NCBI GenBank assembly: GCA_947165725.1
Contig: CAMVBL010000004.1
Location: forward strand, 1 to 39,854
Direction: 5' to 3'
Source of the DNA: an uncultured Caryophanales bacterium
Lineage (GTDB): Bacteria > Bacillota_I > Bacilli_A > RFN20 > CAG-826
DNA length: 39,854 nt
The notes beneath the pieces were generated by a model that saw nothing but the letters and a program-made list of their open reading frames with translations, ran no database searches and was not told the origin of the DNA. The position numbers and the translations under genes are program-made. Numbering within the stretch: position 1 is the stretch's first letter; each line of letters opens with the position of its first letter. This document shows positions 1 through 39,854 of the stretch, in pieces.

Positions 1-2
1 CT

Positions 3-998
3 TCAGGCGGAGGTCATGGTGGTGGTGGATTCCATGGAGGTGGAGGTTTCCATTCTGGTAGCCATGGTAGTTCATCATCAACTAATAATGTAAGAACTAC
101 TAGATATTCACGTAGTTATTTCCCAGGTGCATATTGTTATATCTATTACGATAGATTATTTAGACCACACACTATTTATAGTGACTCTTTAGATGATCAA
201 AAAAGAAAGCCAAACTGGATAACTATCTTAGTGTACGCACTTATGATGATTGTCCCTCTTATCTTTATCTTCTTCCAATGCTTCCATATGCCGAAGATGA
301 TTAATGATGATTACAACACAAAGATTATCATTAGTGATCAAGCGGAAGTATTAAGTGATGAAGAAGAAGCAAACTTAAAAGTAACTTTTGAAAGCTTCTT
401 TGATAAGACTGGTATCACTCCATCATTTGTGAGCACTAAAGGGTTATATCGTTATGAATTAGAAAACTTTGCCTATAACTTCTATGTTGATAACTTCAAA
501 GATGAAAAGCACTGGTTAATCGCATATTCAGAAATCAATGAAAGAAGTCATAAATGGTTCTTTGAAGGTATGCAAGGTGATGATACTGATCCAGTATTAA
601 CTACTTATCAAACAGATAAATTTGATAAAGCTTTACAAAAAGCCTTAGCCAATATGGATAACACTGTCTATCAAGCCTTTGATAAGACGTTTAATGATTT
701 CTCTAATGAAGTTATGAAACCGTACTTCTATATGGATAAAGGTATGATTGTCTTTGCAGTTATATGGGTTGGTATATTTGGCTGTCTTATTGCGTTACAG
801 GTGAACACTAATATTCGTTTAAAGCATATTAATGAAAGCACTGCGGTAATGCATGAAGAACCAAGGTTAGAAAAATGTCCATATTGCGACACTCCATATT
901 ATGCTTATTCAATAGAGACATGTCCTAAATGTGGTGGTGTTGTAGATTATCCAAAAAGCGCAAGAAATAATCCAGAATATAAAGACCCTGAATTCTAG
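3..998 (+). CDS. Gly/His-rich membrane protein with C-terminal zinc ribbon (5' partial)
   Basis: The reading frame is open from the window edge, so the GTG at 231 is internal and the true start lies upstream. The visible 331 residues begin with a Gly/His/Ser-rich stretch (about 1-30). A first membrane segment follows (about 72-91), then a roughly 150-residue soluble domain and a second membrane segment (about 243-266). A CPYC...CPKCGG zinc ribbon lies near 292-312. The Gly/His tract and the domain between the two helices recall TPM/YgcG-type membrane proteins, but I see no diagnostic motif, so the function is unassigned. Two small genes follow in the same direction (next start 37 nt downstream) and may be co-transcribed. 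Confidence 0.7.
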   Translation, partial: SGGGHGGGGFHGGGGFHSGSHGSSSSTNNVRTTRYSRSYFPGAYCYIYYDRLFRPHTIYSDSLDDQKRKPNWITILVYALMMIVPLIFIFFQCFHMPKMINDDYNTKIIISDQAEVLSDEEEANLKVTFESFFDKTGITPSFVSTKGLYRYELENFAYNFYVDNFKDEKHWLIAYSEINERSHKWFFEGMQGDDTDPVLTTYQTDKFDKALQKALANMDNTVYQAFDKTFNDFSNEVMKPYFYMDKGMIVFAVIWVGIFGCLIALQVNTNIRLKHINESTAVMHEEPRLEKCPYCDTPYYAYSIETCPKCGGVVDYPKSARNNPEYKDPEF

Positions 999-1034
999 AC
1001 TTAATTAATAAAAGACATTATTATAAGAACAGAT

Positions 1035-1547
1035 ATGAACAAAGTAACAAAAACACTTGCCACTATCTGTTTTTATTTAATCTTAGCCGCTCTAGTAAGT
1101 GCAATTATTTCAGATATCATTATTTTAAATCAACAACTATTAGGTTTTATCTTCGCTATTATAGCCTCAGTCGTTGTATTCTTCTTCGCTATATTACTAA
1201 TGATAGTTAGTATCATATTGATATTTGGCATATATGTATTAGGTAATAATGGGTTTTGGCCGTTATCATGGGCTAGTAATACATTCACTAGTATTATGAA
1301 TGACTATCAAATAACACAAGGTCAATTAGATGACTTATTTGTTATAAGAATAATACTACTAGTGGTTTGCATAACCGCGTTTATCATCGCGGTTATCGCA
1401 AAAGTAAGAATCAAAAAAGAAAAGAAAAAAGATCCCACAACAAAAGTAGAGCATTATAAAGGATTTGCCACCGCTGGGATGGTATTATCAATATTAGGAA
1501 CACTAGCGTCTATTGGTATAGCGTTTATATTAGCTTCGTTGAGGTAG
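1035..1547 (+). CDS. Small multi-pass membrane protein
   Basis: A 170-residue very hydrophobic protein with about four or five membrane helices (roughly 8-30, 35-75, 100-125 and 148-168). A short Lys-rich cytoplasmic loop (about 126-142) precedes the last helix. The C-terminal segment around GFATAGMVLSILG resembles the glycine-rich hairpins of DUF4190-type small membrane proteins, but the family is not certain. The start ATG has only a weak ribosome binding site. The stop is 3 nt before the next ATG, so the two are probably translated together. Confidence 0.7.
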   Translation: MNKVTKTLATICFYLILAALVSAIISDIIILNQQLLGFIFAIIASVVVFFFAILLMIVSIILIFGIYVLGNNGFWPLSWASNTFTSIMNDYQITQGQLDDLFVIRIILLVVCITAFIIAVIAKVRIKKEKKKDPTTKVEHYKGFATAGMVLSILGTLASIGIAFILASLR

Positions 1548-1550
1548 ATT

Positions 1551-1919
1551 ATGGGATTTCAAATCTTAGTGGATTACATAACAGGTAAAAGAGTTATCAA
1601 AGATGAACAAGAACGCGCTGCGGTGATGATACTCACTAATGGTGTTTGCTATGACTTTAGTGATGAACAAGTCAGAGAACTATATGATAGATATCACAAT
1701 AAAGAGTTAACAGATGTTCAAATGACATACCATATTGCTCTTTTATATAGCCTTCTTGCCAATGGCGCTCAAAATGGTATAACACCATCAAGTAAGGGAA
1801 AGATACTTCTGCTTCAATTTTATAAAGATCATGATTACTACTATCTAGATGAGCCTTTATTAAAAGAAGATATCGAACTTATAGGTACATACTTTGAAGA
1901 ACCAGTAGCGGTTTGTTAA
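1551..1919 (+). CDS. Hypothetical small soluble protein
   Basis: A 122-residue soluble, mostly helical protein with no recognisable catalytic motif and no signal peptide. It follows the preceding membrane-protein gene by 3 nt, suggesting translational coupling. It ends just before the tnpB element, whose right end begins about 60 nt downstream, so the element inserted immediately behind this short operon. Function unknown. Confidence 0.6.
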   Translation: MGFQILVDYITGKRVIKDEQERAAVMILTNGVCYDFSDEQVRELYDRYHNKELTDVQMTYHIALLYSLLANGAQNGITPSSKGKILLLQFYKDHDYYYLDEPLLKEDIELIGTYFEEPVAVC

Positions 1920-1982
1920 GATGCCATAAAGTGGCAATAATCTAAGTATTGACCAAACATTTTAAAACAATATATAGTGACC

Positions 1983-2140
1983 TCCCCCCACTTATAGAAG
2001 ATAGGGGCTTCCCACTCAAGAACTCTAATGAATTCAGAATCAATGGGCTATCCCCGAGAGTCCCTCGGTTAAGGATATTTTATTAACAAGATATCCAAAC
2101 TTAATTAGACTAAGATTAATTAGAAGGATTAAGGATCATT
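1983..2140 (-). ncRNA. Candidate omegaRNA / right end of the tnpB element
   Basis: Read on the minus strand, the region downstream of the tnpB stop folds into successive hairpins. These are a GGATAT/ATATCC stem (around 2067-2095), CCGAG/CTCGG with a short loop (around 2053-2069), and a terminal GC-rich hairpin CCCCTATC...GTGGGG (about 1986-2007). In IS200/IS605 elements the 3' end of tnpB and the right-end hairpin are transcribed as the guide RNA of TnpB. Its guide segment would come from sequence just outside the element, below about 1985. The assignment rests on position and hairpins; the exact ends are not determinable by eye. Confidence 0.55.
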
Positions 2141-3264
2141 CTTATTCCTTCTTTTTTGATGTTAATCGCTGCATTATAATCGCGGTCATGTTTGATGCCA
2201 CATTCAGGACAGATCCAACTTCTTTGATTCAATGTCAAACTAGATTTACGATAGTTACAGCACGAGCAAAGTTGACTACTAGGAAAATATCTATCAACTT
2301 TGACAAGTTTCTTATTGAGCCACTCCAGTTTATACTTTAGATAGTTAAGAAAAGTTCCATATCCTAAATCAAAAATAGATATTCCAAGTTTTAAATCAGT
2401 TTTCCTCTTACTCATCTCTTTTAAATCAAGATTCTCTACAAAAACATAATCATAATTGTTGGCCAGCTTTCTAGAAACTTTATGAAGGAAGTCTTTTCTC
2501 TGATTAGCAATGTGCTCATGAAGAGTTTTGATTCTCATTGATTGCTTTTGATAATGAGTTGAATCTTTCTTCATATGGGACAGCTTTCTTTGTTCTTTGG
2601 CTAATTTAGTTAAAGAATCTTGATAATAAGTAGGCATATCTAGATGATTACCATTACTATCAACGAAGAGATGTTTCAAAGAGAAATCTAATCCGATTGA
2701 ATTATTTGGATTAAGCTTCTCTTTGATGTATTCAGCATAGTCAAAGTACTCTTCTTCACCCAGCAAAGAAACGTAGTAATGTCTACCCAAACGAGAAACA
2801 CTAACCATGGTGAATTTAAATGATTCTGGTAATTTACGATGAAGTTTGATTTTAACTCTACCCACTTTGGGGATTTGGATATCATCCCTAGTGAAACGAA
2901 TAAAGTTTTTTACATTCATGGTCGTATAACCATAATCATTCTTTTTCTTTTTAAATTTTGGGAATTCTGCATTGTGCCTGAAGAAATTCATGTAGGCATC
3001 AAATAAATGAATAACTGTTTGTTGTAATGCAATTGAATCAACTTCTTTTAAGTATGGAAATGTTTCCTTATATTCGGGAAGAAGTTTGATTAATTCATAT
3101 TTATTAATTGTTCTATTGTTATCAGCCTTATATGACTCAATGCACATAGAAAGAAAGTCGTTGTAGACTTGACGAGAGCACCCTAAAGTTTTCTCGATTA
3201 GCTCTTTTTGAGAAGGATTAGGATAGATTCTAAAGCGATAGGATCTTTTAACTGTCTTAATCAT
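2116..3264 (-). CDS. tnpB: RNA-guided endonuclease TnpB (IS200/IS605 accessory protein)
   Basis: The 382-residue protein has the usual TnpB N-terminal segment (RFRIYPNPSQ near residue 10), then the wedge and RuvC domains. RuvC residues are visible: Asp about 193 (IGLDFS), Glu about 277 (FVENLD) and Asp about 362 (DRDYNAA). A four-Cys zinc finger (CSCC...CPEC) sits between the last two, so the nuclease looks intact. I start at the ATG whose codon is 3262-3264, because AAAGG lies 7 nt upstream; a further upstream in-frame ATG lacks a binding site. No tnpA transposase is present, so the element depends on another copy for transposition, or acts only as a nuclease. It lies opposite to all flanking genes. 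Confidence 0.92.
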   Translation of the reverse strand: MIKTVKRSYRFRIYPNPSQKELIEKTLGCSRQVYNDFLSMCIESYKADNNRTINKYELIKLLPEYKETFPYLKEVDSIALQQTVIHLFDAYMNFFRHNAEFPKFKKKKNDYGYTTMNVKNFIRFTRDDIQIPKVGRVKIKLHRKLPESFKFTMVSVSRLGRHYYVSLLGEEEYFDYAEYIKEKLNPNNSIGLDFSLKHLFVDSNGNHLDMPTYYQDSLTKLAKEQRKLSHMKKDSTHYQKQSMRIKTLHEHIANQRKDFLHKVSRKLANNYDYVFVENLDLKEMSKRKTDLKLGISIFDLGYGTFLNYLKYKLEWLNKKLVKVDRYFPSSQLCSCCNYRKSSLTLNQRSWICPECGIKHDRDYNAAINIKKEGIRMILNPSN

Positions 3265-3628
3265 AATGTGCCTTTCGAAATATAAGAAAAGGGAAATAAA
3301 TGCTAAATGCATTTCCATCCCCTACATCCTATTTCCTACTATTATTATATCAATTTATTGATATAAAAACAAGACTCTATCGGTACTTTTTAACCAGAGA
3401 TTAATCAACGCGCATATAACTACACTCAAATTCATCCCCTACTTATAGAAGATAGGGGTCTTCTTTGAGAATTCGATAAAATGATAATACACTGAAGTTT
3501 TTGTATCATCGTCAGACACCCACCGTTCAGTCTTCCTTTTCTTTATAACCGTTACTTGGTTGGCGGTGGTACTTTTTATCAAAATCTTTATTTATTTCTA
3601 ATAAATCTCATATTATAAATAATGGTAT
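3265..3628. other. Intergenic region: element end plus structured leader
   Basis: Beyond the hairpin at 3435-3457 there are further inverted repeats before the double-XRE gene: ATGATA/TATCAT (3481-3486 with 3504-3509), CCACCG/CGGTGG (3520-3525 with 3564-3569) and a nested AACC/GGTT (3547-3550 with 3558-3561). The CCACCG/CGGTGG stem is followed by a T-rich stretch (CTTTTT). I recognise no known riboswitch. This may be a terminator or a leader structure of the gene at 3629. Confidence 0.4.
3435..3457. repeat. Hairpin repeat, putative left end of tnpB element
   Basis: A GC-rich hairpin near-identical to the one at 1986-2007, differing mainly at one stem position. It is oriented the same way and lies about 170 nt upstream of the tnpB start. 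Confidence 0.6.
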
Positions 3629-5029
3629 ATGACTATAAATAGTTCATTCTTATACGAAAGAAGAATAGAAGCAGGTTTATCACAAAGTGATGTCGCTAAT
3701 GCTTTAGGCTACTCTGTCCAATTAGTGTCAATGTGGGAGAGTGGCAAAAACGCTCCCTCATTGCATGTATTAGGTAAATATGCTTCTTTATTACAAATTG
3801 ATTTAGAAGGAATTATTTATTCCAAAGTTATTAAGAAGAACAATCTATGTGATGAATTAACATTTAACGCTGTTGAGTTTGGTAACAATATTAAAAGATT
3901 AAGAAAGAAAAAGAATTTAACGCAAAAACAATTAGCGGACTCTTTATCTTGCAATGTTAATCAATTAATTAAATATGAAAAAGGTTCTTCCTTTCCTACT
4001 ATTGATCAATTCATCTCTTTAGCGAAGTTATTCAAAGTTAGATTAGATGTTTTATATTTCTGTTTGAATTATCAACCAGAAGATGTCCAAAAAGAAAAGA
4101 AGAAGACACGCACCCTATTAATCGTTGTTCCTATTATTGTTGGTATATCCGCTTCCGCTTTAACATTGGGCGTTACTTTAGCCGCGACAAGTGGATTAAG
4201 AAATAAACAACAAGTTATAGTGGTTGAGCAACCATCTAGTAGTAATGATAGTAAACCAACAAACAATATTAAATGGACACTACCTAACGATGTCACTCAT
4301 ACATTAGGTAGCTACCCTCAATCATTAGTAGAAGATACAACCACGATTAATGCTTTAAACGCAATTGGTACCACTAATGAGAATGGTTATGTCTTATATA
4401 ACAATGAATATTATGAAAAAGTAGTGGCCAAAGTTACCACTCCAACAGAGGCGCAAATAGGTAGTGGCGCCATAAATGATATCAAGTTCAATAATGGCCA
4501 ATCAGTTATTAACCATCAAACATATTGGTTTAAGGTAGAACCAATTAAATGGAGAAAGATGGGCGAATTTGATAATGGCGACATTATCTTATTATCTAAT
4601 GTCACAATTGATGCTGGTTTCATCTTTGATGCTGAATCAAATATTTATAAGGACTCATTCCTTAGAACATGGCTAAATAGTGATTTCATTGATAAAGCAT
4701 TTGGTGATGATAAACAACAATTAGTACAAGCTGATATCTACAATCGTTCTATAGTCGACTATGTTTCTATACCATGTATTGATTTTTGGCCATGTGTCCT
4801 TGTTGAAAGCAGTGAATACGCTAGAAGCAAAGGCACAATTGGTTCTAGTAAAAATCAATTGTTTAGTTGGTGCCTTAATTCAGAACATGAGCCTGTACCT
4901 TTTGAAGAAATAGATACTAAAACCACACCCGCTCTAGTAGATATAGCCTGTTCATGTGGAGATGCCCCAGTAAATGATCCGTCATATGGTGGTATCATTC
5001 CGATAATTGTAATAAAAGATAATAAATAA
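3629..5029 (+). CDS. Double XRE-HTH regulator anchored in the membrane with DUF6273-like extracytoplasmic domain
   Basis: The 466-residue protein begins with two successive XRE/Cro helix-turn-helix domains (about 5-60 and 88-142). A single membrane segment follows (about 161-188), then an extracytoplasmic region. The latter carries the pattern of DUF6273-like domains: GSYPQ, then a Trp-rich PIKW segment, IILLS, and an RTWLN...F...AF stretch. The architecture suggests a membrane-bound regulator that senses an external signal or protein. The start ATG lacks a clear ribosome binding site; an ATG 7 nt upstream is out of frame and stops after six codons. The lipoprotein gene downstream may be a target or partner. 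Confidence 0.75.
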   Translation: MTINSSFLYERRIEAGLSQSDVANALGYSVQLVSMWESGKNAPSLHVLGKYASLLQIDLEGIIYSKVIKKNNLCDELTFNAVEFGNNIKRLRKKKNLTQKQLADSLSCNVNQLIKYEKGSSFPTIDQFISLAKLFKVRLDVLYFCLNYQPEDVQKEKKKTRTLLIVVPIIVGISASALTLGVTLAATSGLRNKQQVIVVEQPSSSNDSKPTNNIKWTLPNDVTHTLGSYPQSLVEDTTTINALNAIGTTNENGYVLYNNEYYEKVVAKVTTPTEAQIGSGAINDIKFNNGQSVINHQTYWFKVEPIKWRKMGEFDNGDIILLSNVTIDAGFIFDAESNIYKDSFLRTWLNSDFIDKAFGDDKQQLVQADIYNRSIVDYVSIPCIDFWPCVLVESSEYARSKGTIGSSKNQLFSWCLNSEHEPVPFEEIDTKTTPALVDIACSCGDAPVNDPSYGGIIPIIVIKDNK

Positions 5030-5036
5030 TTTTATA

Positions 5037-5055
5037 ACTATCAAATATAGATAGT
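5037..5055. promoter_or_regulatory. Inverted repeat ACTATC-N7-GATAGT (operator-like, copy 1)
   Basis: A perfect 6-bp inverted repeat between the double-XRE gene and the lipoprotein gene. Closely related sites occur at 6133-6149 and 6565-6583, each just upstream of a gene, suggesting a shared DNA-binding regulator or a shared leader hairpin. Confidence 0.45.
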
Positions 5056-5093
5056 AGTGACATCAATAATTAAAGCGATTACGAGGTATTATT

Positions 5094-6125
5094 ATGAACA
5101 AAAAGACAATCGCTTTATCAATGATGTTGCTTTTAACATCCGCACTTTCTGCTTGTGGTGCAAATAACGCTAAAAGTGACGATCAAAAAAGCGGACAACA
5201 ACCAAACACACAAATCAATAATAGTTCTAATACAAATAAAGGTCCTTCGCTAACGATTGATAAGACTAAGGTTGAGCTATATCCAGACGAAATAGTTAAA
5301 CTTAACGCTACCGTCTCTAATTATGACTCCCCATATGGCTTAGTTTTTATCACTTGGTCTTCTAGTGACGACAATATCGCTGAAGTTTCAGCACTTACTG
5401 GTGAAGTAACCGCAATAAGCGCTGGTAAAGCAATTATTACCGCCTCTGTTGCGAGTGACGATACTTTAGTGGCCACTTGTGAAGTAACAGTCAAAAAAGA
5501 GGAAGGCGTTAATTACGAAATTGGTAATCCAGAAGGATTTATAAGAGATAAAGATTATCTTATGCTCAACATCCCTGTTAAGAACACTGGTACAAAGAAC
5601 ATTTACCTTAAAACAGGGGTATACAAAATAGCAAACAAATATGGTGATGAGTTGACTAGTTATTCTCTTGGCATGAGTGCTTATCCACGCATTATTGCGC
5701 CAGGCGAAACTGGATACTTCTTTGATACGGCATATAGCACCGCATTTGAAGGTAAAACATTGAGTGATTTAGTCATCACTCCAAGTTTTGCTATTCGTTC
5801 CGCTAAAAACGCTAAATGCGAAAGATATAAAGTTTCTGAATTAACGATAGAAAAATCAACTTTTGGCTCTGATACCATTATCAAAGGAACTGTCACAAAC
5901 GATAAACAAGAAAGAATCAGTAAGCCAGTGATTGCCATACATATTTTCAATAAAGAAAACAAATATATGAGAACTGCGGCTGGTTCATTCCAAGAAGGTT
6001 TAAATCCAGGAGAAAGTAAGAGTTTTACCCTTACTATTATGAATCTTAGTAATGGCGAAGGAATAGCGGTAGATGAAATAGGTAAAACAGAAGCTGTTGC
6101 CTATGACAACGTATCAGTTGAATAA
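5094..6125 (+). CDS. Lipoprotein with bacterial Ig-like (Big_2) domain
   Basis: A 343-residue lipoprotein. The signal peptide ends in a lipobox (LSAC, Cys about 21), followed by a Ser/Asn-rich linker. Residues about 51-134 match a Big_2 domain: a TIDKTKVELYPDE start, a WSSSD core and a GKAIITA strand. The C-terminal about 200 residues, from YEIGNPEGF, form a beta-rich domain like FxLYD/DUF5067 lipoproteins. The protein is probably exported and tethered to the outer face of the membrane. A GAGG-like binding site lies 7-10 nt before the ATG. An inverted repeat lies 40-60 nt upstream. Confidence 0.8.
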   Translation: MNKKTIALSMMLLLTSALSACGANNAKSDDQKSGQQPNTQINNSSNTNKGPSLTIDKTKVELYPDEIVKLNATVSNYDSPYGLVFITWSSSDDNIAEVSALTGEVTAISAGKAIITASVASDDTLVATCEVTVKKEEGVNYEIGNPEGFIRDKDYLMLNIPVKNTGTKNIYLKTGVYKIANKYGDELTSYSLGMSAYPRIIAPGETGYFFDTAYSTAFEGKTLSDLVITPSFAIRSAKNAKCERYKVSELTIEKSTFGSDTIIKGTVTNDKQERISKPVIAIHIFNKENKYMRTAAGSFQEGLNPGESKSFTLTIMNLSNGEGIAVDEIGKTEAVAYDNVSVE

Positions 6126-6132
6126 AGTCACA

Positions 6133-6149
6133 ACTATCCATATGGATAG
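6133..6149. promoter_or_regulatory. Palindrome ACTATCCATATGGATAG (operator-like, copy 2)
   Basis: A perfect 16-bp palindrome (6134-6149) about 30 nt before the gene at 6179, related to the sites at 5037 and 6565. Confidence 0.5.
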
Positions 6150-6178
6150 ACACAATATTCTTAAAAGGAGGGTTTATT

Positions 6179-6484
6179 ATGGAAAATGAAAGACCAAGAA
6201 GAACGTGGGGAGATACATTCGGCACAATCGGTTTAGTGTTCGGTATTGTCTCATTAGTCTTTGGTGTATTAGCATTAATTCCATTACTTGGTTTGTATTT
6301 AGCCGTTATTACAGGCATCTTAGGCACTATTGCCTTAGCGTGTGGTATTGTTGGCTCAATCAAAGCCGCTGGTAAAGGCAAATGCATTACTGCTATTGTC
6401 TTTGGTGCTTTAATGGTTATCTGGGCTATTGCACGTTATTACTGGGTAGTTGCCGTTTTAGCAGCCGCTGCTGCAGCAGCTTAA
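6179..6484 (+). CDS. Small membrane protein, DUF4190-like, with alanine tail
   Basis: A 101-residue protein with a short charged N-terminus (ERPRRTWGD) and about three membrane helices (about 17-38, 42-65 and 70-98). It carries the Gly-rich pattern of DUF4190-type small membrane proteins. The last seven residues are alanines. AAGGAGGG lies 8 nt before the ATG, a very strong ribosome binding site. A rho-independent terminator follows at 6512-6548. The gene sits between a lipoprotein gene and a small HTH gene; its role is unknown. Confidence 0.75.
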   Translation: MENERPRRTWGDTFGTIGLVFGIVSLVFGVLALIPLLGLYLAVITGILGTIALACGIVGSIKAAGKGKCITAIVFGALMVIWAIARYYWVVAVLAAAAAAA

Positions 6485-6511
6485 TAAGCAAAATAAAAAT
6501 AATAATCAACG

Positions 6512-6550
6512 AAGCGGATATTACGACTATTTAAGTAATATCGCTTTTGT
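6512..6550 (+). terminator. Rho-independent terminator
   Basis: A 12-bp stem with one bulged G (AAGCG-G-ATATTAC pairing with GTAATAT-CGCTT) and a 10-nt loop, followed by TTTTGTTT. It closes the small membrane-protein gene. Confidence 0.75.
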
Positions 6551-6564
6551 TTAACCACCATTTA

Positions 6565-6583
6565 ACTATCAACTATGGATAAT
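6565..6583. promoter_or_regulatory. ACTATC/GGATA site over a start codon (operator-like, copy 3)
   Basis: ACTATCAACTATGGATA matches the sites at 5037 and 6133 and overlaps the ATG of the gene at 6575. If it is bound by a regulator, it could autoregulate that HTH gene. Confidence 0.35.
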
Positions 6584-6859
6584 AAGGATGTCGACACATT
6601 AGGTATACCTGCTTTTAAAAAGAAGAAGGTAAAAAGAATGAAAGTCATGAAAGGACAGGGTCTCCTGTATATTTTCAACATCCTTAAAGAAAAAGGTAGA
6701 GTTAAAAAAGAAGAGATTATTAACGCATTAGAAATTACAGATCTATCTTTCTGGAGATATATCCAAGAAATTAAAGCATTCATATATAACTTCAATCTTC
6801 CTTATGAACTTGTATATGATCGTAAGAACGAAGTATATGTTTTAGCGGATAATAAGTAG
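6575..6859 (+). CDS. Small winged-helix DNA-binding protein (DeoR/WYL-type N-terminus)
   Basis: A 94-residue protein. Residues about 30-85 form a winged helix like the N-terminal domain of DeoR/WYL regulators (YIFNILKEKGRV..EEIINALEITDLSFWRYIQEI), followed by a short beta-wing. No effector domain follows. The ATG at 6575 has no ribosome binding site. The internal ATG at 6638 has AGAAGG about 9 nt upstream and would still keep the whole winged helix, so the true start is uncertain. It could read the ACTATC-type sites nearby, which is inference only. Confidence 0.6.
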   Translation: MDNKDVDTLGIPAFKKKKVKRMKVMKGQGLLYIFNILKEKGRVKKEEIINALEITDLSFWRYIQEIKAFIYNFNLPYELVYDRKNEVYVLADNK

Positions 6860-6905
6860 AAACTGTATTTATTATAAAAGAACTAGCATGGTATAAAATA
6901 TAACT

Positions 6906-7613
6906 ATGTGGTGGATTCCTTTGATTATCGTCTTAGCAATCGTTGCCATTGCAGCTGTACTCGTTCTTTTAGTTACTTACGCTAATAATAAAGGCGATTA
7001 CGGTGATGGTGGCGGCACATACATTAGAGGCACTGACGAAACGCCATTTTTTGTTCCTGCCAACGAACGAGCGGGTGCTATAGGTGAAAAACAAGTTAAT
7101 TATTATCTAAGACCACTTTTACGCTCAGATGAATATTTACTCGCTAATGTTATACTAAAAACCAAAAACGGACGAAAAGCAGAAGTAGATGCAATTATCA
7201 TCTCTAGGAAAGGTATTTTTTGTATAGAAACCAAAAAATGGGTAGGCCATGTTTATGGCAGTGATGAAGATGAAGAATGGATACAAAGATATGATGATCC
7301 ATATAGACCAGATAGACATCATAAAAACCCTGTTCAACAATGCTTAAATCATTGCTCTATTTTGGACAAACTGCTCTATGAAAGGTATGACATAGAAAGC
7401 GCAGTTATTTTTGCTGACTTAGAGGATGGACACGGCATCTGCTCTGCCTATACCTATACAATTCAAGAGTTTAGAAATCACTATCGCGAATTACCCGATG
7501 ACAAAATTAATCCAGATGAAATAAAACAGCTATATCAAAAATTGAAACCATATGTAGCCACTCCGTTGGAACTTGAACAGTACAAGAAAGAAACTAAAAA
7601 TAGATATAATTGA
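6906..7613 (+). CDS. Membrane-anchored NERD-domain protein
   Basis: A 235-residue protein with an N-terminal membrane helix (about 3-26) and a Gly-rich linker. A NERD (nuclease-related) domain follows at about 55-170. Its signature pieces are visible: GAIGEKQVNYYL, then AEVDAIIIS, GIFCIETKKW and a GHVYG strand. The Asp of VDAII and the E-x-K of IETKK match the restriction-endonuclease-like core. The protein ends with TGA. NERD proteins are associated with DNA processing or plasmid biology, but the activity of this one is unknown. Confidence 0.8.
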   Translation: MWWIPLIIVLAIVAIAAVLVLLVTYANNKGDYGDGGGTYIRGTDETPFFVPANERAGAIGEKQVNYYLRPLLRSDEYLLANVILKTKNGRKAEVDAIIISRKGIFCIETKKWVGHVYGSDEDEEWIQRYDDPYRPDRHHKNPVQQCLNHCSILDKLLYERYDIESAVIFADLEDGHGICSAYTYTIQEFRNHYRELPDDKINPDEIKQLYQKLKPYVATPLELEQYKKETKNRYN

Positions 7614-7711
7614 TCGCTTTCTTTATTTTTTATCTATCAAAAAGATGCTTATATTTTGTTGTGAAAAATATTGTAGGACTGCCGCATCTTATTTTATTAT
7701 CTAATTAGAAA

Positions 7712-7762
7712 TATGTGTAGAACACATACATTAAAATAATGGTTATAGTGTGTATTTACACA
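7712..7762. promoter_or_regulatory. Two GTGT...ACAC inverted repeats, operator-like
   Basis: Two perfect inverted repeats about 20 nt apart: TATGTGT-AGA-ACACATA (7712-7728) and TGTGTA-TT-TACACA (7749-7762). A TATAGT -10-like hexamer lies at 7744-7749, next to the second repeat. They are probably operators of a repressor, perhaps the XRE protein encoded just downstream. Confidence 0.5.
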
Positions 7763-7789
7763 GTAAATAATTGAGCAATTCAACTTTTT

Positions 7790-7853
7790 CGCGAGTTAAT
7801 TCGCGTTCTTAGTTATTTAAAAAATTCGCCGAATCAGTGAGTATATTGGCGAA
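7790..7853 (+). promoter_or_regulatory. Two leader hairpins abutting the ribosome binding site
   Basis: CGCGA-N6-TCGCG (7790-7805) and TTCGCC-N17-GGCGAA (7825-7853). The 3' arm of the second runs directly into the GAAGGAGGAA ribosome binding site (7851-7860) of the XRE gene, so folding could affect translation start. Confidence 0.4.
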
Positions 7854-7867
7854 GGAGGAATCCGCAT

Positions 7868-8764
7868 ATGACATTAGGACAAAAGATTAAGAAGTTAAGA
7901 AATGATAAAAACTTAACTCAAAAAGATTTAGCGGATCAAGTACATGTCGCTTTCCAAACAGTAAGTAAATGGGAAAATGACGAAAATGAACCAGATGTTG
8001 CAACATTAAGAGAATTATCAAAGCTTTTCGGTTGCACAATGGATTATCTTTTAAGTGAAGAAGAACAAGAAACAGTAGTAGAAGCTCAATCTGTAGTTCC
8101 TGCTGAAGCGCCTGTTGAACAAGTTACTAAAACAATTATTATTCACCAAAAGGAAATGCACGTATGCAGAAGATGCAATAAAGATATTCCTGAAGATGAA
8201 TTAGTGGTTGATCATTTCTGTGTTAGACACGCTAGTAGGGGTCGTTCTGCAGAATACCGTGATGATTATTACCATAAAGATTGCTTTGAAGAAGTTAAAA
8301 AAGAAAGAGCGGCACAAATAGCGCGCGAAAAAGCTGATCAAGCCCATAGAGGAAGAGTGAAAAGCTTTGGCTGGGGTATTGCCGCAGGAACAATTGCTTT
8401 AATTGGGTCATTGCTAATTACACTCTTAGGAGGCGTGCACCCTGGATTGGCCATACTATATAGTGCTATCATCAGTTACTTTGCTTTTGCGATGATATAT
8501 TGCATCGTTTCTGGTTCATATATTGGCGAAGTATTTGTTTGGTGTGCTGGTGCATCAATTAGGTTCCCTGGATTGATATTTAGTTGGAGTATTGAGGGCT
8601 TTATTTGGGTCATTGTTATGAAAATACTGTTTGCAATAATTGGCTTCATATTCGGCTTATTAGCGCTTATTTTTGGAATTCTATTATCTGCCGCTTTAGG
8701 TGGCATTTCATTCCCATTCGTTTTGATTCATAATAATCGTACAAACTACGGAGATTGTTTATAA
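7868..8764 (+). CDS. XRE regulator with Cys/His cluster and C-terminal membrane domain
   Basis: A 298-residue protein. The N-terminal XRE helix-turn-helix spans about 4-60 (LRNDKNLTQKDLADQVHVAFQTVSKWEN). An acidic linker leads to a Cys/His cluster (about 99-140: CRRC...HFC..H...HKDC) typical of a small zinc-binding (LIM/treble-clef-like) domain. A basic helix and three or four membrane helices (about 165-285) follow. GAAGGAGG is 7 nt upstream of the ATG. The lipoprotein gene starts 17 nt after the stop, so the two probably form one operon. This is the second XRE-membrane protein paired with a downstream lipoprotein in this region. Confidence 0.75.
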   Translation: MTLGQKIKKLRNDKNLTQKDLADQVHVAFQTVSKWENDENEPDVATLRELSKLFGCTMDYLLSEEEQETVVEAQSVVPAEAPVEQVTKTIIIHQKEMHVCRRCNKDIPEDELVVDHFCVRHASRGRSAEYRDDYYHKDCFEEVKKERAAQIAREKADQAHRGRVKSFGWGIAAGTIALIGSLLITLLGGVHPGLAILYSAIISYFAFAMIYCIVSGSYIGEVFVWCAGASIRFPGLIFSWSIEGFIWVIVMKILFAIIGFIFGLLALIFGILLSAALGGISFPFVLIHNNRTNYGDCL

Positions 8765-8780
8765 AAGGAGAGACATACGT

Positions 8781-10580
8781 ATGAAAAAGAAGTATTTATT
8801 ATTTGTGTTACTTCCTTTGCTTTTAGCAGGCTGTAACAATGGTGGCGGCAACAACAATCAACCATCTGGTGGAGGCAATAGCAGTGGTGATCAGCAAACA
8901 GTTAAGTACACTGTTACATTCGCTAACACAAGTATGTCCAGCGTTCAAGTAGAAGCTGGCAAGACATTATCAAAACCAGCAGATCCAGAAAAAGCAAACT
9001 CAATGTTTGTTGGTTGGTATTTGGACGCAGGTTTCACACAAGAAGTTAATTTCCCATTAACTATCAATAGTGACACCACAATTTATGCTCAGTTCTATTC
9101 TTATCAAGAGGCTTTCCAAAAAGCTCGAAACAACACAATTGGTGATAGCGTTGCTGGATATGAATATGACTACACATTACAAATCACAGCGGGCTACATG
9201 GGTCTAAGTTTAACAGGCAACACAACAGGTAATTCTAAGTATAATTCTAGATCCACTGATGTAACATTCTATGATTCACACGTTAATTCGGGCGCGCTTT
9301 TCTATGACGGCTCTAAATATTCCATCAAAAAAGGAAATGAACTACATGAAATTTCATTAGATGAGAATGAAGTAGTTAAGAAATATAAAATTACGAATGT
9401 TGGTACTGATTATAAATATGATTCATCTTCATTCGCTAAAGCTGTGTTTGAATATGATGATACAAAGTTAAAAGAAATCAAACCAACAGGTAATGCTAAT
9501 GAATATCAATTAAAAACAGGCTTTAACGCCTCTGCAGGTATTGCTTTAGTGGGTAACTATGTCAATCACCCAATGGTTGAAAAACTCATTGGAGAATTGC
9601 CAGAAACAAGTGTTGGAACAGGCATGTATGTGACATTCTCTGGAGATAAATTAAATTCATACCGTTATACAATGGCTATCGATGTGACCGGCATTCAATT
9701 CACAGTTACTTATAGTCTTACATTTAAGAATGTTGGTACCGCTCCAACAATTACTCCAAAAGTGTTTAATAACACATATGTTTCAAACTCTGATGTTGAA
9801 ACCGCTAAAGCTGAAGTTAATGGCTATCTCAATGCATTTAAAGCATTAGAACATTCAAGTTATAATTTCAAAGCTAAAACAGCAGTAGATTATGCAAAGA
9901 AAAACGCTATCAATGCTACTATTGATGGTTGGACTAAGAGAAAAGTGTCTGGCAGCACAGTCTATTATCTCAATGATTATGAAGTTGATACAGACCATAA
10001 GAACGCAGACTTATACAAATCTACCGGACTAGGTGATTGCCATGGTGGCAGAGTTAAACTCTCAAATGGTGAAGTCCACGATCTTAAAAAGAAACTCCTT
10101 GGTGGCTATAGTGATGTCGCTACAGTTTCAAACCCAGGCAATGTTGATGATTATTACTTATTAGATGTGTTAGGCATGATTAGTAATGTTTCCTTTATTC
10201 AAAAGATTACTGATTCAAGCAAGAACACAATCACATACGCTGTTGGTACCGAGACCGCTGGTGCTGTTAGTATTTTAAAAACGTTTAACAATACATTACG
10301 TTTGAATCCATTAGGAGAATCAACAGCTGATGTCAAAGCTTTTGGCTCGTTCCAAGATTCTTCTGTTACGCTCAAGAATTTCAAATTCAAAATTATTATT
10401 GCTAATGGCGCACTTTCTGAAATCAATCTTGAAATGAATGGTAAATTAACTGCCTCATTCCCTGGTTCAAGAGATTTCACACAAGCACAAGACGCTGGCT
10501 ATAAATTAAACTATGAGCTCAAAGTAACAAATGATGGTTCTAGTTATGAACCAGCAGCAAGTGTTGATAAAGTAAAATAA
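8781..10580 (+). CDS. Large lipoprotein with InlB/Flg_new-type repeat
   Basis: A 599-residue exported lipoprotein with lipobox LLAGC (Cys about 18) and a Gly/Asn-rich linker. Residues about 42-108 are a Listeria-Bacteroides (InlB B/Flg_new) repeat: a YTVTFANTS start, FVGWYLDAGFTQ and a TTIYAQF end. The remaining about 490 residues are beta-rich, contain YxY and NG motifs, and look like a two-lobed LppX/LolA-like lipoprotein fold, although I see no diagnostic motif. AAAGGAG precedes the ATG. A terminator follows at 10600-10624. Confidence 0.8.
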   Translation: MKKKYLLFVLLPLLLAGCNNGGGNNNQPSGGGNSSGDQQTVKYTVTFANTSMSSVQVEAGKTLSKPADPEKANSMFVGWYLDAGFTQEVNFPLTINSDTTIYAQFYSYQEAFQKARNNTIGDSVAGYEYDYTLQITAGYMGLSLTGNTTGNSKYNSRSTDVTFYDSHVNSGALFYDGSKYSIKKGNELHEISLDENEVVKKYKITNVGTDYKYDSSSFAKAVFEYDDTKLKEIKPTGNANEYQLKTGFNASAGIALVGNYVNHPMVEKLIGELPETSVGTGMYVTFSGDKLNSYRYTMAIDVTGIQFTVTYSLTFKNVGTAPTITPKVFNNTYVSNSDVETAKAEVNGYLNAFKALEHSSYNFKAKTAVDYAKKNAINATIDGWTKRKVSGSTVYYLNDYEVDTDHKNADLYKSTGLGDCHGGRVKLSNGEVHDLKKKLLGGYSDVATVSNPGNVDDYYLLDVLGMISNVSFIQKITDSSKNTITYAVGTETAGAVSILKTFNNTLRLNPLGESTADVKAFGSFQDSSVTLKNFKFKIIIANGALSEINLEMNGKLTASFPGSRDFTQAQDAGYKLNYELKVTNDGSSYEPAASVDKVK

Positions 10581-10599
10581 ACTCTTCAGCATATAAAAG

Positions 10600-10624
10600 C
10601 CCATCCTAAAAAGGTGGGTTTTTT
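10600..10624 (+). terminator. Rho-independent terminator
   Basis: Stem CCCATC (10600-10605) with GGTGGG (10613-10618), a 7-nt A-rich loop and a run of six T, 20 nt after the lipoprotein stop. Confidence 0.75.
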
Positions 10625-10751
10625 CATGTACTACAACGTCGCAACAATATTTGTGTCGCACAATTCTCGAAGAGATAAAACGAATCATAGTGTTTTTGAG
10701 TTTACACACGTCTTTTTAAAATAGTAAAATTTCATTAAGAGGTAATAATTT

Positions 10752-11159
10752 ATGAAATGTCCGAATTGCGGTTGTGCAAATTTTTATGAATCCACTTTAA
10801 GAACAGGTTGTGGTTGTACAGAAGGTGGTGCTTGGGAGCCGATTGAATTGAATGGCAAACCAGTTGTTGCATATTTATGCAAAAAATGTGGAAGAGTTGA
10901 ATTATACGCTCCTGATGCATTAGCTGATATTCTTAGAAAAGAAGAGGAAGTAAAAAGAAAGCAAGAAGAAGAGATTATAAAAGAAAAAGCCATTAAAGAA
11001 TTGCGAGCTAGAAGAGAAGAACTTCTTTTGATTGCAAGAGATGAGAATAGGACAGTTAAAGAAGTTAATGCTGCTAGGAATGAAATTGCTAGCATAGAAA
11101 ACAAGCTCAAACAACTTGGCGTGACACTAAACACTGAAGTTCGTCCAGTTGGCAATTAA
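10752..11159 (+). CDS. Zinc-ribbon protein with coiled-coil tail
   Basis: A 135-residue protein. A split N-terminal zinc ribbon (CPNCGC at 3-8 and CKKCG near 42-47) encloses a Cys-rich loop (GCGC) and is followed by a Lys/Glu-rich coiled coil (about 56-125). A TTTACA...TAAAAT promoter-like pair lies at about 10702-10731 and AAGAGGT precedes the ATG. It is convergent with the XRE-like gene at 11183. Function unknown; possibly a nucleic-acid- or ribosome-associated protein. Confidence 0.65.
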   Translation: MKCPNCGCANFYESTLRTGCGCTEGGAWEPIELNGKPVVAYLCKKCGRVELYAPDALADILRKEEEVKRKQEEEIIKEKAIKELRARREELLLIARDENRTVKEVNAARNEIASIENKLKQLGVTLNTEVRPVGN

Positions 11160-11182
11160 TAGCGGCTTTAAAATTTAAACAT

Positions 11183-11578
11183 TTAACAAATTAGTGAATC
11201 TTCAAACCCGTTTTCAACTAGAAGATCGTTTAGTTTAGATAAATCATATATCTTATTTTCAATGCAATATCTAATGATTAAGTAATAGTTGTTCGCGGAT
11301 GAAAGTGTATATCCAGCTTTCTTTAATAGATACTTACATTCGTGGTTATTTAATTCTAATGCAAACACAATCTTGATTAGATTATTTAATGAAGGAATAT
11401 GTTTTCCCGACATAATTGAAGACCATGTTTGTCTAGATATATTAGCTTTGTTATAGACTTGTGAATCTTTGGAATAACCATGTTCTTTAATTAAATTAGA
11501 AAGGTAGATGACAAAATCATCTGCCTTTTCTTTATTAACTTTGTGCTTAGCAATAAATTCTTTTAAGCTTTCCATCAT
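11183..11578 (-). CDS. XRE-like DNA-binding regulator
   Basis: A 131-residue protein with a helix-turn-helix in the middle (about 38-95: HGYSKDSQVYNKANISRQTW...MSGKHIPS). Its C-terminal segment (IIRYCIENKIYDLSKLNDLL) is shared with the C-terminal half of the macro-domain protein at 31754. I choose the ATG codon at 11576-11578: TATAAT lies directly upstream (complement of 11583-11588) with TTGGTC 17 nt further, so the transcript would begin at or next to this ATG. A longer TTG-started form (to 11617) would begin upstream of that promoter. It is divergent from the HD-domain gene. Confidence 0.65.
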   Translation of the reverse strand: MMESLKEFIAKHKVNKEKADDFVIYLSNLIKEHGYSKDSQVYNKANISRQTWSSIMSGKHIPSLNNLIKIVFALELNNHECKYLLKKAGYTLSSANNYYLIIRYCIENKIYDLSKLNDLLVENGFEDSLIC

Positions 11579-11582
11579 CTTT

Positions 11583-11612
11583 ATTATAAATGTCAAATAG
11601 CGTTTGACCAAA
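11583..11612 (-). promoter_or_regulatory. Promoter with embedded inverted repeat for the XRE-like gene
   Basis: On the minus strand: TTGGTC, a 17-nt spacer, then TATAAT. The spacer and -35 contain a GTCAAA/TTTGAC inverted repeat (plus-strand 11592-11608), a likely autorepression operator. TTTGACC on the plus strand also points towards the divergent HD gene. Confidence 0.5.
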
Positions 11613-11659
11613 TCCAATATCTTTTCTTCTATAGTATGTGTGTCAGGAGGGAAAAAGGT

Positions 11660-12271
11660 ATGGCAAAGAAAGAAATGATATTGGATGTACTAAGGGAAGA
11701 CAAAAAGAAAGATACAAAATGGATCTCTTGTGTGATAGGCGATATAGCCCATATTGGTCAATATAGGGATAATGGTCACCCGTATTTCACTCACCCAAAA
11801 CATTGTGCGAATATGTTTTACGATCTAGTTTCAATAGAAGGGTGGACAAATAATCGTGTGCTAAAAGAACACGGTATCCCATACGGAGTAGTGGAACTAG
11901 CTTATTTACACGATGTCGTGGAAGATACAGAACTAAATCATCAAGATGTTAAAGATATATTCACAGAGCTCGGATACAAAGAATTCTTTGAATCATTTAT
12001 CGATGAACCGCTTAAACTAATCACTCACGATAAAAGTGAAAGCTATGACGCCTATATCGATAAAGTAATGAAACATCCTGCCTCCGCATTAGTTAAAATG
12101 CTAGATTTAGCGGACAATATGAATCTCTTTGGTTTAGCAATACTAGAAGATGAAGAGCTAGAAAGAGTAAAGAGGTACGCTGGTTATTTCAAAAAGATTA
12201 ATGATAGATATCATTATTTAGAAAAATTCAAAGAATGCTTCTCCGATATGGTGGATGCATATGACGATTAG
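11660..12271 (+). CDS. HD-domain (p)ppGpp hydrolase-like protein
   Basis: A 203-residue protein with the metal-binding pattern of RelA/SpoT-type HD hydrolases: THP (His about 45), LHDVVED (His84, Asp85, Glu88, Asp89) and the distal LADNMN (Asp152, Asn153). No synthetase, TGS or ACT domain is present, so it resembles stand-alone small alarmone hydrolases (SAH/Mesh1-like). I start at 11660, because AGGAGGG lies 9 nt upstream inside the longer ATG-11636 frame. A 99-residue gene follows after 11 nt. Alarmone hydrolysis is an inference from the motifs; another nucleotide pyrophosphate could be the substrate. Confidence 0.75.
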   Translation: MAKKEMILDVLREDKKKDTKWISCVIGDIAHIGQYRDNGHPYFTHPKHCANMFYDLVSIEGWTNNRVLKEHGIPYGVVELAYLHDVVEDTELNHQDVKDIFTELGYKEFFESFIDEPLKLITHDKSESYDAYIDKVMKHPASALVKMLDLADNMNLFGLAILEDEELERVKRYAGYFKKINDRYHYLEKFKECFSDMVDAYDD

Positions 12272-12282
12272 GAGGAATTGCT

Positions 12283-12582
12283 ATGAAATACTTATTACTA
12301 GGTGACGATTATAAAACTTTATTTATTGAAGATGATGAACAACAGTATTCAATCAGATATGATCTCAAAGCCAAGCAGTGGTATCCAGGGGGTAATGAGC
12401 TATTTAACAACCGTGTAGGCTTCGATAGCTCTGAACCTATTGATTCTCCTTATAGATATGGAAATAGTTCCTGTATGCGCTCAATAGTGGAAATAACTCA
12501 CGAAGAAGCGGAAACGTTCGCATCACAAGAAATAGATGAAGAAAGCGTCGAGCATCTTTTAAGAGAAATCAAGCGACATTAA
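12283..12582 (+). CDS. Hypothetical acidic protein
   Basis: A 99-residue acidic protein with no recognised domain. GGAGG lies 8 nt before the ATG, 11 nt after the HD-domain gene, so the two form an operon. A weak terminator (12621-12645) follows. Confidence 0.65.
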   Translation: MKYLLLGDDYKTLFIEDDEQQYSIRYDLKAKQWYPGGNELFNNRVGFDSSEPIDSPYRYGNSSCMRSIVEITHEEAETFASQEIDEESVEHLLREIKRH

Positions 12583-13140
12583 TGAGCTACCAGTTTATGA
12601 TTAATAGCGCAAATATGACCAAGCCCTAATACTAAAGGGTTTTTATTTAATGCATAACCTCTAGTTTTAGTGCCATATAAGAATGTGCAAAGTATTGAAC
12701 AAAAAAATAGATCCTTTGAATTAGCGTTATAGGCGTGTATATACTATTCACACAAATTCAAATCACTTTGGCTCTGATTCGGGTTTAAAAACACTCATAA
12801 TCCAAATATGTTTTTTCTTACGCTTTTTTCTAGAAAAAGCTTAAAATGCTCTATCTCATACATTAATAATACTTATCTACTAAATAAAATTAATTATTTA
12901 TTTGGTATTTTATATATTCCAAAGAATATATATTATCACACTCCTTTAATTCGAATAAAACTCGCTAAAAGTTAAAACAAATAAAAATTAAACAATAAAA
13001 GTTCATCCTTATTATTTTTTATATTTACATCATTATTTTAACCAAACACACACATATATTTTTAAGGAGGTATTTATTAATAATAAATAAAACTAATAAT
13101 TTCAACAAAACTACATTAAATAACGAAAGGAGATTTTTTC
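12583..13140. other. 558-nt AT-rich intergenic region with regulated promoter and long leader
   Basis: Contains, in order: a weak terminator (AAGCCCT/AGGGTTT, 12621-12642); promoter copy 1 of the shared regulatory module (12684-12745); a hairpin GCTTTTT-N5-AAAAAGC (12822-12840); a 9-bp hairpin TATATATTC-CAAA-GAATATATA (12911-12932); and an anti-Shine-Dalgarno CTCCTTT (12941-12947). An isolated AAGGAGG (13061-13067) lacks a following ATG, GTG or TTG. The operon's own AAAGGAG is at 13127-13133. From the predicted start site the leader is about 390 nt. No gene is visible in it. Confidence 0.6.
12684..12745 (+). promoter_or_regulatory. Shared regulatory module, copy 1 (protease operon)
   Basis: TGTGCA (12684-12689), 6 nt, TGAACA (12696-12701), exactly 14 nt, TTGAATTA (12716-12723), 16 nt, TATACT (12740-12745). 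Same layout as copies at 18103, 20338 and 24584. Drives the operon beginning at 13141. Confidence 0.75.
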
Positions 13141-14118
13141 ATGGAACAATTGAACATACAATCAATTCATACCGATGTACAACAATTCATGGCCGTATTC
13201 AAAAAGAAGGGCAAGTTATATTACAGATGGCATTACTCAGGCATTCGCAAGATGGCTAAAGAGGTCTCACCAGCGTATCGTGATTTCGTTAATAAAGTAT
13301 TATCTAACGGCAAACTTAAAATAAAACCTACCACAAGAGGATATTGCCATCCAAACTTCGCTTGTTCGAGTAACTTATCCAAAAGAATGGAAACGACTAT
13401 TTATATTGATTATTGCGATGGTAGAACATTTCTTCATGAACTTGGTCATTCAATTGACTTCTTATTCGGACTACCACGTGCTTTATCGTGTAACGTGATT
13501 GTTCAAGATGGAAAGACATTACGTGAAATCTTTGATGAAGAATTCAAAGAACATCATCAAGAGTTAAGAGAATTCATCATGAATGAGTATCGCTGTAACA
13601 TCAATTCGAATATTCATGCTGGCGCATACGATATCTTCATTAATAATATGCCTAAGTATCTTGAATTGTGTAAATGTGAAGACAAGAAGCAAAGAAAGAA
13701 ACTCCAAGACGAATTATATAAATGTGGCTTTGTTGAGGTTTATTACCAAATCGCTACAAAGAATTGCTTCAGCATTCTTAATAAGAAATATATAGCAATC
13801 TTAGATGCCTTATCTGCTATCTATCCTATTGATGGATTATTCTTGCTTGGTCACGCAAAAGAATATTACGAACTCGATGAAAAAAATCCAGTTTATGAAT
13901 TCTTTGCTAATGTCTTCGCGGATAAATTACTAGGTAATCAATATAGATATGACCAACTAATCAAACTAATGCCTAAATCATTTAACGCATTCGAAAGATT
14001 ATTTGTCTTAATCTATGACAAAATCCAAAACAATAAGAGATTTACTAATCTTTCTCTTATTCCATACGAAGAAAAAGACGAAGAAGAAGTAGAACAAAAG
14101 GAGGAATACCAAGCTTGA
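13141..14118 (+). CDS. Zincin metallopeptidase-like protein
   Basis: A 325-residue protein with HELGH (His99, Glu100, His103). A likely third ligand lies in YEFFANVFA (Glu about 253), the gluzincin arrangement. There is no signal peptide or membrane helix, so it should act in the cytoplasm. The C-terminus ends in an acidic Glu-rich tail. AAAGGAG precedes the ATG. The TTG start of the next gene overlaps its TGA, so translation is coupled. It is the first gene of the operon behind promoter copy 1. It might process a specific protein, as ImmA/IrrE-type zincins do, but the target is unknown. Confidence 0.75.
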   Translation: MEQLNIQSIHTDVQQFMAVFKKKGKLYYRWHYSGIRKMAKEVSPAYRDFVNKVLSNGKLKIKPTTRGYCHPNFACSSNLSKRMETTIYIDYCDGRTFLHELGHSIDFLFGLPRALSCNVIVQDGKTLREIFDEEFKEHHQELREFIMNEYRCNINSNIHAGAYDIFINNMPKYLELCKCEDKKQRKKLQDELYKCGFVEVYYQIATKNCFSILNKKYIAILDALSAIYPIDGLFLLGHAKEYYELDEKNPVYEFFANVFADKLLGNQYRYDQLIKLMPKSFNAFERLFVLIYDKIQNNKRFTNLSLIPYEEKDEEEVEQKEEYQA

Positions 14119-14588
14119 ACTACGAAGCATACATTAATCAAAAGGTAACGAACTATAAAGGTCAAAAAGGCTATATTGTCTCTTTTGACCAAGAAAGAGT
14201 AACTGTGCAATTAGATAATGAACAAGTTATCTATAAGCCAGATGTTGCTTTTAAAAACAAAGCACTTGTGTTTGATGATGAACGATTAAACCAATTAATG
14301 AGTAGTGGTCTTGAACATCAAGAGCAAGAGGCGGAAGCATATAAAAAGAAGATTGAAAAAATCAATAAAGAAGCGATAAAAATCAACGCCATGTCATCTA
14401 AGCAATTCATTGAACTTAGAAAAAAAGACAATATCTTAAAGAGCTTATTTGGCGATGATTTTGATTATCCACCTTTCATCGCTCTTAAAAAGAAATTCCC
14501 TCATTCTAAACAAAGGGGCGCATATGAAAACTTATGCGCTAAATGGAATCGCCAATCAGCTATTAATGACCGCTTCACATTATTATAA
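14115..14588 (+). CDS. Hypothetical protein coupled to zincin and AAA protease genes
   Basis: A 157-residue protein starting with TTG, which overlaps the preceding TGA (TTGA). GGAGG lies about 11 nt upstream, inside the zincin gene. An N-terminal beta-rich segment (about 1-50: KGQKGYIVSFDQERVTVQLDN) has an SH3/KOW-like look. The rest is Lys-rich and helical. No catalytic motif. Tight coupling on both sides suggests it is an adaptor or subunit for its protease neighbours. Confidence 0.65.
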   Translation: MNYEAYINQKVTNYKGQKGYIVSFDQERVTVQLDNEQVIYKPDVAFKNKALVFDDERLNQLMSSGLEHQEQEAEAYKKKIEKINKEAIKINAMSSKQFIELRKKDNILKSLFGDDFDYPPFIALKKKFPHSKQRGAYENLCAKWNRQSAINDRFTLL

Positions 14589-14600
14589 AAAGGAGAATAT

Positions 14601-16040
14601 ATGAGACTAGAAGACGAATTAGAACAAAAGAAAAAAGAAATGTTAGAAGAACAAGAACTTATGGAAATGGAAGAAATGTTCGATAGTGTGGTCGAAGAAG
14701 AAATCGGACACGTTAACTATGATGAACTTCCAAAAGAAACTAAAGAAAATAATCAAGAGGGTATTAAATATCCTTATGAATTCATACAGCCACAAAAACT
14801 AGATGATTCCGAAGAACCACTTGGCAAAGTAGTGGGTCACGAGAATCAAAAGAAAGAACTACTCAATGTTATTGATTGGTTCAAACGTTCTAAAGAATTA
14901 AAAGCAAAAGGTTTATCAACTCCCCACGGGATTTTGATGTTCGGCCCTATGGGCTGTGGAAAATCAATGCTTATTAAAGAAATCATTAGATGTTGTGAAG
15001 CTCCTGTATTTGTCTTTAAAGGCGAAAAAGATAACGCTATTGTGGAAGGTATTATTGATACATTCAAAAAAGCCAAAGAAACAGGTCATGCTATTGTTGT
15101 CTTTGATGAACTCGACTTGCTCATCAACAAAGAAAGAAGAGTTATTAGAGCCTTGCAAGAAAGTATGGATGGTGTTGAATCAGATGATAATATCTTGGTT
15201 TTAGCCGCCACTAATGACCTTGATGATATTCCTGGACCGTTATTAAGACATGGCAGATTCGATAAATTAATCCACATTCCAGTTCCCAAGGGCAAAGACG
15301 CTTTAGTGCTATTCAAGAAATACATGAAGGAATTCGGCGTCAAACTTCCTGATGACTTCGATGATGAAGAAATGGAATTATCGTTAAATAACATCAGTTG
15401 TGCGGGTATCAAAGCTATTGTTAACGATATATTATTACGAAACGGCTTCGAAAATATCACAACTGATATGATTGATAAGTCAATCTTCAACATCACCGAT
15501 AGAATCAAAACAACACCAGAAGAAGACAACATGGAAGTTAGTGTTCATGAATGTTCACATGTGTTGGTTGCAAAGCAATTCCCACAATTCTTCGATATTA
15601 ACAGAGTTAACATCAGTGGTGCCTCTGGCTGTTTCCACGCTCGTGAAGTTGAACCAGGCTTCTGGCCATATGAAAAAGTCTTAGCAGATATCAAAATCTG
15701 CATGGCGGGTATTATTGGCCAAAAAGTTATCTATGGTAGAGCTTCTAGAGGTGTGGAGTCAGACTTACAGTCTGCAAGAAGAAGTGCATATAACCTTTTT
15801 AATATCGCTGGCTATAGCAATTGTTGGGAAACACTTCCAACTGTAGCGCCTGGCTCTAGAACTGAAACACAAACCAAGAGAAGAAGAATGGAAAGAAAAA
15901 TCGAAAGACTTCTCAAAAAGTGTGAAAAAGAAACATATAAAATTGTTAAAAAGAACAAAGACAAGATTATTGCCTTAGCGAAATTGCTCTTCGAAAAGAA
16001 GCATCTTAAATCATCAGAAATCCTAGCCTCAATTGGCTAG
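14601..16040 (+). CDS. Soluble FtsH-like AAA+/M41 zinc protease
   Basis: A 479-residue protein. An acidic coiled-coil-like N-terminus (1-60) replaces the two membrane helices of FtsH. The AAA+ module has Walker A GPMGCGKS (115-122), Walker B VVFDELD (166-172), sensor TND (204-206) and arginine-finger region RHGRF (216-220). The M41 peptidase carries HECSH (316-320, for HExxH) and a third ligand Asp at about 388 (SDLQSA). All key residues are present, so it should be an active ATP-dependent protease, but free in the cytoplasm. FtsH is normally over 600 residues. AAAGGAG lies 8 nt upstream of the ATG. A hairpin covers its stop codon. Confidence 0.85.
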   Translation: MRLEDELEQKKKEMLEEQELMEMEEMFDSVVEEEIGHVNYDELPKETKENNQEGIKYPYEFIQPQKLDDSEEPLGKVVGHENQKKELLNVIDWFKRSKELKAKGLSTPHGILMFGPMGCGKSMLIKEIIRCCEAPVFVFKGEKDNAIVEGIIDTFKKAKETGHAIVVFDELDLLINKERRVIRALQESMDGVESDDNILVLAATNDLDDIPGPLLRHGRFDKLIHIPVPKGKDALVLFKKYMKEFGVKLPDDFDDEEMELSLNNISCAGIKAIVNDILLRNGFENITTDMIDKSIFNITDRIKTTPEEDNMEVSVHECSHVLVAKQFPQFFDINRVNISGASGCFHAREVEPGFWPYEKVLADIKICMAGIIGQKVIYGRASRGVESDLQSARRSAYNLFNIAGYSNCWETLPTVAPGSRTETQTKRRRMERKIERLLKKCEKETYKIVKKNKDKIIALAKLLFEKKHLKSSEILASIG

Positions 16041-16047
16041 GGTTTCT
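16018..16047 (+). terminator. Hairpin over the stop codon (attenuator-like)
   Basis: CCTAGCC (16022-16028), loop TCAATT, GGCTAGG (16035-16041). It can be extended by flanking A-T and G-T pairs to about 11 bp and is followed by a short pyrimidine tract. It lies between the FtsH-like gene and the next gene, so it may reduce downstream transcription or protect the upstream mRNA. Confidence 0.45.
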
Positions 16048-16066
16048 TAAGAGGTGAATAAAATAA

Positions 16067-16738
16067 ATGAATCTAAAAAAACTATTAGAAGCATTTAAAA
16101 ATGAAACACATATTTCAATATCCGAGATCCAAAGAAGAATGGGTGTTGGATATCTAACCGCTGGAAAATATCTAGTGGAATTAATCGATAAGAAATATAT
16201 CTATAAAAACGAACAAGGTAAATATGTATTCGATAAGAAAACAGTTGATACGGGCATCAATATTATCTTCTTAGATGTCGATGGTGTGCTTAACTGTAGT
16301 ACCACTAAAGATAAGTGTGGTGGATATACTGGTATCGAAGATCAAAAAGTAAGATTACTTAAACAACTAGTGGACAAAACAAATTCCAAGATCGTTTTGG
16401 TGTCTACTTGGAAATTCTATTGGTATAAAGAGAAATATCTAAAAGATAAACAAGATGAACTTGCCAATTATCTTGATATGAAACTTGTTAAACAGGGATT
16501 AGCCATCTATGACAAAACAGATGACTATGAAATTCTTGAAAGAGGTGGAGGTATTCTCCAATACTTAAATATCCTTAAATTAAAAGGAATTAAAGTTAAT
16601 AAATATGTAATCCTAGATGATGAATTATTTGATTATCTTCCCACTAAACTAACAAAACACTTAGTGCAAACTAGCTATAGACAAGGCGGCTTAGAAGAAA
16701 AACATGTTAAGAAAGCATTAGAAAAGATGGCGGATTAA
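16067..16738 (+). CDS. Winged-helix plus HAD-superfamily phosphatase-like protein
   Basis: A 223-residue protein. Residues about 1-60 form a winged helix like the FtsK gamma domain (SISEIQRRMGVGYLTAGKYLVELIDKKYI). Residues about 64-220 are a HAD domain with motif I FLDVDGVLN (Asp70, Asp72), motif II VSTW (Ser113/Thr114) and motif IV ILDDE (Asp184, Asp185). The DVDGVLN plus STW pattern resembles the HAD_SAK group described in 'Swiss Army Knife' RNA-repair proteins. It is the last gene of the protease operon and converges on the WYL-type gene with a 4-nt overlap. Confidence 0.75.
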   Translation: MNLKKLLEAFKNETHISISEIQRRMGVGYLTAGKYLVELIDKKYIYKNEQGKYVFDKKTVDTGINIIFLDVDGVLNCSTTKDKCGGYTGIEDQKVRLLKQLVDKTNSKIVLVSTWKFYWYKEKYLKDKQDELANYLDMKLVKQGLAIYDKTDDYEILERGGGILQYLNILKLKGIKVNKYVILDDELFDYLPTKLTKHLVQTSYRQGGLEEKHVKKALEKMAD

Positions 16739-16749
16739 TTTCCGCCATC
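16726..16749. terminator. Perfect palindrome over two convergent stop codons
   Basis: GATGGCGGA (16726-16734), loop TTAATT, TCCGCCATC (16741-16749). Both convergent genes end inside it. It is GC-rich in an AT-rich context and could be a bidirectional terminator or mRNA 3' end protector, although no T-run follows on either strand. Confidence 0.5.
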
Positions 16750-18036
16750 TGGATTGTTATTACCACTTGCTTGAGCTTTTCTCTGAGCTCGCTTTGCTAG
16801 CCACTCTTCCCTTCTTCTGCGTTTTTCTTCTATTTCTTCTTGAGTAGGAGGCTTGCGACCATATTTTTCTACTCTCTTTGTGAAGAGTGGTATTAAGTGA
16901 CTTAAAAGACGGTTGTTGAAGAAAGAAGGAGAAACGACAACTAGATGCTTATACCACCCATGTTCCCAAAACCATTTTTTAAATGATGAGAAATTGCACT
17001 TTACGGAGCCATGGGCATCAACATAAGTTGTTGTTATCTGTTCTCCGTTTTCATCCTCTTCGATTTCTTCTCTATTTATTAGCTCACATGTCATAGGCGT
17101 GTCGAAATATTTCTCATAATCATCCTTAAGCTTTTCTACGATTTTTTCGTCGATATCACCTTCAGTACCAACCACATATTTGAATTTTATTGTGTATTGA
17201 AGGCCAGTCTGACCCCTATAATATGAGTCAATCATGGTATCGATATCTTCGTATTTTGAACCAATCAAATCAAAACTTAACGGCGCTGAACTTTTATGAT
17301 TCACAGAGAATTTTTTTATGACTATGTTATCTATGTCAACTATAGCAGCGCCATTGATGTCTGGGAAATAAAGACAAACATCTTTTCCTTTAGCTCTAGC
17401 ATAACCAATTGCAGTAATATATTTCTTATTATTATCATTCTTATTTTCATCATCAGTTAATGCATTGATTTCTTCATACACTTTTGCATTAGAACAAGAG
17501 ACATATTCTACACGTTTTCTAGGCCTGAATAAGCATGGGTATTGATTTTCAATAAAATCATCAATCGAATAGTATTTCTCAACTGTTTCAAGATTTTTGT
17601 GTTTGTTTCTTTTGCCTCTTTTTAAAGAAGAAATAATTTTTTCCTTTAAAGTTTGATTACAAACAGCATTGAGAAATTTATTAATTAACTTTTCAGACAT
17701 AACTTCAGTTATATCTTCGTAGTTGTCTATAGCTTCTGCAGTCTTTTTTATTTCCTTCTCATTTAAGAGACTATATTCGATGTAATAACGTGGTTTCCCA
17801 TTTATTTTCTTAATAGTGAAAGGAAGAATGCCTGGGAATGTTTGATTTAAATTCGCTAAGAACTCTAAGATGCCATTAACTCTTCTTCTGTCTAATAACA
17901 CCATGTAGTTTTTCTTAGCGTAGTCCATTAAATCAGTTGTTTTAGAAGTATGCTTTTCGTCATAACATTCATCCAATAAGTACTTCAATGTGATGAATAA
18001 TTCTTGTCTTGTTGCATCCACTTGTTTTCCGGCCAT
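16735..18036 (-). CDS. WYL-type transcriptional regulator
   Basis: A 433-residue protein. The N-terminal winged helix (about 3-60) and following YYIEYSLLNEKEIKKTAEAI linker are typical of DeoR/WYL regulators. The middle region (about 200-260) matches the WYL beta-barrel in length and hydrophobic pattern, although the literal W-Y-L triplet is not obvious. The C-terminal part (FSSFKKWFWEHGWYKHLVVVSP) resembles the WCX extension. It ends with an Arg-rich tail. I start at 18036 because TGGAGGT lies 9 nt upstream; a longer ATG would contain that site. Its promoter overlaps operator copy 2, suggesting autoregulation. WYL proteins include PafBC and DriD (DNA damage) and BrxR/CapW (phage defence). 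Confidence 0.7.
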   Translation of the reverse strand: MAGKQVDATRQELFITLKYLLDECYDEKHTSKTTDLMDYAKKNYMVLLDRRRVNGILEFLANLNQTFPGILPFTIKKINGKPRYYIEYSLLNEKEIKKTAEAIDNYEDITEVMSEKLINKFLNAVCNQTLKEKIISSLKRGKRNKHKNLETVEKYYSIDDFIENQYPCLFRPRKRVEYVSCSNAKVYEEINALTDDENKNDNNKKYITAIGYARAKGKDVCLYFPDINGAAIVDIDNIVIKKFSVNHKSSAPLSFDLIGSKYEDIDTMIDSYYRGQTGLQYTIKFKYVVGTEGDIDEKIVEKLKDDYEKYFDTPMTCELINREEIEEDENGEQITTTYVDAHGSVKCNFSSFKKWFWEHGWYKHLVVVSPSFFNNRLLSHLIPLFTKRVEKYGRKPPTQEEIEEKRRRREEWLAKRAQRKAQASGNNNPDGGN

Positions 18037-18090
18037 AAAAAATACCTCCAATGATCAGTTGCAAAAGTGAGTAATGGCGTAATTTTCTAT

Positions 18091-18120
18091 ATTATAACAT
18101 TTTGTGCACAATTTTGCACA
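18091..18120 (-). promoter_or_regulatory. Promoter of the WYL-type gene overlapping operator copy 2
   Basis: On the minus strand: TGTGCA (plus-strand 18115-18120) at the -35 position, an 18-nt spacer, then TATAAT (plus-strand 18091-18096). The TGTGCA-N6-TGCACA inverted repeat covers the -35 and spacer, so binding would repress this promoter. Confidence 0.6.
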
Positions 18121-18164
18121 TTTATTATGATTACTTGAATTAGGCTTTTTTCTATGTCTATACT
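18103..18164 (+). promoter_or_regulatory. Shared regulatory module, copy 2 (retropepsin/ADP-ribosylglycohydrolase operon)
   Basis: TGTGCA (18103-18108), 6 nt, TGCACA (18115-18120), exactly 14 nt, TTGAATTA (18135-18142), 16 nt, TATACT (18159-18164). It drives the operon that starts at 18236. Confidence 0.8.
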
Positions 18165-18235
18165 ATTAGCACATCACTCATATCAACCCTCTTACATCAA
18201 TCTTAATTAACATCATTTTGTAAATAACTAGTTTA

Positions 18236-18394
18236 ATGAGGAGGTTTTTATTTACGCTTAAAAAACAAAATCCTGATTGTTTAAAAAACAATCAAAACAA
18301 CCAAATCATCTATGATTACGAAGATGAGTTAGAACTCATCGAAATCGAGGAAGAACTCGAAAGATTAGAACAAGAAAAGTTCTACATCGAATAA
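18236..18394 (+). CDS. Small acidic protein with unclear start codon
   Basis: A 52-codon frame from ATG 18236. The C-terminal 30 residues are highly charged (YEDELELIEIEEELERLEQEK) and would form a coiled coil. The ATG has no ribosome binding site in front. Instead GAGGAGG overlaps its first codons (18238-18244) and points to about 18254, where the codon is ACG. A 46-residue product started at ACG is therefore possible. The stop overlaps the next in-frame ATG, and AAAGGAG for the retropepsin gene follows. Confidence 0.5.
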   Translation: MRRFLFTLKKQNPDCLKNNQNNQIIYDYEDELELIEIEEELERLEQEKFYIE

Positions 18395-18414
18395 TGAAAG
18401 GAGAACATAACTTA

Positions 18415-19080
18415 ATGTACAATTACACATTATCTAACAACCATTACATCATTAACATAAAAGGTAATAATTACCTTCTTGATACTGGCTCTCCTGTATC
18501 ATTTTCTCTCAAACCAGGATTAAACAGCGTAAAAATTAACCAAAGAAGATACTCATTACCATATAACGTAATGAATCTAGATATAGAAGCCACTCGTGAA
18601 TTAGTGGGTATGGATGTTGATGGATTTATCGGCATGGATATTATCCGTCAAACATCATTAACCATATATAAAGATGGAAGAATTGAATTTAAAGCTCTTC
18701 CAGAACAAGGATACGAACTAGATATGCTCGCCGGGTCAATGGGACTTATAAAACTTAAAGTCCAAAGCAATGACTATGTATCCACTTATCTCGTTGATAC
18801 AGGCGCTAGATATGCCTATGGTGTTGAAGGTCTATTTAGAGGAAGCAAACCATTTGGTCATGTTCGTGACTACAATCCAAGATTGGGTCACTTCAAAAGT
18901 GATATCTATCATGTCGATGTTAATTTTGGTCCAATCAAAAAGACACTTGATATTGCTGATAGTGTTGCGGTTAGAAACGACTTAGCAATGACTATGTCCT
19001 TAATTATTGGTAATATTACCGATTTATTTGATGAGGTATGCATTATCGATATGCAAAATAGGAGAATAATACTTAGATAG
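18415..19080 (+). CDS. Two-DTG retropepsin-like aspartic protease
   Basis: A 221-residue protein with two retropepsin-like halves, each with an Asp-Thr-Gly active-site motif: LLDTGSPVSF (Asp about 23) and LVDTGARYAY (Asp about 128). The first half ends in a GFIGMDII segment, matching the second hydrophobic-Gly element of retropepsins. Carrying both aspartates in one chain would make it a monomeric pepsin-like enzyme. There is no signal peptide, so it is cytoplasmic. I start at 18415 because AAAGGAG lies 10 nt upstream; the ATG at 18394 precedes that site. An ADP-ribosylglycohydrolase gene follows 9 nt after the stop. Confidence 0.75.
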   Translation: MYNYTLSNNHYIINIKGNNYLLDTGSPVSFSLKPGLNSVKINQRRYSLPYNVMNLDIEATRELVGMDVDGFIGMDIIRQTSLTIYKDGRIEFKALPEQGYELDMLAGSMGLIKLKVQSNDYVSTYLVDTGARYAYGVEGLFRGSKPFGHVRDYNPRLGHFKSDIYHVDVNFGPIKKTLDIADSVAVRNDLAMTMSLIIGNITDLFDEVCIIDMQNRRIILR

Positions 19081-19089
19081 GAGAATACT

Positions 19090-19947
19090 ATGTTAGGTGC
19101 AATTATTGGTGATATGGTGGGATCTATCTATGAATTCCACCCAATTAAAACAAAAGAATTTAACATATTTAATAAAAGAAGCAGAATGACAGATGATTCA
19201 TTATTAACAATCGCTGTTGCTAGAACATTATTAAAACATTATCCAATTCAATATAATGAAGAATCATTAGAGTCTCTTAAAAAAGACTTAGTATATGAGT
19301 TTGCTAGAACTTGGCGTTGCTATCCTCAAGCAGGTTTTGGTGGCAAGTTCTTCGAGTGGGCTAGACACGCTTCAATATTTGGTGAAGCAGAACCATACAA
19401 CTCATACGGCAATGGTAGTGCGATGCGTATCTCTTCTGTTGGCTGGATTGCCAATAATGAAGGCGAAGTAAAACAACTATCAAAAGCAGTTACAGAAATT
19501 ACTCATAATCATCCAGAAGGGTTAAAAGGCGCTGAAGCAGTAGCTATGTGTATCTATTTAGCGAGAAATGGCTATTCTAAGGAACAAATCAAAAAGAGAA
19601 TGATAGATGAATACTATCCAGAAATTGAAGACTTCAATTACCAGGAATTGGTGAAAACAAGTGAATTCTCTGAAATCTGTCAAAAGAGTGTCCCCCAAGC
19701 TATCTACTGTTTCTTAGTATCAGATAGTTTGGAAGACGCTATTAGAAACGCAGTAGCGTTAGGCGCTGATAGTGACACTCAAGCGTGCATTGCTGGGTCA
19801 ATCGCTGAAGCCTATTACCAAAGAGATAAGTTATCAGAATTCGAAGATAAGTATCTCTACTTCATGGTAGAACCATATGTGGAAGACCTCGTTAAAGAAT
19901 TCCACAAAACAATTGGTAGCAAGAAGTTTGATAAAGAAGGTAAGTAA
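19090..19947 (+). CDS. ADP-ribosylglycohydrolase (DraG/ARH family), copy 1
   Basis: A 285-residue DraG-fold protein with GAIIGDMVGS at the N-terminus and TDDS (about 35-38; more usually TDDT). It also has GNGSAMRI (about 106-113), THNHPEG and the C-terminal metal site GADSDTQACIAG. These are the two-Mg site residues of the family, which removes ADP-ribose from proteins, nucleic acids or ADP-ribose derivatives. AGGAGA precedes the ATG. It lies between the retropepsin-like gene and a BspA-type gene in the operon behind promoter copy 2. A second, related copy lies at 34327. Confidence 0.92.
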   Translation: MLGAIIGDMVGSIYEFHPIKTKEFNIFNKRSRMTDDSLLTIAVARTLLKHYPIQYNEESLESLKKDLVYEFARTWRCYPQAGFGGKFFEWARHASIFGEAEPYNSYGNGSAMRISSVGWIANNEGEVKQLSKAVTEITHNHPEGLKGAEAVAMCIYLARNGYSKEQIKKRMIDEYYPEIEDFNYQELVKTSEFSEICQKSVPQAIYCFLVSDSLEDAIRNAVALGADSDTQACIAGSIAEAYYQRDKLSEFEDKYLYFMVEPYVEDLVKEFHKTIGSKKFDKEGK

Positions 19948-19949
19948 TA

Positions 19950-20324
19950 ATGAGCAAATTAATTGATAAAGAACCATTCATTAAAAGAAATCAATACGAA
20001 GACAATAAAGAACTAGGAACCATTGGTCTTGATAACGCCTTTTTCGTAGGAAGCGGTGCATTTAAAGATTGTACATCGTTAACAGATGTCTACTTCGGCT
20101 ATGACATTTCAAGAATTAGCCATGGTGCATTTGAAAACTGTAAATCACTAAAGGATGTTTGGTTTGCAATTATTGATGAAGATAAAATCATCGAAATTGC
20201 AGATGATGCATTCAGAAATTGCAATCAAAATATCACATTCCATATCTTCGTGACCGCGAAAAACAATAAATATCTAAATAAGTATGCACATAAGCACGGA
20301 TTCCGTGTTGAAGGTATGATTTAG
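19950..20324 (+). CDS. Short BspA-type leucine-rich-repeat protein
   Basis: A 124-residue protein with about three LRR_5/BspA repeats (GAFKDCTSLTDVYF, GAFENCKSLKDVWF, DAFRNCNQNITF). It starts 2 nt after the ADP-ribosylglycohydrolase stop and probably reads in one operon with it. There is no signal peptide, so unlike surface BspA proteins it is cytoplasmic and may be a protein-binding partner. Its first six residues (MSKLID) recur at the gene that begins at 39828. Confidence 0.8.
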   Translation: MSKLIDKEPFIKRNQYEDNKELGTIGLDNAFFVGSGAFKDCTSLTDVYFGYDISRISHGAFENCKSLKDVWFAIIDEDKIIEIADDAFRNCNQNITFHIFVTAKNNKYLNKYAHKHGFRVEGMI

Positions 20325-20337
20325 ACCTAAATAAAAA

Positions 20338-20399
20338 TGTTCATAGGCATGCACAAAAATTGCGGTTAGTTTACACGTCATTTTTTCATGTCATAAATA
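20338..20399 (+). promoter_or_regulatory. Shared regulatory module, copy 3
   Basis: TGTTCA (20338-20343), 6 nt, TGCACA (20350-20355), exactly 14 nt, TTTACA (20370-20375), 18 nt, TAAATA (20394-20399). The operator spacing matches the other copies; the -35/-10 sequences differ from TTGAATTA/TATACT. It drives the genes from about 20426. Confidence 0.65.
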
Positions 20400-20425
20400 T
20401 ATGTGTCGAAAGGAGAAAACTCACT

Positions 20426-20608
20426 ATCGAAAGCACTAAAAACAGATGGGCAAACAAAGAAGAAGCTTATATGTTTGCCAAATCAGCCGAAGAGCTCGGC
20501 AATCTTGGCTTGCGCTATGTTTCTGCTTGTGACTATCTTGGCTGGGATGTCTCTATTAGAAGAGAAATCTTGGCTAAGCACAAGCGCAGAGCCCACACCC
20601 ACGGATAA
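20426..20608 (+). CDS. Small protein with apparent non-AUG start
   Basis: The frame encodes about 60 residues (ESTKNRWANKEEAYMFAKSAEE...) ending in a basic tail. AAGGAG (20410-20415) is followed at the right distance (10 nt) by ATC, not ATG, GTG or TTG. Upstream starts in this frame (TTG 20360) lie inside promoter copy 3. An internal ATG exists at 20471 but lacks a binding site. The gene either uses a rare AUC start, starts at 20471, or has lost its start codon. Function unknown. Confidence 0.45.
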   Translation: MESTKNRWANKEEAYMFAKSAEELGNLGLRYVSACDYLGWDVSIRREILAKHKRRAHTHG

Positions 20609-20665
20609 AGTGGAGCCTTATTAATTCTATTAAGGAGATGTTCAGAAGGGAGGCTGTAAGTAATT

Positions 20666-21085
20666 ATGCACCACACAAGAAAAACACACAATTCTCACAA
20701 CGAAACCCAAAGAAGATTAAGAAGAATTTTAGCAAACAGCCCTGTTTCTCGTTTTGCTCCAACCCCACATTATACATACGTCGAATACCTATACAATGAT
20801 CTCTTCTGCTATGTTCACCCATATTGGGTCGATGTCCACTCCTCAATGCATGCTGTGTACAAAGATGCCATCAATAAAAGTAATAGATTTTTTGATTCTT
20901 TTGAAGAAGCTGAATTTGCTAGAACTCACCAATTCTTAGTCAAAAAATCAAAATCAAACGGTAAAAACTCTACATACAAATTTTATAAACGTTTAGTTCA
21001 CAAATGGTGGAGAAGAAGAGGGTTTGATGAACTCACTTACTCTCTTAAAGGATCATGTTCCTCTTATATCGACATTTTCTGGTAA
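20666..21085 (+). CDS. Hypothetical basic protein
   Basis: A 139-residue basic protein rich in His, Arg, Tyr and Trp (RRLRRIL near the N-terminus, HKWWRRRG near 112-119). The composition suggests nucleic-acid binding, but no family is recognised. AGGGAGG lies 13 nt before the ATG, slightly far. It is in the operon behind promoter copy 3. Confidence 0.6.
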   Translation: MHHTRKTHNSHNETQRRLRRILANSPVSRFAPTPHYTYVEYLYNDLFCYVHPYWVDVHSSMHAVYKDAINKSNRFFDSFEEAEFARTHQFLVKKSKSNGKNSTYKFYKRLVHKWWRRRGFDELTYSLKGSCSSYIDIFW

Positions 21086-21132
21086 TTAAGAGTTAGTTTT
21101 ACTCGCTATGCGAAGAAAGGAATAATTGAAAG

Positions 21133-21636
21133 ATGAAAACAACCGCAACAGAACTTATGAAAAAGCTTAAGTTCATTGAACAAGAAATCTCCAACATCCA
21201 TCAAAATGATGAAAAAGACTCATATGTCCCAATTATTGAAAATACAAATAAAGATGGGCATAAGACCTTAGCGCCTGCTTATGAGGTTATCTACGACTTC
21301 ATGGGTAACAGAGAAAGAATTAGAGAACTCTATGAAGAGGAATCACAAATCAAAAAAGTCCTCAATGAGTTCAATCAAAGAACTCTTATCGATGGATATA
21401 ACCTCACCATCAGTGAAGGCCTTGTGAGATTAGGTCAACTTAAAAGCGAAGTCACTGTCCTAACAAGCATCACTAGAAGAGGCAAATATATCCAAGACTC
21501 TTATAGAGAAGGTATAAGAAAAGCTACTTATGATGACAAAGTAGTGAAAGACGAGTTAAGAAAGGCTCAACACGAATTAAGCGCCTTACAAGTCGCTATT
21601 GATAGAACTAACTTAACAGTAGAAATCGAGTACTAA
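21133..21636 (+). CDS. DIP1984/septicolysin-like helical protein
   Basis: A 167-residue, mostly helical protein. It has the pattern of DIP1984-family proteins: an N-terminal helix, a middle loop, a long paired-helix region with a conserved Asn-Gly-like turn, and a C-terminal helix ending IDRTNLTVEIEY. Family assignment is tentative. AAAGGA lies about 13 nt upstream. It follows the basic protein gene in the same direction. Function unknown. Confidence 0.6.
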   Translation: MKTTATELMKKLKFIEQEISNIHQNDEKDSYVPIIENTNKDGHKTLAPAYEVIYDFMGNRERIRELYEEESQIKKVLNEFNQRTLIDGYNLTISEGLVRLGQLKSEVTVLTSITRRGKYIQDSYREGIRKATYDDKVVKDELRKAQHELSALQVAIDRTNLTVEIEY

Positions 21637-21700
21637 AATAAATCCGATTAATTAATATAAATCAACGCCTAAACGCGGCTTAATGCGGACATGCTCAGGG

Positions 21701-21901
21701 ATCTTTTTGATAAAAGATTACGTAGATTATGTGCATTCTGTTATATAGGTGATACCTTATCCGTTTGCATACGGATCGGTCATTGAGTTATGACGTTCCT
21801 AGCGGAATAATTATTGTGAGTTATATTCATCTCCTTGATTTATATAAATATTAATAAAAACCAATTTGATATAGATGGTTCGGTTCGTCTATATCCCTTT
21901 T
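21701..21901 (+). ncRNA. Candidate structured RNA: chain of perfect hairpins
   Basis: Successive perfect hairpins: ATCTTTT-TGAT-AAAAGAT (21701-21718), ATAGGT-GAT-ACCTTAT with one bulge (21745-21760), ATCCG-N8-CGGAT (21759-21776), GTCAT-TGAGTT-ATGAC (21779-21794) and GATATAGA-N12-TCTATATC followed by TTTT (21868-21901). A TGTGCA half-site occurs at 21730-21735. No coding frame is visible, and I recognise no known riboswitch. It may be a small RNA or the leader of the gene at 21909, which has no Shine-Dalgarno sequence; the last hairpin ends just before its ATG. Confidence 0.4.
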
Positions 21902-21908
21902 AGCAATT

Positions 21909-22331
21909 ATGAAAGTTAGTATTTATTCAAAACCAGAATTATTTGAAATTATCAAAGATAAAGGATTACCACCTAACACCGCTGTTGTGGCTTTTACGGA
22001 TGAAGGGTGTGGTGAGTTCTTAGAATTCCCTATTACCGCTGATGTATTAAAGATTGAATTCGATGATATTAGGGCACGTGATATCCCAAAGGAACGAATA
22101 GTGGAACTTCTACCAGAAGCCCACGCTATCGCTGTCTTTGTGGACCAAAAGATTAAAGAACACAAAGACATCATCTGCCAATGTGATTACGGCATCTCAA
22201 GAAGCGCAGGCTTAGCTGCCGCTATATTAGAAAGATACGCTCATAAAGGTATAGAAGTGTTTTCCAACTACAAATATAACCCCAATCAAATTGTTTATAA
22301 CAAAGTCTTTGAGGAATTAAAGAAACTATGA
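21909..22331 (+). CDS. Cys-based protein phosphatase-like protein (DSP/PTP fold)
   Basis: A 140-residue protein with a P-loop CDYGISRSAG (Cys92 to Arg98, C-x5-R), preceded by a beta strand (KDIICQ). This is the signature of dual-specificity/tyrosine phosphatases and of related phage and bacterial phosphatases. The size is small for the family but the core is present. The next gene's ATG overlaps its TGA, so the two are coupled. No ribosome binding site is seen; a hairpin with a T-run lies directly upstream. The substrate is unknown; phosphoprotein, nucleotide or RNA 5' ends are all possible. Confidence 0.75.
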   Translation: MKVSIYSKPELFEIIKDKGLPPNTAVVAFTDEGCGEFLEFPITADVLKIEFDDIRARDIPKERIVELLPEAHAIAVFVDQKIKEHKDIICQCDYGISRSAGLAAAILERYAHKGIEVFSNYKYNPNQIVYNKVFEELKKL

Positions 22332-22969
22332 TTTATGAAATATCGTTTATAGAACCAAAAGCCCATTGGAATTGGGTATCCGTGTCCTCTATTAACAAGG
22401 ACATCTTTTTAGATTTTATTGACTACTTATATAACTTAGATAGAGAGATTGAAGTGTTACCTTATATTCCTGGTGGCTTAGTCGCGGCAATGATTCCTAA
22501 ACCATATATGGACAAGACCTATCTTGTAAAAGGGATAGTCGAAAAGATTAAAGCCAAAGAACAGAAGGAAGAACTATTTGAAGTGTTTTGTCACATAAAA
22601 AGTGCTGATAATCAAGCAAAGATATTCTTTATTGAAGATGTATATGAAATGCTTTTATCATTCGGCTTAACTCAAGAACAAGCTGCGAAAGTTTCGATTG
22701 AGCAACCATTCGGAGAAAGGATTAAAGATCACATACCGTCTAACGTAAACAGCCATCAATTAGAGTTATTTATTAAACAATTTGATGACAGCTGGTACTT
22801 TCCTTATGGTTCCAGATGGATATTTATCTATATGTTTAGAGGCGAATTCATTAGATATATGAAAAACAAAGGATATGATACATCCGTTGATGGTGGATGG
22901 ATATTAAATGACAAAGAAAGAGAAATGAAATTAGGGCTAATCGATGAAAACGGAGATATGATAAAATAA
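22328..22969 (+). CDS. Hypothetical protein coupled to phosphatase gene
   Basis: A 213-residue protein whose start overlaps the phosphatase stop (ATGA). It is a mix of helices and strands. A short motif (VYEMLLSFGLTQEQAAKVS) is reminiscent of DNA-polymerase III or HhH-like helices, but this is not enough to assign a family. No catalytic residues stand out. The nuclease gene follows 19 nt downstream with GGGGA upstream of its ATG. Confidence 0.6.
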   Translation: MIYEISFIEPKAHWNWVSVSSINKDIFLDFIDYLYNLDREIEVLPYIPGGLVAAMIPKPYMDKTYLVKGIVEKIKAKEQKEELFEVFCHIKSADNQAKIFFIEDVYEMLLSFGLTQEQAAKVSIEQPFGERIKDHIPSNVNSHQLELFIKQFDDSWYFPYGSRWIFIYMFRGEFIRYMKNKGYDTSVDGGWILNDKEREMKLGLIDENGDMIK

Positions 22970-22988
22970 TATAAAGGGGACACTATAT

Positions 22989-24542
22989 ATGAAACAATAT
23001 GAAAGAGAAGAACAAATCATTAAGCTTTTTGATGAAAAAAAGAAGCCACTTTCCAACGCTGAAATAGAGAAAGAACTAAAGTTTACAGGTGCCTCAACTT
23101 TTACAAAAAAACTAGTGTATTACCGCTATCTTGAAAGAGATGAGGAAAACAAAACGTTTAAAAGGACTAGAAAAAAGTACAACTTGACTCAGAGAGCGCA
23201 AGAGACCGACAGTGAAGAAGAGAAGAATTATGAAATGGTTCTTAATAAAGTTTTTACCGGCTCTTTTCTGTATCACAATTTGGGACATGAATTGATTAAT
23301 TTTATGAAGGATCAAGATGGTAATCGCTATATCTACCTTAATCCGTGGGGGAATAGAGGAATAGAAGCCGAAAACGAAACAAGATATGTCTTTCACATTA
23401 TTGAATCATCATTAAAAGACGAAAAAGGAATGTATGAAATAGTTGCTGTATCTGAAGTTGATACTAATAATGATTCAGAAGATTATTATTCAAGAACTGG
23501 TGATAGAACCATTGAAAAGGAGCATTCTCCAATCTATCATAATCATTCTTTTTACGACATTTTCTATTGTGGGCCAAAAAGTGATCTTGCACACATCTAC
23601 ACTTATAGAGCAAGCAGATTGTTGGTGCCAGCTGAAAACATAAGAATAGTTGTCAAAATTAAAAGCGATGAGGCCAGTCTTGATCCATCAAATCCTAATC
23701 ACCTTAAAATCTCATTGATGTGTAATCCACAACACGACATAGCGTATGCCGATAATTCTGGAAAGAAGTATTTTGATTCACAGCGAAATGCAAACACTGA
23801 TGTTAGTGTTTTATCTGATTTAATTAATCTTGAAAATGGTTATATGCGTGAAGCCACAGATGATGATATAGACATAGAGAACCTTGATGATGAACAATGC
23901 TTTGCTGTCATCAGTGATAGAACTAATCTAGAAGACTCAACATCTAACCAAATTGCTTATTTTTTAGGACGAGACAAATCGCTTCTCTATGGTTTCATTC
24001 ATGATTTTTTAGGAGTGAGTAATGTTTCTCGCGAAGAAACTTTTGAAGTGTTCAGGGAAGAAAACAAAATAGATTTACTTTTTTTAAGTGATGAACACGC
24101 AATTGTTGTTGAAAACAAAATAGATTCATCCATCAACGGAAAAAGCAAAAGAAAAAATAGGAGAGGCAAATACAAGTCACAATTAAGTGTCTATTATGAT
24201 TTGCTTCACAAGAAGAACGATAAGAGATTTAACGAAATCGATGATGAAAATAAAAAATTCTTTGTTTTGGCTCCTGAATACAACCCTATCAACGAACAGG
24301 AACTCAGCACTGTTTACGAAAAAGGCGATCAGTATGCTTATAAAACATACAACCAATTGCTAGCTTTTATTCAGAGAAATAATTATCGACCTATGAATAT
24401 GGAACCAAGCCAACTCGGAGAATTTATGTATAAAGAGTTTGAAAAGACAATAGAATATATTAGTTGGTCAAAGGCTAAGCAACGTGAAAGAACAGCTTAT
24501 ATTCGTTTAAAACAAAAGATAACAGAATTGGATAACCAATGA
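22989..24542 (+). CDS. Winged-helix PD-(D/E)XK nuclease
   Basis: A 517-residue protein. A winged helix (about 1-55) leads to an unassigned middle domain. A C-terminal PD-(D/E)XK nuclease domain begins near 330 (HDFLGV), with EENKIDLLF (Asp about 361) and IVVENKID (Glu-Asn-Lys, about 375-377), then a YKSQLSVYYDLL helix. The layout matches PD-(D/E)XK superfamily 4 proteins common near defence genes. It is preceded by the coupled phosphatase pair and followed by a strong terminator at 24561-24584. Confidence 0.8.
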   Translation: MKQYEREEQIIKLFDEKKKPLSNAEIEKELKFTGASTFTKKLVYYRYLERDEENKTFKRTRKKYNLTQRAQETDSEEEKNYEMVLNKVFTGSFLYHNLGHELINFMKDQDGNRYIYLNPWGNRGIEAENETRYVFHIIESSLKDEKGMYEIVAVSEVDTNNDSEDYYSRTGDRTIEKEHSPIYHNHSFYDIFYCGPKSDLAHIYTYRASRLLVPAENIRIVVKIKSDEASLDPSNPNHLKISLMCNPQHDIAYADNSGKKYFDSQRNANTDVSVLSDLINLENGYMREATDDDIDIENLDDEQCFAVISDRTNLEDSTSNQIAYFLGRDKSLLYGFIHDFLGVSNVSREETFEVFREENKIDLLFLSDEHAIVVENKIDSSINGKSKRKNRRGKYKSQLSVYYDLLHKKNDKRFNEIDDENKKFFVLAPEYNPINEQELSTVYEKGDQYAYKTYNQLLAFIQRNNYRPMNMEPSQLGEFMYKEFEKTIEYISWSKAKQRERTAYIRLKQKITELDNQ

Positions 24543-24560
24543 TTGCTATTTTTATAAACG

Positions 24561-24584
24561 CCATCTATATTTAGGTGGATTTTT
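24561..24584 (+). terminator. Rho-independent terminator directly before promoter copy 4
   Basis: Stem CCATCTA (24561-24567) with TAGGTGG (24572-24578), one G-T pair, followed by ATTTTT. Its end meets the first operator base of copy 4 (24584), so the two operons are tightly packed. Confidence 0.7.
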
Positions 24585-24647
24585 GTGCATTCTTTTGCAC
24601 ATATTTTTCAATGTTTTGAATTACAAAAATAATTGTTTTAGTATACT
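24584..24647 (+). promoter_or_regulatory. Shared regulatory module, copy 4 (DUF2779 operon)
   Basis: TGTGCA (24584-24589), 6 nt, TGCACA (24596-24601), exactly 14 nt, TTGAATTA (24616-24623), 18 nt, TATACT (24642-24647). Same layout as copies 1-3. Confidence 0.8.
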
Positions 24648-24667
24648 CTCACAACCAACCAAACTTA

Positions 24668-24797
24668 CCTCCATATCAATCACCAATTCATTCTTCTTTC
24701 ACTTTCTTATCCTCCTTTATTATTAATACTCGAATTGGTGATTGATATTTCTTTACCTAATAAATCTTTAATTAAACAAATATAAAAACAAAAGGAG
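24668..24797 (+). promoter_or_regulatory. 5' leader with 17-bp hairpin and anti-Shine-Dalgarno
   Basis: ATATCAATCACCAATTC (24673-24689) pairs perfectly with GAATTGGTGATTGATAT (24732-24748). The 42-nt loop carries CCTCCTTT (24711-24718), complementary to the gene's own ribosome binding site AAAGGAG (24791-24797). A further ACCTCC lies at 24668-24672. A loop-to-binding-site interaction could switch translation of the downstream gene. Confidence 0.6.
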
Positions 24798-24808
24798 AAT
24801 TATTAACA

Positions 24809-25225
24809 ATGGAAATCAAATTAACAGTTACAGAAAAAGACAAAGTCTTATACAACTTCTTAAAGCAGTTTAAGAATGAAGAATACATGATGAAAGGCCT
24901 CAACGATGCAGTGGAAACATATGGTTTTTGCTGCGGTGATGATAGCGAACAACTTGGCTATACAACTCCAGAAAACTTAAAAGAAAGATTATGGAAATCT
25001 ATGAAGAAAGAAGATCTCCTTGATCTAAGAAATAAATACTTAGAAGAAGTTCTGTTATACGCTCAAGACTTCCATCCAAACGAAATTGATTGTGGCATTA
25101 TGAGAGGACCAGACACTGAATACTGGTTCGTCAATGATGGAGCTAGAATTGGCTATATCAGTCTCTATGCTAACTATATCAAGGCAATTGATGAAGTGCT
25201 AAATAATTGCGCTATAATAAAATAA
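24809..25225 (+). CDS. Hypothetical protein, first gene of DUF2779 operon
   Basis: A 138-residue soluble protein with no recognised domain. It has two helical halves around a Cys-Cys pair (FCCGDD, about 39-44). AAAGGAG precedes the ATG and the whole leader is structured. It is directly controlled by promoter copy 4. Its position as first gene in an operon of nuclease-like proteins suggests an accessory or regulatory role; function unknown. Confidence 0.6.
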   Translation: MEIKLTVTEKDKVLYNFLKQFKNEEYMMKGLNDAVETYGFCCGDDSEQLGYTTPENLKERLWKSMKKEDLLDLRNKYLEEVLLYAQDFHPNEIDCGIMRGPDTEYWFVNDGARIGYISLYANYIKAIDEVLNNCAIIK

Positions 25226-25254
25226 ATTAGAATAATTTGCTTAAAGGAGACACT

Positions 25255-25761
25255 ATGGAAAAAGAATTACAAAGAATAGTGGATTTGTTTGTGAGGAAAA
25301 GCTTTGCCGATCCTACGGTTTACCGTTTTGAAAAAGAAAACAAATCAGCTTTTGATGACATCAAATCTTTATTAAAAGAAAAGGGATTTAACTTGGTTAA
25401 TGTTAACTCAGCGTTAACCGTTGATTCCGAAGATTATAATATGCTAATTTCAAAAGCAGGATTTACAGGGCCTACAGGAAAAGAAACGATTAATGACTGT
25501 TTCGTTAGCGATGAGCAAAAAAAGAGTTTGGTTACCATTGCTAAATTGAGAGAAATAGAAGAACGAGTCAACAATAAAACCGTGCTTGTGGTTGAATATA
25601 ATGATCAAGTGTTGAACAATCACACATTCTATGAAACAGTGCGTTCTTGGCTAAAAGATGGTGTGCCGTCGCTTAGGTCGATAAAAGGCATTGTCTATTT
25701 AGAAACTACTGAAAAAATAAGAGATTTCTGTTTATATGGAATCGTGTATCGAAAAAAATAA
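25255..25761 (+). CDS. Hypothetical protein upstream of DUF2779 nuclease
   Basis: A 168-residue protein with no recognised domain. I start at the ATG at 25255, because AAAGGAG lies about 7 nt upstream; an earlier TTG (25237) would include that site. The gene precedes the DUF2779 gene by 40 nt. The tail (IKGIVYLETTEKIRDFCLYGIVYRKK) is beta-rich. It is probably a partner of the nuclease; no further claim can be supported. Confidence 0.65.
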   Translation: MEKELQRIVDLFVRKSFADPTVYRFEKENKSAFDDIKSLLKEKGFNLVNVNSALTVDSEDYNMLISKAGFTGPTGKETINDCFVSDEQKKSLVTIAKLREIEERVNNKTVLVVEYNDQVLNNHTFYETVRSWLKDGVPSLRSIKGIVYLETTEKIRDFCLYGIVYRKK

Positions 25762-25801
25762 TCTGACATTTTATCAAAAAAGGCAAATAAAAAGAGAAGT
25801 T

Positions 25802-27895
25802 ATGATTACAAAATCAGTAGTGAAAGACTATGTTACAAAAAGATGCGGTTATCTTACTAAGTGTGAATTAGAAGATAAGACATTAATAGAATTATTAAAG
25901 ACTGCTGCCGCTAATTCCAGCGAATATCAAACTATATTATCAATTGATAAAGAGATGTCTTTTAACGAAGACGATGATGGTGATGAAGTTTTTAATATTC
26001 TTGAGCTTTTAAATGAGCATCCAAACTTACGCACCACAGTTGAAACAATCTTAAATTCCCAAAAGAAAAATCCCGTCGAAAAGCTTGTTGATAAATATAC
26101 AGACAAACAACTTTTAGGCGAATTAGCCAGAAAATATATTGAAAGTCAATACAAAGCAAAAGGATTTAGATGCGATGTTGATCAATTTGGCAATGAAATC
26201 ATAAATCAAAAAGAAATTGTTGATAACACAATCAGAGCTTTAGCAAATCCTGAAATAAAAATCATCTTTGAAGGTCAACTGGAAGTCGATAATCTAAGAG
26301 CGAGATTTGATGCTCTCATCAAAGAAGAAAATGGCTGGTATACATTGTTAGAAGCCAAAGGCACTAATAGTGTTTGCAATCAAAAAGATGATAAGTTAAC
26401 TGATACCAAAATCAAAGATAAGTATCTATATGATTTATTATTCCAATATTACGTCTATAGAAAATATGGTCTGAATTTCAATAGGATTGGTTTCATTACC
26501 CTCAACAGAAATTATCGATTAGGTAAGCATTGTTATCCAGTTGCAGACGATGAACTAAACAGCTTTTTCCGTATAAAGTTTGATCTCAATTTTGAAAAAG
26601 AAACAATAAGTATTTTGGAATATGTTGATAGTCAGCGATACACAGTGAAACATGGAACTGCAAAGCCTCAACAACTTATAGACGAGGTAATTCAAGAGAT
26701 TGAAGATATTGCTGCTTCTAAACCAATTCCTCCTAAGAAATGTTACTCATGTAGAAAAGGACCTATTTGCCCATTTTTAACAGCGTGTTTTCCTGACGCC
26801 AATGATGGTAACTCAATCTTTAAACTAACCAATTGGGGCAGTTATGGCGGCATTCCTTCAACTATGCAAGTGATTATTGACGAAAGAGAAATTTACAAGA
26901 TTTCCGATATTCCTGCTGATATCATCAATAAAAAATACCCTCCAACAAAAACTAGTAAGGAAACAGGCATTACTAAAAACAATAACGCTTTTGCTCAGAT
27001 TGCGATGGAAAAAGGCATATATGAAAACAAGTATGTTTTAGATAAAGACGGCCTTGCTGCTGAATTAAGCAGATATTTAAATAATGATGTTGATTATCTC
27101 TTATTCTTCGATTTCGAATCTTTCCAAGATCCTTTCCCATTAGTGGAATATGCCGCTCCATACAAACAAATTGTTTCTCAATATTCAATGCACGTGGTTA
27201 GCAAAAACTATGATTTAACTAAGCATGATTTCGATAAAGGCATCGGTGGTGGTATTACTCACAAAGAATTTATTGGTAACCCAGACGACGATAACTATGA
27301 AAATCCATCAATTAGACTATATCAGACATTGCTTAAACAGTTAGAAGACTGTGGAATAGATCCTTATTCTTCAAGATATAGAGTCATAGTGTTCAATAAG
27401 AGTTTTGAAGAAACGCGTATGAAAGAATTTGTAGAAGAATATCCTGGTTTATGTGATTCTAAGCTAATTAAATTTGTTGATAATTTTAAAAATAACATTA
27501 TCGACTTATTAGAATTCTTTACAAAGGGATTAATCTATTCTAGAGATTTCTATGGTAAAGGTTCTTTAAAAGTGGTTCAACCAAAACTAATAGGAGATGC
27601 AGATGTTCAAGCGTTCTACAAAGCACAGAATCTAATGTTCGATTTAAATAACACTCTTGATTATCACAAGGGAGATAAGTGCTTGGTCTTTAATGGCGCT
27701 ATTTGTCTAGATTTATACAAGTCCTTGCTCATTAGACATCACAAAGGTGAAAAAGATGAAGGCATTCCTACGAACGATTTATTAAGAGAAGCACTTGCTT
27801 ATTGTAAGATTGATTCATGGGGTACTGTCATTATCTTTGATATTCTTAAAAATGTTTGCGAAGGTAAATTAAAGTTAGATGCACGTTATCTTTAA
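25802..27895 (+). CDS. Cas4/RecB-like nuclease fused to DUF2779
   Basis: A 697-residue protein. The N-terminal half is a Cas4/RecB-type nuclease: RFDALI (Asp about 169) and LLEAKGT (Glu184, Lys186), then a QYYVYRKYG helix. A Cys cluster (about 314-330: CYSC...CPF...C) is likely to bind an Fe-S cluster or zinc. The C-terminal half is DUF2779, an exonuclease-like domain with DFESF (about 437), VFNKSFEE..MKEF and AYCKIDSW. I start at 25802 because AAGAGAAG lies upstream; an in-frame ATG at 25736 would overlap the previous gene. DUF2779 proteins occur in DNA-repair and phage-defence settings. Confidence 0.85.
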   Translation: MITKSVVKDYVTKRCGYLTKCELEDKTLIELLKTAAANSSEYQTILSIDKEMSFNEDDDGDEVFNILELLNEHPNLRTTVETILNSQKKNPVEKLVDKYTDKQLLGELARKYIESQYKAKGFRCDVDQFGNEIINQKEIVDNTIRALANPEIKIIFEGQLEVDNLRARFDALIKEENGWYTLLEAKGTNSVCNQKDDKLTDTKIKDKYLYDLLFQYYVYRKYGLNFNRIGFITLNRNYRLGKHCYPVADDELNSFFRIKFDLNFEKETISILEYVDSQRYTVKHGTAKPQQLIDEVIQEIEDIAASKPIPPKKCYSCRKGPICPFLTACFPDANDGNSIFKLTNWGSYGGIPSTMQVIIDEREIYKISDIPADIINKKYPPTKTSKETGITKNNNAFAQIAMEKGIYENKYVLDKDGLAAELSRYLNNDVDYLLFFDFESFQDPFPLVEYAAPYKQIVSQYSMHVVSKNYDLTKHDFDKGIGGGITHKEFIGNPDDDNYENPSIRLYQTLLKQLEDCGIDPYSSRYRVIVFNKSFEETRMKEFVEEYPGLCDSKLIKFVDNFKNNIIDLLEFFTKGLIYSRDFYGKGSLKVVQPKLIGDADVQAFYKAQNLMFDLNNTLDYHKGDKCLVFNGAICLDLYKSLLIRHHKGEKDEGIPTNDLLREALAYCKIDSWGTVIIFDILKNVCEGKLKLDARYL

Positions 27896-27914
27896 TAAGG
27901 AAGAGAATAAAAAT

Positions 27915-28853
27915 ATGAAGAAAGAACAATTTAAAGAATGGCTTAAGGTGAATACAACCAATAAAGATAGAACGATAAGCAGCATAATTTCGAGGATTAA
28001 TCGTATTGAAAACGCTTATGGTGATTTGGATACAATTAAAAAAAGCAAATTTATCAAAATTCTTTCTGAATTTGAATTTAGCAAAAACGAATTTGATGCC
28101 GGGAAAATGCCAATGCATAAAATCGTTATGCATGGTAACTATTATGATGACACCAGTAGCCTTAGAAAAGATTTGAAGCTTTATTATGATTTCCTTTTTT
28201 ATAACAACGATAGTTATAGACTATTCTTGGCTCATTTTGGCATTAGAGAAAAAGAATTCTTTGATTATGGACTAAAAAGCCTAATCTTCGTAGATCCTAA
28301 CGATGCTTATAAACAAATGAAACAACTAATCAATGCTTTGTTAAACGGGGGGCAAACGTTGTTTATTCGCTCCTACGGTAAGAACGGTGCTGGCGACCAT
28401 GTTTTTATAAATTTATATAAGGATCTTTTTCCAAAAAGCGACATTCAAATAGATAAATCTAACAACACCAGACCGAAGCAATTAATCCAACGATATAAAG
28501 GAATTAGAATAGGCACAAACACCGTAGATGGTGACACGTATAACTATATTTTATCTCACATATTTGCTAATACTAAAAACCCGCTATTTTTTGAAGGAGC
28601 ATTCAATTATTGCTTATGCCCGAAAATATATGATCCGTTCACAGGCAAAGAATGCAGCCTTGGCTGGAACGAGAACTTTTCTAAACAGCTACTTAGCAAA
28701 GTAAAAAAAGATTATCAGAAAACTATAAAATTAATAGAAGAATTCATTTCCGATAATGACATAATTAACAGAATCGATTTCTACTGTGCAAAGAATAATT
28801 TGTCCAAGCAAGAGATTCAAGATATTAAAAAGAATTGGTCATTTTCTGCTTAG
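27915..28853 (+). CDS. Hypothetical protein with restriction-like N-terminal domain
   Basis: A 312-residue protein. The N-terminal about 100 residues (FKEWLKVNTTNKDRTISSIISRINRIENAYGDLD) match a SAM-like helical module found at the N-terminus of several restriction or phage-type endonucleases. The C-terminal half has no clear motif. I start at 27915 because AAGGAAGAG lies 9-10 nt upstream; an ATG at 27879 precedes it and overlaps the DUF2779 gene. It is the last gene of the operon. A terminator-like hairpin is at 28880-28917. Confidence 0.65.
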   Translation: MKKEQFKEWLKVNTTNKDRTISSIISRINRIENAYGDLDTIKKSKFIKILSEFEFSKNEFDAGKMPMHKIVMHGNYYDDTSSLRKDLKLYYDFLFYNNDSYRLFLAHFGIREKEFFDYGLKSLIFVDPNDAYKQMKQLINALLNGGQTLFIRSYGKNGAGDHVFINLYKDLFPKSDIQIDKSNNTRPKQLIQRYKGIRIGTNTVDGDTYNYILSHIFANTKNPLFFEGAFNYCLCPKIYDPFTGKECSLGWNENFSKQLLSKVKKDYQKTIKLIEEFISDNDIINRIDFYCAKNNLSKQEIQDIKKNWSFSA

Positions 28854-28879
28854 CAAAACAACTACTAATAATAAAATTG

Positions 28880-28917
28880 AAGATGAAAATTAAGAGGAAT
28901 GGAACCTCATCTTTTTT
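28880..28917 (+). terminator. Terminator-like hairpin
   Basis: AAGATGA (28880-28886) pairs with TCATCTT (28907-28913), followed by a T-run. The inner loop can form a second stem, GAGG/CCTC. Confidence 0.6.
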
Positions 28918-28930
28918 GCTCATAACGCTT

Positions 28931-29018
28931 TTGCAATCATTACTAGAGTAAAATAATATTTTTTTGATTTTGTTCAATAGAAGGAACAAAAATCGCCGTT
29001 TACTGACAACGGCTTTTT
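28931..29018 (+). ncRNA. Candidate small RNA or attenuator leader
   Basis: A promoter-like pair TTGCAA (28931-28936), 17 nt, TAATAT (28954-28959) is followed by a perfect 8-bp hairpin TTTTGTTC/GAACAAAA (28968-28991). A strong terminator follows: GCCGTT-N7-AACGGC with TTTTT (28995-29018). Transcription from the pair would give an RNA of about 53 nt ending 22 nt before the next gene. It is either a free small RNA or an attenuator of the 29040 operon. Confidence 0.5.
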
Positions 29019-29039
29019 ATCTGCACATAATAGAGGTGC

Positions 29040-29423
29040 ATGAATGACCTTATAACAAGTGCTTTAAATAACAATGAACGTTTTATCAGACAATTCAATT
29101 TGGTGCCCAATATCGCCTATTTGACATTGCTTTACTATCAATTCAGTTATCTGCGGAGCTTATCAGATAGCGATAAAAACAAAGAAGATATTGTTTGTAG
29201 TTATTTTGAAAGAAACTATCAATCACCGCATGTAGTTATTATGAGCCATTACAAGGATAAGAAGAGATATACGCTTAGACGGATAAGACTCAAAGAAGAT
29301 ATCTATAAAGATTTAGAAACGATATATAAAGACGATAAGGAAACACCGTTAGATGATGATTTACTAAATCAGTTTCTAAATCTATATGAGAAATACGATA
29401 ACGAAATAAGGAAAATAAAATGA
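29040..29423 (+). CDS. Hypothetical helical protein
   Basis: A 127-residue protein of mixed charge, with a hydrophobic N-terminal half and a Lys/Asp-rich C-terminus. GAGGT lies only 2 nt upstream of the ATG, so the start may need revision. The next gene overlaps its stop (ATGA), so they are coupled. A strong terminator lies directly upstream. Function unknown. Confidence 0.6.
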   Translation: MNDLITSALNNNERFIRQFNLVPNIAYLTLLYYQFSYLRSLSDSDKNKEDIVCSYFERNYQSPHVVIMSHYKDKKRYTLRRIRLKEDIYKDLETIYKDDKETPLDDDLLNQFLNLYEKYDNEIRKIK

Positions 29424-29863
29424 TTAATGTATTTGATAAAAACAATTTAGAAGAGGCTTCCAAAAAGGAACCAATAATTTGCTACTATTCTGAAGATGGA
29501 GCGTGTGGCCCAAGCGGACTATTCTTTGTGGCTTTCTCTGATAGATCCTGCTATGGATACAGTACATACTATGAAAAATCAGATAAAGAACTTATCCGCA
29601 ATATTATTGAACACGTCCCTGAACTTAGACAAGTAGTGGGTTTTTCTGGCAATCTCAATCACAAAAGAGAAATGTGCGATAATTTAGAAATGGTTTATCT
29701 TGGGCTTGGTAATCACGCCCTTATTAAAGAAGACTTGCTTAAACAAATGAAAGAATATGAAGGCAAATATGAGTATGAACGATTCAAACAACTTGTTGAA
29801 AACTATGTGAGTGGAGATATCTATGAGATATGGAGTCTAGTTAAAAGCGCCATCAATCAATGA
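29420..29863 (+). CDS. Hypothetical protein, translationally coupled
   Basis: A 147-residue protein with a Cys-containing N-terminal segment (CYYSEDGACGPSG) and a helical C-terminus. The start overlaps the previous TGA (ATGA). No family recognised. Confidence 0.6.
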   Translation: MINVFDKNNLEEASKKEPIICYYSEDGACGPSGLFFVAFSDRSCYGYSTYYEKSDKELIRNIIEHVPELRQVVGFSGNLNHKREMCDNLEMVYLGLGNHALIKEDLLKQMKEYEGKYEYERFKQLVENYVSGDIYEIWSLVKSAINQ

Positions 29864-29870
29864 TTAGTTA

Positions 29871-29888
29871 TGTACCAATGTATGCACA
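29871..29888 (+). promoter_or_regulatory. Degenerate copy of the TGTGCA-N6-TGCACA operator
   Basis: TGTACC (29871-29876), 6 nt, TGCACA (29883-29888). One half-site is intact and the other has two changes. The position at which the -35 would lie has no good match, so the copy is weak. Confidence 0.3.
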
Positions 29889-29940
29889 AAAACTCAGAAA
29901 AGAAGAAATAAGAATAAATACCATATAAAATGGAGATGTT

Positions 29941-30093
29941 ATGAAAAAAGAAACAATCAAAATCAAAGTAGATCAAACAAAGCTTCCTAATAAGCTTCAT
30001 TTTGAAGTGCAAAAAACAACCAGCGCCACTATCTATAAGCCTAAAAAAGGTAAAGGCAGCTTCAAAAGAAACAAAAAGGTGGATGAAGAATAA
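29941..30093 (+). CDS. Small basic protein
   Basis: A 50-residue Lys-rich protein (about one third Lys/Arg) with an uncommon GKGSF core. GGAG lies 6 nt before the ATG. Its stop overlaps the next ATG (TAATG), so translation is coupled. It may bind nucleic acid because of its charge. Function unknown. Confidence 0.6.
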   Translation: MKKETIKIKVDQTKLPNKLHFEVQKTTSATIYKPKKGKGSFKRNKKVDEE

Positions 30094-30551
30094 TGAAATT
30101 AATAATGTTAGGCTTTTCTAAACAAAAATCATATGAAGACAAATGCATCGCAGAATTTACAACGCAATATGAGCCAATGATTATTTCTTCTGAAATGAAA
30201 TATAAACCAGAATTACTTATCAAAAACAAAGTCTATGACGCTGACGTAACATTATCTTCTTTTTGCTGGTGGTCTAATAGAAATGATAATCAGCATAGTA
30301 CTCATATTAGAAACTCTTGCTTACCATATTCATTCATCTCGTCAAAGATTGAAGAAATAGTGGATATCAACCTCGATACTAAACATCCATATGTGAAATA
30401 CAAAACCACCTTAGCGGACCAAACATTCGATATGGCATTGTATTATCCTGAACGAGATGAAGATGATGAACCGATTAAAGATGTCTTTGAAATAGGTGAC
30501 ACAATCGTGGGTTTATTCAAAGCAAAAGTTAAAATTAAAAAGATTACATAA
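30093..30551 (+). CDS. Hypothetical protein
   Basis: A 152-residue soluble protein with a Trp-rich segment (CWWSN, about 58-62) and beta-rich C-terminal half. It is coupled to the small basic protein by a TAATG overlap. No family recognised. Confidence 0.6.
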   Translation: MKLIMLGFSKQKSYEDKCIAEFTTQYEPMIISSEMKYKPELLIKNKVYDADVTLSSFCWWSNRNDNQHSTHIRNSCLPYSFISSKIEEIVDINLDTKHPYVKYKTTLADQTFDMALYYPERDEDDEPIKDVFEIGDTIVGLFKAKVKIKKIT

Positions 30552-30607
30552 GTAACAATAAATGATGTTGAAATTTGATTTCTAACAAGTATATATTATT
30601 TGCACAA

Positions 30608-30738
30608 CCATAAAGAGTGTGGCTAGGGACAAGCCCTGTGATCCACCGACAACCCAAGTAATGTTGGGTGTCAAAGCTTGTACGATGGGATAAATAAAAC
30701 AATAAATATTGCTCCTGTCGTGACGATGGGAGTTTTTT
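30608..30738 (+). promoter_or_regulatory. S-box (SAM-I) riboswitch with terminator
   Basis: The S-box core is recognisable in order: AAAGAG, AGGGACAAGCCCT (30624-30636), GTGATCCACCGACAACCC, GGGTGTCAAA (30665-30674), GC, then TACGATGGGATAA (30681-30693). A terminator follows: CTCCTGTCG-TGA-CGATGGGAG (30712-30732) with TTTTTT. S-boxes bind S-adenosylmethionine and terminate transcription when it is plentiful. The downstream gene is an ECF S-component, consistent with uptake of methionine or a precursor. Confidence 0.8.
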
Positions 30739-30769
30739 AATCTCTCTTTATGGTTAGTAAGGAGGGATT

Positions 30770-31318
30770 ATGAAAAAACAAATTTATTTAATGGTCATTA
30801 CCGCTTTAGGTATTTCGATGTTCTTTGTAATTGGTAAATTTCTTGCCATTCCAACACCAATACCTAATTTAAGTATCTTTTTGCAGTATGCAATACTGAT
30901 TGTATTTAGTTTTTATTTCGGACCAGTAGTTGGCTTTAGTATCGGATTTTTTGGTCATTTGTTAATTGATTTACTATCTGGTTATGGCCTATGGTTTAGC
31001 TGGATTATCAGCAGCGGAGTATTTGGACTGTTGGCGGGTTTAGCTAGTTTGCTTATTAGCAGACGATCTAATCCTTATAAAATAACAACAATGCTTTTGT
31101 TTCTTTTATTGATAACAATCGATGGTGCGTTATGCTGGGTATTAATTGCCCCAATAGGGGATATATTGTTTTATCAAGAACCATTTAAATTAGTACTACT
31201 AGAAGGAACTGTTGCTTTTGGCACAAATATGGCGTCTATTTTGCTTGTTGGATTGCCTCTTATTTATGGAATTAAACATGCTCGTGTGCCATTCACAATA
31301 GTTAATCGCAATACATAA
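30770..31318 (+). CDS. ECF transporter S-component (UPF0397/COG4720-like)
   Basis: A 182-residue protein with about six membrane helices. It has the UPF0397-type N-terminus (FFVIGKFLAIPTPIPN), then FGPVVGFSIGFFGHLLIDLL and WSWIISSG-like spacing, here WFSWIISSG. Such proteins are substrate-binding S-components of ECF vitamin/nutrient transporters; the energising EcfA/EcfT parts are not in this window. AAGGAGGG lies 5 nt before the ATG. The SAM riboswitch upstream suggests methionine or a precursor as substrate (as in MtsT-type systems), although the family alone does not define it. Confidence 0.85.
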   Translation: MKKQIYLMVITALGISMFFVIGKFLAIPTPIPNLSIFLQYAILIVFSFYFGPVVGFSIGFFGHLLIDLLSGYGLWFSWIISSGVFGLLAGLASLLISRRSNPYKITTMLLFLLLITIDGALCWVLIAPIGDILFYQEPFKLVLLEGTVAFGTNMASILLVGLPLIYGIKHARVPFTIVNRNT

Positions 31319-31338
31319 GAATCAAAAGGAAAAGGAAT

Positions 31339-31710
31339 ATGAAAAAGAAATTATTACATAACGAACAGTATCATGTAGCGCCTCGCTCTCTTGAAGAAGT
31401 TGATGTGTTAGTAAAAGTGCTTAAAAGAAAAGGATATAAAATCTGTCACGGATTAGATGATGTCTCGAATTTCAAAAGTGTGCCAGTTGGTTTGTGCGTT
31501 GATAACGGAATAGGAACAAGCAATGGTGGAAAATGTGTGTTCAGTGTCAATGTCACATGTATGGCTTGTTATTGTAGCTGGTCTCACAAGAGCCCACTTA
31601 GAGTAGAGGATATTCTAAATAATATGGACAAGTTGATAGATAATCCAGATATTGAATTCTATAACGAGTTATTAGACAAAAGAACCGCTATTGAAAAACA
31701 GAATAACTAA
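31339..31710 (+). CDS. Hypothetical Cys-containing protein
   Basis: A 123-residue protein with a cluster CMACYCSW (about 74-81) that could bind metal. AAAGG precedes the ATG, 20 nt after the S-component gene, so it may share the SAM-regulated transcript. No family recognised. Confidence 0.55.
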   Translation: MKKKLLHNEQYHVAPRSLEEVDVLVKVLKRKGYKICHGLDDVSNFKSVPVGLCVDNGIGTSNGGKCVFSVNVTCMACYCSWSHKSPLRVEDILNNMDKLIDNPDIEFYNELLDKRTAIEKQNN

Positions 31711-31753
31711 TTTTGTTATATTTGTTTTACAATAATAACGGAGAAAAAATGCT

Positions 31754-32716
31754 ATGAGCTTTTTTATTGCTAAAGGCAACTTATTTGATCAAAAAGTCGA
31801 CGCTATTGTTATTCCATCACAGCCCTCTTTAAAACTTGAAGGTGTAGTGGGAGAACAAGCGAAAGAAAAATGTGGTGATAAATTGCTTTTAGAACTAAAA
31901 CAATATCAAAAGATTAATATTTCGGAATGCGTTATTGCCAATTCTTATAATGATACTTTTAAGAAAGTCATTCTTGTCGCGAATCCTAAGTGGGATGGTG
32001 GGGATTTTAATGAAGAATATAATCTTCGCCAATCATATCTAAGTTGTATGGAAAAAGCACAAGATTTTGAATTAAGTAGTATTGCTTTTCCTTTGCTATC
32101 TGTTGGTGCCTATAAATTTCCAAAAAGAAGAGCCATAGAAATAGCAATTCAAACTATTACCGATTTTGTTGAGGAAGAAGAACTTGATGTCATATTAGTC
32201 ATCTATGAGGAGTCAATCTATAAAACGTATAAAGATTTATTTAAACAACACAAAATCATTGGCGGTCCTCTCAGCAAACTAACCAAGGAACATTTAGATG
32301 GCATGAGAAATGAAATGGATAGGTTTTATTGGTATTCAAAAGATATTGAAAAAACAATTGATAAAGGCGTTCAACACCAAAATTTTGTAAACCAACTAAA
32401 ATATTACATCGCAACACATGGTTTAACTAAAACTGATTGTTTCACGGATGTCGTTAGCAAGAACATGTTCAATAACTATTTGAATGGTAAATCGATACCA
32501 GGAAAATACACAATCATCTCATTAGGAATAAATATGCATCTCAACTTTTCAGAAATAAGCACACTTTTGGCATCGCTTTGCTTTGCGATTGATGATAGAG
32601 ACGAATACGATCGGATTATCAAATATGGTATTTTTGAAGAGAAAACAATAACACAGATTAATGAGGATTTATCCACTGGTGGTTTTTATCCAATTTTAAA
32701 AGTATCAAAAAAATAA
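31754..32716 (+). CDS. Macro-domain protein with C-terminal XRE-like module
   Basis: A 320-residue protein. Residues about 1-150 match a macro domain: a VDAIVIPSQPSL start, VILVANPKWDGG, and SIAFPLLSVGAYKFPKRRAIEIA with the catalytic-loop-like GAYKFP. Macro domains bind or remove ADP-ribose. Residues about 205-310 are a helix-turn-helix-like module. This module is shared with the regulator at 11183: HGLTK...GKSIPG...INEDLSTGGF. A GGAG site lies about 10 nt before the ATG. ADP-ribose recognition is an inference from the fold; a regulatory fusion is suggested by the second half. Confidence 0.8.
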   Translation: MSFFIAKGNLFDQKVDAIVIPSQPSLKLEGVVGEQAKEKCGDKLLLELKQYQKINISECVIANSYNDTFKKVILVANPKWDGGDFNEEYNLRQSYLSCMEKAQDFELSSIAFPLLSVGAYKFPKRRAIEIAIQTITDFVEEEELDVILVIYEESIYKTYKDLFKQHKIIGGPLSKLTKEHLDGMRNEMDRFYWYSKDIEKTIDKGVQHQNFVNQLKYYIATHGLTKTDCFTDVVSKNMFNNYLNGKSIPGKYTIISLGINMHLNFSEISTLLASLCFAIDDRDEYDRIIKYGIFEEKTITQINEDLSTGGFYPILKVSKK

Positions 32717-32735
32717 TTATCATTCATAAATCACA

Positions 32736-32760
32736 TTTAACCCTTTATGGGTTATTTTCT
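32736..32760 (+). terminator. Weak terminator-like hairpin
   Basis: TAACCC (32738-32743) with GGGTTA (32749-32754) and loop TTTAT, followed by TTTTCT. A GACT-GAAA-AGTC tetraloop hairpin follows at 32761-32772. Confidence 0.4.
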
Positions 32761-32860
32761 GACTGAAAAGTCGATTGGGCACAGACCATTTTTTATTGTT
32801 GCAAACTATAGATGCTTCCAGCGAAGAAGCAATTCAAACCAATTCAAAAGGAGGTAACAA

Positions 32861-34291
32861 ATGAGCTGGACAAAATATAGTACAAGAGCAACAACAAAAG
32901 ATGAAACATTAAAAGAGAGAATTCTTAAATCTGCCTTTCATTTTAAAGGTATTCATACTTGGAAGAATCCAGTATCTAACACTAAAAAAGAAGAGATGGT
33001 GGAATTTGACTTCATTGATGTCGCTGTCTTATTAGGAATTAAGGAAACATGTTATGGCCAAGAAGGCGATACACCTCTTACAGAAGAAGAAATCACTCGT
33101 TTCTCTAAACTTTTAAGCAAACACAACGTCATTGAAGAAATATTGTATCCAAAAAAAGAAAGAAGAATGGCGGACCTGCCCACAATCGTTAAACGTTTTA
33201 GGGAATGGGAAGATAGACTAGTAACAGGAACAGTCACACAAAAAGAAGATGGTAGTGTTGAAATTCATCTTAATGCTCAAACATATATGTCTTTATGGCG
33301 AGCGCTCACACTTCAATTCCCGGGAACTGAAATGGATGTTTGGGAATTCCAAGACTATGATGATGGCCGTCACTATGAATTTATCCATGAGAATTTCCTG
33401 GTTAAATATGGTACATCCACTAAAATCGATGAGTTTTTCGACCGAGGGAAAAATGAACCAGCTGACGATGAAGATTATGAAGAAAACAACGATGAAAGAG
33501 TAAGAAGAGCATCTAATTCACCTTCTTCTAAAGAAAAGCCATTATCAACGTATGAAAGAGGTATGCAATACGCATATTCTGGAGAGTATGAGAAAGCTAT
33601 TAAGCTACTCAGTTCTTTAAAAGGAAATAAGGATGCACTCAATAACATTGGTGTGTGTTATGAAAGACTTAAGGACTATCAAAAAGCTTATGAGTATTAT
33701 CAAAGAGCCAACATACCTCTATCAATGGACAATTTGTTGACATTGTACAATTCAGAAAAGATTCCAATGAATGTCGAGGATTATGAAGCAATTTGTGATA
33801 GGCTCATTGACATAGATGACTATATCGGATATCTCTACAAGAGCAAATTGTATTCAAAGGAACACCCTGATGTTCCAGAGAACAAAGAACTAGCGATTAG
33901 ATACGCCGAAGCGGGATATCGAATGTTCCCAGAAGAAACAGAAATCGTATTTAATTACGCTTGGTGTTTATGTGTCTATTCAGAAACAGACGAAGAAAAA
34001 GAATTAAGTCACAAACTATTTGAAAGTTTACTTGCCATTGATAGCAAGGAAGGTCGCGAACTCTCATCTATCGCAAAGTCCAACTATGCATGGCAGTTTG
34101 AAAATGGTCAGGGATGTAAAAAAGATATTGAAAGAGCAATCTATTGGTACATCCGTGCTTATGAAGAAGGCTTTGTTAAAGCAGCTCTTTCATTAGTGTA
34201 CATCTATCAATCAATAGATGGATATGTTAATGAAGAAAACGCTCGTTTCTGGCAAGAACAATATGACAAAAATATCGGGGAAGAGAAATGA
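32861..34291 (+). CDS. Sel1/TPR-repeat protein
   Basis: A 476-residue protein. The N-terminal about 200 residues form an unassigned domain with an ADRLV...MDVWEFQDYDD stretch. A flexible Ser/Asp-rich linker (about 200-225) follows. The C-terminal part has TPR-like repeats (YERGMQYAYSGEYEKAIKLL, NNIGVCYERLKDYQKAYEYY) and a Sel1-type repeat near the end (WQFENGQGCKKDIERAIYWYIRAYEEG). Sel1/TPR proteins are scaffolds. AGGAGGT precedes the ATG. A perfect hairpin overlaps its stop codon at 34278-34298. The ADP-ribosylglycohydrolase gene follows. Confidence 0.75.
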   Translation: MSWTKYSTRATTKDETLKERILKSAFHFKGIHTWKNPVSNTKKEEMVEFDFIDVAVLLGIKETCYGQEGDTPLTEEEITRFSKLLSKHNVIEEILYPKKERRMADLPTIVKRFREWEDRLVTGTVTQKEDGSVEIHLNAQTYMSLWRALTLQFPGTEMDVWEFQDYDDGRHYEFIHENFLVKYGTSTKIDEFFDRGKNEPADDEDYEENNDERVRRASNSPSSKEKPLSTYERGMQYAYSGEYEKAIKLLSSLKGNKDALNNIGVCYERLKDYQKAYEYYQRANIPLSMDNLLTLYNSEKIPMNVEDYEAICDRLIDIDDYIGYLYKSKLYSKEHPDVPENKELAIRYAEAGYRMFPEETEIVFNYAWCLCVYSETDEEKELSHKLFESLLAIDSKEGRELSSIAKSNYAWQFENGQGCKKDIERAIYWYIRAYEEGFVKAALSLVYIYQSIDGYVNEENARFWQEQYDKNIGEEK

Positions 34292-34301
34292 TCTTCCCTT
34301 T
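34278..34301 (+). terminator. Hairpin over the stop codon
   Basis: GGGAAGA (34278-34284), 7-nt loop containing the TGA stop, TCTTCCC (34292-34298), then TTT. It may weaken read-through to the next gene. Confidence 0.4.
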
Positions 34302-34326
34302 CCAAAAAAGAAAAGAAAGAAGGTAA

Positions 34327-35118
34327 ATGACTATGATAGGAGCAATTATCGGTGATGTTGTTGGATCAAGATTTGAATTCAACAATATCAAAACAAAAGA
34401 ATTTGAACTAATAGCAGAAGAATCTGAATTTACAGATGACACGGTATTGACTATTGCCGTTATGGACTGGTTATTACACGCTGAGAGTAAATGTGATAAA
34501 ACAGCAGTGGAATACCTTCAAAAATGGGCAAGAAAATATCCACATGCAGGATATGGTGGTAAGTTTATCCACTGGAAAGATAAATATAGCCCTGCCCCAT
34601 ATAACTCGTGTGGTAACGGCTCTGCAATGAGAGTGTCTGGAGTTGGTTGGGTTAGTGATGATCCAGATGAAGTGAAACTATTATCAGACACTATTACTGG
34701 TGTTACTCACAATCATCCAGAAGGAATGAAAGGCGCCTATGTAACTGCGGAATTAATCCGTATGGCTAGAGTAGGTAAATCAAAAGCAGAAATGAAAGCT
34801 TTCGCAGAAAGATTCTACAGCCTAGATTTCGATTATGATGATTTAGTTAAGAACTACCGACATGGTGCTGAAATCTGTCAAGAAACAGTTCCACAGGCAC
34901 TATATTGTTTCTTTATCTCAAATAGTTTTGAGGATTGCTTAAGGACAACGATATCCATTGGTGGGGACTGTGATACAACCGCTGCTATTAGTTGCGCTGT
35001 TGCAGAAGCATATTATGATCAAATATCTGCACAATTGATTGAAAAAGTTAAAGAAAAATTACCATCTGATATGATTAAGGTAATCGAAGAATTTAAAGAA
35101 AAATTTGGAGGAAAATAG
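34327..35118 (+). CDS. ADP-ribosylglycohydrolase (DraG/ARH family), copy 2
   Basis: A 263-residue DraG-fold protein. Its metal-site motifs are GAIIGDVVGSRFEF, TDDTVLTIA (about 38-46), CGNGSAMRVSG (about 98-108), THNHPEG and GGDCDTTAAISCAVAEAYY. Compared with the copy at 19090, it has canonical TDDT and GGDCDT instead of TDDS and GADSDT. AGAAGG lies upstream of the ATG. Its stop is 1 nt before the ATG of the DUF2130 gene. It should remove ADP-ribose from a target; the macro-domain gene 2 kb upstream deals with the same chemistry. Confidence 0.92.
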   Translation: MTMIGAIIGDVVGSRFEFNNIKTKEFELIAEESEFTDDTVLTIAVMDWLLHAESKCDKTAVEYLQKWARKYPHAGYGGKFIHWKDKYSPAPYNSCGNGSAMRVSGVGWVSDDPDEVKLLSDTITGVTHNHPEGMKGAYVTAELIRMARVGKSKAEMKAFAERFYSLDFDYDDLVKNYRHGAEICQETVPQALYCFFISNSFEDCLRTTISIGGDCDTTAAISCAVAEAYYDQISAQLIEKVKEKLPSDMIKVIEEFKEKFGGK

Positions 35119-35119
35119 T

Positions 35120-36457
35120 ATGGCAGAAATTAAATGTCCAAAATGCGGCGAAATTATCAAATTAGATAAAAGCAGTTATGATGCTTTATTAAATGACATT
35201 GAAAAAGAAGAAGTCGAAAAAAGAGTCAAAGAGCAAGAAAGACTCATTGAAGAAAAGTTTAAAGCACAATTTGAAAAACAAGTCAGCGAAGAAAAGAGTA
35301 AAAAAGATGCAAGTGTAGCTGAATTAAACAATCAAATTGCTGAATTAAAACTAAAATTAGAAAACAGTAACAACGAAAAGGCTTTAGCGGTCAATCAAGC
35401 TGTTGCGGCAGAAAAAGAAAAACTTTCAGAGAAAGAAACTGAAATTGTTGAACTTAGAGGACAAATTAGTAAAGCAGAACAAGAAAAACAACTTGCTATC
35501 GCTAATGCTGTTCAAAAAGAAAAAGAAGAATCTAGTAAGAAGGACAATCAAATTGTTGAACTTAAGAGTAAAATTACTGTTGCTGAACAACAAAAAGCCT
35601 TATCTGAAAAGAATCTTAAAGAGCAATATGCGTTTGAACTCAAAGCCAAAGACGAAGAAATCGAACGTTGGAAGAATTACAGAGTTGGTGATTCCACAAA
35701 AGACCTTGGTGAAAATCTTGAAAAGTATTGTCATGACGCTTTTGATGAAATCAGGGCAGACGCATATCCAAATGCCTACTTTGAAAAAGACAATGAATCT
35801 GTGAAAGAGGGAGAAGAAACCAAAGGCACCAAAGGCGACTTTATCTTTAGAGATTATTCACCAGAAGGTATTGAATTAGTGTCTATCCTCTTTGATATGA
35901 AGACTGAAAAAGATACCACTAAAGATAAGAAAACAAACGAAAGCCATCTTAAGAAGCTTGATTCTGATAGAAACAAAAAGAATTGTGAATATGCAGTCCT
36001 AGTATCCACTCTTGAAGAAGACAGCAAGCTCTATAACAGAGGAATAGTGGACGTGTCTCATAGATATCCAAAGATGTTTGTTATTAGACCACAATTCTTC
36101 CTTGCCATCATTGGTCTTATTAGAAATCTTGCTCTTAAGTCCTATGAATATAAGAGACAAGTGGTGCAATATCAACGTGAAAACATTGATGTAACAAACT
36201 TTGAAAAAGCAGTTCGTGCTGTCGCTGAAAAAATTAGCGACGACTATGCTTCTGCAACCACTCATTATGAAAAATCTGTAAAGTTTATCGACTCCATCAT
36301 TGGTCAATTGAACGATTTGAAAGACGAATACCGTCTTATGGCAAAGAAAATTGGCACAGCGCAAAATAGGCTTCCTGAATTAGAAGTAAGAAAGCTTGTT
36401 AAGGGCAATCCAACAATGAAAGAAAAATTTGACGCTCTTGAAAACAAAAAAGATTAG
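35120..36457 (+). CDS. DUF2130 coiled-coil protein with zinc ribbon (COG4487)
   Basis: A 445-residue protein. It has an N-terminal zinc-ribbon half-site (CPKCGE, about 6-11), a long coiled coil (about 25-180) and the DUF2130 core from about 200 (YCHDAFDEIRADAYPN). The latter contains KGDFIFRDY and SILFDMKTE, a pattern like PD-(D/E)XK nucleases, which suggests a nuclease fold. I start at 35120: GGAGG lies 8 nt upstream, inside a longer ATG-started frame. It follows the ADP-ribosylglycohydrolase by 1 nt and is probably co-translated. A terminator follows at 36474-36503. Confidence 0.85.
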   Translation: MAEIKCPKCGEIIKLDKSSYDALLNDIEKEEVEKRVKEQERLIEEKFKAQFEKQVSEEKSKKDASVAELNNQIAELKLKLENSNNEKALAVNQAVAAEKEKLSEKETEIVELRGQISKAEQEKQLAIANAVQKEKEESSKKDNQIVELKSKITVAEQQKALSEKNLKEQYAFELKAKDEEIERWKNYRVGDSTKDLGENLEKYCHDAFDEIRADAYPNAYFEKDNESVKEGEETKGTKGDFIFRDYSPEGIELVSILFDMKTEKDTTKDKKTNESHLKKLDSDRNKKNCEYAVLVSTLEEDSKLYNRGIVDVSHRYPKMFVIRPQFFLAIIGLIRNLALKSYEYKRQVVQYQRENIDVTNFEKAVRAVAEKISDDYASATTHYEKSVKFIDSIIGQLNDLKDEYRLMAKKIGTAQNRLPELEVRKLVKGNPTMKEKFDALENKKD

Positions 36458-36473
36458 CTGAAAATGACGAGAT

Positions 36474-36503
36474 AAGGGCGCTTTCAAAAAGTGCCCTTTA
36501 TTT
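36474..36503 (+). terminator. Strong rho-independent terminator
   Basis: An 11-bp stem AAGGGCGCTTT (36474-36484) with AAAGTGCCCTT (36488-36498), one G-T pair, a 3-nt loop and a T-rich tail. Confidence 0.8.
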
Positions 36504-36539
36504 AATGAGAAAGAATTAATAATCTAGTAAAATTTAAAT

Positions 36540-37247
36540 ATGGGAATCTTAAAATCATATCGTACTGCCGACTCATCAGAAAAAATAACAACATATGTCT
36601 ATGACGACATTTCTTCTTTAGTGGCTTTTGATTTTGGTAGCAAAGACATTCCTTTAAATGATGTTAAAAACTTAGATTATATATTTATCACCCACGAACA
36701 TTCTGACCATTTCATGGGTTTATATAATATGCAATATGTCGAAATACTGCTTAACAGTAAATGCGAGATATTCGCCTCTAATGTAACAAAGGATTTAATA
36801 ATTGCTATCTTTGAGAATTCTCTTAAGGTAAGTTTCGATGAAAAAAGTATAAAGAAGATTAGAGAATTGCTTCATAGAATAAAAGGTGTTCTGTTCTTTG
36901 AAAAAACCAAGCTTACAAAGGATACTTATTTTAGGCTGTTTCCATCTGGACACACCTATGGAAGCGCAATGGTTTATTACTATGGAAAAACTAATAAGAT
37001 TCTTTACACCGGCGATATTGATTTCGCATCTAATGATAGTGATAGGCAATATCAATTAGATCTAAAAGAAGATGAACCAGTTGATTATATTATTGTCGAT
37101 GGCACTTACTTGGATAATGAGCAATTTAAAGACGAATCGTTCTCTGAAATTAGAGATAACATTCTAAAAAGAGATTTGATAAGTTTTATTGCAAACCCGA
37201 AAAGATCGTTTTCTTCTCTAAAAAGATTACATCTTCCCCTAAATTGA
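36540..37247 (+). CDS. Metallo-beta-lactamase-fold hydrolase, N-terminal part (frameshifted)
   Basis: The frame has the HxHxDH metal site in THEHSDH (His52, His54, Asp56, His57), then SGHTYGSAMVYY (His about 140), YTGDID and VDGTYLD. That order fits the metallo-beta-lactamase/beta-CASP nuclease fold. The frame ends early after ISFIANP in a run of unrelated residues and a TGA. The following frame (37160-37627) continues the protein: a -1 shift at 37193-37199 (A AAC CCG) would join ...ISFIANP to EKIVFFSKKIT... Either a one-base deletion or a programmed frameshift explains this. No binding site precedes the ATG. Confidence 0.75.
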   Translation: MGILKSYRTADSSEKITTYVYDDISSLVAFDFGSKDIPLNDVKNLDYIFITHEHSDHFMGLYNMQYVEILLNSKCEIFASNVTKDLIIAIFENSLKVSFDEKSIKKIRELLHRIKGVLFFEKTKLTKDTYFRLFPSGHTYGSAMVYYYGKTNKILYTGDIDFASNDSDRQYQLDLKEDEPVDYIIVDGTYLDNEQFKDESFSEIRDNILKRDLISFIANPKRSFSSLKRLHLPLN

Positions 37248-37627
37248 GCGATAAATATTGCATTGTATTTTCTAGCGAACTTAAATGGTATCTTTCCATT
37301 TTACGAAAGTATAACTATGATCCGTTTATCACAGATCAGATAGTGCTTGATTCTTCTGTTTATGCTTTGCCTGAAAGAAGAAAAATATTATATGTCTCTA
37401 GTAGAAAAGTAGAAAAACAAACAAATGTTAATTCTATCGTTGGCTTACATATTAGCTTCATAGATTTTGCGTATATGCTTCAGCAGTTTGATTACACAAA
37501 AACAAAAATACTTGTTGGTCATTACAATAGAGGAAATAAGAAAAGAATTTTAGACACCTTCCATTCCTCATCATATACTAGTGACTTTGACGTAAAAGTT
37601 TTAGAAGAAGGAGAATTAACACTATGA
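37244..37627 (+). CDS. Metallo-beta-lactamase-fold hydrolase, C-terminal part (frameshifted)
   Basis: This frame is open from 37160. A TTG at 37244 overlaps the TGA of the preceding frame, but the coding sense upstream (FFSKKITSSPKLSDKYCIVF) makes more sense as the continuation of the metallo-beta-lactamase-fold protein after ISFIANP. Together they give about 361 residues, a normal length for this fold with an inserted beta-CASP-like domain. The stop overlaps the ATG of the next gene (ATGA). Confidence 0.65.
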   Translation: MSDKYCIVFSSELKWYLSILRKYNYDPFITDQIVLDSSVYALPERRKILYVSSRKVEKQTNVNSIVGLHISFIDFAYMLQQFDYTKTKILVGHYNRGNKKRILDTFHSSSYTSDFDVKVLEEGELTL

Positions 37628-38814
37628 AAAGCGGAAAATTCTTCATTCTTCAATTTAGTTATACGTGTATACAATTATTTACTGAAGTAAACGGTATAAT
37701 TACCAATATTGCCTTTGCTAACGGAAAAAATAAATTATCCAATTGCATAGCTTTTTCTTACGATAGGGAAGATTTAGAATTTATTCCAGATGGCGATCAA
37801 TTTGAGATTAATCAAAATTCCTCATTTTCTGATTATTTAGACTTTGCGGGGTATCATTTTGATTCAGCTCAAGCGATTGAAACTATAATTACATCGATAA
37901 TTGATAGCAAGTTAATACCAGGTCTACACAAAAACGCTGATATTTTTATATACTTACAAACCTCTCATTATGAGTCTGATGATTCGACAAATAAAAATGG
38001 GAAAGTAGATGTTTCTCTTCCTGAAAGGATGAGTATTAAAGGGCACAATGTATATTCTTACGATGCTGATGTTCTATTTAATGTCTGTTCCGAATATATT
38101 AGAAAGGTGATGGGTAATAATGTGTTGATTGGTTACCCATTTATGTCTATTTTCTTTAGTGAAGTAGAAAACGCGGTTTCTTTGGTATTTGCTCCTACTA
38201 TGGAGAGAAATGTCATGGAAAAAGTCTTAGAACAATACCCCCTCCCCACTAATATTCCTGAAAAGCTATTGAGAAACATAAGCAATAAAATCATTATTTC
38301 TAAATTGCTTGGCTTACCTCTTCCTAAAGAAGCCATCTATCAAAACAGGAGAGTCGATATCGCTAAAACAAATCTTTCCAAGCATTTTGAAGTTTTGCTA
38401 AAAGAAGTTGCTAAATACTTTTTGGAGAAGACTGATAAAGCAGAAAATGGCCCAACGCTCATTTTTGATTATGGTATGCATCCTGTCATTAAAGAATCAT
38501 TTTTATCCTGTATTAAGCAGCCAATATTTTTAGACGAACAAGATAACGAGGCACTAACTTCATTTTTGCTTAGACTTATGGTGATTCAACGTATTATGAA
38601 CAATGATCCGCTTTTTAAAAGCGATGCTGTTGGTGTCAATAAAAAAGGAACAGAAAAGACATTTATAAAATATGGTAACACATTATATTTTGACCCAACA
38701 TTCATTTATGCTTACATTAAGTTTCATAGAAAGAATAACGTCCTATCTAATTTAGAAACTAAAGAACTTGAGGCTTTGTGCCACGATAAATTGAAAGATT
38801 TAAATAATAATTGA
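37624..38814 (+). CDS. Hypothetical protein coupled to metallo-beta-lactamase gene
   Basis: A 396-residue protein with no signal peptide. It starts with ATGA overlapping the previous stop. A segment GPTLIFDYGMHPVIKES near 270 is loosely like an actin/Hsp70-type phosphate-binding strand, but the N-terminal phosphate-1 motif is not visible, so I do not assign an ATPase. The gene probably works with the metallo-beta-lactamase-fold protein and the next gene. Confidence 0.6.
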   Translation: MKSGKFFILQFSYTCIQLFTEVNGIITNIAFANGKNKLSNCIAFSYDREDLEFIPDGDQFEINQNSSFSDYLDFAGYHFDSAQAIETIITSIIDSKLIPGLHKNADIFIYLQTSHYESDDSTNKNGKVDVSLPERMSIKGHNVYSYDADVLFNVCSEYIRKVMGNNVLIGYPFMSIFFSEVENAVSLVFAPTMERNVMEKVLEQYPLPTNIPEKLLRNISNKIIISKLLGLPLPKEAIYQNRRVDIAKTNLSKHFEVLLKEVAKYFLEKTDKAENGPTLIFDYGMHPVIKESFLSCIKQPIFLDEQDNEALTSFLLRLMVIQRIMNNDPLFKSDAVGVNKKGTEKTFIKYGNTLYFDPTFIYAYIKFHRKNNVLSNLETKELEALCHDKLKDLNNN

Positions 38815-38830
38815 TTTCAAGGAGTGACTT

Positions 38831-39667
38831 ATGAAAGACTTAGACCTTTTTCAAAAATATGGCTTTTTAACAGATGGGTTTGCCAGACAGTATGTTTCTC
38901 ATGTCAAAGAAAGAAAATACGATTTTGAGAATACCACCCCAAATAAACTTCAAATACTGGTGCCTGAAGTATGGGATAATCCATCTTCTTATGGGGTTAA
39001 TTCAGCTCTTCATACATTTGAAACTTCCTCTTGGTTAAGACTCATTGAAACGCTTTTTAATTATCTTCAAAGCAAATCTCCTAAAAGCAGAGAAGAACTA
39101 TTGGAGTTTAGAACTGATTGGTCTAAAGCATTAATATTTGCTGATTATAAAGCCTTTAACAATATGGTACAAGTCGGAGAACTCTACATGAGTGTCAATT
39201 TTACAGCGACACATTCTGCTTGGTTTATAGGTGACCTACTAAATTTCTATGGTATCAACACAGGATATATTTTTGTGCACCGTTCTCCTATTGCAGAGCC
39301 TAATGAAATACTTGAACGTGTTTTGAATGAAAGAAAAGAAGGATTTAAAAAATACTTAATCTTTAAATGTGGGAAGAGTGTAGAAAGTGCAGATAAGATT
39401 ATTGCTGCTTTTGATAACTCTTTTAACAAAATTTTGCAGAAGATGTCATCTAGTTATTACAACTATTTCTTATTAGACAGCACGATGTATTTATCCAACC
39501 TTAAATCCAAAATGCTTATCGATATTAACAAATATGTTGTCTGGAGTGATTCTAAAAAAGAAGTTGCAAGAAGATATTTGGATTATTATTCAAACTATTG
39601 CACAACGCTAATGAAAGAAGCAAAAAAACACAAAGAAGACCTTGAGTTTATCATACCTGTTGCTTAA
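38831..39667 (+). CDS. Hypothetical protein, last gene of metallo-beta-lactamase operon
   Basis: A 278-residue protein with mixed alpha/beta pattern. NFTATHSAWFIGDLLNFYGINTGYIFVHRSP (about 118-148) looks like a Rossmann-type core, but I recognise no family. AAGGAG lies 8-9 nt upstream of the ATG, 16 nt after the preceding stop. Confidence 0.6.
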   Translation: MKDLDLFQKYGFLTDGFARQYVSHVKERKYDFENTTPNKLQILVPEVWDNPSSYGVNSALHTFETSSWLRLIETLFNYLQSKSPKSREELLEFRTDWSKALIFADYKAFNNMVQVGELYMSVNFTATHSAWFIGDLLNFYGINTGYIFVHRSPIAEPNEILERVLNERKEGFKKYLIFKCGKSVESADKIIAAFDNSFNKILQKMSSSYYNYFLLDSTMYLSNLKSKMLIDINKYVVWSDSKKEVARRYLDYYSNYCTTLMKEAKKHKEDLEFIIPVA

Positions 39668-39683
39668 TCTTTGAAGCCGGTAA

Positions 39684-39702
39684 AAAAGGACATTTCTTGT
39701 CC
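39684..39702 (-). terminator. Minus-strand terminator-like hairpin
   Basis: GGACA-TTTCT-TGTCC (39688-39702). On the minus strand it is followed by TTTTTT, so it would stop transcription entering from the right. No minus-strand gene is visible inside the window here. Confidence 0.4.
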
Positions 39703-39827
39703 ACTTATACATCAACTATTGAATGTATATTGGTTATTTAATAAAATAAATTCGCTCATCTTAACGAGCTACCTCAAGTAGATATAAAGATTTTTTCGGG
39801 AAAGATCAATTATAAGGAGGTAGTATT

Positions 39828-39854
39828 ATGAGCAAATTAATTGATTCTCGTTTA
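39828..39854 (+). CDS. Start of a gene (3' partial), MSKLID family
   Basis: Only nine codons are visible (MSKLIDSRL). AAGGAGG lies 7 nt before the ATG. The first six residues are identical to the BspA-type LRR protein at 19950, so this is probably another member of that family. Confidence 0.6.

What the first reader, a model, noticed from the sequence alone, without database searches (positions are those of the whole stretch)
12684..24647. Four promoters share one strict operator-promoter module: a local regulon
At 12684, 18103, 20338 and 24584 the same layout recurs: TGTGCA-N6-TGCACA (or TGAACA/TGTTCA variants), exactly 14 nt to the -35 (TTGAATTA in three), then 16-18 nt to the -10 (TATACT in three). 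Measured to the predicted start, each operator is centred about 60 bp upstream, where class I activators bind. The controlled operons encode proteases, an ADP-ribosylglycohydrolase and a Cas4/DUF2779 nuclease. The spacing and sequence are seen directly. Joint regulation is an inference, with a WYL-type regulator as the likely protein.
Basis: partly seen in the sequence, partly recalled or inferred. Interest (0 to 1): 0.85.

Follow-up and report, generated by a model that had tools for sequence, protein, structure and literature searches.

The report
Shared operator-promoter module, four-operon local regulon
Four neighbouring operons in an unidentified bacterium carry the same DNA switch in front of their promoters, and the switch is probably worked by a regulator encoded among them, sitting at an unusual distance for that kind of protein.

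Summary
Four intergenic palindromes TGTGCA-N6-TGCACA (at most one mismatch) lie at 12684, 18103, 20338 and 24584; about 0.01-0.04 are expected. Three are followed after exactly 14 nt by TTGAATTA, then TATACT. The fourth has TTTACA there and no clear -10. Hexamer spacers are 18, 18 and 20 bp; the operator centre is 26.0 bp from the -35 centre in all three, about -60 from the predicted start. Best explanation: a local regulon activated from a class I-type position by the WYL-like protein at 16738-18036(-). Its model matches DriD and PafBC best, its DNA-binding end is its most conserved part, and the 18103 operator also covers -36 to -19 of its own promoter, which predicts autorepression. Homologues of the regulator share contig lengths with AAA-M41 protease homologues (7 of 25) and DUF2779 homologues (2 of 25). 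Binding, activation and signal are inferred. The WYL activators in the papers I saw bind at the -35 or -26 region, so a -60 site would be a new geometry. No genome is held for the window, so genome-wide spread and conservation in relatives stay untested.

The parts
12684..12701 (+). operator 1, TGTGCA-N6-TGAACA
12716..12745 (+). core promoter 1: TTGAAT(TA), 18 bp hexamer spacer, TATACT
13141..16738 (+). predicted operon 1: 325-aa protein with HELGH motif (by eye), 157-aa protein, AAA-M41 soluble FtsH-like protease (14601-16040), HTH+HAD_SAK_2 protein (16067-16738)
16735..18036 (-). WYL-like regulator, 433 aa (winged HTH, helical linker, WYL/WCX-like part); proposed to bind all four operators
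18091..18099 (-). extended -10 (TGTTATAAT) of the regulator's own predicted promoter; operator 2 spans -36 to -19 of it
18103..18120 (+). operator 2, TGTGCA-N6-TGCACA, shared by the divergent pair
18135..18164 (+). core promoter 2: TTGAAT(TA), 18 bp spacer, TATACT
18236..20324 (+). predicted operon 2: 52-aa frame (18236), protein with two DTG(S/A) motifs (by eye, retropepsin-like?), ADP-ribosylglycohydrolase (19090-19947), leucine-rich-repeat protein (19950-20324)
20338..20355 (+). operator 3, TGTTCA-N6-TGCACA; TTTACA at N14, no clear -10
20666..21636 (+). genes downstream of operator 3 (139 and 167 aa, no Pfam hit at E 0.001)
24584..24601 (+). operator 4, TGTGCA-N6-TGCACA
24616..24647 (+). 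core promoter 4: TTGAAT(TA), 20 bp spacer, TATACT
24809..28853 (+). predicted operon 4: 138-aa and 174-aa proteins, DUF2779 protein (25736-27895), 324-aa protein

Best explanation
A local regulon. A dimer of the WYL-like protein (16738-18036, minus strand) binds TGTGCA-N6-TGCACA centred about 60 bp upstream of three or four operons. From this fixed place, 26 bp from the -35 centre, it recruits RNA polymerase to weak cores (TTGAAT, 18-20 bp spacers) in the manner of a class I activator. At 18103 the same bound dimer covers the -35 region of its own gene on the other strand, so it would limit its own synthesis while switching on the divergent operon. By analogy with DriD and PafBC the signal may be single-stranded DNA or another nucleic acid. 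Shown by sequence and computation: sites, spacing, overlap with the regulator's predicted promoter, fold resemblance, contig-length linkage. Inferred: binding, activation, autorepression, ligand.
Confidence: 0.55

Rival explanations
1. The module is real, but a different regulator (another HTH protein of the window, or a global regulator encoded elsewhere) binds it; the WYL-like gene is one more target.
For: Other DNA-binding-type proteins lie in the window: HTH at 3629, 7868 and 11183(-), HTH-like matches below cut-off in 16067 and a weak winged-helix match in 22989. The WYL activators in the papers seen do not sit at -60. A global regulator cannot be excluded because the genome is not held.
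Against: All four sites cluster around the WYL-like gene and one lies in its promoter; its homologues share contig lengths with two target families. One scan of 84,980 species genomes with an operator-TTGA-TATAMT pattern gave 6 hits, none looking related; this weighs only against a regulator common in sequenced species.
Confidence: 0.3
2. The WYL-like protein represses all four operons, BrxR-like, and a ligand releases it.
For: BrxR and CapW are among the structures matched, and BrxR is described as a repressor binding inverted repeats; CapW as a repressor is recalled.
Against: At three promoters the operator ends 14 nt upstream of the -35, where it should not block RNA polymerase, and the cores are weak with 18-20 bp spacers. 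Only at its own promoter does the operator cover the -35.
Confidence: 0.12
3. The palindromes are short intrinsic terminators or chance inverted repeats.
For: The scan lists 18103 and 24584 as terminator-like, 6-pair stems with T-rich tails.
Against: Sites 1 and 3 are followed by A-runs on that strand; the letters, the N6 spacing and the N14 distance to TTGAATTA are conserved; 7-pair terminator-like hairpins lie just upstream of sites 1 and 4, at 12621 and 24561.
Confidence: 0.03

Closest known systems
DriD of Caulobacter crescentus (WYL activator, ssDNA-sensing)
   Same: Best fold match; wHTH-linker-WYL-WCX homodimeric activator; pseudo-palindromic site; one site in a promoter region shared by its own gene and a divergent operon; several targets including nucleases.
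   Different: DriD sites overlap the -35 element and driD is not self-regulated; here the operator lies upstream of the -35 and covers the -35 region of the regulator's own predicted promoter. Site sequence differs (ATACGAC-N7-GTCGTAT, against TGTGCA-N6-TGCACA).
PafBC and SiwR (mycobacterial WYL regulators)
   Different: They act in the -24/-26 region; PafBC is a heterodimer.
BrxR (and CapW) regulators of phage-defence loci
   Same: WYL-family fold; inverted-repeat operators near the own gene; two sites in one island.
   Different: BrxR represses, with 10-11 bp repeats and a 5 bp gap. PADLOC on ten proteins here gave only partial matches: IetA models to the AAA-M41 protein, PDC-S26 to 22989, a weak Csa3 to 16067.
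CRP-type class I promoters
   Same: Operator centre near -61.5 upstream of a sigma-70-type core (figure recalled; the Type I range of -41 to -81 is).
   Different: The half-site is not the CRP one (recalled), and no CRP/FNR-type match appeared among the ORFs scanned with Pfam, which are most but not all ORFs of the window.

Membership tests
WYL-domain transcription regulators (class A) | N-terminal winged HTH | tested here: met
   Model residues about 6-90 match winged-helix proteins, e.g. rmsd 2.2-2.6 over 68-75 residues
WYL-domain transcription regulators (class A) | WYL (Sm-like) and WCX domains by fold | tested here: inconclusive
WYL-domain transcription regulators (class A) | Recognised by the WYL/WCX sequence profiles | tested here: not met
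   No Pfam WYL hit at E up to 5, none at 0.1 in the 3 homologues tried. Hence called WYL-like, not filed as a proven member
DriD-type activators | Binding site overlapping the -35 element | tested here: not met
   Operator ends 14 nt upstream of the -35 in 3 of 3 TTGAATTA promoters
DriD-type activators | ssDNA ligand in the WYL domain | not testable with these tools
   -
Class I activated promoter | Operator upstream of the -35, centre near -61.5 | tested here: met
   -59.5, -59.5, -61.5 from predicted, not measured, starts
Class I activated promoter | Contact of the activator with the alpha C-terminal domain | not testable with these tools
   -
Regulon | Sites conserved in relatives and confined to related targets | not tested

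The most novel reading that the evidence does not exclude
A new clade of WYL-fold activators that works from a class I position (about -60, rigidly 26 bp from the -35 centre) and uses one palindrome both to repress itself and to switch on a regulon joining an ATP-dependent protease and other possible proteases, ADP-ribose removal and a DUF2779 nuclease: a stress or defence programme, perhaps independent of LexA, in uncultured Bacilli.
Probability: 0.3. Interest if true: 0.65.

Novelty: new variant of a known kind. Interest (0 to 1): 0.45.

Why it matters
WYL regulators are numerous (cites more than 15,000) and few have known sites. Here a regulator, its likely operator, its promoter geometry and its targets are all readable in one 12-kb stretch, which makes the pair directly testable. 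A -60 site would widen the known ways WYL proteins reach RNA polymerase. It would also give an entry to proteins of unknown role (soluble M41 protease, DUF2779 protein).

Tried and rejected
Genome-wide scan of the own genome: not possible. Operator-TTGA-TATAMT scan of 84,980 species genomes: 6 hits; 4 lie inside ORFs (three Pedobacter, one Chitinophagaceae) and 2 are intergenic (N15, before a glmS-like gene; N13, before a 92-aa ORF without a clear family); my hand estimate of chance is about 2 for even base composition, more for AT-rich genomes; no sign of a relative. Operator-N14-TTGA in 21 genomes of one phylum sample: 1 of 21 has a match, the reversed-pattern control 0; in the two Clostridia genomes of the scan: 1 match each, at the scan sites. 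Viral contigs: 0 for two strict modules, 9 for a looser one, all 9 inside ORFs, 8 without a -10-like hexamer and the ninth (L025) with one about 7 nt from the -35. Regulator and AAA-M41 alignments against viral contigs: no relative; AAA-M41 in phage and plasmid records: only about 23-26% identical FtsH-like proteins in the rows listed. Phylum samples around the two Clostridia genomes: regulator 1 weak hit in 299, AAA-M41 0 in 299 at E 1e-80, UU173 family 4 weak in 249 and none over the cut-off; these samples probably hold no Bacilli, so their emptiness says nothing about them. A family search of one genome (PF03747: 0 of 1, controls 5 of 14) was made to see whether control genomes could serve as centres; they could not. 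DUF2779 loci read afterwards: both in G031 have a Pfam-confirmed WYL gene nearby, those in G135 and G165 have none in 9 kb by eye and partial Pfam scan; G085 was not examined further. Rfam (gathering cut-off) and tRNA scans of the window: nothing. PDB sequence search with the regulator alignment and three other proteins: nothing meaningful. Terminator reading rejected. Literature: no held paper has both DUF2779 and WYL, or WYL with Cas4 and ADP-ribosylglycohydrolase; 'WYL domain' with 'transcriptional activator', 'operator' and 'class I' gave only the DriD preprint; half-site letters with 'operator' gave 62 papers, of which I saw the listing of 10. Taxon: only the label 'Bacilli bacterium' on a 70% AAA-M41 homologue and a 51% DUF2779 homologue and TnpB matches below 60% identity in scattered groups, so Bacilli is likely, not proven.
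Full report
Observation. The four sites were read directly and recovered by pattern. TGTGCA-N6-TGCACA with at most one mismatch occurs four times in 39,854 bases, all outside ORFs of 60 aa or more, all between 12.6 and 24.7 kb; chance gives 0.01 (200 Markov sequences) to 0.04 (100 shuffles). Of thirteen half-site spacings scanned only N6 gives more than one site. Three sites are followed after exactly 14 nt by TTGAATTA, and then by TATACT; operator-N14-TTGAATTA occurs in none of 200 simulated sequences. The fourth, 20338, has TTTACA at the same distance but no better -10 than CATAAA, so it counts as a partial member. Four further sites with two mismatches have no TTGA at N14.

Geometry. In hexamer terms the cores are TTGAAT-18-TATACT, TTGAAT-18-TATACT and TTGAAT-20-TATACT. 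The operator centre is 26.0 bp from the -35 centre in all three, and -59.5, -59.5 and -61.5 from the predicted start. What is fixed is the distance to the -35; the -10 moves by 2 bp. The spacer sequences do not resemble each other by eye, so common descent of one recent promoter cassette is unlikely; this is inference. A consensus scan rates cores 1 and 2 only 9 of 12, misses core 4 as read here, and finds promoter-like matches in the region below the shuffle mean (64 against 84.8). The cores alone would therefore not have been picked out; the operator and the strict spacing carry the argument. The TTA after TTGAA, kept in 3 of 3, goes beyond a sigma-70 hexamer and is unexplained.

The divergent site. 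On the minus strand the 18103 operator is followed by TGTTATAAT, an extended -10, giving a predicted start at 18084 for the regulator gene (ATG at 18036, GGAGG before it). The operator then occupies -36 to -19 of that promoter. A dimer bound there would compete with RNA polymerase for the regulator's own promoter while standing at -59.5 of the divergent operon.

Linkage. Contigs could not be fetched, but the database prints the longest contig of each homologue cluster. Seven of 25 regulator rows share that length with one of the 120 listed (of 1513) AAA-M41 rows, and two of 25 with one of the 120 listed (of 133) DUF2779 rows; shifting the lengths by 1-100 gives means of 0.15 and 0.11, maxima 2 and 1. 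AAA-M41 and DUF2779 rows share two lengths, which is no more than the control maximum (mean 0.58, max 2). That equal lengths mean one contig is inference. The length 22,161 appears in all three families with the same source and contig count. If it is one contig, its DUF2779 protein is 95% identical to the window's while the regulator is 50% and the protease 79%, which suggests that the operons are exchanged separately. In G031 two paralogous WYL genes (46% identical, both over the Pfam cut-offs) lie near DUF2779 genes: one directly upstream on the same strand (L011), one divergent with a phosphoesterase-like gene between (L019). Two other DUF2779 loci, in G135 and G165, have none.

Targets. 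Operon 1: HELGH-motif protein, 157-aa protein, AAA-M41 protease that aligns only with the AAA and protease part of FtsH, HTH/HAD_SAK_2 protein. Operon 2: 52-aa frame, DTG-motif protein, ADP-ribosylglycohydrolase, leucine-rich repeats. Operon 3: proteins without Pfam hits. Operon 4: two small proteins, DUF2779, a 324-aa protein. PADLOC gave partial matches of IetA models to the AAA-M41 protein and of PDC-S26 to 22989. A stress or defence role is plausible and unproven.

Against the literature. I saw the abstract, passages, section 6 and part 1 of section 12 of PMC12340889, and passages only of PMC10693628 and PMC9122601. DriD binds over the -35 and leaves its own gene unregulated, PafBC sits near -24/-26 and SiwR at -26, and BrxR represses. 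A WYL-type protein activating from -60 would be a new geometry against these papers; one search for it found only the DriD preprint. Equally, the discrepancy is the main reason to doubt that the WYL-like protein is the binder.

Limits. The own genome is not held. The single scan of species genomes found only matches that look like chance. Starts are predicted, not measured. Verdict: a real, non-random shared module and a well-supported candidate regulon; regulator identity probable; mechanism inferred.

Noticed in passing
window 24673-24748: The predicted leader of operon 4 holds a perfect 17-bp hairpin with a 42-nt loop (fold z -4.7, 0 of 200 shuffles as stable). The loop contains CTCCTTT, which could pair with the AAAGGAG ribosome-binding site before 24809 (by eye).
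   Followed up: partly
window 12752-13140: Operon 1 has a predicted leader of about 390 nt with an AAGGAGG at 13064, some 70 nt before the ATG, and no listed ORF of 60 aa or more in it; its fold is not unusual (z -1.69).
   Followed up: partly
window 18171-18420: The operon 2 leader plus first frame folds more stably than shuffles (z -3.85, 0 of 200); a 52-aa frame starts at the ATG directly before AGGAGG (18236).
   Followed up: partly
window 25736-27895: The DUF2779 protein has a 95% identical homologue whose longest contig has the same length as that of a regulator homologue only 50% identical: possible mosaic exchange of operons.
   Followed up: partly
window 19090-19947, 31754-32716, 34327-35118: Two ADP-ribosylglycohydrolases and a macro-domain protein within about 16 kb, an ADP-ribose theme.
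   Followed up: no
window 2116-3318 (-): Full-length-looking TnpB (IS605 OrfB) with less than 60% identity to any matching record in the plasmid and phage collections.
   Followed up: partly
L011 7488-10414 and L019 3903-7582: WYL genes near DUF2779 genes twice in one genome drawn from the Clostridia-phylum sample, in different arrangements.
   Followed up: partly
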